The position numbers and the translations under genes are program-made. This document shows, piece by piece, positions 1-64,000 of a stretch of 64,000 nucleotides of DNA. The DNA is from Flectobacillus major DSM 103 (GTDB lineage: Bacteria; Bacteroidota; Bacteroidia; Cytophagales; Spirosomataceae): positions 2,277,001 through 2,341,000 of the forward strand of contig NZ_KE386491.1 in assembly GCF_000427405.1 (NCBI RefSeq), read 5' to 3'. How positions within the stretch are numbered: the stretch's first letter is position 1; every line of letters starts with the position of its first letter. The notes beneath the pieces were generated by a model, which was given only the letters and a program-made list of their open reading frames with translations, was not told the origin of the DNA and did not search any database.

Positions 1-554
1 CGAGTGGGGTCGTTGGGCATATTGTCGAACGACAAAGCTAATTTTTGGGTACTACCCAATGCCGTTAGTCGGGTATTGATATTGAGCAAACAGCGGTCGA
101 GTAGTTTATGGGGAATACTTTCAAAATCTTTGTGCAACAATAAATATTGATGAGCAATACATACACAAGGAATTGCGGGTTTATGCAATGTAAAATAAAG
201 CCCACATACCATTTCGTAAAAGTTGATAACAATATCGGGCTGATAATGGTCTACCTGTTGGGCTAGGTACGAAATGCTTTTGAAGTAATCTTTGGCTTTG
301 AGCAAATGGGTTTTGATGGTATCCCAAACTCGCAACGCCTTTCCTTGTCCATACACCAGCGATGGGCTTGCAAAAGTATGAATAGGAGCTTGTATTCGCT
401 CTTGAAAAAAAGTAGGTAAAGGTAGGTTGTTGCCCTTTCCTACCAGAACAGCCACCACTTCATGGCCAGCATCGGTTAGTATTTCAGATAACGAAATAGC
501 TTGTGTGAGGTGTCCTCGTCCTTCTCCTTGTACAACAAATAAGAATTTACTCAT
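1..554 (-). CDS. MurG-like glycosyltransferase, 3' part cut by window edge
   Basis: The reading frame opens at an ATG (552-554) and runs leftward off the window, so only about 184 N-terminal residues are visible. The start MSKFLFVVQGEGRGHLTQA carries the glycine-rich loop (GEGRGHLTQ) of GT-B fold glycosyltransferases related to MurG and the COG1819 group. The acceptor site of such enzymes lies in this N-terminal half; the sugar-nucleotide domain would lie beyond the edge. An LpxH-like phosphoesterase lies upstream on the same strand, which suggests a glycolipid or envelope role (inference). A good promoter match sits about 60 bases upstream (613-642), so the gene can be expressed independently. 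The substrate cannot be told. Confidence 0.75.
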   Translation of the reverse strand, partial: MSKFLFVVQGEGRGHLTQAISLSEILTDAGHEVVAVLVGKGNNLPLPTFFQERIQAPIHTFASPSLVYGQGKALRVWDTIKTHLLKAKDYFKSISYLAQQVDHYQPDIVINFYEMVCGLYFTLHKPAIPCVCIAHQYLLLHKDFESIPHKLLDRCLLNINTRLTALGSTQKLALSFDNMPNDPT

Positions 555-612
555 ATTAATACATCGTTAAAATCTTGCTATTAAATCAATTTGCTATTAT
601 GCGAGCAAAGCC

Positions 613-642
613 CAAAATTATTTTCTATAACCCACATCCAAA
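613..642 (-). promoter_or_regulatory. candidate Bacteroidota promoter for the glycosyltransferase
   Basis: Read on the minus strand there is TTTG (642-639), 18 bases, then TAATTTTG (620-613). This fits the Bacteroidota TTG-N17-23-TAnnTTTG consensus. Transcription would start near 606, giving a leader of about 50 bases before the ATG at 554. Confidence 0.45.
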
Positions 643-789
643 ATCAAATATCTGACAGCTAAAACTTCATATCTCTTTGTAAAGGGCTAATAATAGATTA
701 AGTATTTGCACAAAACAACACATATCTATAACCCTAACAATCAATCACTTACTCCAAATGCCATTTATAATCAAGGCCTATTCATAGCT

Positions 790-1599
790 TTAAACTTTGT
801 TGGTGTAGTCAATCAATACCTCCGAAGGTTCGTCGTCATCGGCTAAAAGTGTATTGGCATTGGCATAATGAATCAACGACCAATTATGTTGGTGGTCTTC
901 GACCAAGGCACTCAGCGACTCCACCCAATCGCCCGAATTCATATAAGTAACCTGATTGATATTTTTGATTTCGGGCTTATGAATATGCCCACAGATAATA
1001 CCCTCACAGTCGTTGGCGAGGGCTAACTCGGCCAGTTTTTCTTCAAAATCAGACACATGATTCACGGCTTTCTTGACCTGCTGTTTGATTCTTTGCGAAA
1101 ACGAATAATAAGGCAAGCCACGCCAAGCCCGATACTGATTATATAGCTTGTTGATACTTAGCAAAAAAGTATAACCTATATCGCCTAAATGAGCCAACCA
1201 TTTCATCTGAGAGGTCACCGAATCAAAAATATCGCCATGAGTAATAAAAAACTGTTTTTTACCCGACTTCAAGACATAGTCTTTGCGAATGCTAAACTGC
1301 TTGCCCAACTGAAAAGGAATAATTTGGTCGAGAAAATCGTCATGATTTCCTCTGATATACACCACTTTAGTACCCTGTTCTTCAATCATCTTGAGAACCG
1401 CTCGAAAAAAAGCCGTATGTTTTTTTTTCCAAGAGCCTCCCTTTTTCAGTTGCCAGCCATCAATAATATCACCATTCATGATAAGGATATCGCAAGAAGT
1501 AGATTTCAAGAAAGAAACGACCTCTTTGGCCTTTGCCCCTTCCGAGCCTAAGTGTAAGTCAGAAATGACAATTGTTCTATATTGTTTGGTTACTTTCAT
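790..1599 (-). CDS. UDP-2,3-diacylglucosamine diphosphatase-like metallophosphoesterase
   Basis: A 269-residue calcineurin-type phosphoesterase. All metal-binding motifs are present in order: DLHLG (D14, H16), GDIIDGW (D44), GNHDD (N85-H86-D87), THGD (H121) and GHIHKPE (H205, H207). The whole chain resembles LpxH-type enzymes, which cleave UDP-2,3-diacylglucosamine to lipid X in lipid A synthesis at the inner membrane. Bacteria often hold several such paralogues, so a different phosphodiester substrate is possible. The neighbouring GT-B enzyme on the same strand is consistent with glycolipid metabolism. Start at ATG 1599; no better internal start is evident. Confidence 0.8.
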   Translation of the reverse strand: MKVTKQYRTIVISDLHLGSEGAKAKEVVSFLKSTSCDILIMNGDIIDGWQLKKGGSWKKKHTAFFRAVLKMIEEQGTKVVYIRGNHDDFLDQIIPFQLGKQFSIRKDYVLKSGKKQFFITHGDIFDSVTSQMKWLAHLGDIGYTFLLSINKLYNQYRAWRGLPYYSFSQRIKQQVKKAVNHVSDFEEKLAELALANDCEGIICGHIHKPEIKNINQVTYMNSGDWVESLSALVEDHQHNWSLIHYANANTLLADDDEPSEVLIDYTNKV

Positions 1600-2148
1600 T
1601 CAATTCTAATTCAAGCAATTTCAGAGACATAAAGTATAAGCATAAAACCAGAATATACATATCCAGCTTTTTACAGCCGAATTACATTGATACTATTGAG
1701 ATGACCTATTGCTGAATCAAAATTGGAGAATTACTATAACTTAACGGTTGTGCTAGTGTTATGCTTTTGTTAAGGTTATACCGAGAATAGCATGAGAGCA
1801 GAATGCTAGAAAAAAGAAAGCTTACAGAGAGAATCTTAAAAAGATAGGTAAAAAGGAATATCTTTCAATGCCTATATGATACAGCATCAGTTTAATACTT
1901 TTGATGTTAAATAATCGTTGATGTTGACTACTATGTTTTTAATGCCACTTCGACGACTACTGATAGTCAATAGTTTACAATTATCATACATTATCACGGT
2001 TTAAGTTGTAGCAATTATTCTTTCTAGAAATACTTAATAAATAAACCGTGACAAGGGCTATTGTTATATGTTGTTTGAGGTATTGATTTCACCAATTTTA
2101 TTTATCAACATTTGGCGAGTAAATTCTTATTTGGAGGTTCTTCTTTTT
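1600..2148. other. gene-less stretch with a weak inverted repeat
   Basis: This 549-base gap lies between the phosphoesterase start and the esterase stop, both on the minus strand. I see no credible ORF or RNA gene. The only structure noticed is a 10-bp inverted repeat, TCACGGTTTA at 1994-2003 and its complement at 2042-2051, separated by 38 bases. It may belong to a transcript end of the esterase gene, but there is no T-run, so this is weak. Confidence 0.4.
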
Positions 2149-3123
2149 TTAGAATACTTTTTTCAAAAAAGTATCTATATAACCTACCGTTGGGTCAAAC
2201 CACGGAGTAAATAAACAAAATGAATGTGGCGAATCGGGAAAGGTATGTACTTCTGTATAAATATGGTACTGTGCTAATTTCTTCCTATAATCATCTCTAC
2301 CAGCGTGCATTCTGTCTACAGAACTATTAATAAATAATGTTGGCGGTGTATTTTTCCCTGCATAGGTTAGGGCTGATGCTTCTTGCCAAAGTTCAGGCTT
2401 TTCGTCTTTGCTGTAGCCAAACCAATAGGTGGCTGCTGAGGTAGAACGGCTGTCATCGCCCTCGCCCGACTCGGGGTGTATATAAGCCAAGATACCGTCA
2501 ATATCTATTATAGCTTGTACGGCACTCGAATGATTTAGGTTACCCTGATTTCCTTCAAATTTGGGCATATTATTGGTATTACCAATCAGAGCAGCCAATT
2601 GGCCTCCTGCCGAAAAACCCAAACTGGCTATTTTGGTGGTATCTAGTCCGTAAGTTTTGGCATTGGCTCGAATCCATCGAAGGGCTGCTTTGAGGTCATT
2701 TACAGCCGCTGGATATAGGGCTTCGGTCGACAAACGGTACTCGGCCGTAAAGGTTATATAGCCCAATGAGGCTAGCTTTTGTGCCAAAGGGATATGCTGT
2801 GTGCGATTGCCCGAACGCCACCCTCCTCCATGAATAATTAAAATTGCTGGACGTAATTTTCGTGATTTTTCTTTCGGCCAAAAAGCATCTAAATACAAAT
2901 CTCTTGTTGTGGTATTGGTATAGGGTATATCTCTTTTTTCGGTAATACCTCCAAAAGTATTTTCTGTTACCAACAAGGCATTGGGGTGTGTTTTGTGGGT
3001 ATGCTTTAAGGCACTATAACTACTATACGAAGTATCTTTAATTCCTGTTAGTCCTTTGGTAGATTGGCCTACAGCAGCAATACTACACAATATTGTTACT
3101 AACAAAATGCAAAACGATTTCAT
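2149..3123 (-). CDS. secreted alpha/beta-hydrolase esterase (BD-FAE/acetyl esterase type)
   Basis: A 324-residue protein with an N-terminal Sec signal peptide (hydrophobic residues 4-18, probable cleavage near AVGQ-S). The esterase core shows the oxyanion-hole motif HGGGW (98-102), the nucleophile elbow GFSAGG (S171), a likely acid at D270 (SSVDRM) and the catalytic histidine H300 (SPHSF). This matches the BD-FAE/acetyl-esterase branch that removes acyl groups from plant polysaccharides or small esters. It starts 27 bases after the pectinesterase stop and is almost certainly cotranscribed with it, so deacetylation of pectin is a reasonable but unproven role. Location is periplasmic or outer-surface. 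Confidence 0.8.
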   Translation of the reverse strand: MKSFCILLVTILCSIAAVGQSTKGLTGIKDTSYSSYSALKHTHKTHPNALLVTENTFGGITEKRDIPYTNTTTRDLYLDAFWPKEKSRKLRPAILIIHGGGWRSGNRTQHIPLAQKLASLGYITFTAEYRLSTEALYPAAVNDLKAALRWIRANAKTYGLDTTKIASLGFSAGGQLAALIGNTNNMPKFEGNQGNLNHSSAVQAIIDIDGILAYIHPESGEGDDSRSTSAATYWFGYSKDEKPELWQEASALTYAGKNTPPTLFINSSVDRMHAGRDDYRKKLAQYHIYTEVHTFPDSPHSFCLFTPWFDPTVGYIDTFLKKVF

Positions 3124-3150
3124 GGTTAATGGTTGGGGTTTTGTTAAGGT

Positions 3151-4149
3151 TTACTTTTTCTGCCAAAATACACCAAATTTCGGAATTTGTTTACCTGAAA
3201 ATATATTTTCTAGGGTGTATTCACTAGCTTCTTTGTTGGTAAGCTGATACGACCACTTGGCTCGGCTTTGAGGCTTGTAGCCACTTCCCGAACAGCGGTA
3301 TTCTGCATAAAAAGTAGTTTGTTCGGTTTCGGGCCTCGACCAGTTGTCCCAGCCTACAGGTAGAATATGATTGCCCATTTCGCAATCAATAAATACGGTT
3401 TTGGCATAATCACGCCATGGACGACCTAAATAGACTTTATCTACTCCAATATCGGCAGTAAGTCGACAGTTTTTAAAAACATAACCGTATACAACCCACC
3501 GTGGCGTAGAGGCTGCCGTAATAAACGAATTTGACTTGCTGTGTATCTGACAATTTTCAAATAAAGCTGTTGACGAGCCAAAGATAAAATCAACAGTGCC
3601 TTCTATATAACAATTCAAAAAGTATTGCCTAGCGTTTTCGCCCGAAGCAAAAACGGTATCTTGATTTCCCAGTAGTTTGCAGTTGTCAATCACACATCTG
3701 TCGCCTTCTATATGCAAGGCCACAGCCTGCCCTACTCTACCCGCAGTGTTTTCGATGGTTAGGTTTTTTATCACAATATCATTCCCCATAATTCTTAGAG
3801 TATAAGAATCAAATGTTTCCATTTTACCTTTTCCCGAATAGTCATCATAGCTAATAATGGTACTATCTAGGCTTTCCCCCACAAAGCTAATATTGGTTAA
3901 TGTACTAGGAATTATAATTTTTTCTTTATAAATCCCTTTTTTAATATGTACCGTAATGGCCTTGGGAAGGTATACCCGAATCGCATCGATGGCATCTTGG
4001 ATATAACGAAAATCGCCCGAACCATCTTTGGCTACTACTAAATCTCGTTGTATTTTTAGAGCTTGTGCATAGGTTTTTTGAGGCAAAAGCCCAACCAAAA
4101 GAAGGGATATACACCAAGAAAAAAACAGGTTACTTTTGGTAATATTCAT
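3151..4149 (-). CDS. pectinesterase (pectin methylesterase, CE8)
   Basis: A 332-residue secreted protein: signal peptide in residues 1-29 (ends TYAQA), then a right-handed beta-helix. CE8 catalytic signatures are all present: GQAVAL (Q141), GNQDT (Q163, D164), GTVDFIFG (D187) and LGRPW (R243, W245). The enzyme removes methyl esters from homogalacturonan, releasing methanol and making pectate open to lyases. It is first in a two-gene unit with the downstream esterase. No polygalacturonase, pectate lyase or SusC/D pair is visible here, so the rest of the pathway must lie elsewhere. The length is normal for a single-domain bacterial enzyme. Confidence 0.92.
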   Translation of the reverse strand: MNITKSNLFFSWCISLLLVGLLPQKTYAQALKIQRDLVVAKDGSGDFRYIQDAIDAIRVYLPKAITVHIKKGIYKEKIIIPSTLTNISFVGESLDSTIISYDDYSGKGKMETFDSYTLRIMGNDIVIKNLTIENTAGRVGQAVALHIEGDRCVIDNCKLLGNQDTVFASGENARQYFLNCYIEGTVDFIFGSSTALFENCQIHSKSNSFITAASTPRWVVYGYVFKNCRLTADIGVDKVYLGRPWRDYAKTVFIDCEMGNHILPVGWDNWSRPETEQTTFYAEYRCSGSGYKPQSRAKWSYQLTNKEASEYTLENIFSGKQIPKFGVFWQKK

Positions 4150-4756
4150 ACATCAAATAAGGTTATCTAAAAACACTTTGTACGGATGCTCTTCTTTAGA
4201 AAAGTCCTGTTTTATAAAGGCAAAAAGAGGTTGAAACTACTTTATTTTGCTTCGACAAACGATTATTCTTTAGTTATTGCCTGAGTCATTTCTCCTCTTT
4301 CCAAGACTTACACACACTTCTATTCTTTACCAAAAACATATTTAAAACCATATTTTTCACGATTAACATGAAAATTCAAACATATACAATAATAACCCAA
4401 ACAGATATTTGTTTTTTTACAGAAAAAATCCCTACTTACAAGTAAAGAAAGCTTTTGAGTTAAGACCTTGGTTAACTCTAAAAAGGTATTTATCAGCATG
4501 AACTATTCTGTTTTTTTCTTGAAAAAATCAGTAAAACATTACACCTTTATTAGCTGTTTTTATCTCATCCTTACCGCTATATCAACTTAAACTATACAAA
4601 ATTTGCTCATAGTCAGCCAACACAGCCTCCCAAAGCTTAGAAGGATTGATGTTCAAGTTTTGCCATTATATGAGTCGGCATTGATGACTCTAGTTGCTTG
4701 TGTCTTTTTTAATAGTCCTATAATAAACGCCATTTTTATAGCTAAAAACTCACACT
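4150..4756. other. divergent intergenic region, pectinesterase / PAS kinase
   Basis: A 607-base AT-rich gap between divergent genes that must hold both promoters. On the minus strand TATGTTTG (4384-4377) is preceded by TTTG (4401-4398) with a 13-base spacer, shorter than usual for this phylum. A perfect 7-bp hairpin GAGTTAA/TTAACTC lies at 4457-4478 with an 8-base loop and could be an operator. I find no clear TAnnTTTG box for the kinase gene and no credible small ORF. Confidence 0.35.
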
Positions 4757-7700
4757 ATGTCAGTTGAAATCTCTACAAATACAGGATTATTAGATTATTT
4801 CTACAATAATCCAATGCCCATGTGGATTTATGATAATTTAACTCTCGAAATCCTCGATGCCAACAGTGAGGTTGCTAAATTGCTAGGGGTATCGCAGTCC
4901 GATATCTGCGGATTAAGTATTCATGATTTTAGGCCAAAAAACGATGCCACACTACTGGAAGAATACCTGATTAACAACAATAGTTATAACCCTAAGTCGA
5001 CGATTTGGTATTTACAAACCAAAAATGATGATATTATCTTAACTAATATTTATAATTACCCTATTTGTTTTCAAGGCAAATCTGCCAGTATGGTATCTAT
5101 TCATAAAACCAGCGATATTCGTGCAGAAGTGCCCAATTTTCATAAAACCCGCAAAGCACTCGAATTGTCGCAATATGCTATTAATGCGGCCTCTATTATA
5201 TCTATTACCGACGCTAACGGAATAATTCAATTTGTAAATACCAATTTTGAGCGAATAAGTGGCTATAATAGTCAAGAACTTATTGGTAAAAACTTCAATA
5301 TTCTTAACTCGGGGAAGCATCCTTCAACTTTTTGGGATGAAATGTGGAGGAATATCAAAGCTGGAAAAACATGGCGTTCGGAGGTTTGTAACTTGTCGAA
5401 GTTTAAGAAAGCTTACTGGCTCGACACCTTTGTTATTCCAGTTTTTGACGATTTGGGAGAATTCGACAAAATTGTTTCTATATCGACCGATATTTCTGAA
5501 AAAAAGCAAAAAGAACTCAAAATACAGATCCTTAATAAACAACTAGAGCAAACCATTATTCAGCAACAAATAGCTCAAAAAGAGCTTGAAAGGCTGTCGC
5601 TTGTTGCCAAGTTCACCCAAAATATGGTAGTAATTACCAATGCTCAGGGCGATATTCTGTGGGTAAATGAGTCGTTTTGTCGAAAATCAGAATTCAGTCT
5701 TTCCGAGGTTGTAGGTAAACGCCCTAGTACCATGCTACACGGCCCACTCTCAAACCTCAATACGCTTAGGGCTATTCGTAGGGCTATCGAGCAAGGGTTG
5801 CCATTTGAGGGGGAGTCGCTTCATTATACCAAATCGGGGCTATCTTATTGGGCATTGGTCAATGGCGAGCCTGTTTTTAATAGCCAGAAAGAAGTATCTA
5901 AGTATATTATAGTGATGACCGACATTTCGGAAATCAAAAAACAGAAAGAACTTGTCCTTCGTTCAGAGTCGGAACTCAACGCTTTATTGAGTAGTACAGG
6001 GGCTTTGCACATTTTGATAAACCCAGCCTTCAAGATTATCAATTTCAATTCAAAAGCTCAGGAGTCTGCCAAGAAACTATTTGGCATAACACTTGTCAAA
6101 GGCGAAGATATTCTCAGAGGAGTCCCCTCTGAATCAAAAAGGGATTTTGATACTATGGTAAAAAAGGCACTCGAAGGCCAAGCTACCTATAATCGTGAAG
6201 TATTTGTGCCAAATACCGATATATGCTGGATGGTGAATTATCTGCCAACATTCAATCCAAGTGGCGAGATATTAGGCGTGGTATTTACAGCCCTAGATAT
6301 TTCTGAAAGAAAAAAAGAGGAACTTGAGGTAATCAGAACCCAAATACTCCTCAGCCAAGCAGAATCTATTGCCAATATGGGTAGCTGGGAGCTCGATGTA
6401 GACTCAGGGCAATTGAACTGGTCAGATCAGCATTATCATATTTGTCATTTGCCTCCTCAAAGTATTATTCCTACACTTGATTTTGTAACCGAAAAAATTA
6501 TCCATCCTCAAGACAAATCCTCTTTTGTCAATTTTATTGATACTATTATACATGGCAAAAAAATGCAAGAAATAGAACTGCATTTTTTGCTCGATAACCA
6601 ATCTATCAAGATTATTCGACTAAAAGCACAGCCTATCTTCAATGAAAAACAAGTGGTAAAAAGAATCGTAGGCGTAGCCAAAGATATAAGCCTACAAAAA
6701 GCTACCCAAGAAAAAGAGGAAATGGAAAGGGTAAAACACTCGGCACTGGTACAAAATATGCCCGACCCTGTGTATTCGTTAGACATGAATTTGAATTTTG
6801 TTTCGTTCAACAAAGCTTTTGAACAACAAACTTCTCAACTAACTCATACTCTGCCTTTGGTAGGAATGAATGCCCATGAGTATTTTGCAAAGGGTATCCG
6901 ACAAGACTATCGGCAAGTTATCGAACCGTGTTTGAAAGGGCAAAGTCTTCATTTTGAAATGTGTATGCCTATCAATAATATCACGCAATACATGGAAGTG
7001 TCGGCCAATCCAATCTTCAATGATTTGTCTGAACAGATAGGTATTATCGTTTTTTCACGAAATATCACGGCTCGAAAACAAGGTGAGATAGCTCTTCAGG
7101 AGAGTAATACCCGCTTTGAAAATGTGGCAAAGGCAACCTTCGATGCTATATGGGACTGGAACTTAGTTAATGGTGAGTTTTTTATGGGAGAAGGTTTTGA
7201 ACAAATGTTGGGGCTTCCTTCGGGCAAATTCCATTTTGATGAAATCAATTTGTTTGCAAGAATACACCCAGATGACATTGTTTCTTTACAAACGTCTATT
7301 GAAGAAACCTTGGCAGGATGCCAACATACATGGTCTTTTCAGTTTAGGGCAATGCGTTCTAATGGCGAATATGCCCACGTACAAGACAAGGCTATTATTA
7401 TCAGAAATGAACAAGGTGTGGCTACCAATATGATTGGAGCAATGCAGGATATTACCAGACAAGTACAAGAGGAAGCTCGCCTAAAACTCCTCGAATCGGT
7501 TATTACACATGCCAACGATGGCGTGTTGATTACTAATAGTACACAGGTGTTGGACGATAACGTCAAAATTATTTATGTGAATCAAGCCATTTGTCATATT
7601 ACTGGATATACCCAAGATGAATTGGTAGGACAATCGCCGTTTCTACTTTTAGGTCATAAAATGGATAATGCTGAACTTCAACTTTTGGAACACAATTTTG

Positions 7701-8569
7701 GAGAGAATACGCCTGTAGAGTCGGAAATAATTCAATATCGAAAAGATGGACAAGCTATCTGGATGAGTGTGTCGGCTGTACCTGTTTTTGATGGCAATGA
7801 CAATGTAACTCACTGGATTTCTATACAAAGAGATATTACTGATAAAAAAAGACGGGAAATTGAACGAGAACAACTTTTGACTGAACTGGCTCGTAACAAC
7901 CAAGAACTTAAACAGTTCTCATACATTACTTCACATAATTTGCGAGCTCCATTAACCAACCTTATGGCTATTTCGAATATGCTTAATCTGGATATTATTA
8001 CAGATAGCGATACCAAAATGCTATTGGAAGGCTTTAAGGGCTCGACAAAACAGCTCAACGAAACACTCAATGATTTGATGAATATCTTGATTTTCAAAGA
8101 TAACTTAGATACTACTATTACGACCGTTTCGCTCCAGAAATCGCTCGATAATGTATTTATTTCTTTACAAAAAATCATCGAAATAGCAGAAGCCTCTATT
8201 TCGCTCGATACCAGTGCATTTGACAGTATAGAGTTTAATCCTACCTATTGGGAAAGCGTATTATTTCATTTGCTTTCCAATGCTATTCATTTTTCACATC
8301 CCAACAGAAAGCCTGTTGTCCAGATATCGACTCAATGGGTTGACCACAAAAAGCAGATTCTTATTCATGATAATGGCTTGGGAATGAATATCGATTTGGT
8401 CAAAACCAAGATATTTGGTTTGTATCAGAAATTCCACAAAAATTCTGGCTCAAAAGGAATTGGATTGTACTATGTAAAAATGCAACTAAACTCGCTAGGT
8501 GCTAATATCGACGTACAAAGTTCTGAAAATGAAGGCTCTACATTTACGATTACTTTTCCCGAAATATAA
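4757..8569 (+). CDS. multi-PAS sensor histidine kinase (about eight PAS domains)
   Basis: A 1270-residue protein with no signal peptide or membrane segment, so probably a cytoplasmic sensor. Repeating PAS/PAC units can be placed roughly at 11-120, 138-250, 281-395, 403-520, 530-648, 660-775, 786-903 and 912-1030; several end in the PAC-type D-I-S/T-E/D-K-K signature. The transmitter follows: H-box FSYITSHNLRAPLTN (H1060), N-box LLSNAIHFSH, D-box HDNGLGM (D1205) and G-box SKGIGLYYVK. There is no receiver or Hpt domain, and no response regulator gene is adjacent, so it must signal to a distant partner. The ligand is unknown; stacked PAS domains suggest several small-molecule or redox inputs. 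The gene ends just before an octamer repeat tract. Confidence 0.9.
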   Translation: MSVEISTNTGLLDYFYNNPMPMWIYDNLTLEILDANSEVAKLLGVSQSDICGLSIHDFRPKNDATLLEEYLINNNSYNPKSTIWYLQTKNDDIILTNIYNYPICFQGKSASMVSIHKTSDIRAEVPNFHKTRKALELSQYAINAASIISITDANGIIQFVNTNFERISGYNSQELIGKNFNILNSGKHPSTFWDEMWRNIKAGKTWRSEVCNLSKFKKAYWLDTFVIPVFDDLGEFDKIVSISTDISEKKQKELKIQILNKQLEQTIIQQQIAQKELERLSLVAKFTQNMVVITNAQGDILWVNESFCRKSEFSLSEVVGKRPSTMLHGPLSNLNTLRAIRRAIEQGLPFEGESLHYTKSGLSYWALVNGEPVFNSQKEVSKYIIVMTDISEIKKQKELVLRSESELNALLSSTGALHILINPAFKIINFNSKAQESAKKLFGITLVKGEDILRGVPSESKRDFDTMVKKALEGQATYNREVFVPNTDICWMVNYLPTFNPSGEILGVVFTALDISERKKEELEVIRTQILLSQAESIANMGSWELDVDSGQLNWSDQHYHICHLPPQSIIPTLDFVTEKIIHPQDKSSFVNFIDTIIHGKKMQEIELHFLLDNQSIKIIRLKAQPIFNEKQVVKRIVGVAKDISLQKATQEKEEMERVKHSALVQNMPDPVYSLDMNLNFVSFNKAFEQQTSQLTHTLPLVGMNAHEYFAKGIRQDYRQVIEPCLKGQSLHFEMCMPINNITQYMEVSANPIFNDLSEQIGIIVFSRNITARKQGEIALQESNTRFENVAKATFDAIWDWNLVNGEFFMGEGFEQMLGLPSGKFHFDEINLFARIHPDDIVSLQTSIEETLAGCQHTWSFQFRAMRSNGEYAHVQDKAIIIRNEQGVATNMIGAMQDITRQVQEEARLKLLESVITHANDGVLITNSTQVLDDNVKIIYVNQAICHITGYTQDELVGQSPFLLLGHKMDNAELQLLEHNFGENTPVESEIIQYRKDGQAIWMSVSAVPVFDGNDNVTHWISIQRDITDKKRREIEREQLLTELARNNQELKQFSYITSHNLRAPLTNLMAISNMLNLDIITDSDTKMLLEGFKGSTKQLNETLNDLMNILIFKDNLDTTITTVSLQKSLDNVFISLQKIIEIAEASISLDTSAFDSIEFNPTYWESVLFHLLSNAIHFSHPNRKPVVQISTQWVDHKKQILIHDNGLGMNIDLVKTKIFGLYQKFHKNSGSKGIGLYYVKMQLNSLGANIDVQSSENEGSTFTITFPEI

Positions 8570-8571
8570 GC

Positions 8572-8682
8572 TAGTGATTTAGTTCATTAAGTGATTGAGT
8601 GAGTTAGTGATTTAGTGAGTTAGTGATTTAGTGAGTTAGTGAGTTAGTGAGTTAGTGAGTTAGTGAGTTAGTGAGTTAGTGA
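8572..8682. repeat. octamer tract, GAGTTAGT orientation
   Basis: Starting two bases after the kinase stop codon (8567-8569), the sequence consists of TAGTGAnTTAG words that become six perfect tandem copies of GAGTTAGT at 8633-8680. The octamer is the reverse complement of ACTAACTC, which dominates the longer array at 8734-9350, so the two tracts face each other as imperfect inverted repeats. Stop codons occur in every plus-strand frame; the tract is non-coding. Confidence 0.9.
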
Positions 8683-8733
8683 ATTATTGATTTGTAAGTT
8701 AAGAACAAACTTCATCTCAATACTATTTTTTTA

Positions 8734-9350
8734 AATCACTAACTCACAACTCACGAAATCACTCAATGAACAGAATCACTAACTCACAACTCACTAATTC
8801 ACTCAATGAACAGAATCACTAACTCACAACTCACTAATTCACTCAATGAACAGAATCACTAACTCACAACTCACTAATTCACTCAATGAACAGAATCACT
8901 AACTCACAACTCACTAATTCACTCAATGACCAGAATCACTAATTCACTAACTCACTAATTCACTCAATGAACAGAATCACTAACTCACAACTCACTCAAT
9001 GAACAGAATCACTAACTCACAACTCACTCAATGAACAGAATCACTAACTCACAACTCACGAAATCACTCAATGACCAGAATCACTAATTCACTAACTCAC
9101 TAATTCACTCAATGAACAGAATCACTAACTCACAACTCACTCAATGAACAGAATCACTAACTCACAACTCACTCAATGAACAGAATCACTAACTCACAAC
9201 TCACTCAATGAACAGAATCACTAACTCACAACTCACTCAATGAACAGAATCACTAAATCACAACTCACTCAATCACTCAACGAACAGAATCACTAAATCA
9301 CTAAATCACTAAATCACTCAATAAACTAACCCACTCAATGACCAGAATCC
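8734..9350. repeat. 15-unit tandem array of 32/40/41-bp units built from octamers
   Basis: From 8734 to 9287 there are 15 contiguous units, each starting AATCACTA and ending AACAG or ACCAG. Eight are 40 or 41 bp in the first and middle parts (starts 8734, 8774, 8814, 8854, 8894, 8934, 9039, 9079), six are 32 bp (8975, 9007, 9120, 9152, 9184, 9216) and the last (9248) is 40 bp. The 32-bp form lacks one octamer block of the 40-bp form, so units differ by whole octamers. A degenerate tail runs to about 9350 and covers the last codons and stop (9335-9337) of the phospholipase gene. There are no unique spacers, so this is not CRISPR. Confidence 0.92.
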
Positions 9351-11923
9351 CCTACTACTTGTCCCATAGCTGGGTCGGTGTAGCTTTCTTTACCATTTTC
9401 GACATGGCCTGCATAACGTCTTTCAAATGTACTATTGCCAGCTACTTTTACTGAGAAATCGTACCAATTATGACTTTTTGATAAATCAAGCAATACCGTT
9501 TCGGTTTTTCCTTGTGCTACTTCTACCAATCTCTTGTCCGTCTGATAAGCCAAGTCTGTAACCTCAAACGAAATCGTTTGTTTACTTGTATTTTTCAATA
9601 CCAATAATGCGTTACCAGTCAGCTCTTTACTCGATTTTTCAGTAGTTTGGTATTGCAACGATACCTCTACCTTAGGTTGAGAAGCATTACCTTTAAAAGA
9701 TCTAAAGAAACCATTAGGGCCATAAACATCGACATGATAATTTTTATCCAAAAAGTCACTTATCAGCCAAGTATCCTCCAGTTGGTCTCCCTGCTTTACG
9801 GCATAATTACGAGTACTTACCTGCTCGTAGCCTAAGATTTCGCCTTTTTCGTTCTTTTTAGCAAACTCAGTTGGCATATAAGCCACAAAAGCACAACCCT
9901 GCGACTTTGACCCAAACACTTTGTCGGAAGCCTCGAATGTTACCTCAAAACGCTTTCCATCTTTGCTCAGGCTACCTTCTACAAACAATTCATAAGGTAA
10001 AGCACAAGCCTTTCTGATACCTTTTTCTTGCTTGGGCATTAGCTCAGACGAAGCAGGGGCTTCGTTGATTTGCTTAATTTCATCATCTTTCAAAGGTCTG
10101 AAATTAGCAGGCACTTGTTTGAACTTAGCTTTGTGAACCGACTGAATAAAAGGTTCTTTATCAACAAAAGTTGGCAAAGAAATTTTATCACCATTATAAG
10201 GCTTAAAAACTGACGTTAGGTCACCACAAACGGTTCTTCGCCATTCGGTAATATTAGTTTCTTTGATATGCTTCTTGGTTTTATGACCCAAGAATTTTTC
10301 CAAAAATTGAATCACCGAGGTATGGTCAAAAATCTCGGAACACACATTGCCTCCTCTACTCCACGGCGACGCAATTACCAAGGGAACTCTGAAGCCTAAT
10401 CCTATTGGGCCTTCACGAGCTTCTTTGTCGGGATTATCGTAATCTCTTTGTTTTTCGTGTGCCAAATTTACTTGCTCAACGGAGGTATCAATACCCGACG
10501 ATACTTTTCCTGTATTGGGTTTGGTATGATGTGGTGCAACAAATGGCGGAACGTGGTCAAAATAACCATCGTTTTCGTCATAGGCCAAAATAAAGATAGT
10601 CTTTTTCCAAACTTCAGGGTTTTGGGTAAGAATATCCATTACTTCCGAAACATACCAAGCACCATACCACGGAGCACCAGGGTGGTCTGAGAAATTTTCG
10701 GGAGCAACCAACCACGACACTGTCGGTAACTCATTGGCTGCTACATCTTTTCTGAACTGATGTAAAACATCGCCTTTGGGTACTTCCATTTTGCGGCTTG
10801 TACCATTATCTTCGTATTCGAGCGACATCAGTTCATGAAAATGCGGGTCGTTACGATTATTGGTAAAGGCTTTTTGATGAATATTCTTTTGGAAAGTCGT
10901 CAAATTCTCAAAATATGCTGGTTTCCATTTTTCCAAATCCGATGTTACAATATCCAAATAATTTTTTCTACGATTCAAGGTTCGGTTTACCTTTTCCCAC
11001 TCCTTGCTATTAGCCTCCAATCCAGCTAACTCCTTCTCTAGCTTAGCAATTTCGATAGGTAAAGACACCTCCATTTTTTGAATATATTGGTAATATTCTG
11101 GCGAGAACTTCACATGATATTGCTCAAACCACTCGATAGGATTATCAGTAAAATTCGACAACCAAGAGTCCTCTTCGCCTTCCAAGCCCGTTGATAAACT
11201 AATTTCATTTTGGTAGATTTTCCAAGCAATACCATTCTCTTCTAATCTTTCTGGAAAAGTTTTCCATTTGGCCAATTTGTCATAATCAACATCTTCATTT
11301 TTTACATGAGCTTTAGACTCAAAAGAATGTTTCTCCCGAATTGTACCCGACCACAAATACAACCGATTAGGCGTAGTACCTGTCAGCGACGAGCAGAAGT
11401 TTTGGTCGCATACCGTAAAAGCATCGGCCAAGGCATAATAAAATGGAATATCTTCACGGTTATAATACCCCAACGTAAGGGGCATATTGCGGTATTCACG
11501 ATTACCCGATTGCTTCACACTTAGCCACTTGTCATATTTACCATCGTTTCGGGCATCCACTTGGTTTTCCCAAGAATGGGGCAAGGAACTCATCCATGTA
11601 GCGTTGGAGTCTTTCAGGTTGAGCCTAAAAGGCACATAAGTTTCGCCTTTTGTATTGGCCTGAAGCCACACTTTATTTTTGCTAGGCAAGGTAATAGCCC
11701 GTGGGTCATTAAAACCCCGAACGCCCTGCAAAGTACCATAACAGTGGTCAAAAGAACGGTTTTCTTGCATCAATATTACTACATGCTCGGCATCCCAGAA
11801 GGTACTCCCCTCCGATGGATTGATAGCCATGGCCTTTTGTATTGACGGTGGTAACATTCCTAGCAAACCTGCTCCACTAGCCAATAACGACGCTTTTTTA
11901 ATAAATTCTCTTCTCGACTCCAT
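9335..11923 (-). CDS. phosphocholine-specific phospholipase C, Tat-exported
   Basis: An 862-residue acid-phosphatase/phospholipase C superfamily enzyme. The N-terminus MESRREFIKKASLLASGAG is a twin-arginine signal (RR at 4-5, hydrophobic stretch ending AMA). The catalytic start HVVILMQENRSFDHCYG follows at about residue 47, and later stretches (FILAYDENDGYFDHVPP, PLVIASPWSRGG) are metal and active-site regions of the family. The C-terminal part (about 620-850) resembles the two small beta domains of PlcN/PlcH-type enzymes. It would release phosphocholine from phosphatidylcholine or sphingomyelin outside the cytoplasm, perhaps for phosphate or choline supply. A charged coiled-coil-like insert sits at about 285-335. 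The stop codon is embedded in the tail of the repeat array, so the last residues (GDSGH) are partly repeat-derived. Confidence 0.9.
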   Translation of the reverse strand: MESRREFIKKASLLASGAGLLGMLPPSIQKAMAINPSEGSTFWDAEHVVILMQENRSFDHCYGTLQGVRGFNDPRAITLPSKNKVWLQANTKGETYVPFRLNLKDSNATWMSSLPHSWENQVDARNDGKYDKWLSVKQSGNREYRNMPLTLGYYNREDIPFYYALADAFTVCDQNFCSSLTGTTPNRLYLWSGTIREKHSFESKAHVKNEDVDYDKLAKWKTFPERLEENGIAWKIYQNEISLSTGLEGEEDSWLSNFTDNPIEWFEQYHVKFSPEYYQYIQKMEVSLPIEIAKLEKELAGLEANSKEWEKVNRTLNRRKNYLDIVTSDLEKWKPAYFENLTTFQKNIHQKAFTNNRNDPHFHELMSLEYEDNGTSRKMEVPKGDVLHQFRKDVAANELPTVSWLVAPENFSDHPGAPWYGAWYVSEVMDILTQNPEVWKKTIFILAYDENDGYFDHVPPFVAPHHTKPNTGKVSSGIDTSVEQVNLAHEKQRDYDNPDKEAREGPIGLGFRVPLVIASPWSRGGNVCSEIFDHTSVIQFLEKFLGHKTKKHIKETNITEWRRTVCGDLTSVFKPYNGDKISLPTFVDKEPFIQSVHKAKFKQVPANFRPLKDDEIKQINEAPASSELMPKQEKGIRKACALPYELFVEGSLSKDGKRFEVTFEASDKVFGSKSQGCAFVAYMPTEFAKKNEKGEILGYEQVSTRNYAVKQGDQLEDTWLISDFLDKNYHVDVYGPNGFFRSFKGNASQPKVEVSLQYQTTEKSSKELTGNALLVLKNTSKQTISFEVTDLAYQTDKRLVEVAQGKTETVLLDLSKSHNWYDFSVKVAGNSTFERRYAGHVENGKESYTDPAMGQVVGDSGH

Positions 11924-12511
11924 AGAATAAAAGTTGATGATGGGTAATTTAGAACGAATGGCGAAAGTGGGTAATTAAAAACAAAAAATCAACTTTCATT
12001 CATTAATTCTGGGTTAATATATTAATGCTATTTGACTGTTTTTTTGTAGTTATGAGACAACCTTTAAGATAAATCTGTTGCTCGGTTTTTATCTTGCCTC
12101 AAGGCTGTTTCAAAAGTATTTACTCTTTTATTATGAAGCTATTTTAACTTATGTGACTAGTGAATAATTTTGCAAACCAATAAAAACACTAAGACAAAAA
12201 GATAACGTATATCCAACACTAATCCTACAATCCTTTAATTATACTACAGAATAATATTGCAGCAATTTCAAACTTTTATGATACCCCAAACATAACTGAT
12301 TAGTGAGCAAACTCTGTTTGTTATTGTAATGAGCATGACAAATGTTTGAATAAAAACGCCCTTTAGTATATCAACGCTTCTCCTTTGGTAATAAATGAGG
12401 CATTCAATACATCAAATGAACGAAATATATACACGATAAGTTAAATTTGAAGCTTTATGTTATAAAAAAGTATTTCTTTTTATTTTTCAACTAATTGATA
12501 AAAATAAACAA
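11924..12511. other. divergent intergenic region, phospholipase C / NTF2-like gene
   Basis: A 588-base AT-rich gap holding the divergent promoters. On the plus strand TAAATTTG (12442-12449) would start transcription about 55 bases before the NTF2-like gene, though no TTG lies at the proper distance upstream. On the minus strand TATGTTTG (12294-12287) has TTTG 13 bases further upstream (12311-12308), about 360 bases from the phospholipase start. No small ORF or RNA stands out. Confidence 0.3.
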
Positions 12512-12913
12512 ATGACTTCATTAGACCTTGTAAAACAATACTATACTTGTTTTAATAACAAAGATTGGAACGGAATGTTGGCTCTTTTACACCCCGAGGT
12601 TCGTCATGAGGCTAACCAAGGTGATGTAAGAATCGGTATAGAAAAATTTACTGAATTTTTACAAAAAATGGATGAGTCTTACGAAGAAACACTTACCGAT
12701 ATGGTTTTCTTTGCTGAACCTTCTGACAGCCGTGTAGCCGTTGAATTTGTGGTAAATGGTATTTACAAAAAGGGAGAAGAAGGGCTACCAGAAGCTCATA
12801 ATCAAACGTATGTGTTGCCTGCGGGAGCGTTTTTGGCTGTAAAAGACGGCAAAATTAGCCGAGTAACTACGTATTATAATCTTCCTCTTTGGATAGAGCT
12901 AGTATCTAAGTAA
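12512..12913 (+). CDS. NTF2-like/SnoaL-type protein, ketosteroid isomerase-related
   Basis: A 133-residue single-domain protein with the NTF2-like cone fold pattern: an N-terminal helix pair (LVKQYYTCFNNKDWNGMLALL), the beginning of the sheet (HPEVRHEANQGDVRIG), then beta strands ending TTYYNLPLWIELV. Members are small hydrolases, isomerases or binding proteins; sequence alone does not give the reaction. It is the first gene of a likely operon with a GNAT acetyltransferase (50 bases downstream) and a nitrilase-family amidohydrolase, so it probably acts on the same unknown metabolite (inference). Confidence 0.75.
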   Translation: MTSLDLVKQYYTCFNNKDWNGMLALLHPEVRHEANQGDVRIGIEKFTEFLQKMDESYEETLTDMVFFAEPSDSRVAVEFVVNGIYKKGEEGLPEAHNQTYVLPAGAFLAVKDGKISRVTTYYNLPLWIELVSK

Positions 12914-12963
12914 ATAGCTGTAGTCCATAGCACCTAAAGTACTGTGGACTACCGTTTAAAGCA

Positions 12964-13566
12964 ATGTTTTTTATGGAATCGTTTTGTTTTGTAACTAAAA
13001 TAGGGGCAGATATTGCCAGTGCTTTTGATGACCTAGCACAGCTTAGAATAAGCGTTTTTAGAGATTACCCTTATTTGTACGAAGGGCAAATAGATTATGA
13101 AAAAGAGTATCTACAAACATATGCTAAATCGCAACGAGCAATGTTGTTTGCGGTATATTATCAAGAACAGATGATAGGTGCTACTACTTGTATTCCCTTA
13201 GCCGACGAGGTGCCCGAAATTATTTTGCCTTTTCTGCAACAAGCAATTGATATTCAAAAGATTTTTTACTTTGGCGAGAGCTTGCTATTACCACAATTTC
13301 GTGGCTTAGGCCTTGGTCATCGCTTTTTTGATGAAAGAGAAGCTCATGCCCAAAGCTTTGGCTCTTACCAAAGTACGTATTTCTGTTCGGTCGACCGTGG
13401 CAATAATCACCCTTTAAAGCCCAACAACTATAGACCCAATGATGCTTTTTGGCTAAAAAGAGGCTACCAGCAAGTACCTACCCTTATTAGCCAATTATCA
13501 TGGCCCGACATCGGTCAAAGTGAATTCACTACAAAACCCATGATTTATTGGAAAAAGGAGCTGTGA
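12964..13566 (+). CDS. GNAT family N-acetyltransferase
   Basis: A protein of about 200 residues. The acetyl-CoA binding segment LLPQFRGLGLGHRFFDERE (residues about 107-125) carries the R-G-x-G-x-G signature, preceded by a hydrophobic strand (FYFGESLLL). The early part has the acceptor-site helix (LAQLRISVFRDYPYLYEG). Translation may start at 12964 or at the second ATG (12973). It sits between the NTF2-like and nitrilase genes. GNAT and nitrilase domains are known as single fused polypeptides in other bacteria, which supports a shared pathway here. The substrate is unknown. Confidence 0.8.
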   Translation: MFFMESFCFVTKIGADIASAFDDLAQLRISVFRDYPYLYEGQIDYEKEYLQTYAKSQRAMLFAVYYQEQMIGATTCIPLADEVPEIILPFLQQAIDIQKIFYFGESLLLPQFRGLGLGHRFFDEREAHAQSFGSYQSTYFCSVDRGNNHPLKPNNYRPNDAFWLKRGYQQVPTLISQLSWPDIGQSEFTTKPMIYWKKEL

Positions 13567-13712
13567 ATAAGTAATTGTTATTCCGCCCAATTGCTTAATT
13601 CAAAAGTACTATCAGTATTATCCCTTTGGGGCTGTGATAGTGTTTCAACCTCTTTGTATTTTGCTGAAATAAAGTACCCAATTCATACCTTAATTTTTTC
13701 ACTATCACCACC

Positions 13713-14612
13713 ATGACCCTCAAAGTTGCCTCGGCTCAATATCCTATTACCGAACACGCTAGCTTTAGCCAATGGCGTACTCATATAGAAAAATGGGTGC
13801 AGCAAGCTGTTCAACAAAAAGCACAAGTATTAGTTTTTCCTGAATATGGAGCGATGGAACTCGTAAGTATTTTTTCGGCTGAAATACGAGCTAATCTGCG
13901 TCAACAAGTACAGGAATTAGACACCCTAAAGGCCGATTTTTGTACCGTATTTGAAGCCCTAGCCAAACAATATCAAGTTACTATTGTTGCTCCTAGTTTG
14001 CCTGTTATCGAGCAAAACAAAGCTATCAATCGAGCTTTTGTTTTTTCAGCAAAGGGCCTTGTCGGGTTTCAGGATAAGCTATTTATGACACGCTTTGAAA
14101 ACGAAGAATGGGGTATTCAGAGTGGCACAAAAACGCTTCAGGTGTTTGAGGCTGATTGGGGAAACTTTGGTATTCAAATTTGTTATGATGTAGAATTTAG
14201 TGTGGGTTCTCAGCTTCTCAGCCAAGCAGGAGCTCATGTAGTATTTTCGCCAAGTTGTACCGAAACCCTCAGGGGGGCCACCCGTGTACATGTGGGTGCA
14301 AGAGCGAGGGCCCTCGAAAACCAAATATATACCATTGTTTCTCAGACTGTTGGCAACGCCCTTTGGTCGCCAGCTGTAGATATTAACTATGGCTTTGCTG
14401 CGTGTTATTGTACACCCGACAAAAACCTTCCTCAAGAAGGTATTATCGCAACCCTTACTCCTCAAAAAGAAGATTGGCTTATTGCCGAGCTTGACTTGAC
14501 CTTACTAACATTGGTACGTAATGATGGGCAAGTATTTAATTTCAAAGACCACCAACACGTTACGACCAACCTTATCGAAAATCCAATACAGATTCAACGT
14601 TTTTTGGTATAA
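13713..14612 (+). CDS. carbon-nitrogen hydrolase (nitrilase superfamily)
   Basis: A 299-residue enzyme with the complete Glu-Lys-Cys triad: E44 in FPEYGAME, K122 in QDKLFMTRFE and C157 in QICYDVEF. These enzymes hydrolyse amides or nitriles, usually as cytoplasmic oligomers; there is no signal peptide. Third gene of the NTF2-like/GNAT/nitrilase group, 146 bases after the GNAT stop, followed by a hairpin terminator. The likely combination is acyl transfer plus amide hydrolysis on one metabolite, perhaps detoxification or metabolite repair; the exact reaction is not predictable. Confidence 0.85.
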   Translation: MTLKVASAQYPITEHASFSQWRTHIEKWVQQAVQQKAQVLVFPEYGAMELVSIFSAEIRANLRQQVQELDTLKADFCTVFEALAKQYQVTIVAPSLPVIEQNKAINRAFVFSAKGLVGFQDKLFMTRFENEEWGIQSGTKTLQVFEADWGNFGIQICYDVEFSVGSQLLSQAGAHVVFSPSCTETLRGATRVHVGARARALENQIYTIVSQTVGNALWSPAVDINYGFAACYCTPDKNLPQEGIIATLTPQKEDWLIAELDLTLLTLVRNDGQVFNFKDHQHVTTNLIENPIQIQRFLV

Positions 14613-14621
14613 TGCTACATA

Positions 14622-14655
14622 TTGAAAGCTTTTTTTTATAAAAAAAGGCTTTCAA
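14622..14655 (+). terminator. hairpin terminator after the nitrilase gene
   Basis: TTGAAAGC is followed by a T-run, a 3-base ATA loop, an A-run and GGCTTTCAA, giving a stem of about 15 bp with one imperfection. It starts 10 bases after the stop codon. The U-run lies inside the stem rather than after it. Confidence 0.55.
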
Positions 14656-14904
14656 AACAATTGTATATCAAGGATATAATCCAAATTTTATCTATCAATC
14701 AGTAGGTTTTCCTTTTTTAAGGATAAATATCATTTGATAGTTAAGCAAAAAATACTAAATTGCTAGCAATACTTCTGAAAAATGTTATTGCCCTTCTTCA
14801 AATTATATTTTTTCAATAGGATTGAAAAAATCATCACTAAGTAGAAATTAATTTAACTCTCCCCATCATACGCCTTGGCATTTCTGTGCCTTGGCCGATA
14901 AGAC

Positions 14905-15066
14905 ATGATTTGGGGCGAGCATTTGCTAGAACTCCTCCAACCGAATAGTATGACTTATAGCGCATATTTTCAAACCCTATTTGAAAACCTAATCGATAAT
15001 ATGAAAGCACAACGATATAATCTGTTTCATAACAGCAGCCTATTTTCAAAGAAAACTAACCATTAA
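14905..15066 (+). CDS. possible 53-residue leader ORF before the hybrid kinase
   Basis: An ATG-started frame that ends with TAA 21 bases before the kinase start codon. The peptide begins MIWGEHLLELLQPNSM and continues with an amphipathic, Leu/Phe/Tyr/Asn-rich sequence ending KKTNH. An in-frame TAA lies just upstream (14899-14901), so it cannot be longer. There is no obvious ribosome site. It could be a small protein cotranscribed with the kinase, the tail of a decayed gene, or chance. I know no family for it. Confidence 0.3.
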   Translation: MIWGEHLLELLQPNSMTYSAYFQTLFENLIDNMKAQRYNLFHNSSLFSKKTNH

Positions 15067-15087
15067 CACATAAATAATTATAAACAA

Positions 15088-18000
15088 ATGAGTTATTTAA
15101 AAAAGGAATTTAACGAGCTTATCAAGCGTGATAACCGTTTTATTGACCTCTTGACAGAAAATACATATCACGGTTTGTGGTATTGTAATTTAGAACAACC
15201 CAATGAAGTTTGGGTTAATCAAGCTTTTATAAATTTACTAGGTTATGCCAACGACGATACAACCGAACTGCAGGCTGTATGGGGACAAATTCTACAAAGT
15301 ACAATCAACTCGACAAGCCCCAATCCAGTACAGAGCATAACCTTTACCCAAAAAAATGGTATAACCTTAACTTTTGTCTATCAGTATTTTACTATTCCCG
15401 AGCATCAAAGCACCCCTTCAAGGGCTTTGGTTACGTTCCACCAATCACCTAATAATCAGGCAATTAGTACTCAAAAAGCACAAATCCTAAATAGTATTAT
15501 CAAAGATCGCTCAGTTTATGTTGTTACAACCGACTTGGAGGGGAATTACTCATTTGTGAATAAATACTTTTGTGATATTTTTAGTTTTAAAGAAGAGGAT
15601 ATTCTAGGTAAAAATGCCTTAATGAATATTATTCCCGAAGACCACCAGAAATGTATTGATACCGTAGCCTTGTGTTTTGCTCAGCCCAATGTTTCGCACA
15701 AGGTTATTTTACGAAAACCCAACAAAACCGACGATATTATTACCAATTATTGGGAATTTTCGGGGCAGACCGACGCACAAGGAAATGTATATGAGATTCT
15801 TTGTACGGGTTTTGATATTACCGAAAAAATGCGTGTTCAAAACGACCTTTCGGTACTAATTTCCAACATGAGCGACATACTACTTTGTATTACGCCAAAA
15901 GGGAAAATATCCTATTTGTCAGATAGTTGGCAGAGAACTTATGGCTATTCTACCGAAAGTACGATTGGGCAGTCTTTTCAAACATTTATTCATCCCAACG
16001 ACCAAGAGTCTTTTTGGCAGGCCGTTTTGCAGGCTGTCGAAACAGGTAAACCAGCCCAAAGTATCGAACACCGTATTTGTCATCAAAATGGTACTTGGCT
16101 TTGGTGTAGAACAGCCCTCAATCTTGACCCGATTAGTGGTAATATTATTTTGACCAACCACAATATTACTGAAAGAAAAGCTACCGAAGAGAAACTCAAA
16201 GAATTGGCACTTGTGGCCTCAAAAACAACCGATTCGATTATTATTGCCAATGCCCAAGGCGAAATAACATGGGTAAATAGTGCTTACGAACGCATGACGG
16301 GCTATACCCTAGCCGAAGCTTATGGTAAAAAGCCATCACAACTACTCCATGGCCCTGAAACAGACCCTAAAACCATTCAACGTATCCGAGAGCACATTCA
16401 ACGTAAAGAGAGCGTCAACGAAATTATATTGAATTATACCAAACAAGGTGTAAAATATTGGCTCGATATTACTATTAACCCTGTTTTTGACCTAAATGGG
16501 ATTTGTACCAATTTTATTGCAGTAGAACGTGATATTACCGAGCGAAAAAGAGACGAAGACGAACTACGTTTTACCAAAGAAATGCTTCAACAAACCAATG
16601 AAGTGGCTTTGGTAGGTGGCTGGGAAATGAATCCTACCGATAAAACGTTGTACTGGTCGAAAGTAACCCGTGAGATATTTGAGGTTGCCCCCGATTTTGT
16701 TCCACATTTCAATAAAAGTATTTATTATTATAAAGGAGTATCACGTGAGCATGTTATTAATGCCATAGAAACAGGATTGTCGGAGGGTACTTCATTTGAT
16801 ATTGAGCTAGAAATTATCACCGAAAAAGGTAATTCCAAATGGATTAGGGCTATCGGTAAAGCCGAGCTACACGAAAACAAGTGTAAACGCCTTTATGGGG
16901 TTGTTCAAGATATTACAATCCTCAAACAAGCCCAAGAACAAAGCTTACAATCGGCTAATTTACTAAACAAGCTTTCCAGACAAGTACCAGGGGCATTATA
17001 CCTGTTGCAGGTCAATAATAATAAAGAAGTGTCGATTCCTTTCGTTTCGGAGGGTATCAACAACATTTATGATGTATCGTCCGAAATACTGAAAGAGCAT
17101 CCCGAAAAGTTCTTTGAAAGAATTCATCCAGATGATTATCCTATTGTTGTGCAAAGTATGCGAGAGGCTCTAATTGAATTTAGAAAATGGGAGCATGAGT
17201 TTCGGGTGATTTTGCCACAAAAAGGAATATGTTGGATGCGAGCAGAATCATCGCCCGAACGCCTTACCGATAGCGTACTTTGGCATGGCTATCTGCAAGA
17301 TATTACCAAACGTAAGCAAAATGAGGAATCTATTATTCGTTCAGAATCAAAATTCCGTAGTTTATTCGATTTTACGACCGATGCAGCTATTTTGTACGAC
17401 GTTCGTGGGCTTATTGATTGTAACCCTGCGGCATTAAAACTATTTGGTGTAGCCAATAAAGATGCTGTTCTTGGTGTAAAACCTACATATTTTTCGCCCG
17501 AATACCAGCCCGACGGCCAAACCTCCGAGGCCCTTATCAACAAAACTACTCAGCAGGTTTTAAGCGATGGCTCGTGTATTTTTGAGTTTACTCACAAACG
17601 AATAGACAATAATGCGGAGTTTCCTTGCGAGGTGCTTCTCAATACTATTTCTATCAACGGCAGTACGGTTGTCCAAGCTGTTATCCGTGATATTACACTT
17701 CGTAAAGAAGTAGAACAGGAATTGCTCCGTGCCAGAGAACAAGCCGAGGCTGCTAGCAAATCTAAATCTGAATTTTTGGCCAATATGAGCCACGAAATCA
17801 GAACACCACTCAATGGCGTAATTGGCTTTACGGATTTATTGATGAAAACCAAGCTCGATGATACCCAAAAACAGTACATGTCTACGGTATTTCAATCGGC
17901 CAATTCGCTGCTCGATATTATCAACGATATTTTGGATTTCTCCAAAATTGAAGCAGGAAAACTGGAGCTATCGCCCGAAAAAACGGATTTACTCGAATTG

Positions 18001-19665
18001 GGCGGTCAGGTAGCCGATATGATAAAATACCAAGCTCATAAAAAAGACCTAGAAATGCTTTTGAATATTTCGCCAAAAGTCAACCGATTTATTTTGGCAG
18101 ATCCTATTCGTTTGCGTCAAATTTTGGTCAACTTACTAGGCAATGCCGTAAAATTTACCCAAGAAGGCGAAATAGAACTAAAGGTAGAAGTACTCGAAAA
18201 CCAACCCAATCAGCTTACCTTGTTTAGGTTCTCGGTGCGTGATACGGGCGTGGGTATCGAACCCAAAAGTCAGCAAAAAATATTTGAAGCGTTTTCTCAA
18301 GAAGATGCCTCTACCACTCGTCGATTTGGTGGCACTGGCTTGGGGCTTACCATTGCCAATAAGCTTTTGGCTTTGATGAATAGCAAACTCCAATTGATTA
18401 GTTCGCCTGGCCAAGGAAGTACTTTTTATTTTGATGTAGCGTTCCATTCAGAACAGGGCGATCCTATTAGTATTGATAACACCATTTCTATAAAAAATGC
18501 CCTAATTGTCGACGATAACGACAATAACCGCCTTATTTTACAAGAAATGTTGGCCTTGAAAGATATTGAAACGGTTTCGGCAAAAAACGGGATTGATGCT
18601 CTCGAAAAACTCAAAGCTGGGCATCATTTCGATGTTATTCTGATGGATTATCACATGCCCTATTTAGATGGCATCGAAACTATCAGAAATATCAGACACA
18701 AACTAAACATTTCTCCTGAAAATCAACCGATTATATTACTCTACAGTTCGTCCGACGATGAATACGTCAACACAGCCTGTATAGAGTTACAAGTACAACA
18801 ACGCTTAGTAAAACCTATTAAAATCCAACAGATATACGAGTCTTTGGCCAAAATAGGTCAAAATTCAACGCCCCCATTAGCCATAAATTCTATTGAGGAA
18901 ATACCTATGGATACTACCAATAATTTGGACAAATCTATCAAAATACTCTTGGCCGAAGACAACCCTGTCAATATGTTATTGGCATCAACGATTTTTGGAA
19001 AAGTGGTGCCTAATGCAACGCTTTTGAAAGCTGGCAATGGTGCTGAAGCTTTAGCACTATTTAAGCAGCATCAGCCAGATATTATTTATATGGATATTCA
19101 GATGCCTGTAATGAATGGCTACGAGGCGGCAACAGCCATCAGGGCTATCGAGCAAGGTGTACGTGTACCTATTATTGCTCTTACTGCGGGTACTGTAATG
19201 GGCGAAAAAGAACGTTGTCTTGAGGCAGGAATGGACGATTATATTACCAAACCCGTATTGAAAGAAACACTCGAAAAATCGCTGGATAAATGGGTATTTC
19301 AGACCCAACAAACCATTGTACCGTTATTGCCAGAGTACAAAACCAATGAACATTTCGATTACGAGGCATTGCTCGAACGCCTCGGTAATGATGAACAACT
19401 CGTGAAGGATTTAGTTCCTTTGGCTATCAGCCAGTTTCAGCCTATGCTCAAAGACCTGAATACGCTTATTCATAACAAAGATTTTCATGCTATTAAATCT
19501 TTGGCTCATAAATTAAAAGGAACAGCCCTAACGGTAAGTTTCAATGAATTGGTAAGGTTAACCAAAAAACTTGAGGATATTGCTTTTTTTGACGAAGCCT
19601 ATATCAAAGACATTCAGCAAGCGGTTGTTGATGAATGTGAGTATTTGAGCAATACCATTAAATAA
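15088..19665 (+). CDS. hybrid sensor histidine kinase (PAS x7, HisKA, HATPase, REC, REC, Hpt)
   Basis: A 1525-residue phosphorelay in one chain, with no membrane segment. About seven PAS units fill residues 10-870 (last ones about 490-612, 620-742, 750-872). HisKA follows with FLANMSHEIRTPLNG (H902), then HATPase with N-box LLGNAVKF, D-box RDTGVGI and G-box GGTGLGLTIA. Receiver 1 (about 1136-1250) has acceptor D1187 in LMDYHMP; receiver 2 (about 1284-1400) has D1336 in YMDIQMP and the KP lysine in DYITKPV. A C-terminal Hpt domain has H1474 in LAHKLKG. The arrangement allows His-Asp-His-Asp transfer to a separate output regulator, none of which lies adjacent. Stimulus unknown. Confidence 0.93.
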   Translation: MSYLKKEFNELIKRDNRFIDLLTENTYHGLWYCNLEQPNEVWVNQAFINLLGYANDDTTELQAVWGQILQSTINSTSPNPVQSITFTQKNGITLTFVYQYFTIPEHQSTPSRALVTFHQSPNNQAISTQKAQILNSIIKDRSVYVVTTDLEGNYSFVNKYFCDIFSFKEEDILGKNALMNIIPEDHQKCIDTVALCFAQPNVSHKVILRKPNKTDDIITNYWEFSGQTDAQGNVYEILCTGFDITEKMRVQNDLSVLISNMSDILLCITPKGKISYLSDSWQRTYGYSTESTIGQSFQTFIHPNDQESFWQAVLQAVETGKPAQSIEHRICHQNGTWLWCRTALNLDPISGNIILTNHNITERKATEEKLKELALVASKTTDSIIIANAQGEITWVNSAYERMTGYTLAEAYGKKPSQLLHGPETDPKTIQRIREHIQRKESVNEIILNYTKQGVKYWLDITINPVFDLNGICTNFIAVERDITERKRDEDELRFTKEMLQQTNEVALVGGWEMNPTDKTLYWSKVTREIFEVAPDFVPHFNKSIYYYKGVSREHVINAIETGLSEGTSFDIELEIITEKGNSKWIRAIGKAELHENKCKRLYGVVQDITILKQAQEQSLQSANLLNKLSRQVPGALYLLQVNNNKEVSIPFVSEGINNIYDVSSEILKEHPEKFFERIHPDDYPIVVQSMREALIEFRKWEHEFRVILPQKGICWMRAESSPERLTDSVLWHGYLQDITKRKQNEESIIRSESKFRSLFDFTTDAAILYDVRGLIDCNPAALKLFGVANKDAVLGVKPTYFSPEYQPDGQTSEALINKTTQQVLSDGSCIFEFTHKRIDNNAEFPCEVLLNTISINGSTVVQAVIRDITLRKEVEQELLRAREQAEAASKSKSEFLANMSHEIRTPLNGVIGFTDLLMKTKLDDTQKQYMSTVFQSANSLLDIINDILDFSKIEAGKLELSPEKTDLLELGGQVADMIKYQAHKKDLEMLLNISPKVNRFILADPIRLRQILVNLLGNAVKFTQEGEIELKVEVLENQPNQLTLFRFSVRDTGVGIEPKSQQKIFEAFSQEDASTTRRFGGTGLGLTIANKLLALMNSKLQLISSPGQGSTFYFDVAFHSEQGDPISIDNTISIKNALIVDDNDNNRLILQEMLALKDIETVSAKNGIDALEKLKAGHHFDVILMDYHMPYLDGIETIRNIRHKLNISPENQPIILLYSSSDDEYVNTACIELQVQQRLVKPIKIQQIYESLAKIGQNSTPPLAINSIEEIPMDTTNNLDKSIKILLAEDNPVNMLLASTIFGKVVPNATLLKAGNGAEALALFKQHQPDIIYMDIQMPVMNGYEAATAIRAIEQGVRVPIIALTAGTVMGEKERCLEAGMDDYITKPVLKETLEKSLDKWVFQTQQTIVPLLPEYKTNEHFDYEALLERLGNDEQLVKDLVPLAISQFQPMLKDLNTLIHNKDFHAIKSLAHKLKGTALTVSFNELVRLTKKLEDIAFFDEAYIKDIQQAVVDECEYLSNTIK

Positions 19666-19678
19666 TTAGAATTGGCAA

Positions 19679-19724
19679 GAGTCGAGATTTTCAGGATTTA
19701 TTCTTATCCCAAAAATCTCGACTC
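19679..19724. terminator. bidirectional hairpin between convergent genes
   Basis: Perfect 13-bp arms GAGTCGAGATTTT (19679-19691) and AAAATCTCGACTC (19712-19724) with a 20-base loop that can pair further (GGAT/ATCC). It lies between the convergent hybrid kinase and acetoacetate-CoA ligase stops, 14 and 11 bases away. There is no clear U-tract, so efficiency is uncertain. Confidence 0.55.
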
Positions 19725-19735
19725 CTACCTGTGCG

Positions 19736-21667
19736 TCAACTAACTCTTTTCTGCATAAAAAAGCGTAAGCTTTCAGGGTTTCTTACTGCACCAATATTTA
19801 CAGATTTTTCAAAAGGTTTGCCTTGTAATAACTTTTTGACAGGTAATTCCAGTTTTTTGCCCGAAATCGTATAGGGGATTTCAGCTACTTGAATCACTTC
19901 GTCGGGTACGTGTCTTGGCGAATAAGCTTCTTTTAGGGTTTGTTTAATCTTAGCAATCGTATCGTTAGAAAGCTCAAAACCCTCCTGCAAAACTACATAC
20001 AAGGGCATATAGTCTTGGGCTTCTAAATGAATAATCAAGGAATCTTTTACAAAGTGTAATGCTTCTACGGCACGGTATATCTCGGCAGTTCCTATTCTAA
20101 TACCTCCTCGATTAAGGGTAGCATCTGAACGCCCAGAAATAATAAGGGTATTGTGTTCTGTAATTTTTACCCAGTCGCCATGTCGCCACACACCTTGATA
20201 TTCTTCAAAATAACTAGCGTTATAACGCTCAAAATTAGGGTCGTTCCAAAAGAAAATAGGCATTGAAGGTGTGGGTTTTGTAATTACCATTTCCCCTATT
20301 TGGTTATGCAAAGGCCGACCGTTTTCATCCCAAGCTTGTAAATCAACCCCCAAAGCAATACACTGGATTTCGCCTTCATAAACAGGCAACATAGGATTAC
20401 CCCCAACAAATGCCGTACAAACATCTGTTCCTCCCGAAATAGAAGCCAACCACACATCCGATTTTACATGTTGATATATCCAGTCAAAACCTTCGGGCGA
20501 CAGCGGTGAGCCAGTAGAACCAATAGAGCGTAATGCAGAAAAATCTAATATTTGATTGGGAAATATATCGGCTTTCATACAAGCATGTATAAAGGCGGCA
20601 CTTGTCCCAAAATGATGTATTGGCAAATTGGCTACCAATTCCCACAGAGTATTCATACTTGGATACCCCGGGCTACCGTCATATAATACCAAGGTTGCAC
20701 CTGTAAAAAGTACAGATACCGAAAAATTCCACATCATCCAGCCAGTTGTCGAAAACCAGAAATAGTTTTCTTTTTCTTTGACATCGTTATGAAAAAGCAA
20801 ATACTTTTTGTGTTCAAGAAGAATCCCCCCATGTCCATGTACTATAGGCTTGGGAATACCTGTTGTTCCAGATGAATACAAAATATACAAGGGATGATTA
20901 AAAACAAGAGGCTCAAACACCAAAGGTTCTGCTAAAAAACGCATGGTATCCTCCCACAAAACGGTATTTTCAACACCCTGAATATCATTGATATATGGAA
21001 TAACAATAGTAGCCTGAAGGGTTGGTAACTTCTGTATTAATTCCTCAATCACAGGTACTTTGTCAAATACCTTTCCTCCATACGAGTAGGCATTTACTGC
21101 AATCAAAACTTTAGGTTCAATTTGAGCAAAACGCTCAACAACGCTATTTGCCCCAAAGTCTGGCGAGGCACTTGACCAAATTGCCCCTATCGACGCACAA
21201 GCCAAAAAGGCCACAATAGCTTGCGGAATATTGGGAATATAAGCACAAACAGTATCGCCTTTCTGAACACCAATACTTTTTAAATAATAGGCAAAAGAAG
21301 CGGTTTGAGTAGCCAGTGTATTCCAAGAAATAGCCTGTAACGTTTCTCTTTCTGACTGAAACAGTAAAGCGGGTTGTGTGGTGGTTTGATAAGCAAAAAT
21401 ATGCTCGGCATAATTAAGTGTAATACCTTCAAACCATACCGTATGTGGCATTTTTCCCTGAATCACATGGTCAAAAACACCCTGATAATGAATTTGGCTA
21501 TAGGCCAAGAATATTTGCCAAAAAGCCTCTGGATTGTCGATAGACCATTGCCAAAGGGCTTGATAATCATCAAACATCAGTTGCTTTTCAGACGCTAAAT
21601 AATTCATAAATAGCCTTAAATTACTGTTTTCGATACATTCAAGGCTTGGATTCCATAATAATTTCAT
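19736..21667 (-). CDS. acetoacetate-CoA ligase (acetoacetyl-CoA synthetase)
   Basis: A 643-residue ANL-superfamily enzyme of the usual AacS length. The AMP-binding loop YSSGTTGIPKPIVHGHGG is at about 270-287, the adenylation motif GWMMWNF follows, GRSDATLNRGGIRIG is the hinge region, and the C-terminal lysine lies in ISGKKLELP. The N-terminal LWNPS and SPDFGANSVVERFAQIEPKVL stretches are typical of acetoacetate rather than acetate ligases. It activates acetoacetate to acetoacetyl-CoA at the expense of ATP, feeding ketone-body, leucine-breakdown or polyhydroxyalkanoate carbon into central metabolism. The amino-acid dehydrogenase gene next door suggests amino-acid catabolism. A promoter candidate lies at 21709-21742. 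Confidence 0.88.
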   Translation of the reverse strand: MKLLWNPSLECIENSNLRLFMNYLASEKQLMFDDYQALWQWSIDNPEAFWQIFLAYSQIHYQGVFDHVIQGKMPHTVWFEGITLNYAEHIFAYQTTTQPALLFQSERETLQAISWNTLATQTASFAYYLKSIGVQKGDTVCAYIPNIPQAIVAFLACASIGAIWSSASPDFGANSVVERFAQIEPKVLIAVNAYSYGGKVFDKVPVIEELIQKLPTLQATIVIPYINDIQGVENTVLWEDTMRFLAEPLVFEPLVFNHPLYILYSSGTTGIPKPIVHGHGGILLEHKKYLLFHNDVKEKENYFWFSTTGWMMWNFSVSVLFTGATLVLYDGSPGYPSMNTLWELVANLPIHHFGTSAAFIHACMKADIFPNQILDFSALRSIGSTGSPLSPEGFDWIYQHVKSDVWLASISGGTDVCTAFVGGNPMLPVYEGEIQCIALGVDLQAWDENGRPLHNQIGEMVITKPTPSMPIFFWNDPNFERYNASYFEEYQGVWRHGDWVKITEHNTLIISGRSDATLNRGGIRIGTAEIYRAVEALHFVKDSLIIHLEAQDYMPLYVVLQEGFELSNDTIAKIKQTLKEAYSPRHVPDEVIQVAEIPYTISGKKLELPVKKLLQGKPFEKSVNIGAVRNPESLRFFMQKRVS

Positions 21668-21708
21668 AGTCGGTTTTGGTATTTATTTAGTGATTATTGA
21701 CGATTGAA

Positions 21709-21742
21709 CAAAAATATCATTTTAGGAGCTTGTGTCCTCCAA
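21709..21742 (-). promoter_or_regulatory. candidate promoter for acetoacetate-CoA ligase
   Basis: On the minus strand TTG (21742-21740), 23 bases, then TATTTTTG (21716-21709). The spacer is at the upper end of the accepted 17-23 range. Start near 21702 would leave about 35 bases of leader. Confidence 0.35.
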
Positions 21743-21767
21743 GCTATTTAAAATTCGCAACTTACAT

Positions 21768-21791
21768 AATCACTAATTCACAACTCACTAA
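21768..21791. repeat. dispersed copy of the octamer repeat at a stop codon
   Basis: AATCACTAATTCACAACTCA and the next bases CTAA match the unit of the large array at 8734-9287 almost word for word. The stop codon of the amino-acid dehydrogenase gene (minus strand, 21788-21790) lies inside this copy. The same overlap with a gene end is seen at 9335 and 43905. Confidence 0.75.
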
Positions 21792-23023
21792 ACTAACTTT
21801 TCTAAGGCAATTTTATATAGTTCTTGAGCTAAATATTTTTTATCGGTATGACACAAATGTAGGTCGTTCAGAGCCTTATAGATAGTGGCAGATACATCTT
21901 CAAAAATACCCTTGTCTGTAACTTGTGCCGTGTCGGACATCAGATAAGCAAAAACCCGAGCCATTCCACAATTGGCTACAAAATCGGGTATCAGTGCAAC
22001 ATGGGCATCGGTATATTCCATAGTAGCCCCATAAAAAATCTCAGGGTCATTAAATGGTACATTAGCTCCACACGAAACCACTTCAAGCCCCGCAGCAATC
22101 ATCTGTTCTACTTGCGGCTGTGTCACAATTCTGGAAGCCGCCGCTGGAATAAATATTTCGGCAGGTATCGACCAAATCTTAGCATTGATTTCCTCAAACG
22201 ACAACATATTTTCGGAAACCAGAGCATTGTTTTTTCTGGCAAAAAACAGTTCTTTTACAGCCGCCAAATCGAGTCCTTCTTCACACAAAACCCCTCCATT
22301 TCTATCAATAATCCCCACGATTTTTACGCCCATTCTTGCCAAATTTAGCCCAGCCGCAGCCGCAACATTGCCCCAACCCTGAATAATTGCTCGTTTTTGG
22401 GTAAGTTTGCCTCCCCAAAGCGTATAATAATGCCTAACGGCCTCGGCCACTCCATAGCCAGTAATTAGGTCAGAAACCGTATATTTATGGATATTTTGGG
22501 CAGAAGTGGGTGTATAGTCCCAGTCTTCGATCATCTTAGACACACCCTGACGCAATTGCCCAATCAGTTTGATTTTTTGAGCTTCATTTGCCTTCAAATG
22601 CCCATTGACAATGCCTTCTTGTGGATGCCAAAGGCCATATTCTTCTGTAATAGGTATTACTTCGTGTATTTCATCTACATTGAGGTCGCCACCAGTGCCA
22701 TAATAGTTTTTGAGTAAAGGCGAAACCGCTTTGTACCAACGCTCCAAAACACCATGTTTACGAGGGTCGTTTGGGTCAAAATTGATACCCGATTTTGCTC
22801 CACCAATTTGAGGGCCTGATACCGTAAATTTCACTTCCATTGTTTTTGCCAAAGATTCCACTTCACGCTTATCTAGTCCTTTTCTCATACGTGTACCTCC
22901 ACCTGCGGCTCCGCCTCGTAAAGAATTTATTACTACCCAGCCCTCGGCTTCGGTTTCGGAATCTTTCCATTCAAATACAATTTCAGGACGTTTCTCCTCA
23001 AATTTTCTCAATATTGCTCTCAT
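21788..23023 (-). CDS. Glu/Leu/Phe/Val dehydrogenase family protein
   Basis: A 411-residue NAD(P)-dependent amino-acid dehydrogenase. The dimerisation and substrate domain has GGAAGGGTRMRKGL and the catalytic-lysine motif PQIGGAKSGINFDP (K77); the Rossmann domain begins at about 210 with IQGWGNVAAAAGLNLARMG and keeps CGANVPF near 318. The family deaminates glutamate, leucine, valine or phenylalanine to the 2-oxo acid with ammonia release. Sequence alone does not settle the substrate; a glutamate or branched-chain role fits the neighbouring acetoacetate-CoA ligase. ATG start at 23023. Confidence 0.87.
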   Translation of the reverse strand: MRAILRKFEEKRPEIVFEWKDSETEAEGWVVINSLRGGAAGGGTRMRKGLDKREVESLAKTMEVKFTVSGPQIGGAKSGINFDPNDPRKHGVLERWYKAVSPLLKNYYGTGGDLNVDEIHEVIPITEEYGLWHPQEGIVNGHLKANEAQKIKLIGQLRQGVSKMIEDWDYTPTSAQNIHKYTVSDLITGYGVAEAVRHYYTLWGGKLTQKRAIIQGWGNVAAAAGLNLARMGVKIVGIIDRNGGVLCEEGLDLAAVKELFFARKNNALVSENMLSFEEINAKIWSIPAEIFIPAAASRIVTQPQVEQMIAAGLEVVSCGANVPFNDPEIFYGATMEYTDAHVALIPDFVANCGMARVFAYLMSDTAQVTDKGIFEDVSATIYKALNDLHLCHTDKKYLAQELYKIALEKLV

Positions 23024-23160
23024 GCGTTTGTTAATTATTTTTTTGTCAGCAAATTAGTTGTTTTAACAAATATTAGCAAACAAAATTTATTTAAAAAATC
23101 ACCTAACGTACTGAGAATGTTATGAGATGAATAAAAAATTTTATACCTAGACATTGTTGT

Positions 23161-24504
23161 TTATCGAAAAAAACAATACAAAATATAAACTCCAGCAAAA
23201 GTAATCAAAGACATCCAGCAACTCATAACAGAATACGTCCGCAAAGCCAAAGAAGTTTCTAGTTTTCCAAAACGAGAAACTACCCAAAAATAAGCATCAT
23301 TGGCATGCGAAATCATCATTGAGCCTGCCCCCATTGCCAAAAGAGCGAGCTGTTTGTCCCAGTCACTCGTAAGCCCCAAACTGGGTAATAAAGGTAAACA
23401 AATAGATGTGGCCGAAATAATAGCCACTGTCGACGACCCTTGAGCCGTTTTGAAAATAACCGTTAGCACAAATGGAATAAATAAACCCATACCTAATTCG
23501 GCAACGCCTTGACCAAAAACTTTTCCTAGATCCAACATCTTGATTACTTCGCCAAATGCTCCGCCAATGGCAATAATAGCCAAAATAGGTCCTGCTTTTT
23601 CGATAGATTCCTCTAAAATCTTATTCAAAACAACTTTTTCGATTTTGGGGAATAAACTCATTGAAAACACGATACCAACACATAATGCCACTACTGGTTC
23701 GCCCAAAAAATTAGTCCAGTGGAGTATTTGAGGGGATAACACCACAGGATTCAGCAACAAAAGGGATTTCAAGGCAATAAGTATAATGGGGACAATAATA
23801 GGTAAAAAAGCGTTTAAGGGATGCGGTAAAATAGTTTTGGAAGGCACAAAATTTGTAGAATCAGTCACGATTGGGTCGTTATAACTAAAATGTGTATTGG
23901 CATATTTTGCCCAAAAATATGTACCAACTGTACTTGGAATAGCCAAAAGTGTTCCTAATAACATGGTTGTACCCAAATCTACGCCCATTTGCCCAGCGGC
24001 AGCAGTGATACCTGGGTGTGGTGGCACAAGACAATGTACAGCATACAACGCCCCTGCCAAGCATATTGTGAGTAAAATATGGGATTTTTGAACCTGCTTA
24101 CTGATAGAGAACAACAAACCACTAAGTACAATAAAACCCGAATCACAGAAGATAGGTAATCCAATCACAAAGCCTATGAGGGTCATGGCTAATCCAGCGT
24201 TTTGCTCGCCTGTTTTCTGAAGAATGTAATTGGCCAAACTCAATGTAGCATGAGTTTTGTCTAAAATAATACCTAAAGTAGTACCTAAAATAATCAATAA
24301 ACCGATTTTTTCTAAGGTATGTCCAAAGCCCGCTTTGATATGACCAATAACATCTTCGCCCGAAAATCCAGCAAAAAGGCCAACCAACATGGCTACCATT
24401 AATAATACAAAAAAGGTATTCCATTTATATCGCGAACTCAGCAATACAATAGTACAAATACTGACAAGTAACAAACCTGCAACCAACCAAGGATTTAGTA
24501 TCAT
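23161..24504 (-). CDS. gluconate:H+ symporter (GntP family)
   Basis: A 447-residue integral membrane protein with about 12-14 hydrophobic segments spread evenly, the normal GntP size. Recognisable family stretches are GFGHTLEKIGLLIILGTTLG, FVIGLPIFCDSGFIVL, LVPPHPGITAAAGQMG and the C-terminal MISHANDAYFWVVSRF. It imports gluconate or a related sugar acid across the inner membrane. No gluconate kinase or GntR regulator is adjacent, so its substrate could be another hydroxy acid. It is transcribed alone or with the upstream asparaginase gene. Confidence 0.9.
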   Translation of the reverse strand: MILNPWLVAGLLLVSICTIVLLSSRYKWNTFFVLLMVAMLVGLFAGFSGEDVIGHIKAGFGHTLEKIGLLIILGTTLGIILDKTHATLSLANYILQKTGEQNAGLAMTLIGFVIGLPIFCDSGFIVLSGLLFSISKQVQKSHILLTICLAGALYAVHCLVPPHPGITAAAGQMGVDLGTTMLLGTLLAIPSTVGTYFWAKYANTHFSYNDPIVTDSTNFVPSKTILPHPLNAFLPIIVPIILIALKSLLLLNPVVLSPQILHWTNFLGEPVVALCVGIVFSMSLFPKIEKVVLNKILEESIEKAGPILAIIAIGGAFGEVIKMLDLGKVFGQGVAELGMGLFIPFVLTVIFKTAQGSSTVAIISATSICLPLLPSLGLTSDWDKQLALLAMGAGSMMISHANDAYFWVVSRFGKLETSLALRTYSVMSCWMSLITFAGVYILYCFFR

Positions 24505-24598
24505 GAATAACTATTAATTATTTTCAAGATTTAAACAGTCGTCAAGATACAAGTATTTCTTTAAAAAATGGTATTTTAACAGGACAAGTAGGTGGTTT

Positions 24599-24620
24599 TT
24601 GAAAGAGAAAAAGCTTTCAA
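24599..24620 (-). terminator. possible terminator after asparaginase
   Basis: A 7-bp hairpin TTGAAAG/CTTTCAA with an 8-base loop lies about 90 bases beyond the asparaginase stop on the minus strand. It lacks a U-tract on that strand. The arms resemble those of the hairpin at 14622-14655. Confidence 0.25.
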
Positions 24621-24709
24621 TTGACAACCCCACTAGCCTATTTGAGCCTGAATTCATTCAGACAGAAATAGACTAAAAGGGTTATTGGCTGATATTTTGC
24701 AAGGAAGTC

Positions 24710-25774
24710 TTACGACATTTCTCCAGCAATAGGCTGTTTCAAAATCCTTTTTACTTCTTCCAAGTCATTACTTTGCCCAAAAGCAAACATCATTTTAGTT
24801 ATTGCCGCTTCGGTTGTTAAATCAGCACCGCTTACTACGCCTATTTCTTGCAAATACTGGCTAGTCTGGTAACGGCCTTGGGTTACACGTCCACCGTTAC
24901 ACTGCGAAACATTATAAATCACGATACCGCTATCAAGGCTTTCTTTAATAAGTTTCAAAAACCATTCGTCGGTTGGGGCATTTCCTGCTCCGTAGGTTTC
25001 CAAAACCACCCCTTTTAGTCCTTCGATCTGTAATACTGATTTCACAACTTTTTCTGAAATACCCGGGAATAACTTTAATATTACCACATTTTCATCCAAA
25101 TGTTTATGCACTTTGAGGCTAACATTTTGTTTGTAATGCCTAATAAAAGGATGATTATATTCAATTTTTACACCAGCTTCGGCCAACACTGGATAATTTT
25201 CGGCTTCGAAGGCATTGAATTGTACACTTTCGTGCTTGCGGGCTCTGTTGCCACGCAATAGTACCGAATTAAAATAAATACAAACTTCCGAAACGACAGG
25301 GCGGTTGTTTTGTTTGGCTGCTGCAATCTCTAAAGCAGTAATAAAGTTTTCTTTGGCATCGGTTCGGGCAACACCAATAGGCAACTGAGCTCCCGTAAAA
25401 ATCACAGGTTTATTGAGATTTTCGAGCAAATAACTCAAAGCCGATGCCGAATAAGCCATCGTATCTGTTCCGTGCAAAATCACAAAAGAATCGAACTCAT
25501 CGTATTTTTGTCCAATTATTTCTGCCAATTTAATCCATACAGAAGGTGTAATATTAGAAGAGTCTAATAACTTCTCAAAAGTTAATACCGTTATTTCAAA
25601 GTCTAATCTACCCATTTCAGGCAAATTATCGGGAATTTGAGCAAAATCGAAAGGTACTAATCCATCCGAACGGTGGTCGTACACCATTCCTAATGTACCT
25701 CCTGTGTAAATCACAAGTATTTTGGCATCGTCTTTTCCGTCGGCTTTTGTTTTAATTTTAATAGTCTTATACAT
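24710..25774 (-). CDS. type I L-asparaginase
   Basis: About 354 residues from the chosen ATG at 25774 (start MYKTIKIKTKADG); an in-frame extension to 25855 exists, but its Cys-rich sequence is unlike the family. The first catalytic threonine motif YTGGTLGMVYD and the second motif HGTDTMAYSASAL are intact, as is GAQLPIG. There is no signal peptide, which points to the cytoplasmic type I enzyme that hydrolyses asparagine to aspartate and ammonia. It lies directly downstream of a TatD-family gene, an association I recall from other Bacteroidota genomes, and is probably cotranscribed with it. Confidence 0.9.
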   Translation of the reverse strand: MYKTIKIKTKADGKDDAKILVIYTGGTLGMVYDHRSDGLVPFDFAQIPDNLPEMGRLDFEITVLTFEKLLDSSNITPSVWIKLAEIIGQKYDEFDSFVILHGTDTMAYSASALSYLLENLNKPVIFTGAQLPIGVARTDAKENFITALEIAAAKQNNRPVVSEVCIYFNSVLLRGNRARKHESVQFNAFEAENYPVLAEAGVKIEYNHPFIRHYKQNVSLKVHKHLDENVVILKLFPGISEKVVKSVLQIEGLKGVVLETYGAGNAPTDEWFLKLIKESLDSGIVIYNVSQCNGGRVTQGRYQTSQYLQEIGVVSGADLTTEAAITKMMFAFGQSNDLEEVKRILKQPIAGEMS

Positions 25775-25893
25775 AAGGTATTTTGTTGTTGTTGATGATA
25801 GTATTCTAGTTTGACATAATTTACATACACTTGATAAACAACACGTTACTTTCACTCCACAGACCCTTACGTACCATGTGGCCCTTAACTATG

Positions 25894-26673
25894 CTATTGC
25901 TTACTATTAAGTTTTAGGGCATTTTGGGTTGTTTGAGCTACAACCTGAGCAACATCGCAAGCCATAATATCGGCTACCTTTTGGGCAATTAACGGCAAAT
26001 AGGCAGGTTCATTGCGTTTGCCACGATACGGTACTGGTGCCAAATAAGGAGCATCCGTTTCGAGTACAATATGTTCTAAAGAAATATGAGGCAAAAGTTT
26101 TTCATAGCCCCCATTTTTGAAGGTTGCTACACCACCAATTCCTAATAAGAACCCTAATTCTATGGCTTTTTGAGCATCTTCAACCGTACCCGAAAAGCAA
26201 TGAAATATACCTTTTAAATAAGGGTCGGCATTTTTTTCTATTAAAGCAACCGTTTCATGAAAAGCATTTCTTGAGTGAATATCTATCCACAGTTGGTATT
26301 TTTTTGCCCACTGACATTGAATCAAAAAGGCTTCTTCTTGTTGAGCCACAAAGGTTTTGTCCCAATACAAATCCATACCTATTTCGCCAATTGCAATAAA
26401 TTTTTCCTTAGCCAAATAGCTTTCTATGGCTGCTAATTCCTTTTCAAAATCTTCTTTGACATAACATGGGTGCAACCCAACCATTGGCAAGCATTGCGTA
26501 GGGTATTGCTCGGCAATAGCCAGCATACCACCGATCGACTCTAGGTTACAATTGGGCATCCATATTTCTTGAATACCAGCATTGAACGCATTTTGCAACA
26601 TACTATCCCTATCTTCAGCAAAAGCCTCGTCATAAATATGTGCATGGGTTTCTATAATATTAAACTGATTCAT
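25894..26673 (-). CDS. TatD family metal-dependent hydrolase
   Basis: A 259-residue TIM-barrel hydrolase with the full metal-binding set: ETHAHIYDE (HxH near the N-terminus), IGEIGMDLYWDK, DIHSRNAFHE, FHCFSG and LETDAPYL. Family members are 3'-5' DNA/RNA exonucleases used in DNA repair and RNA quality control; despite the name they are not needed for Tat export. Upstream is the glycosyltransferase operon (36 bases away), downstream asparaginase. Confidence 0.9.
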   Translation of the reverse strand: MNQFNIIETHAHIYDEAFAEDRDSMLQNAFNAGIQEIWMPNCNLESIGGMLAIAEQYPTQCLPMVGLHPCYVKEDFEKELAAIESYLAKEKFIAIGEIGMDLYWDKTFVAQQEEAFLIQCQWAKKYQLWIDIHSRNAFHETVALIEKNADPYLKGIFHCFSGTVEDAQKAIELGFLLGIGGVATFKNGGYEKLLPHISLEHIVLETDAPYLAPVPYRGKRNEPAYLPLIAQKVADIMACDVAQVVAQTTQNALKLNSKQ

Positions 26674-26709
26674 TATATTAGTTGGTTTCTGAACAACAGG
26701 CTAGCTGTT

Positions 26710-27717
26710 TTATTGATAAATACGTCCTTTCCAGTTGACTGCCACAGGCGAATAATAGAAAAGAATCATGGTTATTTGCCAAAAATTGGCGTATAGTTCG
26801 TACAAAAAAAGATGTTTTATTAAGTGATATTGCCTCAAAATCAAGATAGTGGGCAGTACTGTTATGGTTTGGTTGAGCCATTTCAAGAACCAAATCAATA
26901 GGGCTATTTTCCATGAAAAAAATAGAGCAATTACCCCCAAAATAGGTAACAATAGAGCTTGTAAAAACAACAACAGAACAATCCACCAAGGACATTGCAA
27001 CGCCCCAACCATCCAACGTTTGCGTTGATGCAAAAACTCTTTGAGCGTAGGCATTGGAAGCGTTTGGGCAAATACCTGACGATTAATATCATTGTTAAAA
27101 CCAAAGCCCCGCTTCACTACTTCATGAAACATGGCAAAATCTTCGGTAATAGAAAAAGGTACTTGGGCATACCCTCCTGTACTTTCGTAAGCTTGTCGAC
27201 TTATAGCCGAATTGTTGCCAAGACCTGTCAAGGGTAGTTTGATAGTGGCAGCTATTTTTAACAAAGTCAAAGCATGAAGCCAGTCTATCGACTGAAAATG
27301 ATGCCCTATTGTTGTACCTCTAATAGCCGTAACGCCAACCTGATGCCCAATCGTAGGATTTTCCTCAAAATGCCGAATCATACCTTTAGCCCAATCAGGA
27401 TTAACAACAACATCGGCATCGGTTATCAGAAAATATTTACCCGTTGATTTTTCATATAAATTAGCCAATACATTTGCTTTCCCACGTTGTCCATTAATAG
27501 TTTTGTGAATATTAATAAGTTCAAAATAAGGCTTATTAGCCACATAATCACTGACAAGCTGTGCCGTATTGTCTTCCGACTGGTCGTTGCCAATAAGCAC
27601 CTGCATTTGGCTTTTGGGGTAATCCAAGGCATCTATCGCTGTCAAGCATGATAAGATATTTTCTTGCTCATTTCTTGCTGCAATCCAAATACTGATTTTT
27701 GGATATTTCTTATTCAT
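26710..27717 (-). CDS. family 2 glycosyltransferase, membrane-bound
   Basis: About 335 residues from ATG 27717 (start MNKKYPKISIWIAARNEQ); a TTG codon 12 bases earlier is less likely. GT-A fold signatures: IAARNE near the start, LIGNDQSEDNT, the metal-binding DADVVVNP, the acceptor ED motif SITEDFAMF and the QRKRW box. Two or three C-terminal membrane segments follow (VLLLFLQALLLPILGVIALFF and after). This is a processive-type layout that transfers sugars to a lipid or growing glycan at the inner membrane. Last gene of a four-gene envelope operon. Confidence 0.87.
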   Translation of the reverse strand: MNKKYPKISIWIAARNEQENILSCLTAIDALDYPKSQMQVLIGNDQSEDNTAQLVSDYVANKPYFELINIHKTINGQRGKANVLANLYEKSTGKYFLITDADVVVNPDWAKGMIRHFEENPTIGHQVGVTAIRGTTIGHHFQSIDWLHALTLLKIAATIKLPLTGLGNNSAISRQAYESTGGYAQVPFSITEDFAMFHEVVKRGFGFNNDINRQVFAQTLPMPTLKEFLHQRKRWMVGALQCPWWIVLLLFLQALLLPILGVIALFFSWKIALLIWFLKWLNQTITVLPTILILRQYHLIKHLFLYELYANFWQITMILFYYSPVAVNWKGRIYQ

Positions 27718-27759
27718 GAACCTGCTCAATTGACTATTTTCTATAATATTTCGACAAAG

Positions 27760-28395
27760 CTATAAGGTTTTAAAGACAAATCCTTTTTCAGAGAAATATT
27801 CTATAAACCTTGGTAAAGCGTATCGCATATTTTTTTCAGCCTTCAAACTGTCGTGAAATACCACAATAGACCCGCTTTCGGTATATTGAATAGATTTTTG
27901 TAAAATTCGTTCGGGCGATAAATCTTTTGAAAAATCCCCTGTTAGGACATCCCACATAATAATTTCATGGGTAGGAATAATCTTTTGGGCTTGTATTTTT
28001 TTTATACGCCCATAAGGTGGCCGAAACTTGGGTTTATCTTGGTTTTGTACAAAAGAACTTGTTTTAATAATATGCTCACATTCCAGAAAATTCTGAAAAT
28101 ACAAAGTATCGTCGGTTTTCCAGCCATTCAAATGATTAAAGGTATGATTTCCAATCAAATGCCCATTGTCTACAACCTTCCGAAATATATCGGAATGCTT
28201 CCTGATGTTGTCGCCAATACAAAAAAAGCTTGCTTTTGCTTGATATGCAGACAAAGTCTCTAGCACAAATTCGGTTACTTCTGGAATAGGGCCATCATCG
28301 AAGGTCAAATAAATGCTTGGTGAAGTACTTGGTATACGCCAAGTCATTTCGGGATACACCGCCCGCATCAAGAAGTTGGTTTTGTAAATAAACAT
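27760..28395 (-). CDS. polysaccharide deacetylase (CE4/NodB)
   Basis: About 211 residues from ATG 28395 (MFIYKTNFLMRAVYP). A TTG-led extension to 28479 would overlap the preceding gene and is unlikely. NodB-homology motifs: TFDDGPIPE (catalytic Asp and metal Asp), HTFNH (metal histidines), RPPYG and a late VVFHDS. It removes N-acetyl groups from a surface or peptidoglycan-like sugar polymer. No signal peptide is visible, but the hydrophobic start could anchor it. It lies between two GT2 genes, so it probably modifies the glycan they make. Confidence 0.87.
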   Translation of the reverse strand: MFIYKTNFLMRAVYPEMTWRIPSTSPSIYLTFDDGPIPEVTEFVLETLSAYQAKASFFCIGDNIRKHSDIFRKVVDNGHLIGNHTFNHLNGWKTDDTLYFQNFLECEHIIKTSSFVQNQDKPKFRPPYGRIKKIQAQKIIPTHEIIMWDVLTGDFSKDLSPERILQKSIQYTESGSIVVFHDSLKAEKNMRYALPRFIEYFSEKGFVFKTL

Positions 28396-28432
28396 ACCGC
28401 AAGTTGTATTGGTCAAAATTTTTACAAAAATA

Positions 28433-29569
28433 CTATTCCAAATTTCTCCCTTTCCATTTATACCCTTTTCCTTGAGCAATTAATCCAAAAAAAGTAACAT
28501 AAAATGGATATATCACCTGTACCAAAGGAATATAGGCTATTAAGCGAGCGTAGCCTAGATAAATCAGCATGGCCGATAAAAAGACTATTTCAATACCTCC
28601 TTTTAGCAAAATAGCAATGATGAGTTGCCCCAAATTGATACTTTCTAAGGCAAAAAGTACTATCGAGCCTATAAAAAAGGCATTGGCTAAAAAGATAAAT
28701 ATGGCTAAAGCCGTTACTTTCCAGTCGTTATAATATTTCCATTTGCTAGCCCAACGTTTGCGTTGTTGATAAAAAGCCTTTAAGGTTGGTTGTGCATTGG
28801 TTTTTACGATGGTATCGGGGTTGGTCAAAAAATAAACATCGTTAGGATATTTTTGGGCTATTTTGTGCATCAAAAACTCATCATCGCCCGAGGCCAGTTG
28901 TTCGTTACCAACAAAACCATCAACCTCCCAAAATGCCTTTTGGGAATAGGCCAAATTGGCACCATTGCACATATTGGGTCGCTTCGCCAGCATGGCACAA
29001 GCCCCTGCACCAATCAAACTGGCAAACTCAATAATTTGGATTTTGTGCCAAAGCGAATCATGCTGCTCAAAAGTTACTGCGGCACTGATTAGTTGGGCAT
29101 TTTTGGCTCTATAAAATTGCTGAATGCCCAAAACCCAACGAGGCAAAACCCTACAATCGCCATCGGTTGTGATAATCAATTCGCCTGTGGCTTCGCTAAT
29201 GGCTTGGGAAATAGCCCTCTTTTTGGGGGAAGTATTGGTTTGATTGCTTGAATAAAGCAACCGTAAATGATATTTTGCCTTTGCAATATAAGCCTTTACC
29301 AAAGTATCTGTACCGTCGGTAGAGGCATCGTCTACCACAATAACTTCTATCAACGATAAGGGATATTGCTGTTGATTCAAATCGGCCAATAAGTTGAGAA
29401 TATTGGCGGCTTCGTTGCGTACAGGAATAATAACCGAGACTTTGGTATCTTTGGGTACACGCCTGTTTTTGGGGGAACAAAGCAGTACATATTTTGACCA
29501 AACTCCTAGCAAAACGCCATTGAGCAACGCATATAATCCAAGAATACTGATAAGAGGTATAAAAATCAT
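28433..29569 (-). CDS. family 2 glycosyltransferase with N-terminal membrane anchor
   Basis: About 378 residues from ATG 29569 (MIFIPLISILGLYALL). The ATG overlaps the stop of the upstream gene as ATGA (29569-29566), a sign of translational coupling; a longer GTG start at 29635 is rejected. The order is an N-terminal membrane helix, SVIIPVRNEAANI, VVDDASTDGT, the metal motif TDGDCRV, GDDEFL, QQRKRW, then two or three C-terminal membrane helices. The design matches N-acetylglucosaminyl-type membrane GT2 enzymes, and the neighbouring deacetylase favours an N-acetyl-hexosamine substrate (inference). Confidence 0.88.
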   Translation of the reverse strand: MIFIPLISILGLYALLNGVLLGVWSKYVLLCSPKNRRVPKDTKVSVIIPVRNEAANILNLLADLNQQQYPLSLIEVIVVDDASTDGTDTLVKAYIAKAKYHLRLLYSSNQTNTSPKKRAISQAISEATGELIITTDGDCRVLPRWVLGIQQFYRAKNAQLISAAVTFEQHDSLWHKIQIIEFASLIGAGACAMLAKRPNMCNGANLAYSQKAFWEVDGFVGNEQLASGDDEFLMHKIAQKYPNDVYFLTNPDTIVKTNAQPTLKAFYQQRKRWASKWKYYNDWKVTALAIFIFLANAFFIGSIVLFALESINLGQLIIAILLKGGIEIVFLSAMLIYLGYARLIAYIPLVQVIYPFYVTFFGLIAQGKGYKWKGRNLE

Positions 29570-30579
29570 TTTTTGGCAATAGTAAAAACAAATACACCCC
29601 CAACCACCACTGGCAATAAGATATTGATAAGCCACAGGCTGAGGGTTGCCGATACTACGGCAGACACATTGACATGGTAGTAAGTAAAGAAATAAACCGC
29701 CGAAAATTCTCGAATACCCAAATCGCTGATAAAGTTAAAAGCGGGAATTATGGTTTTGCTTAAAAATACCAATGATACCACAGTAAGTAGGTCTAGCAAG
29801 GGCAAATCGACATGACAAATCTTCAAAACAACCACAAACTGTACACTAAAAGTAAGATAACGCAAAAAAGCAATCCATTGAGTACTTATAATTTCTGACC
29901 ATGAATATGTAGCTATGATATAAAAATATTGTTGAAGATAACTATACCAACGGGCATGGCTCAAATATTGACTCAGGGCATTGCGACTTACATATAACCC
30001 CAAAAGCACCATAAAAAATAGTCCACAACAGCCCAATACGATACCTTCTAGGTTGTTCCAAAGATGAAATTGAGCAACTAAACGCCACAATGCCACACAG
30101 CCCAATACCAGCGACACATAAAATTGTAAGGCATTGCCTAGCAATATAGCCCCAATACTAGCCGAGCGGTTTTTGTGGGTGAGTTTCCAGATTCGTCCCG
30201 CAATGTCGCCCATGTTGGCAGGCGTAATAAAGCTCAACGACAGGCCCAATAACACCGACTGATAAGCTGCCCAGAAAGACATTGGTTCTATTTTTTGGGC
30301 TAATAATTGCCATTTTCTGGCCTCTAAGCCCCAATTGACCAGCATTAATACAAAAACGGCTACAAAAGCCAAAACATTATTGAGTGTCCAAGTTTGTGAC
30401 AAAGCACCTAGTAAATCGGCTATACCTTGTTGTTTTTCAGCGAATTTCTGTTGTAAAGCCCAAAGAATCCCTACGAAAACAAGGATTTTGCCTAGTCCTA
30501 CTATCCATTTTTTAGGCGATTTTATCAGAGAATCTATCAATATTTTACACGGTTTAATGTTTACCTTTGTATTCATCAA
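29566..30579 (-). CDS. flippase-like membrane protein (lysylphosphatidylglycerol synthase TM domain)
   Basis: A 337-residue protein with about eight membrane helices (first at about 28-45, last FTIAKK end). It matches the UPF0104/LPG-synthetase transmembrane family: a conserved SFITPANMGDIAGRIWKL stretch near 155 and FNFISDLGIREFSAVYFF near the C-terminus. Such proteins are usually annotated as flippase-like and accompany glycosyltransferases. First gene of the envelope operon, translationally coupled to the next GT2 gene, and divergent from ruvC with only 54 bases between. The start may be either of two adjacent ATGs. Confidence 0.82.
   Translation of the reverse strand: MMNTKVNIKPCKILIDSLIKSPKKWIVGLGKILVFVGILWALQQKFAEKQQGIADLLGALSQTWTLNNVLAFVAVFVLMLVNWGLEARKWQLLAQKIEPMSFWAAYQSVLLGLSLSFITPANMGDIAGRIWKLTHKNRSASIGAILLGNALQFYVSLVLGCVALWRLVAQFHLWNNLEGIVLGCCGLFFMVLLGLYVSRNALSQYLSHARWYSYLQQYFYIIATYSWSEIISTQWIAFLRYLTFSVQFVVVLKICHVDLPLLDLLTVVSLVFLSKTIIPAFNFISDLGIREFSAVYFFTYYHVNVSAVVSATLSLWLINILLPVVVGGVFVFTIAKK
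30562..30569 (+). promoter_or_regulatory. candidate -7 box for ruvC
   Basis: TACCTTTG matches TAnnTTTG exactly and would start transcription near 30576, about 58 bases before the ruvC ATG. It overlaps the first codons of the divergent flippase-like gene. No good TTG element is found at the expected upstream distance. Confidence 0.3.
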
Positions 30580-30633
30580 TCATTTACTTGGCAAGTTTTC
30601 TTTTGGATTTTAAAGAAAAATGCAACCCAAATT

Positions 30634-31197
30634 ATGGCAGAAATATTAGAGAAAATTATTTTAGGAGTTGACCCCGGTACTCGATTTATGGGTTACGGAG
30701 TCATTTTGGTACAACGAGGCAATATATCTGTTTTACAGTATGGGGTAATTAATGTTAGCAAATATACTACCCAAGAATTGAAATTGAAGAAAATTTATGA
30801 ACGAATCATAGGTATCATCGAAGAATTCACGCCCGACGAAATGGCAATTGAAGCTCCTTTTTTTGGAAAAAACGTTCAGTCGATGCTCAAGCTTGGGCGT
30901 GCTCAGGGGGTGGTTATGGCGGCGGCTTTGTCTCGACAAATTCCTATTGTTGAATACTCGCCCAAAACCGTTAAGCAGTCGGTAACGGGCAATGGTAACG
31001 CTTCAAAAGAGCAAGTAGCCAGTATGCTCGACCACCTCTTGAAAATGAAACTTGAACCTACGATGTTCGATGCCACCGATGCCCTTGGTATTGCGGTATG
31101 TCATCATTTTCATGGCAACAATATTATGCCTACCAATAAGGGTACTAAAAAAGGCTGGGGGGCATTTGTCAACGAAAACCCCGAAAGAATCAAATAA
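30634..31197 (+). CDS. ruvC: Holliday junction endonuclease RuvC
   Basis: A 187-residue RNase H-fold resolvase. Catalytic acidic residues are visible in LGVDPGTRFMGYG (D13), MAIEAPFFGKN (Glu), and FDATDALGIAVCHH (Asp pair). KLGRAQGVVMAAAL is the typical central helix. With RuvAB it cuts Holliday junctions in recombinational repair. ruvA and ruvB are not adjacent, which is common in this phylum. The C-terminal tail of about 25 basic residues is slightly longer than in E. coli. Confidence 0.96.
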   Translation: MAEILEKIILGVDPGTRFMGYGVILVQRGNISVLQYGVINVSKYTTQELKLKKIYERIIGIIEEFTPDEMAIEAPFFGKNVQSMLKLGRAQGVVMAAALSRQIPIVEYSPKTVKQSVTGNGNASKEQVASMLDHLLKMKLEPTMFDATDALGIAVCHHFHGNNIMPTNKGTKKGWGAFVNENPERIK

Positions 31198-31293
31198 TAC
31201 CTCAGATTAACGATTTACAATGGTTGACGTTTTTGCCATTTACCTTGCTTCTTAGCACTTTAGGTTGTTCAATATTCAATAACCCTTTTTTCT

Positions 31294-32526
31294 ATGCGAC
31301 ACCTACTATTACTTGTATGGTTGATATTGTTGGTGTCTTTTCAGTCACTAGCCCAGCTTTCGTATAAGCAAGGTATTTCGACGATTGGTATAAAACCTTC
31401 AGCCTCTTTGGTTACATTGGGTTTTCCGCAATCTATTCGCTCGGTCGATGGCTATGGGCAGCAGCCTATGGCGAATTTCCCTTATCCTTTTTTTTCGCTT
31501 CCTGCCAATTTTCGGGTCAATAAACAGGGGTCTACCGAAGTTTATGGGCTAGTAGGCTCGTTTGATTTGGGCGTTAATTATAGCAAGCTTCTCAAAAACA
31601 ATCATATTTTCAAAGCAGAAATAGGGATTCATTATTCGCAATCACCGCATAGCTATTCGCTCGATAGCCCCTATCAGTTTTTTATCAAAAACAAACAAGC
31701 GGCCTCTTGGCATAATACCATCGCTACAACGGGCTACTCGGTTGGTATAATGTACACATCGGCCTCGAAAGGTCGGCGGGGTTTGGGCGAAATGCGCAAC
31801 TACATAGAACTAGGGGCTAGAACGCTCAATTTATATAGCAAGTCGGCCAAAGACAATGATAGTTGGGTTTTTAACGGACAAGGGTTTAGTATTGAAAGCC
31901 ATATCACACAGCCCAAAAGTAATATGATTACGCTTGAACTAGGCAAAACCTTTTGGCGACCAGCCGACGATATGCGGTCGTTGTCGTTTGGTATCAGAAT
32001 TGGGATTCCGTTCGATAAAATGGTTGAAAATACCATTATTGGCTACCAAGGGAATAATCCTACTGGTGCAAATATTATTACCGAAGATGTTGGCTACCTT
32101 GGTTTTCAAATGAGTTATAACTTACCGATAAAGCAAATTTCACGCCCAATCAGAGAACACAAAACCCAAAGGCAATTTTGTGATATGCAACGCGAGGTAT
32201 TGGTAAAAAAACAATTTGTAGTTCATTCGTTGGTATTACCGCTAGAATTATTTGACCACGAAAATGAAGATGGAGATATTGTTTCGGTATGTTTTAATGG
32301 GAAATATATTTTAGAAAAACATCTATTAACCAACAAGCCTAAGCTACTAGATATTTCTTTGGAAAGCGATAGCAAGAATATTCTGACCATTTTTGCCAAC
32401 AATACAGGCAAAGAAGGAGCAAATACCACTGCTTTAAGGTTCAAAATCAATGACAAAGTAGAACAGATTATTTTGTATGCCGACAAGAAATCATCAGAAG
32501 CAATAGAGTTTGTTTACATTCCCTAA
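31294..32526 (+). CDS. secreted/outer-membrane protein of unknown function
   Basis: A 410-residue protein with a Sec signal peptide (residues 1-20, ends SLAQ). Residues about 25-285 alternate polar and aromatic residues in the manner of an outer-membrane beta-barrel (repeated glycine/aromatic strand ends, IELGARTLN, MITLELGKTFW). Residues about 305-410 form a separate beta domain with FDHENEDGDIVSVCFNG and NTTALRFKINDK; similar DGD-x-V-x-L/V-x-x-N-G domains recur in secreted Cytophagales proteins of unknown role (family knowledge). The gene follows ruvC by 96 bases. I cannot assign a function. Confidence 0.7.
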   Translation: MRHLLLLVWLILLVSFQSLAQLSYKQGISTIGIKPSASLVTLGFPQSIRSVDGYGQQPMANFPYPFFSLPANFRVNKQGSTEVYGLVGSFDLGVNYSKLLKNNHIFKAEIGIHYSQSPHSYSLDSPYQFFIKNKQAASWHNTIATTGYSVGIMYTSASKGRRGLGEMRNYIELGARTLNLYSKSAKDNDSWVFNGQGFSIESHITQPKSNMITLELGKTFWRPADDMRSLSFGIRIGIPFDKMVENTIIGYQGNNPTGANIITEDVGYLGFQMSYNLPIKQISRPIREHKTQRQFCDMQREVLVKKQFVVHSLVLPLELFDHENEDGDIVSVCFNGKYILEKHLLTNKPKLLDISLESDSKNILTIFANNTGKEGANTTALRFKINDKVEQIILYADKKSSEAIEFVYIP

Positions 32527-32545
32527 AATGCCTTTACCCACTTTT

Positions 32546-32604
32546 ACACATACTTACACAAAATCCCAGTCATTTTCTTTGTGCAATTTCGTGTAAGTAT
32601 GTGT
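32546..32604. terminator. 14-bp perfect inverted repeat between convergent genes
   Basis: ACACATACTTACAC (32546-32559) and GTGTAAGTATGTGT (32591-32604) pair perfectly around a 31-base loop. The element ends 6 bases from the stop of the DUF255 gene and starts 20 bases after the preceding stop. It is likely a bidirectional terminator or RNA-stabilising hairpin; a U-tract is missing. Confidence 0.5.
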
Positions 32605-32610
32605 CTACTA

Positions 32611-34590
32611 TTAGCCCAAAATTTGTAGCCAAGCTTCCTCTACTGTTTGTACAGGCAGCTTACAAGTTTTGTTATAGCAAACGTAAATATTGGTTTGTTC
32701 TGACAATGCTACGCGGTTTTCTAGTAAAGGTAAATCACTTTTGAGTTTTGTACCTGACAACACTTTATTAGGATAATAGCGTTCTTCTAGCTTTGCCCGC
32801 ACTTTGAGGCAATTCACCCCTACAATTGCTATTTCGGCTGTTGGAGTTACCATTTGCGTAGCCAAACAAGCCCAATTAGATAAGTAATCGGCATTTTTGA
32901 ATACCAAGCTCTTTACCTTTGCCAGCATCAGATAAGCTATATCTACAAAATCCTGTCTATCCAAAATCAACCCTAGTGTATATAAATTACGAGCCATCAT
33001 TGAATTAGAACTTGGAATAACGTTGTCAAAAAGCTCTTTTTTACGAGCAATCAAAGCCTCGGCATTTTGGTCGGTAAAGAAAAATAATTCATCTTCTTCA
33101 TCCCAAAAATTCTGGTACACATAAATCATAAGTTTTTCGGCAATATGTAACCACTTTTCATCAAAAGTTACCTGATACAAACTGGTATAGGCATCTATAA
33201 CGGCTGCATAGTCTTCTAAAAATCCTTGTATTTTGGCTTCACCATTTTTGTAAGAATGCCATAACTGGCTATCCAACAACATTTTGTCTTTAATAAAATG
33301 AGCATTTTTTAGGGCTAATACCAAGAAGTCTTCTTCTCCAAAAACACGATACGCATCTACCAACCCTTTGAGAGCCAAGCCATTCCATGAGCAGAGGATT
33401 TTATCATCGAGCCCTGGGCGAATTCTCTGTTCACGTGCTGCTAGTAATTTGGCATTTTGTTCCTTGAAATCGGAATTCAGAAAAGTGTGATTTTTCCAAA
33501 GAATATTTACCCCATGCTCCCAATTGCCTGTATCTGTAACCTGATATGCACGGCAATATTGTACCGAATCAGCCCCAAGAATAGCATCAATTTCGGCCTT
33601 AGTCCATACATAATATTTACCCTCTTCGCCTTCTGAGTCGGCATCTAAAGCTGAATAAAATCCGCCTTCTGGACTTGTCATTTCTCGGGATAGCCACCCG
33701 ATTGTTTCGTATACAGTTTGCTGATAAATAGGCAATTGTGTAAGTAAATATGCTTCGGCATAAACACTCAACAATTGGCCATTGTCATATAGCATTTTTT
33801 CAAAATGCGGACAAAACCATTCACCATCTACCGAGTATCGGGCAAAGCCACCACCTATCTGGTCGTAAATGCCCCCCATGGTAATCTTATTGAGCGTAAG
33901 CGTAAGGTGTTCTAAGGCTTTTTCTTTGGCACTAGGATTGTCATGAATATAACGCATCAAAAATAACCAAATAGAAGGCATCGGAAACTTGGGTGAACGC
34001 TCAAAACCTCCCCAAGTGGGGTCGAAAGAATGAGCTAATTTTTGGTACATAATATCCAATTCTTCACTTTCAAAAGCTGGACTTTCGGCTACCAAACCAT
34101 ATTTTTCTGTTTCTAAAGAAATCATATTACTGGTAAACCCCTCTGCCGACTTCTGAATATCGGGCAAGTGATTCTGAAACCCTTCACTTACAGCGTATAA
34201 AAGACGTTTCCAGTTTTGAGGAGGAAAATATGTTCCTCCATAAAAAGGCTTTCCGTCGGGCATCAAAAATACATTTAAAGGCCAGCCACCATTCACTCCC
34301 ATTGCTTGAACGGCATCCATATAAATGGCATCTACATCGGGGCGTTCTTCTCTATCTACCTTAATATTGACAAAATGTTCGTTCATGATTTGAGCCAACT
34401 CTTCATTTTCAAAACTCTCACGCTCCATTACATGGCACCAATGACACGCCGAATAGCCAATACTTACTAAAATAGGCTTATTTTCAGCCCGAGCTTTACT
34501 AAATGCCTCTTGTCCCCAAGCATACCAATCCACTGGATTATGAGCATGCTGAAGCAGGTACGGAGAGGTTTCCTTTCCTAAATGATTCAT
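32611..34590 (-). CDS. DUF255 thioredoxin-domain protein (YyaL/SSP411 type)
   Basis: A 659-residue protein. The N-terminal thioredoxin-like domain has the signature NPVDWYAW and the redox motif ACHWCHVM (C49, C52), then [23 protein letters not shown] in pieces typical of the family. The rest (about 190-640) is an alpha/alpha barrel resembling N-acylglucosamine 2-epimerase or glycosidase folds, with [17 protein letters not shown] and [10 protein letters not shown]. There is no signal peptide, so it is cytoplasmic. The true activity of the family is unknown. Length is normal. Confidence 0.9.
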
Positions 34591-34676
34591 ATCTTTGATG
34601 TTTTATATAAATGAATGGTTAATTTTCTGTTTAAGGCAACGAGGTGTTCAGTATTACAAGCATTAAGTTTGTAATG

Positions 34677-34774
34677 TACAAAAGTTGAAGTAATTGGCTG
34701 TTTAGGTAAATGGATAAAAGGGCTGTAGTATTCATAAAATCTACGCCCATAGTCAAGAATCCTCAACTTTTGTA
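34677..34774. repeat. 12-bp inverted repeat in the gap upstream of the DUF255 gene
   Basis: TACAAAAGTTGA (34677-34688) and TCAACTTTTGTA (34763-34774) are perfect complements 74 bases apart. The gap lies between the DUF255 gene start and the T9SS protein stop, both minus strand. It could form the stem of a leader or 3' structure; no coding sequence is credible here. Confidence 0.35.
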
Positions 34775-34837
34775 ATGCTTTATTTATCAAAAAAATCTTA
34801 TTTTATGCTAGTGTTTATGACTAAAATATACACTCAA

Positions 34838-36472
34838 TTATTTGGTAACACTAATTTTCTGAGAAATGGTCTGATACGGCCCCACAAATTTCAAAATATA
34901 GTTGCCTGTGGGTAATCCTAACGTTAATTCTCTTCGATTTTTCACAAAAGTAGGATTGGGTAACTTCTGAATATTCTCATGGAATAGTTCTATCCCTCGG
35001 TAATCAAATACCTTGATTTCGCCCTCAAATGCCTCTTTCCCTGTATACTCCACCCAGAAACTCCCTTGGTTAGGATTCGGGAAAACGATTAGTTTTTCGC
35101 TGGTATCATCAAGAGGAAAAGCCTGTAAGAAGGTTTCTTTTCCTTTCAAACTAATTCTTTTCGACCAATTACCATAACGCACTGTCAATTCGGTAGTTTG
35201 GGTATCATCGGCAAATTCATTGATAGCAGCTATCAAAATCTGGTTGTCTTTGACCACGCCACGCCAAAGCGGGTCGCGGTCGAGAAAATGCTGATGAGCC
35301 GTTTTGGGAATATGTAATTGATAATTTCCCACAAAAAAATCTTTGTATTGCGACAGGCGATATAGGGCGTTTATGTAGCGTTCATAAACAGAAAAATTGA
35401 TAGTATCGGGACGAGCAATAGGCCCTTCCCACAAAAATATACCTTTAGCACCTGAAAAAAAAGGTAAAATAGCCTGAGCGTCTACCAAATAGTTAGGAAT
35501 ATTTTGTTGATAATTATAATTAGAGGCTTGGCATTTATTATAATTGAGCCATTCAAACAAAATAATATCTTTATTGCTTCGGGCTTTGTTGGCTTCTACC
35601 TGAAACAACTGATAAGCTACATTGCCGTACTCTTTGAACACACTATATTCATAACAAAAATAGGCCGAAGGTGTCAAAATAGTATTTTGCTGATAAAAAG
35701 GCCCTCCTACCTCTTGAGTTAGAGAATCTTTCATATAATAGTTTAATGGACTAGCCTCATTTAGTATTGTTTTCCAAGAATAAGCAGCAGGATATTCCTT
35801 ATTTTTGATAGGGGCATCGCTATAAGAGGCAATTTTGATAGAGCTAGGCAAACCCTTGGCAGCAAGATGGCTTACTGGCGAGGCATAGAGTGTGGTTAGG
35901 TCACGCTTATATCTTTCCAAAAAAGCTTCGTCGCTGAGTTGTTGATAAGCCTTTGGGGTATCGCTATCATTTCTCAATGTCCGAATACTGGCATCAGAGG
36001 GGCGTTCTCGTTCAATATCCAATACCAAAATATCAATATTGGGCATATCCTTGCCCTGTGTATCGGCAAATATTCCTGCAAAGCCACGCATACTATTTTC
36101 CCAATGCGAGCGATATACGGCCAAATTATTGTTCCAAGGGCTTTCTTTTTCGTACCAAGGCTGTCCAGCAATACTGGCTACTCCATACCAAATAATAGCC
36201 CTATTTTGGAGGGGCAATTGGCTATCAAATTGGTTAAAATTAGACAAATGACTAAACCCATGTTTCAAAGGCTCTTGGTTGGGGTCTTGAAACCTTGGGC
36301 CATTATAAATCAACGTAAAAGGTAATGAAAACGCTGGAAACTGCTGCCAATTGATAACGCCCTTTTGCGTAGAAGATTTAAATTCAAAAGTACTTGTATT
36401 CTGAGCCTTGAGCGGCCATATACTTAGTAAATATATTAGGCTTAAATAATAAAAAGTATAACGGTTTTTCAT
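34838..36472 (-). CDS. secreted protein with T9SS type A sorting domain, unknown function
   Basis: About 544 residues from ATG 36472 (MKNRYTFYYLSLIYLLS), which places a normal signal peptide (ends LKAQ) at the N-terminus; the in-frame extension to 36520 is less plausible. The C-terminal 80 residues (IVFPNPNQGSFWVEY ... LPTGNYILKF) form a Por-secretion-system type A sorting domain, so the protein is exported by T9SS to the cell surface. The central part (about 30-430) has barrel-like Asp/Glu/Trp-rich segments (NIDILVLDIERERPSD, FSGAKGIFLWEGPIARP) suggestive of a glycoside-hydrolase-like fold, but no family is recognised. Confidence 0.78.
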   Translation of the reverse strand: MKNRYTFYYLSLIYLLSIWPLKAQNTSTFEFKSSTQKGVINWQQFPAFSLPFTLIYNGPRFQDPNQEPLKHGFSHLSNFNQFDSQLPLQNRAIIWYGVASIAGQPWYEKESPWNNNLAVYRSHWENSMRGFAGIFADTQGKDMPNIDILVLDIERERPSDASIRTLRNDSDTPKAYQQLSDEAFLERYKRDLTTLYASPVSHLAAKGLPSSIKIASYSDAPIKNKEYPAAYSWKTILNEASPLNYYMKDSLTQEVGGPFYQQNTILTPSAYFCYEYSVFKEYGNVAYQLFQVEANKARSNKDIILFEWLNYNKCQASNYNYQQNIPNYLVDAQAILPFFSGAKGIFLWEGPIARPDTINFSVYERYINALYRLSQYKDFFVGNYQLHIPKTAHQHFLDRDPLWRGVVKDNQILIAAINEFADDTQTTELTVRYGNWSKRISLKGKETFLQAFPLDDTSEKLIVFPNPNQGSFWVEYTGKEAFEGEIKVFDYRGIELFHENIQKLPNPTFVKNRRELTLGLPTGNYILKFVGPYQTISQKISVTK

Positions 36473-36831
36473 GCTATTTTTTCTCTTTTGTATGCAAGGT
36501 TTTGGGTATAGGCACACCATTTTTTATCCAAAATAATGCAACACCACTTCTATCAAAATCATTTCAAAACGGGTGTATTTCAGGCAATTTTTATCTAAGA
36601 AACGTTCATTTCTATTTTTTATACTTTCTATTTTCGCATTTTTTCCTAAAAACCCAACCATAAAGTTACATATTGGATGTATAAAAGCCTATTATCATGG
36701 TATTCTTGGATACTCTACCAGAATTGCCTTTATAACCTGGCCTTGGGGAAATGTTCCACGAAAAAGTGGAGGTTTCATGCTAAGTTTTTTGTTATTTTGT
36801 AAAAAATTTAAGGATAAAAACCTTACTAAGC
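36473..36831. other. divergent gap, T9SS protein / FAD oxidoreductase
   Basis: A 359-base promoter region for two divergent genes. A short TCCAC/GTGGA hairpin around GAAAAA occurs at about 36754-36769. I found no full TTTG/TAnnTTTG pair on either strand and no convincing small gene. Confidence 0.3.
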
Positions 36832-38400
36832 ATGAAAAAACAGCTTTCTTTAGTATTAGAGCCTGAAATTGCCTTTGACCAAGAGCTATTTCAGCAAAGT
36901 GTAAAAAAAACGTTAGCGATTCCTAGCGAAGCTCCTGCCCATATTAGGGCTATCAAACGTTCAATTGATGCCCGTGGCCGACAAGTAAAGGTCAATGTCG
37001 AGGCTGAGGTTTTTATTGACAAAAAACCAACCCCACTTATTGCTTATCAACGCAATTACAAAAACGTTTCGCATGCTCCCCAAGCTATTATTATTGGAGC
37101 GGGGCCAGCAGGGATGTTTGCGGCTTTGCGTTTGATTGAACTGGGTGTAAAACCTATCTTGATTGAGCGTGGCAAGGATGTTCGTGCCAGACGGCGAGAT
37201 TTGGCCGCTATCAACAAAGAGCATCTGGTAAATCCTGAGTCAAATTATTGTTTTGGCGAAGGCGGTGCAGGGACTTATTCGGATGGAAAACTCTATACTC
37301 GTAGTAAAAAAAGAGGTGATATCCGACGTATTCTCGAAATCTTTGTAGCACACGGGGCTACCGAAGAGATTCTGGTAGATGCTCACCCACATATTGGAAC
37401 CAACAAGCTTCCCAAAATTGTAGCAGAACAACGTGAAAGTATTTTGCAAGCTGGTGGCGAAGTACATTTCGATACCAAAGTGGTAGACTTTATCATGGAA
37501 AACCACATGATGAAAGGAGTTATATTAAACGACGGTCGTGAAATATCGGGTATTGGGGTAATCTTGGCTACAGGGCATTCGGCACGTGATATTTTTGAGT
37601 TATGCCTTGAACGCAATATTTATATTGAAGCCAAGCCTTTTGCCATGGGTGTACGTATCGAACACCAACAAAGCCTGATTGACTCGCTACAGTATCATCG
37701 TCCCGAGCGGGGGCCTTACTTACCAGCAGCCTCATATAGTTTGGTAGCACAAACATACTTTAAGGGTATTCAGCGTGGGGTGTTTTCGTTTTGTATGTGT
37801 CCAGGCGGATTTATTGTACCTGCTGCCACAGCCCCTGGCGAATTGGTGGTAAACGGAATGTCGCCTTCTCGTCGAGATTCAAAATTTGCCAATTCGGGCA
37901 TGGTAGTTGCAGTGAATGAGGTGGATTTAGCTCCTTACAAACAATTTGGGCCTTTGGCTGGTTTGCAATTACAAAAAGAACAAGAACAAAGGGCTTGTCA
38001 AATGATGGGAGGAAGTCAGGTAGCACCTGCACAATTGGTTGGTGATTTTGTACAAAACAAAGTATCAAAATCTTTGTTAGAAACCTCTTATCAGCCTGGC
38101 CTTCGGTCGTCGGATATGTACGACGTGCTATTTCCACATATTGCTAAACCTTTGCAGGAAGGACTCAAGCAATTTGGCCAAAAAATGAAAGGATATACCA
38201 GCAACCAAGCCCAGATTATTGGTATTGAAAGCCGTACCTCGTCGCCAGTACGAGTACCACGCGACAAAGAAAGTCTGGAACACGTTCAGGTAAAACGCCT
38301 TTTTCCTTGTGGTGAAGGGGCAGGTTATGCTGGTGGTATTATGTCGGCAGCGATGGACGGCGAGCGTTGTGCCGAAAAACTAGTGGAATTGTACGGCTAA
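36832..38400 (+). CDS. FAD-dependent oxidoreductase (COG2509-like)
   Basis: A 522-residue flavoprotein. After an N-terminal domain of about 80 residues (KKQLSLVLEPEIAFD ... KSIDARGR-type), the dinucleotide motif IIIGAGPAGMFAALRLIE is at 86-103, followed by IERGKDVRARRRD, CFGEGGAGTYSDGKLYTR and a second glycine-rich segment VILATGHSARDI. The C-terminal end FPCGEGAGYAGGIMSAAMDG is characteristic. This is the widespread uncharacterised FAD dehydrogenase group; the electron donor is probably NAD(P)H and the substrate is unknown. Monocistronic, followed by two hairpins. Confidence 0.88.
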   Translation: MKKQLSLVLEPEIAFDQELFQQSVKKTLAIPSEAPAHIRAIKRSIDARGRQVKVNVEAEVFIDKKPTPLIAYQRNYKNVSHAPQAIIIGAGPAGMFAALRLIELGVKPILIERGKDVRARRRDLAAINKEHLVNPESNYCFGEGGAGTYSDGKLYTRSKKRGDIRRILEIFVAHGATEEILVDAHPHIGTNKLPKIVAEQRESILQAGGEVHFDTKVVDFIMENHMMKGVILNDGREISGIGVILATGHSARDIFELCLERNIYIEAKPFAMGVRIEHQQSLIDSLQYHRPERGPYLPAASYSLVAQTYFKGIQRGVFSFCMCPGGFIVPAATAPGELVVNGMSPSRRDSKFANSGMVVAVNEVDLAPYKQFGPLAGLQLQKEQEQRACQMMGGSQVAPAQLVGDFVQNKVSKSLLETSYQPGLRSSDMYDVLFPHIAKPLQEGLKQFGQKMKGYTSNQAQIIGIESRTSSPVRVPRDKESLEHVQVKRLFPCGEGAGYAGGIMSAAMDGERCAEKLVELYG

Positions 38401-38431
38401 CAGCTTGCAATAAAAGCATTGAAATAAGCGA

Positions 38432-38471
38432 TAATAGGCTAGATTGAAACCTGAATCTTAATAGCCTATTA
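38432..38471 (+). terminator. hairpin after the FAD oxidoreductase gene
   Basis: TAATAGGCT (38432-38440) pairs with AGCCTATTA (38463-38471), 9 bp, 22-base loop, about 30 bases after the stop codon. Together with the next hairpin it fills the gap of 329 bases before the Nudix gene; the remainder shows nothing else. Confidence 0.4.
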
Positions 38472-38495
38472 CACCAATCATCAACCTTTGTGGTA

Positions 38496-38535
38496 TTCTA
38501 ATTGGCTGGCAAGTAAATTGGCCAGCTAATTAGAA
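38496..38535 (+). terminator. second hairpin, 15-bp stem with one mismatch
   Basis: TTCTAATTGGCTGGC (38496-38510) and GCCAGCTAATTAGAA (38521-38535) pair with a single G/T-type mismatch around a 10-base loop. There is no U-tract, so it may protect the transcript end or act as an operator rather than terminate. Confidence 0.4.
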
Positions 38536-38729
38536 CAACTTATTCGAGCAAGCCACAATGTAGACAAAACATCCGTTTTTATTGTTTTGGGAATAGCCTT
38601 GTAACTTATTCAAAGTTAGATAAACAGTATTGATAAAAACTAAAAATCATATTGAGACATTTGTTTTAACGCATCAATAATTCTAATTTAAGCCTATATT
38701 AAATTTCTCCATTAAGTTAAGCACTCGTT

Positions 38730-39350
38730 ATGACCGAATTCATGTCCTTTATTGAACACTTGCAAAATCGTCTTCTGCTGCCATTGCCCGGTGAAGAAGC
38801 CCACAAACGCATGGCATCTAGTTCGAGGCTCAAATTCAGGTCAACGCCCAATGACCGTACTCGTGAAAGTGCTGTGTTGGTATTGTTTTATCCTTCCGAT
38901 GGCGAAATTTATTTGCCTTTAATTTTACGTCCAGCCTACGATGGTGTACATGGTGGCCAAATGGCTTTTCCAGGTGGGAGAAAAGAAAAAGAAGACGAAA
39001 ACCTGATAAGAACTGCTATGCGAGAAGCTCAGGAAGAAATCGGTATTCGGCTAACCGATGTCAAGGTGTTGGGGCAGTTATCGAAGCTCTACATTGCAGC
39101 CTCCAACTTTTATGTACAACCTGTAATAGGTGTTATGAACTTCAAGCCCGATTTTTATCCTGACCCACGTGAAGTAGACCACGTGATTGAAGTTCCTTTA
39201 AAGGAATTACTCAATCCATCTATTATAGGAAGAAAAATCCTACAAGTACGTGGTAATGAAGTGGATGCCCCATTTTATGACATCCAAGACCATACCGTTT
39301 GGGGAGCTACCGCTATGATGATTGCAGAAATTATTGCGTTGATAGAATAA
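38730..39350 (+). CDS. Nudix CoA pyrophosphatase-type hydrolase
   Basis: A 206-residue protein. The Nudix box is complete (GGRKEKEDENLIRTAMREAQ followed by EEIGI), and the motif just before it, LRPAYDGVHGGQMAFPGG, resembles the UPF0035 signature that marks CoA pyrophosphatases. It would cleave coenzyme A or its derivatives to phosphopantetheine and 3',5'-ADP. Cytoplasmic. The start may be ATG 38730 or 38742. It precedes a membrane protein gene by 55 bases, probably by chance of layout rather than function. Confidence 0.85.
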   Translation: MTEFMSFIEHLQNRLLLPLPGEEAHKRMASSSRLKFRSTPNDRTRESAVLVLFYPSDGEIYLPLILRPAYDGVHGGQMAFPGGRKEKEDENLIRTAMREAQEEIGIRLTDVKVLGQLSKLYIAASNFYVQPVIGVMNFKPDFYPDPREVDHVIEVPLKELLNPSIIGRKILQVRGNEVDAPFYDIQDHTVWGATAMMIAEIIALIE

Positions 39351-39405
39351 TAAAAACCGTTATTCGTCGTATTATTGTAGTATTTTTAATCTCAAGTATC
39401 GCCGA

Positions 39406-41085
39406 ATGACACCGACTCTTAAACTCAAAAATCTATTAACCCTTTTTTTATTTTTTTGTTTTGTAGTTATAAACTACCATTTTGCCTATAACTTTTTCTA
39501 TGCTGACGACTATCACCTTATTCGATATGTAACCGACCAGCAAGATGCTCAAGGCTTTCTTAACCAATGGAACTTGTTGTTTGACCTGCACAACGAACAT
39601 CGCATCATCTTTCCTCGACTCTTTACCTTATTGCATTATTGGCTCAATGGCAATAGTATCAACTGGCAAATATTTAATAGTATTTCGCTGTTGTATTATT
39701 TAGGTATCTGTTGGCTTTTTTATCAGTTTTTTACACAACTCAAACTTTCGTACTGGTACTTTTTGCCTATACCTTTCTTGCTTTTTCAGCCACAAGCATA
39801 CGAAAATATTTATTGGACTATCTCGGTTTTACAACAAGTAGGCAATTTGTTTTGGGCGATGTTGCTTTTTTGGCTTATTTGTACCCAAAAACCTCAACAT
39901 TTTATCTGGGCCTTTATTATTGCGTTTGTCTTGACCTTTACCCACGGAAATGGCTTATTTGGCATTTTTGTGGCAGGAGTAATATTATTGCTTCAAAAAA
40001 GATACAAGCAACTTTATATTTGGGTAGCCTATATGCTGCTCTTATTTGTTTTGTATTTTGTTACTTACAAAGCTGGTCAAAACTCCAATATCAAGGGTAG
40101 TCTAAGCAACCCAATTCAGCTATTTAGGTGTATGTTTGCCTTCTGGGGTAGTTTTGTTTGGGAAACTATCAAAAGCTCGTTTACCAATAACATTTCGGCT
40201 GTATTAACAGGTATGGTACTTGTTGGCACTATGGCATTTGTTAATATTCGTTTTGTCTTACAAAAACTTTTTCCTATAAAATATCAAATAGCCGACCGCC
40301 AAGTTTTCTTAATGGCTTGTTTTTTGTATTTGCTTATCACTTCGCTATTGGTGGCTTTAAGTAGGTCGTGGATTGGGGGCGACTCAGGTATGGATATACG
40401 CTATATGCACAATTCTATTTGGGCTACGGTATTATGGTATCTAACGGTTTTGTCCAATACCAAAGCTCCTCTACAAAAATATTTGATGGGTAGTTTTGTG
40501 ATATTTGGTATAGGCTTCAACCTTTTGTCGTGGTACAACCATGTCGATAGGCTCGAATACCAGTACCAAGCCAACCGTGCCGAAGCTTTCAATTATCGTA
40601 ATTATGGCACTATTGTTCGTGAAACAATTGCCTTTAACCGAAACATAGAAAAAACATTGCAGGCATCCTTCCAAAAAGGAGTAAGCCAGTATACCGATAG
40701 AGATTTGGATAGAATTTTACAAAGTAATGCTATCACTATTACACAAGACACCTTATTATTGCAGATAAAACAGCAAGTACAATACCTCCAAGACCCCAAA
40801 AATCCACATCGAATGGATAGCTATTATATCGATAATAACACCTTGCCTTATTCAAAAGATGCGTTGTTTGTGCTAAAATCAAATACTCGTACTTTGCTCG
40901 TACCCATGCTATTTAAAAGGACTTCCAAAGGACAATTTATCAGAACATGGCAGTATTTTGACAAAGGGTTTATTACCTCCTTTATTACAGAATCTATTCC
41001 GTCAGACAATTATCAATTGGGTATTTTGACACAAAAAAACGACAAATATCATCTGCATTTGTTGAAGAATAGTATAGCAATTTAA
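39406..41085 (+). CDS. polytopic membrane protein, GT-C glycosyltransferase-like
   Basis: A 559-residue protein with about ten hydrophobic helices in the first 400 residues, then a soluble tail of about 160 residues. The first extracytoplasmic loop carries FFYADDYHLIRYV and FDLHNEHRIIFPRL; an acidic DD motif in this loop is typical of GT-C enzymes that use polyprenyl-phosphate sugars. THGNGLFGIF lies near the middle. A role in adding sugars to surface glycans or proteins in the periplasm is an inference. It stands between unrelated genes, so context does not help. Confidence 0.65.
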   Translation: MTPTLKLKNLLTLFLFFCFVVINYHFAYNFFYADDYHLIRYVTDQQDAQGFLNQWNLLFDLHNEHRIIFPRLFTLLHYWLNGNSINWQIFNSISLLYYLGICWLFYQFFTQLKLSYWYFLPIPFLLFQPQAYENIYWTISVLQQVGNLFWAMLLFWLICTQKPQHFIWAFIIAFVLTFTHGNGLFGIFVAGVILLLQKRYKQLYIWVAYMLLLFVLYFVTYKAGQNSNIKGSLSNPIQLFRCMFAFWGSFVWETIKSSFTNNISAVLTGMVLVGTMAFVNIRFVLQKLFPIKYQIADRQVFLMACFLYLLITSLLVALSRSWIGGDSGMDIRYMHNSIWATVLWYLTVLSNTKAPLQKYLMGSFVIFGIGFNLLSWYNHVDRLEYQYQANRAEAFNYRNYGTIVRETIAFNRNIEKTLQASFQKGVSQYTDRDLDRILQSNAITITQDTLLLQIKQQVQYLQDPKNPHRMDSYYIDNNTLPYSKDALFVLKSNTRTLLVPMLFKRTSKGQFIRTWQYFDKGFITSFITESIPSDNYQLGILTQKNDKYHLHLLKNSIAI

Positions 41086-41234
41086 GTTTCAAGCAATTAG
41101 AAAACAGGAAGCTTCCCCAAGCCAAAGTTGAACGTATTGCTGTTAGATTAAATATTTTTTTACACCGCAATTTTTCCGTAAATTAGGGTTTTGATATAAC
41201 CACAATCTTCCTAATCTTGGGAAATACGCTGTAA

Positions 41235-43907
41235 ATGGAAAACGAGAATCAGACAGAAAATTTCGACGAAAACAACAACACAAAGAACGGGGAGGCATTA
41301 CATGAGCAAGTAGCTGTGGCTGGTTTGTACGAAAACTGGTTTCTGGAATATGCTTCGTATGTAATTTTAGAACGTGCCGTACCAGCCGTAGAAGATGGCC
41401 TCAAACCTGTACAAAGAAGAATATTACATGCCCTTAATGAAATGGACGATGGCCGTTTCAACAAAGTTGCCAATGTAATAGGTCAAACCATGCAATATCA
41501 CCCGCATGGCGATGCCTCTATCAACGAAGCTTTGGTAAATATGGGCCAAAAAGACCTACTCTTTGATTGTCAGGGCAACTGGGGTGATATTCGTACGGGC
41601 GACAGTGCCGCTGCTGCTCGTTATATTGAAGTTCGCTTATCTAAGTTTGCTCATGAAGTAGTATTTAACCCTCAGACTACCGAATGGCAACTCTCTTACG
41701 ACGGCCGTAAAAAAGAACCGATTACCCTTCCTGTAAAATTCCCCCTTTTATTAGCACAAGGAGTAGAAGGTATTGCTGTTGGTTTGGCTACCAAAATTAT
41801 GCCTCACAATTTTTGTGAACTCATTGAAGCGTCTATTGATATTCTGAAAAATAAACCTATCGAAATCTTCCCCGACTTTATGATGGGGGGCTATGTCGAT
41901 GTTACCAATTACAACGATGGCCAACGAGGTGGCAAAATCAGAATCAGAGCCAAAATCGAAGAATTCGATAAAAAAACACTCATTATCAAGGATATTCCTT
42001 TTAGTACCACAACCACAAGTTTGATTGATTCGATTATCAAGGCCAACGATGCTGGAAAAATCAAAATCAAAAAGGTAATTGACAATACCGCCAAAGACGT
42101 AGAAATACAAGTACAGCTTGCCCCAGGTACATCGCCCGATGTTACTATCGATGCCCTTTATGCTTTTACCGATTGTGAAATCTCTATTTCGCCCAATGCC
42201 TGTGTGATCATTGGCGATAAGCCTCACTTTGTGGGTGTAAGCGAAATATTAAAGGTATGTACCCACCAAACTGTACAGTTACTTGAACAAGAGCTTCAGA
42301 TTCGTAAAGGTGAATTAATGGAAAAAATCTTGTTCAGCTCTTTGGAAAAGATTTTTATCGAAAACCGTATTTACCGTAAAATAGAAGCTTGCGAAACTTT
42401 TGAAGAGGTACTCGAAACAGTTGATAAAGGATTGAAGCCTTTCAAAAAACAGTTTTATAGACAAATCGTTGAGGAGGATTTGCTCCGTTTGCTCGAAATC
42501 AGAATCAAGCGTATTTCTAAATACGACTCCTTCAAAGCCGACGAGTTGATGCTTCGTCTTGAAGAAGAATTGCGTGAGGTAGAAGATAACCTAGCCAATA
42601 TTATTCGCTATTCTATCGACTATTATAAAAACCTTTTGAAAAAATATGGCAAAGGGCGTGAACGCAAAACCGAAATTCGCAACTTCAATACTATCTCGGC
42701 TGCAGTGGTGGCTGCCGCCAACCAAAAACTGTATGTTGACCGTGAAGGAGGCTTTATTGGCTATGGCCTAAAGAAAGAAGAATATGTCATGGACTGCTCG
42801 GATATCGACGATATTATTATCTTTAGAAAAGATGGACATTGCCTAGTCACTAAAATACAGGATAAGGTTTTCGTAGGAAAAGACATAATTTACTGCTCGG
42901 TATTCAAAAAGAACGACGACCGCAAAGTTTACAACTTGGTGTACTTCGACGGAAAGTCGGGCATTAGCTATATAAAACGTTTTAAAGTAACAGCCGTAAC
43001 CCGTGACCGCGAGTATAACCTAACAGCAGGAAACCCTAAATCGAAGGTGTTACACTTTACAGCCAACGACAATGGCGAAGCCGAAGTAATATCGGTAAAC
43101 CTAACAGCATCGTGTACAGCTCGTGTAAAACAGTTTGATTTTGATTTTAAAACCTTGCTTATCAAAGGCCGTGACTCGATGGGCAACGTATTAACCAAAT
43201 ATCCTGTCAGAAAAATAACTATCAAATCGGCAGGGGTTTCTACATTGGGTGGACTCGACATTTGGTACGACCCAACTATCGGTCGATTAAACCGTGATGA
43301 GCATGGCAAATACTTAGGGAATTTTGAAGCTAAAGATAACATCTTGGTAATTTACAACAATGGGCAGTATGAACTCACCAATTTTGAACTTACCAATCGT
43401 TATGAACCTAAAGATATTGCTGTTTTAGCAAAATTTGTCCCAGAGAATATTATCACAGCGGTATATTTAGATGGTGGAACAAAACAATATTTTGTTAAAA
43501 GATTCAAGATAGAAACAACGACTGTCGATAAGAAGTTTTTGTTTATTTCGGATGAAAAAGGTTCTAAACTACAATTTGCCTCAATTGATGTATATCCGAG
43601 AATCCAACTTTCGTATAAAAAAGACGAGAAAGGGGCAGTTGTCGAAACCGAAGACCTTAATTTAGATGAATTAGCCGACGTAAGGGGCTGGAAAGCACAA
43701 GGTAGCAAACTAACTCCGTACAAAGTGCAGCTTATAAAACCATTAGCATCTAAAGTAGTTGAAATAGAGACTTCTAGCGATGAACCCGAAGGTGCAAATG
43801 CTATCGTAGTAAATATTCCAGTGGCAGATAAATTAACCCCTCCCGAAGAAATCGAGTTTCCAGATACTGTAGACTCATCGACGGGCGAACAGCTAGGGTT
43901 GTTTTAG
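41235..43907 (+). CDS. parC: DNA topoisomerase IV subunit A
   Basis: An 890-residue type IIA topoisomerase A subunit. The breakage-reunion core has LERAVPAVEDGLKPVQRR, the quinolone-region motif YHPHGDASINEAL (HPHGD 89-93) and the catalytic tyrosine Y130 in AAAARYIEVRL. The C-terminal beta-pinwheel lacks a GyrA-box (QRRGGKG), which supports ParC rather than GyrA. With ParE it decatenates chromosomes. The long acidic tail after residue 840 is not part of the core. The stop codon (43905-43907) is the first word of an octamer-repeat copy. Confidence 0.92.
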   Translation: MENENQTENFDENNNTKNGEALHEQVAVAGLYENWFLEYASYVILERAVPAVEDGLKPVQRRILHALNEMDDGRFNKVANVIGQTMQYHPHGDASINEALVNMGQKDLLFDCQGNWGDIRTGDSAAAARYIEVRLSKFAHEVVFNPQTTEWQLSYDGRKKEPITLPVKFPLLLAQGVEGIAVGLATKIMPHNFCELIEASIDILKNKPIEIFPDFMMGGYVDVTNYNDGQRGGKIRIRAKIEEFDKKTLIIKDIPFSTTTTSLIDSIIKANDAGKIKIKKVIDNTAKDVEIQVQLAPGTSPDVTIDALYAFTDCEISISPNACVIIGDKPHFVGVSEILKVCTHQTVQLLEQELQIRKGELMEKILFSSLEKIFIENRIYRKIEACETFEEVLETVDKGLKPFKKQFYRQIVEEDLLRLLEIRIKRISKYDSFKADELMLRLEEELREVEDNLANIIRYSIDYYKNLLKKYGKGRERKTEIRNFNTISAAVVAAANQKLYVDREGGFIGYGLKKEEYVMDCSDIDDIIIFRKDGHCLVTKIQDKVFVGKDIIYCSVFKKNDDRKVYNLVYFDGKSGISYIKRFKVTAVTRDREYNLTAGNPKSKVLHFTANDNGEAEVISVNLTASCTARVKQFDFDFKTLLIKGRDSMGNVLTKYPVRKITIKSAGVSTLGGLDIWYDPTIGRLNRDEHGKYLGNFEAKDNILVIYNNGQYELTNFELTNRYEPKDIAVLAKFVPENIITAVYLDGGTKQYFVKRFKIETTTVDKKFLFISDEKGSKLQFASIDVYPRIQLSYKKDEKGAVVETEDLNLDELADVRGWKAQGSKLTPYKVQLIKPLASKVVEIETSSDEPEGANAIVVNIPVADKLTPPEEIEFPDTVDSSTGEQLGLF

Positions 43908-43938
43908 TGAGTTAGTGAATTGTGAGTTAGGTGATTAG
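43905..43938. repeat. dispersed octamer-repeat copy starting at the parC stop
   Basis: The sequence TAGTGAGTTAGTGAATTGTG and the following bases to 43938 repeat the word of the 8572-8682 tract. Its first three bases are the parC stop codon. A short echo (GTTAGTGATTGAGTA) follows at 43976-43990, and the opposite-orientation copy at 44056-44082 closes the element. Confidence 0.75.
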
Positions 43939-44055
43939 AGTAGTTCGAGGTAAATAATTGATAGCATTCATTATTGTTAGTGATTGAGTATGTACTTGAT
44001 ATGCTTTAATTGGAGTTATCGAATGTACCAGAAATAGCCTTGTTGCAAAATACTC

Positions 44056-44082
44056 ATTCACTAACTCGCAATTCACAACTAA
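44056..44082. repeat. opposite-orientation octamer-repeat copy before sanA-like gene
   Basis: ATTCACTAACTCGCAATTCA and the next bases CAACTAA form an imperfect inverted partner of 43911-43931 (about 16 of 18 positions pair). The two copies bracket about 120 bases between parC and the SanA-like gene, mirroring in miniature the facing tracts at 8572-9350. Confidence 0.65.
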
Positions 44083-44092
44083 AAGCTATTAT

Positions 44093-44761
44093 ATGAAAAA
44101 TACGCTTGAAATATCTATTCAAGAGCCTATTAATATTACTCGGTTTGTCAAAAGGGTAATAAAAGGCTTAATCGCTATTATTTTTTTAGCGATAGTAGGT
44201 ATTTTATTGTGTAATATATGGATTGTTCTTACCACAGCTAATCGCAATTACTACGACATTAATAGTTTGCCACCCAACGACTTTGCATTGGTGTTGGGTA
44301 CAAGCAAATCAGTACATCGGGGCAAAGAAAATCTGTTTTTCAAATACAGGATGGAAGCCGCTGCCCGCCTTTTTAAAGAAGGTAAAGTTAAATTCTTGAT
44401 TTTGAGTGGCAATCACGATTCGGTATTTTATAACGAACCTGCTGATATGCGAAACGCTCTTTTGCAATTAGGTGTACCTGCCAATGTCATGATTTTAGAC
44501 TTTGCAGGCTTTCGTACCTACGACTCTATTTTTCGTTGTAAAAATGTTTTTAGTCAACATCGGTTTACCATTGTTTCGCAACCAACGCATAATGCCAGAG
44601 CCTTATTTCTGGCCGAACAATTAGGCGTAGATGCCGTAGCTTTTGCTGCACAAGATGTACCTTCGGGCTACAAAACCTACATTCGTGAGTATTTGGCCTG
44701 TCCTAAAGCTATTCTTGATGTCTATTTCCTCGAAACATCTAAGTATTCAAAAGATAACTAA
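44093..44761 (+). CDS. SanA/YdcF-like DUF218 envelope protein
   Basis: A 222-residue protein with one membrane helix (about residues 21-46) followed by a DUF218 domain: FALVLGTSKSVHRGKENLFF, FLILSGNHDSVFYNEPADMR and SQPTHNARALFLAEQLGVDA. This is the arrangement of E. coli SanA, which affects envelope permeability to vancomycin at high temperature; the biochemical activity is unknown. The domain should face the periplasm. It is the first gene after parC and the repeat element, and could be transcribed by a promoter in that gap. Confidence 0.85.
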   Translation: MKNTLEISIQEPINITRFVKRVIKGLIAIIFLAIVGILLCNIWIVLTTANRNYYDINSLPPNDFALVLGTSKSVHRGKENLFFKYRMEAAARLFKEGKVKFLILSGNHDSVFYNEPADMRNALLQLGVPANVMILDFAGFRTYDSIFRCKNVFSQHRFTIVSQPTHNARALFLAEQLGVDAVAFAAQDVPSGYKTYIREYLACPKAILDVYFLETSKYSKDN

Positions 44762-44869
44762 TGTTTTTTATAAGAAAAACAATGTTCAAAAACCGTCTTT
44801 CACCCCTGTTTATATCCAATAATTCATGCTTTATTACGGTATCATTAAGGTTCTTTGAAAGAAAATCAA

Positions 44870-44877
44870 TAAATTTG
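44870..44877 (+). promoter_or_regulatory. candidate promoter for the RBBP9-like hydrolase
   Basis: TAAATTTG matches TAnnTTTG and would start transcription about 46 bases before the ATG at 44930. A TTTG lies upstream (44854-44857), but the spacer is only 12 bases. Confidence 0.3.
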
Positions 44878-44929
44878 TCTATTAACTCTATAGAGTATAA
44901 ACTTTATCACCCGCTGAAACTTTTATAGA

Positions 44930-45493
44930 ATGATATATTCCATCTTGAATGTTCCTGGATTAGCCAATTCAGGGCCAAAACATTGGCAAAGTATATGGGA
45001 AAAACAATACCCTCAATCTTTTTTGAGAGTACACCAAGACAACTGGGATTTGCCAGTATGTGAAGATTGGGTATATCAGCTACAACAAACTATTGCTAGC
45101 CTCACTCAGCCCACCCTTATTGTGGCACATAGCCTTGGGTGTATTACGGTGGCTCATTGGGCAGAAAAGTTCTATTCTCCTTTTATTGAAGGAGCATTGT
45201 TGGTAGCTCCAGCAGATGCCGACCGACACAAAAAGAATATTCTCGACTTTATTGTAGGTTTCAATCCTATTCCTACCAATCCTCTTCCTTTCAAATCGGT
45301 AGTAATAGCCAGTACCAACGACCAATACGCTACTATTGAGCGGGCAGAACAAATGGCTCGGCAATGGCAAAGTACTTTTGTAAATATCGGCGAGAAAGGG
45401 CATATCAATGCCAATTCGGCCTTGGATGATTGGAAAGAGGGAAAAACTTTACTCAAAACGCACTTTGCCAGACTTTCATTCGACTTTCAGTAA
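44930..45493 (+). CDS. RBBP9/YdeN-type serine hydrolase
   Basis: A 187-residue alpha/beta hydrolase. It shows the N-terminal LNVPGLANSGPKHWQSIWE, the nucleophile motif VAHSLGC (S68), the acid region ASTNDQYATIERAEQMA and the histidine in EKGHINANSALDDWKEG. Length and motifs match the DUF1234/RBBP9 family, small cytoplasmic hydrolases of mostly unknown substrate. It precedes the sulfite dehydrogenase pair by about 60 bases, but no functional link is known. Confidence 0.85.
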   Translation: MIYSILNVPGLANSGPKHWQSIWEKQYPQSFLRVHQDNWDLPVCEDWVYQLQQTIASLTQPTLIVAHSLGCITVAHWAEKFYSPFIEGALLVAPADADRHKKNILDFIVGFNPIPTNPLPFKSVVIASTNDQYATIERAEQMARQWQSTFVNIGEKGHINANSALDDWKEGKTLLKTHFARLSFDFQ

Positions 45494-45532
45494 TACATGA
45501 CACATATCCAATCATATAATTATACATTTGTA

Positions 45533-45540
45533 TCTTAGAA
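45533..45540 (+). promoter_or_regulatory. possible -7 box for sulfite dehydrogenase genes
   Basis: TACATTTG fits TAnnTTTG. The start would fall about 8-9 bases before the ATG at 45555, giving a nearly leaderless transcript. No proper upstream TTG element is seen. Confidence 0.25.
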
Positions 45541-45554
45541 AAAGAAACAAAACA

Positions 45555-46778
45555 ATGAATAATAAGAGAAGAAATTTTATTAAAAAAAGCATCGGTACAA
45601 GCTTATTGACGGTTTTGGGTACAGAAGTGGTATTTGCCAAGCATCTCCCTGAAGGGATTCAGCCTATAATACTGGACGAAAAGCCCACCGAAGCCCCTGG
45701 AAAACATAAAGAGATGTTGGTGCTAAACGAACGCCCTTGGAATGTTGAAGCCCCTCCTCATTTGCTCGACGATGCCATTACTCCTGTCGATAAAATGTTT
45801 ATTAGAAATAATGGTAATGTACCCGAAGACATCAACCCCGATACTTGGACATTGACCATTGAGGGGGAATCGGCTAAAACTCGTAAGGTATTTACGTTGG
45901 CAGAACTCAAAAAGAAATTCAAACATTATACCTACCAAATACAACTCGAATGTGGAGGGAATGGCCGTAGTGGTTTTGCTCCCCAAACAGCTGGTAACCA
46001 ATGGAAAGAAGGTGCTATTAGCTGTGCCGAATGGACGGGGGTACGAGTAAAAGATGTATTGGCAAATGTAGGTATCAAAGACGATGCCGTGTATGTGGGC
46101 TATTATGGCAAAGACCGACACCTCAGTGGCGATACTACCAAAGTGCCTATTTCGAGAGGTGTACCTATCAAAAAAGCCTTGGAAGATGAAAGTTTGATAG
46201 CTTGGGCTGTCAATGGACAAGATATTCCTGTGATGCACGGTTTTCCTCTAAGACTCATATTTGGGGGCTGGGCAGCATCGGTTTCGGGCAAATGGGTCGA
46301 AAAAATTGTGATTAGAAACAAAGTTCATGATGGCGAAAAAATGGATGGTACACATTACCGTGTTCCGATATTCCCGATTGAACCGGGTAGCAAAGTACCC
46401 GACAACGAGTTCAAAATTATTGAATCGTTGCCCGTAAAATCTATTATTACTTATCCTAAAAGTGGTGCTATTATTGAAGAAAGTAGAACCCTAGAATTGC
46501 GTGGTCATGCTTGGGCGGGCGATTTGGCTGTTTCGACGTTACAAATCTCGATCGACTTTGGTGCTACATGGCAAAATGCCGAGCTTCTTGCTCCTAAAAA
46601 TCGTTTGGCATGGCAACACTGGTCGGCCAAAGTGAAATTCCCAAGAAGAGGCTATTACGAAGTTTGGGCAAAAGCTACCGACACAGCGGGTACTTCTCAG
46701 CCAATGGTTATGCCAGCATGGAACCCAGCAGGATACCTCAATAATTCTTGTCATCGTATTGCCATTAAAGTGGTGTAA
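45555..46778 (+). CDS. sulfite dehydrogenase molybdenum subunit (SorA-like)
   Basis: About 407 residues from ATG 45555 (MNNKRRNFIKKSIG), which puts the twin-arginine signal at the N-terminus; the TTG/ATG-led extension to 45528 is not needed. The oxidoreductase molybdopterin domain has the molybdenum-ligand cysteine in QLECGGNGRSGF (C133), and the C-terminal third is the Mo-co dimerisation domain (SVSTLQISIDFGATW region). It oxidises sulfite to sulfate in the periplasm. A monohaem c-type cytochrome gene follows 12 bases later, as in SorAB-type systems, and would take the electrons. Confidence 0.9.
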   Translation: MNNKRRNFIKKSIGTSLLTVLGTEVVFAKHLPEGIQPIILDEKPTEAPGKHKEMLVLNERPWNVEAPPHLLDDAITPVDKMFIRNNGNVPEDINPDTWTLTIEGESAKTRKVFTLAELKKKFKHYTYQIQLECGGNGRSGFAPQTAGNQWKEGAISCAEWTGVRVKDVLANVGIKDDAVYVGYYGKDRHLSGDTTKVPISRGVPIKKALEDESLIAWAVNGQDIPVMHGFPLRLIFGGWAASVSGKWVEKIVIRNKVHDGEKMDGTHYRVPIFPIEPGSKVPDNEFKIIESLPVKSIITYPKSGAIIEESRTLELRGHAWAGDLAVSTLQISIDFGATWQNAELLAPKNRLAWQHWSAKVKFPRRGYYEVWAKATDTAGTSQPMVMPAWNPAGYLNNSCHRIAIKVV

Positions 46779-46790
46779 AATTACAATATT

Positions 46791-47189
46791 ATGAAAAATA
46801 TAGTCAAATTGAGTATGTTATGCTGTTTGCTATATCTGACTTTTGGTTTTAAAAGCCCGCAAATACCCCAAGGTCATTCTACCCAAATGATGGTAGATTC
46901 GGCAAAGGGTATCGACCCCGAAACAGGCTTAATCATTGCCAAAGAACTAGATATGGTAAAAGCTCAGTGTACAGGTTGCCATTCAAGCAAAATGATTACC
47001 CAATTTAGAGCAACACGTGAAGGTTGGCTAGAACGGATTCGTTGGATGCAAAAAACCCAAAAACTATGGGATTTGGGCGAAGCCGAACCTATTGTATTAG
47101 ACTATCTTGCAAAATACTATGGCCCTAGCAAACAGTATCAACGTCGAGCTCCACTAAAAGATATTCAGTGGTACAAACTTGATAAATGA
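46791..47189 (+). CDS. small monohaem c-type cytochrome, SorB-like partner
   Basis: A 132-residue exported protein: signal peptide (residues 1-21), then one haem c site CTGCH (C60, C63, H64) in VKAQCTGCHSSKMIT. A following WMQ segment could provide the methionine ligand. It begins 12 bases after the sulfite dehydrogenase stop and belongs to the same operon, so it probably accepts electrons from the molybdenum enzyme and passes them to the respiratory chain. The hairpin at 47204-47254 marks the end of the unit. Confidence 0.85.
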   Translation: MKNIVKLSMLCCLLYLTFGFKSPQIPQGHSTQMMVDSAKGIDPETGLIIAKELDMVKAQCTGCHSSKMITQFRATREGWLERIRWMQKTQKLWDLGEAEPIVLDYLAKYYGPSKQYQRRAPLKDIQWYKLDK

Positions 47190-47203
47190 TGTACAGCTAT
47201 CAG

Positions 47204-47254
47204 CCAATGATTGTAGGATTTTGTCAATCGCTTTTCAAATCTTACAATCATTGG
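47204..47254. terminator. bidirectional 18-bp hairpin between convergent genes
   Basis: The arms at 47204-47221 and 47237-47254 (start CCAATGATTGTA, end TACAATCATTGG) pair over 18 positions with one mismatch around a 15-base loop. It lies between the cytochrome stop and the pabB stop. The strongest simple hairpin in this part of the window. Confidence 0.6.
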
Positions 47255-47278
47255 TTATTTATACAACCTCTACTCTAA

Positions 47279-48274
47279 TTATTTTGGCAGGTATACCTTA
47301 TCTATCATTTCTTGATATTCTGATCTGGCATTGGCAAAAATGGTAATTCCCCCACCGCTTTTAAATACCTTGCCATGGGGTGTTTCTTCAATAAACCGAA
47401 TCATGACGGCACTATCCAAATTTTGTCCATCAAATAGGCCAAATACCCCTGTATAATAGCCCCGTTCGTATCCTTCGGCAGCTTTGATAATCTCTTGGGT
47501 TTGAGGCTTGGGAGCTCCAGTAATAGAACCCGCAGGTAGCATTTTGAAAAATAAAGTACCCAATTGTTCATAATAATTGATAGGGAGTTTACCACAAATT
47601 TCTGAACTAACTTGTAATAATTCTCCTTCATGTGTAGCGACTTTGTCGATATACCGAAACCTTTCAACCCAAACTTTTTCGGCTATCATACTAATATCAT
47701 TTCTGATTAAATCTACAATTGTAGCATGCTCGGCCAGTTCTTTTTTATCTTTCAAAATAAGCTCTTCGGCATCGGGTATTTGTGCCGAAATAGTACCCTT
47801 CATAGGGTGCGAAGAAATAATGCCATGATTGATTTGTACAAAAGTTTCTGGAGAAAAAAGCACAAAGTCGTCTTTGAAAAGCAACTGATATTTAGAGGTA
47901 TTTCTCGCAAAAATCTGAGCTAAAGTAAGGTTTACCGAAATAGGCGTTGGCTTGGTTAAATTGACCAAAAAGCTATCGCCCCTTTGCAAATGTTGATGTA
48001 CTTTATCAAACGATTGCTGGTACTCATCCAACGAAATAGGATATTTATCTAGCTGTATATCAACCGCTTCACTCTTATTAAAATCAAAATTAGTTACATC
48101 TCCTATTTTGAAATAAATTCCAGTATTCGCAACTTCGGTCAGTGGTAAAATAACGGGTTTTTGCATTTCATAATCAATCACAAACAAAAACGGAGTACGA
48201 GATTGTCCTAATTGATTCATCTTGTCAATGGCTAGTAAGGCAGCCGAAGGAAGTATTTGTTTTTTGTAATTCAT
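47279..48274 (-). CDS. pabB: aminodeoxychorismate synthase component I
   Basis: A 331-residue chorismate-binding enzyme. Family signatures are GDSFLVNLTKPTP, SPETFVQI, the PabB-type lysine motif HPMKGTIS (TrpE has alanine there), DLIRNDIS, MLPAGSITGAPKP and FKSGGGITIFA. The lysine motif favours 4-amino-4-deoxychorismate synthesis for folate over anthranilate. It is shorter than E. coli PabB because the N-terminal lobe is reduced, which is usual in this phylum. No pabA or pabC gene is adjacent. Confidence 0.85.
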   Translation of the reverse strand: MNYKKQILPSAALLAIDKMNQLGQSRTPFLFVIDYEMQKPVILPLTEVANTGIYFKIGDVTNFDFNKSEAVDIQLDKYPISLDEYQQSFDKVHQHLQRGDSFLVNLTKPTPISVNLTLAQIFARNTSKYQLLFKDDFVLFSPETFVQINHGIISSHPMKGTISAQIPDAEELILKDKKELAEHATIVDLIRNDISMIAEKVWVERFRYIDKVATHEGELLQVSSEICGKLPINYYEQLGTLFFKMLPAGSITGAPKPQTQEIIKAAEGYERGYYTGVFGLFDGQNLDSAVMIRFIEETPHGKVFKSGGGITIFANARSEYQEMIDKVYLPK

Positions 48275-48349
48275 TTACTAAGGCCAAAGGCCGAAATATT
48301 ATTATTTTCTATTCCGAAACTCAAATCGCTAACTATATTACAATAGAAA

Positions 48350-48379
48350 GACCTGTAAGGTTTCGCAACCTTGCAGGTC
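48350..48379 (-). terminator. hairpin terminator downstream of alaS
   Basis: Arms GACCTGTAAGGTT (48350-48362) and AACCTTGCAGGTC (48367-48379) pair over 13 positions with one wobble around a TCGC loop. On the plus strand it is followed by TTTTTT, on the minus strand by TTTCTATTG. alaS ends 35 bases to the right, so it should terminate alaS. Palindromes of this AGGTT/AACCT type recur in Bacteroidota genomes as I recall them. Confidence 0.6.
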
Positions 48380-48413
48380 TTTTTTAGTATTTCAACAAAA
48401 AAATGGTAAGTCG

Positions 48414-51047
48414 TTATGCTACAAAAGTTCTTCCTTTTTCGATAGCCTTTGCCAAACCGCTTGCATCCGAGCCTCCAGCCGTTGCAAAAAACGCCTGACC
48501 GCCTCCTCCACCTTTTACTTCCTTGGCCAATTCACGTACAATCTGACCAGCATTCAACCCTTTTTCTGCTACCAAGTTGTCGGCAATCATAACCGCCAAT
48601 TGTGGTTTTCCTGCAATTTCTGCTCCCAAAACACAATACAAATCACCTACTTTTGCTTTCAGTTCATAAGCCAATTGCTTGAGGGCATCGGCCGATGCTA
48701 CTTCTACTACTTCTACAATAGTATTTACAGTACCCACTGCCACAATTTTGTTGAGTAGGCGGTCTTTGGTAGCTTGTAATTTTTCTTGCTCAAAAGCCTC
48801 GATTTTTTTGCTAAGTGTATTCTTTTCTTCCAAAAGAGTAGCTACTGCTTTTACCAAATCTTTGGGTGCTTTCAGTAAGTCGTTCAGTTGGTCTAAAATG
48901 ATTTCTTGCTGACGCAAAATTTCAAAAGCTTTCTCTGACGTAACAGCTTCGATACGGCGTACGCCTGTTGCTACCGAGCTTTCAGCAACAATCTTGAACA
49001 AGCCGATATTGCCCGTAGCAGGCACATGCGTACCTCCACAAAGCTCTACTGAATAGTTTTTGTCGAAAGTAATAACACGAACAAAATCGCCATATTTTTC
49101 GCCAAACAAGGCCATTGCACCACGTGAAGTAGCCTCTGCAATTGGCACGTTACGTTCTTCGAGCAATGGAATATTTTCACGGATTTTTTGATTAACGATT
49201 TCTTCTACCTTGGCTATTTCCTCGTCGGTTACTTTCTGGAAATGCGAGAAGTCAAAACGCAATACTTCGTCATTGACCAATGACCCTTTTTGATTGACAT
49301 GCGTACCCAATACTTGCTTGAGGGCAGCCTGCATCAAGTGCGTTGAAGTGTGATTGTTATTGGTTAATTTACGACGAGACAAATCAATACTTGCTTTGAG
49401 TGGTTCGTCCGACACCAATTCTTCAAAACGCTTGTCATTTACCAAGTGAACAATTAGGTCATTTTCCTTTTTGGTATCTACTACTTGCAAAGCTACACCG
49501 CCCAAAGTGATTGTACCTTTGTCGCCAACTTGTCCACCCGACTCGGCGTAGAAAGGCGTTTTGTCCAATACCACTTTGTATTGTGTACCTTGTTTGTTTT
49601 GTACTTTTTGGTATTTTACGATAGAAGAAACTGTTTCAAATTCGTCGTAACCCACAAATTCGATTTTGTCAACCTCTTGTAAAATTACCCAGTCTTCGGC
49701 CGAAGTGGTAGCATCTTTACGAGAACGTTCTTTTTGAGCTTGTAAAGCCGCCTTATAGCCCTCTTCGTCGATTGATAAGCCATTTTCACGAGCAATCAAG
49801 GCTGTTAGGTCGACAGGGAAACCGAAGGTATCGTTGAGCTCAAATACTACTTCGCCATTAATAATGGTTTGGTTAGTAGCTTTTAGGTCAACTGTAATTT
49901 TATCTAATAACTTCAAGCCATTTTCGAGGGTACGCAAGAAAGAATTTTCTTCTTCCAAAATCACTTTAGCCACAAAGTCTTGTTGCGAAATTAATTCAGG
50001 AAATACGCCATCAAATTGAGCCGACAACAAAGGCACAATTGAATGCAAAAACGGTTCTCTAAATCCTAAATAAGTATATCCATAACGCACAGCACGACGC
50101 AAAATACGACGAATTACGTAGCCCGCTTTGTTGTTGGATGGTAACTGGCCGTCGGCAATAGCAAAAGCAATAGCACGAATATGATCGGCAATTACCCGAA
50201 GGGCAATATCAGTCCATTTTTCTTGTCCGTAAGTTTTACCAGCTTTGCCAGCAATAAACTGGATAGTACCTTGAAAAACGTCGGTATCGTAATTAGACTG
50301 CTTGCCTTGAATAGCCATACAAAGGCGTTCAAAGCCCATACCTGTATCGACGTGCTTGGCAGGAAGAGGTACTAACGAACCATCGGCCATGCGTTCAAAC
50401 TGCATGAATACGTTGTTCCAGATTTCGACAACCTGAGGGTGGTCGGCATTAACCAAATCTTTCCCTGGTGTATTGGCTACTTCGTCGGCATTGCGTAAAT
50501 CAATATGGATTTCAGAACAAGGGCCACAAGGACCTGTTTCGCCCATTTCCCAGAAATTATCTTTTTTGTTTCCAAGAATGATACGGTCTTCGCCTACAAT
50601 GGCCTTCCAGATATCCCAAGCTTCTTGGTCGAAAGGAACGCCGTCTTTTTCGTCGCCTTTAAATACCGAAACATAGATTCTATCTTTGGGTAACTTATAT
50701 ACTTCTGTAAGTAACTCCCAAGACCAAGCCAAAGCCTCTTTTTTGAAATAATCACCAAACGACCAATTGCCCAACATTTCAAACATGGTATGGTGATAGG
50801 TATCAAAGCCCACATCTTCGAGGTCGTTGTGCTTTCCCGAAACTCTCAAACATTTTTGGGTATCGGCAATACGCTTTGAAGGTGGAGTACCGTTACCTAA
50901 GAAAAAATCCTTGAATTGAGCCATACCCGAGTTGTTGAACATCAAGGTTGGGTCGTTTTTTGCTACTAGTGGAGCGGAAGGAACAATCAAGTGACCTTTT
51001 GATACAAAAAAGTCCAAGAACTGCTGTCTTATTTCTCTGGAAGTCAT
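48414..51047 (-). CDS. alaS: alanyl-tRNA synthetase
   Basis: An 877-residue class II synthetase, the standard length. It begins MTSREIRQQFLDFFVSKGH and has FNNSGMAQFKDFFLG, the class II segments around FEMLGNWSFGDYFKKEA and GMGFERL, then the editing domain with the zinc-site histidines in NNHTSTHLMQAAL (HxxxH) and the cysteine motif ELCGGTHVPATG. The C-terminal DHHA1/C-Ala region ends VKGGGGGQAFFATAGG. It charges tRNA-Ala and edits Ser/Gly errors. A TAATTTTG box at 51190-51183 is a possible promoter. Confidence 0.97.
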   Translation of the reverse strand: MTSREIRQQFLDFFVSKGHLIVPSAPLVAKNDPTLMFNNSGMAQFKDFFLGNGTPPSKRIADTQKCLRVSGKHNDLEDVGFDTYHHTMFEMLGNWSFGDYFKKEALAWSWELLTEVYKLPKDRIYVSVFKGDEKDGVPFDQEAWDIWKAIVGEDRIILGNKKDNFWEMGETGPCGPCSEIHIDLRNADEVANTPGKDLVNADHPQVVEIWNNVFMQFERMADGSLVPLPAKHVDTGMGFERLCMAIQGKQSNYDTDVFQGTIQFIAGKAGKTYGQEKWTDIALRVIADHIRAIAFAIADGQLPSNNKAGYVIRRILRRAVRYGYTYLGFREPFLHSIVPLLSAQFDGVFPELISQQDFVAKVILEEENSFLRTLENGLKLLDKITVDLKATNQTIINGEVVFELNDTFGFPVDLTALIARENGLSIDEEGYKAALQAQKERSRKDATTSAEDWVILQEVDKIEFVGYDEFETVSSIVKYQKVQNKQGTQYKVVLDKTPFYAESGGQVGDKGTITLGGVALQVVDTKKENDLIVHLVNDKRFEELVSDEPLKASIDLSRRKLTNNNHTSTHLMQAALKQVLGTHVNQKGSLVNDEVLRFDFSHFQKVTDEEIAKVEEIVNQKIRENIPLLEERNVPIAEATSRGAMALFGEKYGDFVRVITFDKNYSVELCGGTHVPATGNIGLFKIVAESSVATGVRRIEAVTSEKAFEILRQQEIILDQLNDLLKAPKDLVKAVATLLEEKNTLSKKIEAFEQEKLQATKDRLLNKIVAVGTVNTIVEVVEVASADALKQLAYELKAKVGDLYCVLGAEIAGKPQLAVMIADNLVAEKGLNAGQIVRELAKEVKGGGGGQAFFATAGGSDASGLAKAIEKGRTFVA

Positions 51048-51135
51048 TTGTAATTTTATGATTAAAAAATAGTGATTTTCAGATGATATATGTCACACAT
51101 ATTCACTATTTATATTTTTGTACGAATATGATTCC

Positions 51136-51164
51136 TTGATTTTTCGATAAAAATTTTATCTTTG
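51136..51164 (+). promoter_or_regulatory. strong candidate promoter reading toward the MerR/dprA genes
   Basis: TTG (51136-51138), 18 bases, then TATCTTTG (51157-51164): an essentially ideal Bacteroidota promoter. Start near 51171 would give a leader of about 240 bases before the MerR gene. The alaS/MerR gap (51048-51410, 363 bases) otherwise holds only a second weaker box, TATTTTTG at 51113-51120. Confidence 0.45.
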
Positions 51165-51410
51165 CTTAAAATCAATTTTTTGCAAAATTAGTTGTTTTCA
51201 AGATGAAGAACGATATTGTTGGTCAATCATTTTCAGTATTGGCTGTACTTTTTATCTGAGCATCTATATTAACCGCTTATAATGAGAATATTAGCACTAA
51301 AAATACTTATTCCTAGCGAGTTTATTTTATTGCAATTTTTACTTTGAATAGAGAGAATCAAAGCTATCCATGACTTTATACCCATAGGTTCCTCTCGAAT
51401 ATTTGATATT

Positions 51411-51770
51411 ATGCAAAATCTTACAAAGCGTTATTACTCTATTTCGGAGGTAGCTCAGATGTTTAATATCAACATCTCGAAGCTGCGTTTTTGGGAAGAA
51501 CAGTTCCCTACGCTCAACCCAAAACGTGACCGTTCTGGGGATAGAAAATATACACAACAAGATATTAATCATTTGAAAGAAATCATTCAACTCGTTAATG
51601 AGGATGGACACACGATAGATGGTGCCAAAAAAGCCCTCGAAAGAAATAAGCAACGAAAAACAACTAATCAAAATGTAGTGGATACATTGGTTGGGCTTCG
51701 GGATTTTTTTAAAAAACTAAGAGACTCTTTGGATGAAAATGGAGAGGAAAATGACGAACCTTTTTTATAA
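51411..51770 (+). CDS. MerR family transcriptional regulator
   Basis: A 119-residue protein. The N-terminal winged helix has YYSISEVAQMFNINISKLRF followed by WEEQFPTLNP and the wing DRSGDRKYTQQDI, then a helix (INHLKEIIQLVNEDG) and a short acidic C-terminal coiled region. The effector domain is minimal and lacks metal-binding cysteines, so it is not a classical metal sensor. Single small MerR proteins of this form are common in Bacteroidota; the targets are unknown. dprA follows 82 bases later on the same strand. Confidence 0.85.
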   Translation: MQNLTKRYYSISEVAQMFNINISKLRFWEEQFPTLNPKRDRSGDRKYTQQDINHLKEIIQLVNEDGHTIDGAKKALERNKQRKTTNQNVVDTLVGLRDFFKKLRDSLDENGEENDEPFL

Positions 51771-51852
51771 AAATTTAGTATTATCACCTATTCCTACACA
51801 ATAATTGATTGATCAAACTTTCTACAAGCATTCAATATTTCTATACCTGACT

Positions 51853-52959
51853 ATGATGTCCTCAGAAAAAATTGCCCAAGTGGCCTTATCGTTAGTTCCT
51901 AAAATTGGCGATGTTCTTGTTAAACAACTCATTAGCTATTGTGGCTCGGCCGAGCAGGTATTCAAAACACCCAAGGCAAAGCTCTTGAAGATTCCAAATA
52001 TAGGCGAAACCCTCGCTCAAAATATCCAAGCTAAAGCCATTTTTGAAAAAGCAACTCGTATTGTAGAACAGGCTCAAAAAGAGCAAGTTGATATTATATT
52101 TTATACAGACGAGCAATATCCAAACCGCCTCAAAACTTTGTACGATGCTCCTGCTATTCTGTATTTTAAAGGCAAATGTTCATTGAATACTCCCAGAACA
52201 ATTGCTATAGTAGGCACTCGACAAATTACCGAGTACGGCAGGCATATTACCGAACAAATCGTTGGAGATTTGGCACAACACAATATCCTTTGTATTAGTG
52301 GGCTAGCCTTTGGGGTTGATATTGTGGCTCATAAAGCTTGCCTAAAATACCAGATTCCGACTTTGGGTATTATGGCCAATGGCATCAATAAAGTGTATCC
52401 TTTACAGCATAAATCTACCGCTTTACAAATGCTAGAAACAGGGGGTGTTTTGTCGGAACATCCGTTTGGAGTAGAGCCAGAGCCTCCTTATTTTCCTAGA
52501 AGAAATAGAATTATTGCGGGAATGTCGGATGCCACCATTGTGGTAGAGGCCGCCATAAAGGGAGGTGCATTAATTACGGCTGAATTTGCTAATAATTATC
52601 ATCGAGATGTTTTTGCAGTGCCTGGCCAAATCGGGAAATCCTTTTCGGAAGGTTGTAATAAGTTGATTAGAAATAATAAAGCCCAGATTTATACGCAGGT
52701 CAATGATATAGTAGAAGCCCTAAATTGGGATTTGGCTAGCCCCAATACCTCGCTACAAATTCCTATTCCCGACTTTTCGGGCTTGTCTACCGACGAAAGC
52801 CAAGTAATGGCATTGCTCCACAAAAATGGCACAATGCACATTGACGAACTAAGCTGGCAATCACAAATATTTATGGCAAAGCTTTCTTCTATTTTATTAA
52901 GTTTAGAATTTCAGGGCTATATCAAATCACTCCCTGGCAAAAAATATAGCGTTACTTAG
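51853..52959 (+). CDS. dprA: DNA-processing protein A
   Basis: About 368 residues from ATG 51853 (MMSSEKIAQVALSLVP). The order is N-terminal helix-hairpin-helix region (LVKQLISYCGSAEQVF, IPNIGETLAQNI), the Rossmann-like core with VGTRQITEYGRH and ISGLAFGVDIVAHKACL, the conserved GGALITAEFA, and a C-terminal winged helix (about 310-368). DprA loads RecA on incoming single strands during natural transformation. The stop overlaps the stop of the converging LytTR gene by four bases (TTAG, 52956-52959). Confidence 0.93.
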   Translation: MMSSEKIAQVALSLVPKIGDVLVKQLISYCGSAEQVFKTPKAKLLKIPNIGETLAQNIQAKAIFEKATRIVEQAQKEQVDIIFYTDEQYPNRLKTLYDAPAILYFKGKCSLNTPRTIAIVGTRQITEYGRHITEQIVGDLAQHNILCISGLAFGVDIVAHKACLKYQIPTLGIMANGINKVYPLQHKSTALQMLETGGVLSEHPFGVEPEPPYFPRRNRIIAGMSDATIVVEAAIKGGALITAEFANNYHRDVFAVPGQIGKSFSEGCNKLIRNNKAQIYTQVNDIVEALNWDLASPNTSLQIPIPDFSGLSTDESQVMALLHKNGTMHIDELSWQSQIFMAKLSSILLSLEFQGYIKSLPGKKYSVT

Positions 52960-53723
52960 CGAAAAGTAAACTGCTTCAAAAACTCGTCTTTATAATTACG
53001 ACTTAGTGGTATAGCTACGTTGTCTATCATGAGCTCTTGTTCGGTAAATGATTCTACTTTATCTAAATGAATCGCATACGAACGATGTACCCTTACCAGT
53101 TTTTCGTAAGGAATGCGTTCTAAAATAGTATTCATAGTAAGCCTAACTACAAATTTTCGTTGGGTTGTTACAATAATAGTATAACTATTGTTGGATTCTA
53201 AATAAAGAATATCTACCAAACGCACTTTTACAAATTGATAATGTTGTTTGATAAAGATATAATCGTCTATTTGTAAAATACATTCACGCCCTATTTTGTC
53301 TTTTTCTATTTCTAAAGCATTTATAGGCAACTTTTTATGTCGCATTTGGTTATTGTACGCAGCCAAATGAATAGCAATACCGAGGTTGTCATACAAAAAA
53401 GGTTTGGTAAAATAGGCCGATGGTAATGTTCTAAGAGCCGCTTTGAGGGTATCTTTATTAGAGCTTTCGACCAAATAAATCAATGGGATTTTCTTCAGTT
53501 GTAGCAATTGTTCGCAAATCAGCATTCCTTTTCTCTCTTGTTCATTGGTAATATCACATAATAGCACATCTACCTGATTATTCCGAAATAAATCCATTGC
53601 CTTGCTGATTTGATTGGTACAAGCAATAATTTGGCATTGTTCATTTTCTAAAAAATCTATTAGTTTAGAGTCGATAGGAATGTCATCTTCTATAATAAGG
53701 ATTTTGACATTATCTGTTTTCAT
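52956..53723 (-). CDS. LytTR-family response regulator
   Basis: A 255-residue two-component output protein. The receiver (1-120) has acidic pocket IIEDD, acceptor D57 in LLCDITN and the KP motif YFTKPF. The DNA-binding LytTR domain (about 155-255) starts with VRLVDILYLESNNSYTIIV and has VRVHRSYAIHL and a final IPLSRNYKDEFL. LytTR proteins bind direct repeats upstream of target promoters. A TPR histidine kinase gene lies 364 bases upstream on the same strand and is the obvious partner. Confidence 0.92.
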   Translation of the reverse strand: MKTDNVKILIIEDDIPIDSKLIDFLENEQCQIIACTNQISKAMDLFRNNQVDVLLCDITNEQERKGMLICEQLLQLKKIPLIYLVESSNKDTLKAALRTLPSAYFTKPFLYDNLGIAIHLAAYNNQMRHKKLPINALEIEKDKIGRECILQIDDYIFIKQHYQFVKVRLVDILYLESNNSYTIIVTTQRKFVVRLTMNTILERIPYEKLVRVHRSYAIHLDKVESFTEQELMIDNVAIPLSRNYKDEFLKQFTFR

Positions 53724-54087
53724 GAGTGTGTTATTTTATACTTGCCAGTATCAAGTGAATAATTTAAAACCTTGTCTTTGCAATTGTTTCGGCTTCACTA
53801 CTTTTATGCTATGATTAAAAACAGGGATTTTTGATTGAAACTTATCAAGCTGAACAATGGTTATTCAGCATCTTCATAAAAATAACTATGCGACAAGGTA
53901 CTTCCAATTACTACTTTGCTGTATTGATTCAATTTGATATAAAAATACCAAGCACTTTTATAAATATGTTGAATTGCTCAACAATTTTATTTCACAGAAT
54001 TGGGTGAAGTACTATTGACTATCAAATACTTACAGGCTATTTAGTATTTACTAATTTAGTTAAAATATTGTTATTTAGATAATATCA
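53724..54087. other. gap between the kinase and response regulator genes
   Basis: A 364-base AT-rich stretch. A small hairpin TGTTGA/TCAACA (53967-53983) is followed by a T-rich run on the plus strand. No TAnnTTTG box was found for the LytTR gene and no small ORF is convincing. The two genes may therefore share the promoter upstream of the kinase. Confidence 0.3.
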
Positions 54088-55887
54088 TTATGAGGCAATT
54101 TTCAATTGGTCTTTTGGAATATATAGCGTAAAAATTGTGCCATTCTGGTTATGGATATGGTATGTACCCGAAACCTGCTTGCTCAACGAAACGATCAACT
54201 GTTTGCCAAAAGATACCCCCTTTTGATTCCATTTGGCTAGGTCAATTCCAATACCATTATCGGCAACATTTAGTGTAATGCCATCGCCAACTTTGAAGCT
54301 AATGCTCAAGCTTGGTTTTTGAATACCCTGATAAGCATATTTAAAGGCATTGGTAATTAGCTCATTAAGAATCAGCCCCAAGGGTATTCCCAAATCTACG
54401 TCTACTTCTTCCTGTACTACCTCTAGGTTGAGGGTAAAATTGTCACGGTCGTAGCCATAGGAATCCATGATATTTTCTACCAAATCAACGATATATTCTC
54501 GCATATTGATAGTGGTAATATGTTCGGTTTGGTATAGTTTCTGGTGAATTAGCGACATGGCTTCTACCCTTCTTTGTCCAGTTTGTACAGCCCTGATGGC
54601 ATTGTCATCTTTTAGTCCGTATGTTTGTAAGTTGAGCAGACTCGATACAATCGACAAATTATTTTTTACTCGATGATGTAACTCCTTCATCATCAGCTTT
54701 AATTTGTCGGCTTGTTCCTGAATTTTGGCGTTTTGTACTATAAGTAAGTCGTTTTTTTGCTCAATTAGCCTTTTTTGCTTGAAAGATACCAATCCAAAAA
54801 AGACCAAAATACCAATCAAAATAGCGGCTACTACTAAGAAAACCATTTTTATTTGGTTTTCTTGGTAAAGGTTAGAAATTTGGTGTTCTTTTTTATCGTT
54901 TTCATATTTGGTTTGTAATTCGGCAATACGTTGCGAAACATCCTCATTGCGAATACTGTCGTTCAAGGCTGTTTGTTTTTTATGGGCTTGCAACGATTTT
55001 TCAAAATCCCCCTGATTTTCGTACAATCTCGACAATACATCATAAGCATCGGCCTGAAAGTATTTGCGTTCTTTAATATTATTGGCCAATTGAATACCTG
55101 TTAGTGCCGATTCAATCCCTTTGTCGAAATCTTTTTTACCTAGCAAAGCCCAAGCCATATTGATATATATAGCCGATTGAGAAAAGGTATCATCTGGGCC
55201 TATACTGGATAATGCTTTGCGGTATTGTTCAATGGCATTGTTGTATTGATGAAGGTTTTTATAGTGTACTCCTACATTTATCAAACCACTGATATATTCT
55301 TCGTTTAAATTTGCCTTTTTCAATAAGGGTAACGCCTTCAGCCCATAGTCGAGTGCCAAATGCGATTTGCCTTGTTTGTCGGCAATAATTCCCAAACTAT
55401 TATACGCATACCCCAAGATTTCGGGAATTCTGTATTTGCTACCCAATTCTTTGGCTTGGTTATATATTTTAGTGGCTTCATCGAGGGTTTCCTGTCGGTC
55501 GTACACATTTCCGATTTTAATCAGTGTACGCCCCATCATGAGGCGGTCGTTCTGTTCCTCAAAAAATGACAAAGCTTTTTGTAAATATTTTAGGGCATCG
55601 GCATGTTTTTCTTCGTTGGCTTCGAGTGTACCTAACTTATAATAGGCAGATGCTTCTAAACTTTTCAAGTGCTTTTTTTCACTTATATTCAAGGCTTCAT
55701 TTAGCAGCCTTACACTATTAACATAATCATGTTTTTTCTCGTGTTGGTCATAGTAGTTTAGTATTGTTTCTACTTTTTCCCTATCAGAAGAAATGCTAGC
55801 CAATGCTGTATTTAAGCTATCATAATTTTGGGCTAGCCCGCCCAAGCACCACAATAGGCCCCCTAAAAATATACTTAACTTTCTCAT
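54088..55887 (-). CDS. TPR-containing HisKA_2 sensor kinase
   Basis: About 599 residues from ATG 55887 (MRKLSIFLGGLLWCLGGLAQ), which supplies a signal peptide; the in-frame extension to 55974 is unlikely. Residues about 30-315 form six or seven tetratricopeptide repeats in the periplasm, then one membrane helix (about 348-368), a coiled linker, the HisKA_2 motif MKELHHRVKNNLSIVSSLLN (histidine about 404), and HATPase with LILNELITNAFKYAYQG and ADNGIGIDL. The partner is the LytTR regulator downstream. TPRs suggest sensing of a protein or peptide rather than a small ligand. Confidence 0.92.
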   Translation of the reverse strand: MRKLSIFLGGLLWCLGGLAQNYDSLNTALASISSDREKVETILNYYDQHEKKHDYVNSVRLLNEALNISEKKHLKSLEASAYYKLGTLEANEEKHADALKYLQKALSFFEEQNDRLMMGRTLIKIGNVYDRQETLDEATKIYNQAKELGSKYRIPEILGYAYNSLGIIADKQGKSHLALDYGLKALPLLKKANLNEEYISGLINVGVHYKNLHQYNNAIEQYRKALSSIGPDDTFSQSAIYINMAWALLGKKDFDKGIESALTGIQLANNIKERKYFQADAYDVLSRLYENQGDFEKSLQAHKKQTALNDSIRNEDVSQRIAELQTKYENDKKEHQISNLYQENQIKMVFLVVAAILIGILVFFGLVSFKQKRLIEQKNDLLIVQNAKIQEQADKLKLMMKELHHRVKNNLSIVSSLLNLQTYGLKDDNAIRAVQTGQRRVEAMSLIHQKLYQTEHITTINMREYIVDLVENIMDSYGYDRDNFTLNLEVVQEEVDVDLGIPLGLILNELITNAFKYAYQGIQKPSLSISFKVGDGITLNVADNGIGIDLAKWNQKGVSFGKQLIVSLSKQVSGTYHIHNQNGTIFTLYIPKDQLKIAS

Positions 55888-56284
55888 ATCAAAACCCTTA
55901 AAATACTTAATAATCGTTTTCCAATAGCCCAACAAGTACCCATTACTTGCTATAACCTCAAGCTTGTATTTCAAGTTTTGGAATTATTGACTAGACCTTC
56001 ATATTTCTATCATATTCGTATTACCATAGGCAATTACCCATCGTATTTATAGAATTCTAGAAATGAAAGACTTACTTTACTTAGGATATAAAACACCTTT
56101 ACAACAATGAGACGGTATATATGAAAGTGGATGAAGAGTAAAACAAATATATTACTACTACGTACAACAAGGCAATAATATTATATATTAATGAAGAAAA
56201 AAATACACAAATGAACAATGCCCTATTAAAGCAATGGTTATTTTCGCTATTACTTTAATAGGACTGTTTTTTATATTGTAATGC
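55888..56284. other. gap between TPR kinase and pyrE
   Basis: A 397-base AT-rich stretch. On the minus strand TATATTTG (56161-56154) has a TTG 21 bases further upstream (56185-56183), a weak promoter candidate for the kinase about 260 bases from its start. A perfect 10-bp hairpin (56222-56262) lies next to pyrE. Confidence 0.3.
56222..56262. terminator. hairpin at the 3' end of pyrE
   Basis: CCTATTAAAG (56222-56231) and CTTTAATAGG (56253-56262) pair perfectly around a 21-base loop, 22 bases beyond the pyrE stop. The T-rich run follows on the plus strand, so as a minus-strand terminator it is only moderate. Confidence 0.45.
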
Positions 56285-56923
56285 TTATACACCCCAAGTA
56301 GCAGGGTCATGACGCCATTCTTGTAGAGTAATCAGTTGGCTTTCAGAAACATATTTTTTCTTTACAGCTTCTTCCAACAAGGTTTCGTAGTCGCTCAAAG
56401 TATAGAATTTCAAGCCTTTTGCTCCAAAGTTTTCGGTGGCTACCGAAAACCCATAAGAAAAAATAGCTACCATACCCAATACATCTGCACCAGCCTCGCG
56501 AAGAGCCTCAGCAGCTTTCAGTGAGCTTCCGCCTGTCGATACCAAGTCTTCGATAAGTACTACTTTTTGGCCTTTTTTAATTTCACCCTCAATCTGATTG
56601 CCCATACCATGTTTTTTAGGCTCAGGACGAACATAACAGAAAGGCAGGTCAAGCCAATCAGCAACCAATGCCCCTTGTGCAATACCCGCTGTAGCTACCC
56701 CTGCAATAATTTCGGTTTCGGGCCAGTAAGCTTTTACAGCCGCAGCCAATCCGTTTTTGATAGCAGTACGTACTTTTGGATAAGATAATGTGATACGGTT
56801 GTCACAATAAATGGGAGAATTCCAGCCAGAAGCCCACTTAAATGGCTTGTCGGGGCTTAATCGTACGGCTTTTACTTCTAGTAGCATAGAGGCTACATCT
56901 TGTGCAAGAGTTGCTTGTGTCAT
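56285..56923 (-). CDS. pyrE: orotate phosphoribosyltransferase
   Basis: A 212-residue type I phosphoribosyltransferase of standard length. It shows FKWASGWNSPIYCDNR near the N-terminus, GVATAGIAQGALVA, FCYVRPEPKKHGMGNQIEG (the flexible lysine loop) and the PRPP-binding motif VVLIEDLVSTGGSSLKAAEA. It makes OMP from orotate and PRPP in pyrimidine synthesis. It stands alone, divergent from a Nudix gene; a minus-strand box TATTTTTG (57063-57056) could be its promoter. Confidence 0.96.
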   Translation of the reverse strand: MTQATLAQDVASMLLEVKAVRLSPDKPFKWASGWNSPIYCDNRITLSYPKVRTAIKNGLAAAVKAYWPETEIIAGVATAGIAQGALVADWLDLPFCYVRPEPKKHGMGNQIEGEIKKGQKVVLIEDLVSTGGSSLKAAEALREAGADVLGMVAIFSYGFSVATENFGAKGLKFYTLSDYETLLEEAVKKKYVSESQLITLQEWRHDPATWGV

Positions 56924-57096
56924 GTTTTTACTTTATTTGTCTTGGGCTTTGTTGTTTTTCTATTTGGCTAAAAGAAAATTAGGCAAACCGAATTAATTGA
57001 CTTACCTTATGTTTACAACGTGATAAATTGAACAGCCTTCTTATCAACTTAAATGCAAAAATAGAAAGAGTCGACCATGTTTTGATAACAAAAATG

Positions 57097-57104
57097 TAAA
57101 TTTG
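57097..57104 (+). promoter_or_regulatory. candidate -7 box for the Nudix gene
   Basis: TAAATTTG fits the consensus and would start transcription about 68 bases before the ATG at 57179. TTTG (57081-57084) lies only 12 bases upstream, shorter than usual. Confidence 0.3.
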
Positions 57105-57178
57105 CTTTTAATATAGTTTTATATTGTCGCTTTTAAGGCAAACTATATACCAACTAAATAAGACATCAACCCGATAAA

Positions 57179-57874
57179 ATGATTATTTTCATTGATGACC
57201 GACCTGTCAAAGTTATAGGTCAAAATAAGGCAAAATCTCTGACCACAACAGAGTTTGACCATTTGATTGATGCAAAACTAGAAGCTATACGCCCTGAAAA
57301 ATTACATGGCCATGTTCTAATTTTGAATGTATTATTACCAACCATTAATAGACTTTTTTCTATTCTAAAAGAGCATGACTTACCTCATTTTCAATCTATT
57401 ACGCTTGTTACCGCCGATAGGGATATTACAGAAGAGCAAATCAAAAACCAGTATAAGGTAATTAAAGCCGCTGGTGGGGTGGTTCGCAACGAAAAAGGAC
57501 AAGTATTGATGATGTACCGTTTGAAAAAATGGGATTTGCCAAAAGGGAAATTAGATAAAGGCGAAAAAGCCAAAGCTGGGGCTGTCAGAGAAGTAGAAGA
57601 AGAATGTAATGTAAAAGTAAAGCTCGAAGAAAAAATCTGTACTACTTTTCATACTTATACTTACAAAAACGAGCATATTCTTAAACAAACAAAGTGGTAC
57701 TCGATGGAATTAATCGATGATTCTAAAATGAGTCCACAAATAGAAGAAGATATTGAAAAATTAGAATGGATGGACCGAAAGCAAATCCATACTGCTTTGA
57801 TTAACTCGTATTCGTCGATTAGGTATGTAGTAAAAAGATATTTCTATGAAGGCGAAGACCGATGGGATATTTAA
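57179..57874 (+). CDS. Nudix hydrolase with N-terminal extension
   Basis: A 231-residue protein. About 90 N-terminal residues (MIIFIDDRPVKVIGQNKAKS and on) form a small unassigned domain; the Nudix domain follows with GGVVRNEKGQVLMMYRLKKW and the complete box GKLDKGEKAKAGAVREVEEE. LPKGKLDKGE resembles diadenosine-polyphosphate or diphosphoinositol-type hydrolases, but the substrate cannot be fixed. It is followed at once by a strong hairpin terminator. Confidence 0.85.
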   Translation: MIIFIDDRPVKVIGQNKAKSLTTTEFDHLIDAKLEAIRPEKLHGHVLILNVLLPTINRLFSILKEHDLPHFQSITLVTADRDITEEQIKNQYKVIKAAGGVVRNEKGQVLMMYRLKKWDLPKGKLDKGEKAKAGAVREVEEECNVKVKLEEKICTTFHTYTYKNEHILKQTKWYSMELIDDSKMSPQIEEDIEKLEWMDRKQIHTALINSYSSIRYVVKRYFYEGEDRWDI

Positions 57875-57910
57875 TAACTATGTAGGGTTACACCCGAAAG
57901 TTTATTTTAC

Positions 57911-57956
57911 CATGAAAAAGGCGTTCGAACAACTAGCGTCGAACGCCTTTTTCATG
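57911..57956. terminator. perfect 18-bp hairpin shared by converging genes (cassette copy A)
   Basis: Arms CATGAAAAAGGCGTTCGA (57911-57928) and its exact complement (57939-57956) with a 10-base loop; the stem contains A/T runs on both sides, so it can terminate in both directions. It ends the Nudix transcript and, from the other side, the metY transcript. Its right part is near-identical to the hairpin region at 61256-61291, with about 88 percent identity over 80 bases by eye. Confidence 0.7.
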
Positions 57957-57975
57957 AATAGTCCCTAAATTTCTA

Positions 57976-58050
57976 TTAGTTGAGCAATTGTAAGTCTCTT
58001 CGATGTTCTTTTGACAACCTTATAAAAATAGGGGGTGACTCATGTTTTAT
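57976..58050 (-). pseudogene. decayed copy of the 35-codon ORF, 3' of metY
   Basis: On the minus strand this stretch aligns with the intact ORF at 61315-61422. It keeps the words GGTTGTCAA and CAATTGCTCAAC, but the start codon position reads ATA, about 30 bases are missing in the middle, and one base is lost before the CAATTG word, shifting the frame. It begins 15 bases after the metY stop and is followed by the hairpin at 57911-57956, the same order as the intact copy. Confidence 0.5.
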
Positions 58051-58065
58051 GGAATATTACTTTTG

Positions 58066-59373
<1,308 letters not shown>

Positions 59374-59443
59374 TTATTATGGTATTGTTTCTATATCAAC
59401 CTTTTCAGGTCTTTGATTATTGTTTGTAAAGCTATTGTATAAA

Positions 59444-59475
59444 CAAAAATACTCATTCCTTTTTTATTCTACAAA
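59444..59475 (-). promoter_or_regulatory. well-formed promoter for metY
   Basis: On the minus strand TTTG (59475-59472), 20 bases, then TATTTTTG (59451-59444). Both elements and the spacing fit the Bacteroidota consensus. Start near 59437 gives a leader of about 85 bases. This is the best promoter match in the window. Confidence 0.55.
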
Positions 59476-59479
59476 AACT

Positions 59480-59518
59480 ATAGATTAAATATCTTGTTTT
59501 GATAAATATTTAATCTAT
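59480..59518. promoter_or_regulatory. perfect 13-bp palindrome, candidate operator for metY/araC
   Basis: ATAGATTAAATAT (59480-59492) and ATATTTAATCTAT (59506-59518) are exact complements around a 13-base spacer. The element ends 5 bases upstream of the metY -33 box and lies between divergent metY and the AraC-type gene. The position suits an activator or repressor site; the spacing of half-sites (26 bases centre to centre) is about 2.5 helical turns. Confidence 0.5.
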
Positions 59519-59724
59519 CCAATAGTGCTGAAATACTATTTTGGGGCAATCGGTAATTATTACCATTGATAGTCGGTTTTGCACCATACTTACTTCCTTT
59601 TTCTGCTATACCTTTGGCATATCAAACAAATCTTAATTGTTGTACTTAAGCTTTTGAAATACTCAGTAGTTTGATTAGTAGATTTTTGAATACAACAACT
59701 CATACATTGTTCAATTACTTAAAT

Positions 59725-60603
59725 ATGTCTGTTACCAAACCTAATATTCCCCTTGTTGATATTTGCACTTTGTCGGAACACAAGGAAGATGATTTTTTGG
59801 TGAGTCGTTTTGGGAGCTATCTGGCCAAGCACAAAAACTTGCATTTGGCACACCGTCATAGCTTTTATCATTTGGTATTTTTTACACAAGGTGCTGGCTT
59901 TCATACAATTGACTTTAGCCAGTTTGAGGTAAAACCTTATCAGATTTATTTCATGATTCCGGGGCAGGTACATAGCTGGAGTTTTGAGGGGCCAATAGAT
60001 GGCTATGTGGTCAACTTTTCTCCTGCTTTTTTTCAGTCATTTTTGCTACGCCCTGACTATTTAGACGCATTTTCTTTTTTCAATAATATTGTACAAGACA
60101 GTGTTATCAATCTTGAGTTTCCACTTAACCAAAAGATAAAAGGGCTTTTTGAGGAAATCATTGAACATAATACCACAAATGATACTTTTCAGTGGGACAT
60201 TATAAGGGCTTTGTTGTTACAAATGTTTATTCTGATTGACCAGAAAAACCTTGCTCAAAAACCCCAGAATATCCCTGCTTATAATTACACTTTACTAAAA
60301 AATTTCCAGAAGCTGATAGAAAAACATCATACTACGTTAAAGCTCCCTATGGAATATGCTGATTTGCTGTACATTACACCCAATCACCTCAATGCACTCT
60401 GCAAAGAGCACCTTGGAATGCAAGCAGGGGAAGTCATCAGAAATAGGATTATTCTGGAAGCAAAAAGACTTTTGATTAATAAGAATACCAGTATTTCGGA
60501 AATAGCCTATTTGCTAAATTTTAAGGACAACTCGTATTTCTCTAAGTTTTTCAAAAAACAGGTAGGTATTACCCCCGAAGAGTTTAGGAAAAAAGTTCAT
60601 TAG
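59725..60603 (+). CDS. AraC family transcriptional regulator
   Basis: About 292 residues from ATG 59725 (MSVTKPNIPLVDICTL); a TTG-led extension to 59671 is unlikely. The N-terminal cupin sensor has LAHRHSFYHLVFFTQGAGFH and MIPGQVHSWSF; the C-terminal pair of helix-turn-helix motifs runs from about 195 (MEYADLLYITPNHLNALCKE) to SISEIAYLLNFKDNSYFSKF and FKKQVGITPEEFRKK. The cupin suggests a small-molecule effector. It faces metY across a palindrome, so metY or its own gene may be targets (inference). Confidence 0.9.
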   Translation: MSVTKPNIPLVDICTLSEHKEDDFLVSRFGSYLAKHKNLHLAHRHSFYHLVFFTQGAGFHTIDFSQFEVKPYQIYFMIPGQVHSWSFEGPIDGYVVNFSPAFFQSFLLRPDYLDAFSFFNNIVQDSVINLEFPLNQKIKGLFEEIIEHNTTNDTFQWDIIRALLLQMFILIDQKNLAQKPQNIPAYNYTLLKNFQKLIEKHHTTLKLPMEYADLLYITPNHLNALCKEHLGMQAGEVIRNRIILEAKRLLINKNTSISEIAYLLNFKDNSYFSKFFKKQVGITPEEFRKKVH

Positions 60604-60753
60604 TAAGTGAATAGAAAAGATTGACGAGTCAATGAAATAAAACCGTTGAAAGCGTTTTTTATCTTGAATATATCAATCATTATTTCTGTAACCCGGTAAT
60701 TAATAATTTGTTATCAATATATTTTAGTAGTAATACAAATAAATTTCAAGCTC

Positions 60754-61173
60754 ATGGATTCATATAATAATATTCGTTTTGATGGAGAACGTTCTCGTTT
60801 ACAGGCTATTGCCGAGTTACGTTGCCCGCAATGTCGTCAGGGAAAGATGTTTAAATATTCTAACTGGCGTATCGACAAGTTTGATGATATGCACAAAAAT
60901 TGTCCCGTGTGTAATTTACATTTTGAAGTAGAGCCGGGCTTTTGGTATGGTGCTATGTTTGTGAGTTATGGCTTTTCAATCCTTATATTATTGGTATTAG
61001 GACTTACCATTTACTGGGGTTTTGGCGACCCATCTATTTGGGGTTATATTATTCCTATTCCGATTGTTTCGTTGCTAGCTGTGCCTTTCAACTTTAGGAT
61101 GTCGAGAAGTGTGTTTTTGCATTTATTTGGCTTTGTCAAGTACAAACCCGAGTTAGGAAAGGTAGTATTATAA
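60754..61173 (+). CDS. DUF983 zinc-ribbon membrane protein
   Basis: A 139-residue protein. Two CPxC knuckles, RCPQCRQG (about 23-30) and NCPVCNLHF (about 49-57), form a zinc ribbon; then EPGFWYGAMFVSYGFS and two membrane helices (about 68-90 and 97-115). This is the DUF983 family, found widely in Bacteroidota and Alphaproteobacteria; the function is unknown. The gene stands alone between the AraC gene and a converging GH2 gene. Confidence 0.85.
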   Translation: MDSYNNIRFDGERSRLQAIAELRCPQCRQGKMFKYSNWRIDKFDDMHKNCPVCNLHFEVEPGFWYGAMFVSYGFSILILLVLGLTIYWGFGDPSIWGYIIPIPIVSLLAVPFNFRMSRSVFLHLFGFVKYKPELGKVVL

Positions 61174-61255
61174 GCAAACGTGAGTTATCCCAACTTGAGT
61201 GTTAGCGATACAATTCTTTATGGCTAAAGATATGCCATTCAGATATTTAACATAT

Positions 61256-61291
61256 AAAAGGCGTTCAAAATTAGTTTTTCGAACGCCTTTT
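61256..61291. terminator. hairpin of cassette copy B
   Basis: AAAAGGCGTTC (61256-61266) pairs with GAACGCCTTTT (61281-61291) around a 14-base loop. A/T runs flank the GC part on both sides, so it can end transcripts from either direction. It lies 23 bases beyond the stop of the 35-codon ORF and shares sequence with the hairpin at 57911-57956. Confidence 0.6.
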
Positions 61292-61314
61292 CATGAATAG
61301 CTACTAAATTTCTA

Positions 61315-61422
61315 TCAGTTGAGCAATTGATAAGCCTCTTCAATATTCACTTGACAACCTGATGAATCCCTACAAATAGGTGGTCTATTACTACCTAAAA
61401 TTCGGGATGACTCATATTTCAT
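61315..61422 (-). CDS. 35-residue small ORF behind the GH2 gene (intact cassette copy B)
   Basis: ATG (61422-61420) to TGA (61317-61315) on the minus strand. The peptide starts MKYESSRILGSNRPPIC and ends GCQVNIEEAYQLLN; it has two cysteines (C17, C23) separated by RDSSG. It starts 34 bases after the GH2 stop and ends 23 bases before a terminator hairpin, so it would ride on the GH2 transcript. A decayed copy with the same order of parts lies behind metY. The composition looks protein-like, but translation is unproven and I know no family. Confidence 0.4.
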   Translation of the reverse strand: MKYESSRILGSNRPPICRDSSGCQVNIEEAYQLLN

Positions 61423-61456
61423 TGTGGGCATTGAGATACGCTTTTTTGAAGCCCTA

Positions 61457-64000
61457 TTATTTACTGATTTCGATATATTGCAAAGGATAATTCCAGCCCT
61501 CTACCGATACCTGAGTTTGGGTTTGGGTTGGCTTATAATCTAATATTACCGTTTTTTCAGCTCCAGCAACTACCGATATATAGTTGTTGTCATAAAAAAC
61601 GGGCAAGATACGTTCTTTTGTTGCGGCATCTACCAGAGAAATTCGGTTGAAAAATGCAACAGGATTGTTACTTGGATTACGTAGTGTCACTTGAATTTTT
61701 CCTACACCTATTTGTTTGGCCGATATTGTCAATTTATTGGCCGTAGGTAACTTTTGCAAGCCAGCATAAACGCCCTTGCTATTAGGATACCAATAAAAAT
61801 TATCACTAACCACTTGTTGTTTTTCATCGAGTAATTGTAACGATAAAAATGACCCATCTTCTGCTCCCATTTCATCCAAAATATTTTTTACAGATAAAAT
61901 TTTCTTGACAGAACTTGCTTCTATATAAGTAAATACTTGTGTAATAAGCTTTTCTTCACCTTTCATGTTATAGGCTTTGGCCACCAACATCAAGTTGCGA
62001 TGAGCCTTGAAGTCGTTGTTGACCATCATGAGCATTCCATCTATTGGATTAGCCATAATATGTACCAATTCGCTACCATTTCTTAAACCATACAAACAGG
62101 CATTGGGGTCGAGGTAATAATCGTACATCTGGCCACGCATAGCTGTCCATGGGTTTTGGGTTTTCCAGATAATAACACCCGTGTACCAATCCCAAATATG
62201 AGCACTAAAGCCCTCAATTAAGCCCCGATACTGGTCGTAATTGACCAACTGAGCCTTCAACCCAAAATCTTTAATATCTTTTGGTTTGCCATAAGGGTCT
62301 ATAAAATCGTTGTAGCCAACGCCTGTGTAAGTATGGTATGTCCATACGCTATCGGGTTTTGTTTGAGCATCGGCGTATGGAACTTTCATGTTTTCTTTTG
62401 GAATAAAACGCCTCAACGATTCATAGTCGCCTGTACCTACCGAACCCACTTCGGAGTTGAAAGGAAAAGTACGTTGTTCCCAAAAAACTTTTAGAGGCTG
62501 AATACCATAAGGGCCATCACCATTGCCACCTAATGAATTGTACGACATGGCATCGGAATTAGAATAATCTACAAACCAGCGAGTTCCATCAAGTTTTGGA
62601 AGAATTTCATCTCTGAGTGGTACTAAAATATCTTCGGGAGGTGTAATTTCATTGCCTCCGCACCACATAGCCAACGACGCATGATTTCGTACCATTTTAA
62701 TCATATCGGCAGCCGACTCTAAGAATAATGGGTGATTGTCGGGGTACTGACGACGTGTCCATTGGTCTTCTTTTTTCATCGGGTCTATCCAACGGCCATT
62801 GCAGTCACCTGACATCCAAAAATCTTGAAAAACCAATAAGCCATAGCGGTCGCAGGCCTCATAAAACTCTGGACGCTCTACCAATGCTCCGCCCCAGATC
62901 CTGATCAAATTGAGGTTCATATCACGATGAAATCTAATTTCGGCATCATAGCGTTCATCCGAAAAACGTAACATTGCATCCGAGATAATCCAGTTACCTC
63001 CCTTTATAAACACCTTTTGGCCATTGACATATACCTGACGGCTTTGTGTTGTACTATTCCAATCGGTCTGAATTTCACGTACGCCAACTTTTACTGTTTC
63101 TTGGTCGGAAAGTCCTTTTCCTTGTTCAAAAAACTCAAATTTGGTAGTATATAGCTCTTGTTTTCCATAACCTGCTGGCCACCATAATTTTGGATTTTTC
63201 AGTGTATAGTCCGACAAAGCTACTGTGGTTGTGGTATGCGGAGCTAGGCTTACATGGGCCGAAACCTTCTGGCCATCGATTGAATAAACCAATGTACCTT
63301 CAATTTTTTTATCCGAAGTATTTTCTAGGTCGGCAGTAGCTTTTATAATCGCTGGTTTTTGTACACCTTCGGGGGTTCTTTTCTCAGGAACAAGCGTTAT
63401 AATGTGCGGGTCTTTTAGGTTAACCTTTCCCGTTTTTTCGATATATACTTTGTCCCAGATACCTGTATTTCTATCACGAATTGGGCGAATCCAGTCCCAG
63501 CCAGCAGTATATTGAATAGATACGTTTTTGGCAATAGTACCATCGCCACCTTGTCCTCCATTCGGATTACCAACAGTAGTTGGCGGATATACCACTACAG
63601 CAAGGCGATTGTTGCCGTCTTTTGCCAACAATTTGGTAATATTGAATGCCCGACGAAGAAACATTCCCTCAAAAGGTTTTTCATTAACCTTTTTACCATT
63701 CAAATAAATATCGCAACTGTAGTTGATACCTCTAAATTTTAACCAAATGGTCTGCCCTTCGACTGCTGAAGTTTCTTTGAAATCTTTTACAAACCAATAA
63801 GTATAATACTCACGCCCTATGTGATAAATATCAGGGATTTTTTCGTTATTCAAGCCATAAAAAGGGTCTGGTATTTCTTTGTTGGCCAGCATAGTTGTAA
63901 GCACCGTACCGGGTACAACCGCAGGTTTCCAAGTATTCAGCGAAAAGTTGGGGCTAGAAATAGCCTGCCCATTTTCTTTGATATTTTTGATAGGAGCACA
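61457..64000 (-). CDS. glycoside hydrolase family 2 enzyme, 5' end beyond window
   Basis: The frame is open to the right edge (64000), so the signal peptide and first residues are missing; 848 codons are visible including the stop. VPGTVLTTMLANKEIPDP and YGLNNEKIPDI start the sugar-binding domain, RDRNTGIWDKVYIE ends it, then an immunoglobulin-like domain and the TIM barrel with acid/base MWCGGNEITPPED and nucleophile PFNSEVGSVGTGDYE. The pattern fits exo-beta-glucosaminidase or endo-beta-mannosidase-type GH2 enzymes rather than beta-galactosidase. Probably secreted or periplasmic; substrate not settled. A small ORF and terminator follow it. Confidence 0.85.
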   Translation of the reverse strand, partial: CAPIKNIKENGQAISSPNFSLNTWKPAVVPGTVLTTMLANKEIPDPFYGLNNEKIPDIYHIGREYYTYWFVKDFKETSAVEGQTIWLKFRGINYSCDIYLNGKKVNEKPFEGMFLRRAFNITKLLAKDGNNRLAVVVYPPTTVGNPNGGQGGDGTIAKNVSIQYTAGWDWIRPIRDRNTGIWDKVYIEKTGKVNLKDPHIITLVPEKRTPEGVQKPAIIKATADLENTSDKKIEGTLVYSIDGQKVSAHVSLAPHTTTTVALSDYTLKNPKLWWPAGYGKQELYTTKFEFFEQGKGLSDQETVKVGVREIQTDWNSTTQSRQVYVNGQKVFIKGGNWIISDAMLRFSDERYDAEIRFHRDMNLNLIRIWGGALVERPEFYEACDRYGLLVFQDFWMSGDCNGRWIDPMKKEDQWTRRQYPDNHPLFLESAADMIKMVRNHASLAMWCGGNEITPPEDILVPLRDEILPKLDGTRWFVDYSNSDAMSYNSLGGNGDGPYGIQPLKVFWEQRTFPFNSEVGSVGTGDYESLRRFIPKENMKVPYADAQTKPDSVWTYHTYTGVGYNDFIDPYGKPKDIKDFGLKAQLVNYDQYRGLIEGFSAHIWDWYTGVIIWKTQNPWTAMRGQMYDYYLDPNACLYGLRNGSELVHIMANPIDGMLMMVNNDFKAHRNLMLVAKAYNMKGEEKLITQVFTYIEASSVKKILSVKNILDEMGAEDGSFLSLQLLDEKQQVVSDNFYWYPNSKGVYAGLQKLPTANKLTISAKQIGVGKIQVTLRNPSNNPVAFFNRISLVDAATKERILPVFYDNNYISVVAGAEKTVILDYKPTQTQTQVSVEGWNYPLQYIEISK

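Follow-up and report, generated by a model that had tools for sequence, protein, structure and literature searches.

A hairpin-bearing MITE family at convergent gene ends in Flectobacillus, with replacement of native terminator-like hairpins

Two related stretches are copies of a MITE

A short unit with a hairpin recurs behind two genes, GH2 and metY, in a 64,000-nucleotide stretch of DNA from a Flectobacillus-group genome (the window), raising the question of what the unit is and how it came to lie at gene ends. An earlier note on this DNA had described a duplicated cassette made of a 35-codon open reading frame (ORF) and a hairpin. The stretches at 61 kb and 57.9-58.0 kb are indeed akin, far above chance level, with 80.6% blastn identity over 124 columns (57906-58026; E 4e-24). 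From the hairpin to the end of the ORF we counted 67 identical columns out of 80, end gaps excluded, so that the similarity noted earlier stands while its by-eye count of about 72 of 82 does not. The ORF (61422-61315, minus strand), the hairpin at 61291-61256 and the related stretch with its hairpin at 57956-57911 all lie where they had been placed. The limit of the unit had been set at the hairpin, and the element extends beyond it.

Each of the two stretches is a copy of a MITE, a non-autonomous transposable element with terminal inverted repeats (TIRs) of about 20 bp and an internal hairpin. The complete copy, of 238 bp (61179-61416, minus strand), is delimited by its TIR pair and a profile hit (E 4.6e-73), and by gene ends and gene families it fills the gap of a convergent pair, DUF983 (stop at 61173) and GH2 (stop at 61457). 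Its TIR on the GH2 side (61397-61416, minus strand) has 1 mismatch to CATGAGTCATCCCGAATTTT, with TTT just outside (61417-61419, plus strand); the TIR on the DUF983 side (61179-61198, plus strand) has 6 mismatches, with AAA just outside (61176-61178, plus strand). The internal hairpin (61256-61291), a probable bidirectional terminator by prediction, lies in a segment (61246-61301) that folds as RNA at -21.2 kcal/mol on the minus strand and -16.5 kcal/mol on the plus strand. The second copy (57906-58044, minus strand), between convergent NUDIX (stop at 57874) and metY (stop at 58066), is truncated: it retains the hairpin and one TIR (58025-58044, minus strand, 3 mismatches), and the other end is gone. 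Its hairpin (57911-57956) has a stem score of 18, and the segment 57901-57966 folds at -30.1 (minus) and -28.2 (plus) kcal/mol.

The supposed two-copy duplication is in fact a large family. A DNA search of the genome to which the window belongs (6.22 Mb in 7 contigs) returned 162 first-look candidates, of which 40 were scored; all 40 match, the window copy among them. We aligned 41 copies together with their flanks, 39 from fetched loci plus both window copies. The alignment revealed a unit bounded by inverted repeats with a consensus near CATGAGTCATCCCGAATTTT, preceded by AAA and followed by TTT; its interior holds a hairpin, AAAAGGCGTTCGAAA...TTTCGAACGCCTTTT, and a core that is asymmetric. 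With up to 3 mismatches allowed in its 22 positions, the TIR word was found 97 times across the genome, and its reversed control 0 times. Several subfamilies share the TIR and have different interiors, with paired TIRs 113-368 bp apart (script pairings, a few of them doubtful, such as that at L014). At least 81 places were located in this genome (79 loci and the two in the window). The family is thus short, non-coding, TIR-bounded and dispersed in many copies, and its TIRs are common to an autonomous element. The earlier suggestions of a small mobile element and of a module that moves at gene 3' ends were broadly correct: the unit is a MITE whose partner element encodes a transposase, its copies sit at gene 3' ends, and the search for further copies that had been proposed as a check found many both here and in relatives.

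Some loci are composite. At L086, L065, L071 and L093 a MITE end abuts sequence typically found behind the internal hairpin of another subfamily, as though the hairpins of MITEs also served as targets. A candidate autonomous element of 1465 bp in the window's genome (L060, 1501-2965) was rejected, since it consists of two separate MITEs, 1465 bp apart, that enclose two small host genes. The arrangement resembles a composite transposon; the enclosed genes, recognised by eye, are presumably carbonic-anhydrase-like and HIT-like.

A partner IS carries the transposase

The same 20-bp TIR, mostly with 0-1 mismatches, bounds an autonomous insertion sequence (IS) of 1.44-1.47 kb (1.50 kb in one distant copy). 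Its transposase gene has about 446 codons if intact; two copies in G001 are shortened or broken. By their titles, records of the IS come from Flectobacillus longus, Flectobacillus sp., Emticicia agri, Spirosoma, Saprospiraceae, Lewinella, Phaeodactylibacter and Flavilitoribacter, and further from one Bacteroidota MAG and one record titled Cellulophaga. In the record titled Cellulophaga sp. BC115SP (L151) the IS is present at 93% identity; this is probably genome G002, of the window's genus, since both have matches near base 5955, and the title looks misnamed.

Searching 222 genomes of the family, we found the TIR in 48, spread over 12 of 36 genera, with controls at 0. The transposase protein had a match in 8 of 17 hand-picked genomes, and protein searches of the window genome and of G004, from the same genus, found none. 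Genome G077 has 50 and 53 TIR matches on its two strands and no transposase match by protein search; there too, as far as these searches go, the MITEs have outlived the IS that was their partner.

The transposase matches Pfam DDE_Tnp_1 at E 5.5e-6, above that model's cut-off; its best NCBIfam hits are IS4 models, below their curated cut-offs, and it matches the Tn5 transposase at E about 1e-4. By eye it contains a candidate YREK-like motif. No IS1182 model appeared among NCBIfam and Pfam matches at E<=10, in a search that had no positive control and a library that may lack the model. On these matches, and as part of the joint explanation given below, the MITE family is probably moved by a DDE transposase of IS4/Tn5-like type, absent from the window's genome.

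Conservation of the internal hairpin

The arms of the hairpin are the best preserved part of the element. Across the 41 copies they diverge from the consensus by 3.4% and their surroundings by 10-15%, whereas the loop reaches 26% and the TIRs 16-18%. Broken pairs amount to 17 of 527 cells in the arms versus 172 of 566 in the TIRs (151 of 528 once a TIR pair mismatched in the consensus is dropped), and changes private to a single copy are depleted in the arms (6/1060 versus 192/9784; p 4e-4). Among 75 MITE pairings from nine genomes, the internal stem score is at least 11 in 69, and 68 beat all 20 of their shuffles. The stems themselves vary among subfamilies and genomes, with complementarity kept.

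Such a hairpin might serve the element itself, for example through cruciform formation in transposition, and bring the host no gain. Its presence in most pairings though the host genes differ would fit this, and so would the capacity of DNA repair to keep palindromes paired. The loop occurs in both orientations, in 17 and 14 of the 41 copies; a crude text pattern left the other 10 unclassified. Since flipped loops and compensated changes suggest DNA events templated by the hairpin, the pairing is by itself no proof of selection. The stem nevertheless survives where one or both TIRs are gone, as in the window at 57911-57956 and in the comparison of G001 (L106) with G002 (L107), where L106 has no TIR findable at 6 mismatches. 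Private changes are also depleted in the arms, and palindrome repair alone should preserve pairing without lowering per-site divergence. The lowered arm divergence, in copies that are related and were found by one query, is therefore a better argument for selection than pairing, and we consider a role confined to the element unlikely, if the most serious of the alternatives. The conservation of the arms suggests instead that hosts use the hairpins as terminators, a predicted function, and from it we infer host selection for the hairpin. A separate orthologous pair (G001_C15 junction 41 and G002_C13 junction 50) carries another long palindrome whose loop, by eye, is inverted between the two genomes.

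Genomic location

Location was scored with hexamer-based gene calls made in this analysis. Of 79 loci in the window's genome (39 from the DNA search and 40 further TIR hits, the two window copies excluded), 56 are convergent and 23 tandem, with 0 divergent and 0 inside genes, whereas the other junctions of the same loci comprise 13 convergent, 155 tandem and 47 divergent (n=215; Fisher p 6e-29). These loci were picked for having a copy; hence we ran a second test on about 750 kb of contiguous stretches from five genomes, around orthologues of window genes. There the TIR was found at 15 of 94 junctions between convergent genes, 2 of 367 between tandem genes and 1 of 96 between divergent genes (p 5e-10), or 15/94 convergent versus 3/463 others when pooled, in stretches that were not blind, as the window came with two copies and TIR hits on some contigs were already known. 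The p values of this analysis are too small, because the copies are related and were collected by their similarity to a single query.

For complete elements between convergent genes (39 cases), the element lies a median of 17.5 bp from the stop codon, with a leftover gap of 41 bp. MITEs elsewhere are likewise mostly convergent: 7 of 9 in G005 (from 11 loci, 2 of which lack a complete element), 3 of 4 in G077 and 2 of 2 in G175. The IS is less strictly so, with 5 convergent, 8 tandem and 1 divergent copies in G182 (n=14), and 4 convergent, 2 tandem and 1 perhaps inside a gene among the named IS loci (7 measured of 8 given).

Seven of the window's 41 junctions are convergent: two hold MITEs, three hold native hairpins (stem score 13-16), one is an overlap and one a 765-bp gap. 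The three native junctions (19665-19736, 32526-32611 and 47189-47279) carry long near-perfect hairpins of unrelated sequence, which are probably bidirectional terminators, by prediction. Most convergent junctions of the sister stretches likewise carry long hairpins.

A convergent bias could also arise if an ordinary MITE inserted anywhere and survived only behind genes, purifying selection alone producing the bias and the hairpin being incidental. Gene-downstream regions do tolerate insertions, no copy among the 79 is divergent or inside a gene, and in pneumococcus BOX, RUP, SPRITE and IS elements too are over-represented between convergent genes, according to the accessible text of PMC3049150. 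Random insertion would not predict, however, that filled sites, wherever they can be aligned, lack the native hairpin, nor that two IS copies duplicate a hairpin, as set out below; the arms are, moreover, more conserved than the remainder of the element. We regard random insertion as improbable, and consider hairpin-targeted insertion the better account of the location.

Replacement and duplication of native hairpins

The target duplication that is usual, if not universal, for MITEs is absent here. At 2-12 bp there was no clear excess of duplications, in a set with few IS; none appeared in a longest-common-substring test; and a junction repeat of 10-120 bp was found in 0 of 78 elements (75 MITE pairings and 3 IS). 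Members of the IS4 family make a fixed target duplication of several bp, which this IS does not show. Among 21 IS copies, 19 have no direct repeat at 10-120 bp and two duplicate a whole hairpin. Both of these are in G182: at L198 perfect direct repeats of 51/51 bp (2914-2964 and 4405-4455), and at L199 perfect direct repeats of 25/25 bp (2886-2910 and 4351-4375), each repeat being a whole hairpin.

Comparison of filled with empty sites revealed a different outcome. At the DUF983/GH2 junction, the empty site of G002 reads GAATCCTCAAA[hairpin top]TTTGAGGATTC, with the same hairpin and small changes in G001, and the filled site of G003 reads GAATCCTCAAA[MITE]TTTGAGGGTTC. At a second junction, G002 is empty, TAAA[whole hairpin]TTTATAATTTGC, and G001 is filled, TAAA[MITE, both ends]TTTATAATTTGC. 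In both pairs the exchange falls between AAA and TTT: the MITE replaces a native terminator-like hairpin. Replacement rests on these two pairs, of which the first has a deduced left boundary, the left TIR of the G003 copy being largely lost, and the second is not polarised as to direction. Similarly, an IS in G182 occupies a site where all 10 sister junctions read (of 12) show a terminator-like hairpin by eye. Replacement of a stem-loop without target duplication was thus found at two filled/empty pairs and one IS site, and would be the usual outcome of insertion.

We also scored inverted arms around the 78 elements, rerunning the score with shifts after a rigid register had given a weak signal. 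The excess is modest, 9 versus 4.5 at 6 bp or more (p 0.03); at 8 bp or more there are 4 of 78 versus 0.4 expected, a value reached by 0 of 300 shuffles, and two of these four lie farther out or are A/T-rich. Most insertions have no inverted arms, and the window copies show none. The comparisons of window junction 37 and of L020, L030, L045 and L074 involve flanks too divergent for a verdict, and G001_C15 junction 14 retains a hairpin next to the MITE. For the G182 insertions L203 and L195, a search for empty sites yielded no alignable junction. Some junctions have different MITEs in the two genomes compared; one of them, convergent, carries different MITE copies with unlike flanks in the window's genome (L034) and in G003 (L110), perhaps reflecting repeated hits on one terminator.

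A model of insertion

Together these results suggest how the element may come to lie where it does. The transposase would join the two ends of the element to short AAA sites that flank a DNA hairpin, in a presumed order of strand joining. Hairpins seem to mark gene 3' ends in these genomes, so insertions would fall shortly downstream of stop codons and chiefly between convergent genes. Insertion would have two outcomes: either the native hairpin flanked by the AAA and TTT feet is lost and the element left in its place, or the whole hairpin is duplicated, with one copy on each side. With the strong and symmetric hairpin that the MITE brings, the gene pair would probably still have a bidirectional terminator, and after insertion the TIRs would decay while the hairpin remained paired.

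The window hairpins have a strong stem with A/T tails and fold as RNA on both strands (z -5 to -8). A simple terminator scan flagged neither of them, because the T run is paired within the stem. Given the position of the hairpin, its symmetry and the loss of the native one, a bidirectional terminator is its likeliest role, and we predict that the internal hairpin of the MITE probably acts as one. We assign a probability of roughly 0.8 to the joint explanation: a MITE mobilised by an IS4/Tn5-like transposase, insertion targeted to hairpins, replacement or duplication of the native hairpin, and retention of the MITE's hairpin as a probable terminator.

The open reading frame

The 35-codon ORF (61315-61422, minus strand) is accidental. 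It starts in host DNA outside the element, and its first six bases in the window copy are the host DNA that precedes the element. Of 41 aligned copies, 4 have the homologous frame open and 1, the window copy, combines an ATG with an open frame; a Pfam search of the 35-aa peptide gave no match. An Rfam covariance-model search gave no match at the gathering threshold in the window and none at E<=1 in 57700-61700, on which a known RNA family was rejected, as was a conserved small protein on the counts of open frames and the Pfam result. The earlier reading of the unit as encoding a conserved small protein, or as a regulatory 3' UTR giving rise to an sRNA, draws on the intact ORF of the window copy and is, in view of these counts, the external start codon and the negative searches, highly improbable, its protein version being largely refuted.

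Implications

A broader proposal is that these elements form a mobile terminator system, in which an IS4-like transposase hunts terminator hairpins and the MITEs are exchangeable terminators that supplant native ones, end a sizeable share of Flectobacillus convergent gene pairs and are kept by host selection after loss of the transposase from the window's genome. We hold this tentatively, at slightly under even odds. If true, stem-loop-replacing transposition would extend beyond staphylococcal IS1272 and TnSha1 to another transposase lineage and another phylum, and both proposed outcomes, hairpin replacement and hairpin duplication, would occur within one IS family. It would exemplify the turnover of transcription terminators by transposons, and it would explain how a selfish element reached at least 81 places in one genome with little harm. 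The many natural replicates bear on whether terminators are under selection and on how hairpins stay paired.

Comparison with known systems

In the open-access literature, as far as its text was available, we found no description of this element, no MITE that swaps terminators for its own hairpin, and no such mechanism outside IS1182; ISfinder and subscription journals lay outside this scope. A review describes terminator formation by MITEs as merely conceivable in its available text (PMC10969869). The element resembles MITEAba12 and other IS-derived bacterial MITEs in being short and intergenic, with many copies and TIRs shared with an IS (in the accessible parts of PMC6382973 and PMC10969869). 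According to the same portion of PMC6382973, MITEAba12 generates target duplications of 9 bp and lacks a predicted Rho-independent terminator, whereas here none of the 75 MITE pairings has a junction repeat and most have a hairpin.

SPRITE of Streptococcus pneumoniae, as described in the accessible sections of PMC3049150, has an 18-bp duplex followed by a U-rich tract, with 15 copies upstream and 15 convergent, and its authors suggest co-option as terminators. It is likewise a small repeat with a terminator-like hairpin enriched at convergent junctions, a likeness that does not imply common descent. It belongs to another phylum, and that text gives no hairpin-replacing insertion for SPRITE, whereas for the family studied here both TIRs and the partner IS are known.

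The closest parallels are IS1272 and TnSha1, of the IS1182 family in Staphylococcus, for which stem-loop-replacing transposition has been described (PMC5678879 and PMC4923244, respectively, in their accessible portions). As here, DNA hairpins are targeted and the stem-loop is deleted without target duplication; several TnSha1 targets are terminators confirmed by RNA-seq (PMC4923244). A pathway that duplicates the whole stem-loop is also proposed in PMC5678879, and the IS copies at L198 and L199 fit it. The present system differs in that its transposase matches IS4/Tn5-type models and, in the search described above, which had no positive control, no IS1182 model. Its feet are AAA and TTT, whereas the available text of PMC5678879 and PMC4923244 reports no primary sequence specificity, and its MITEs bring a replacement hairpin, of which that text describes none. 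The mechanism itself is known from IS1272 and TnSha1; new here are another transposase lineage, MITEs that carry a replacement hairpin, and the number of these MITEs at convergent junctions.
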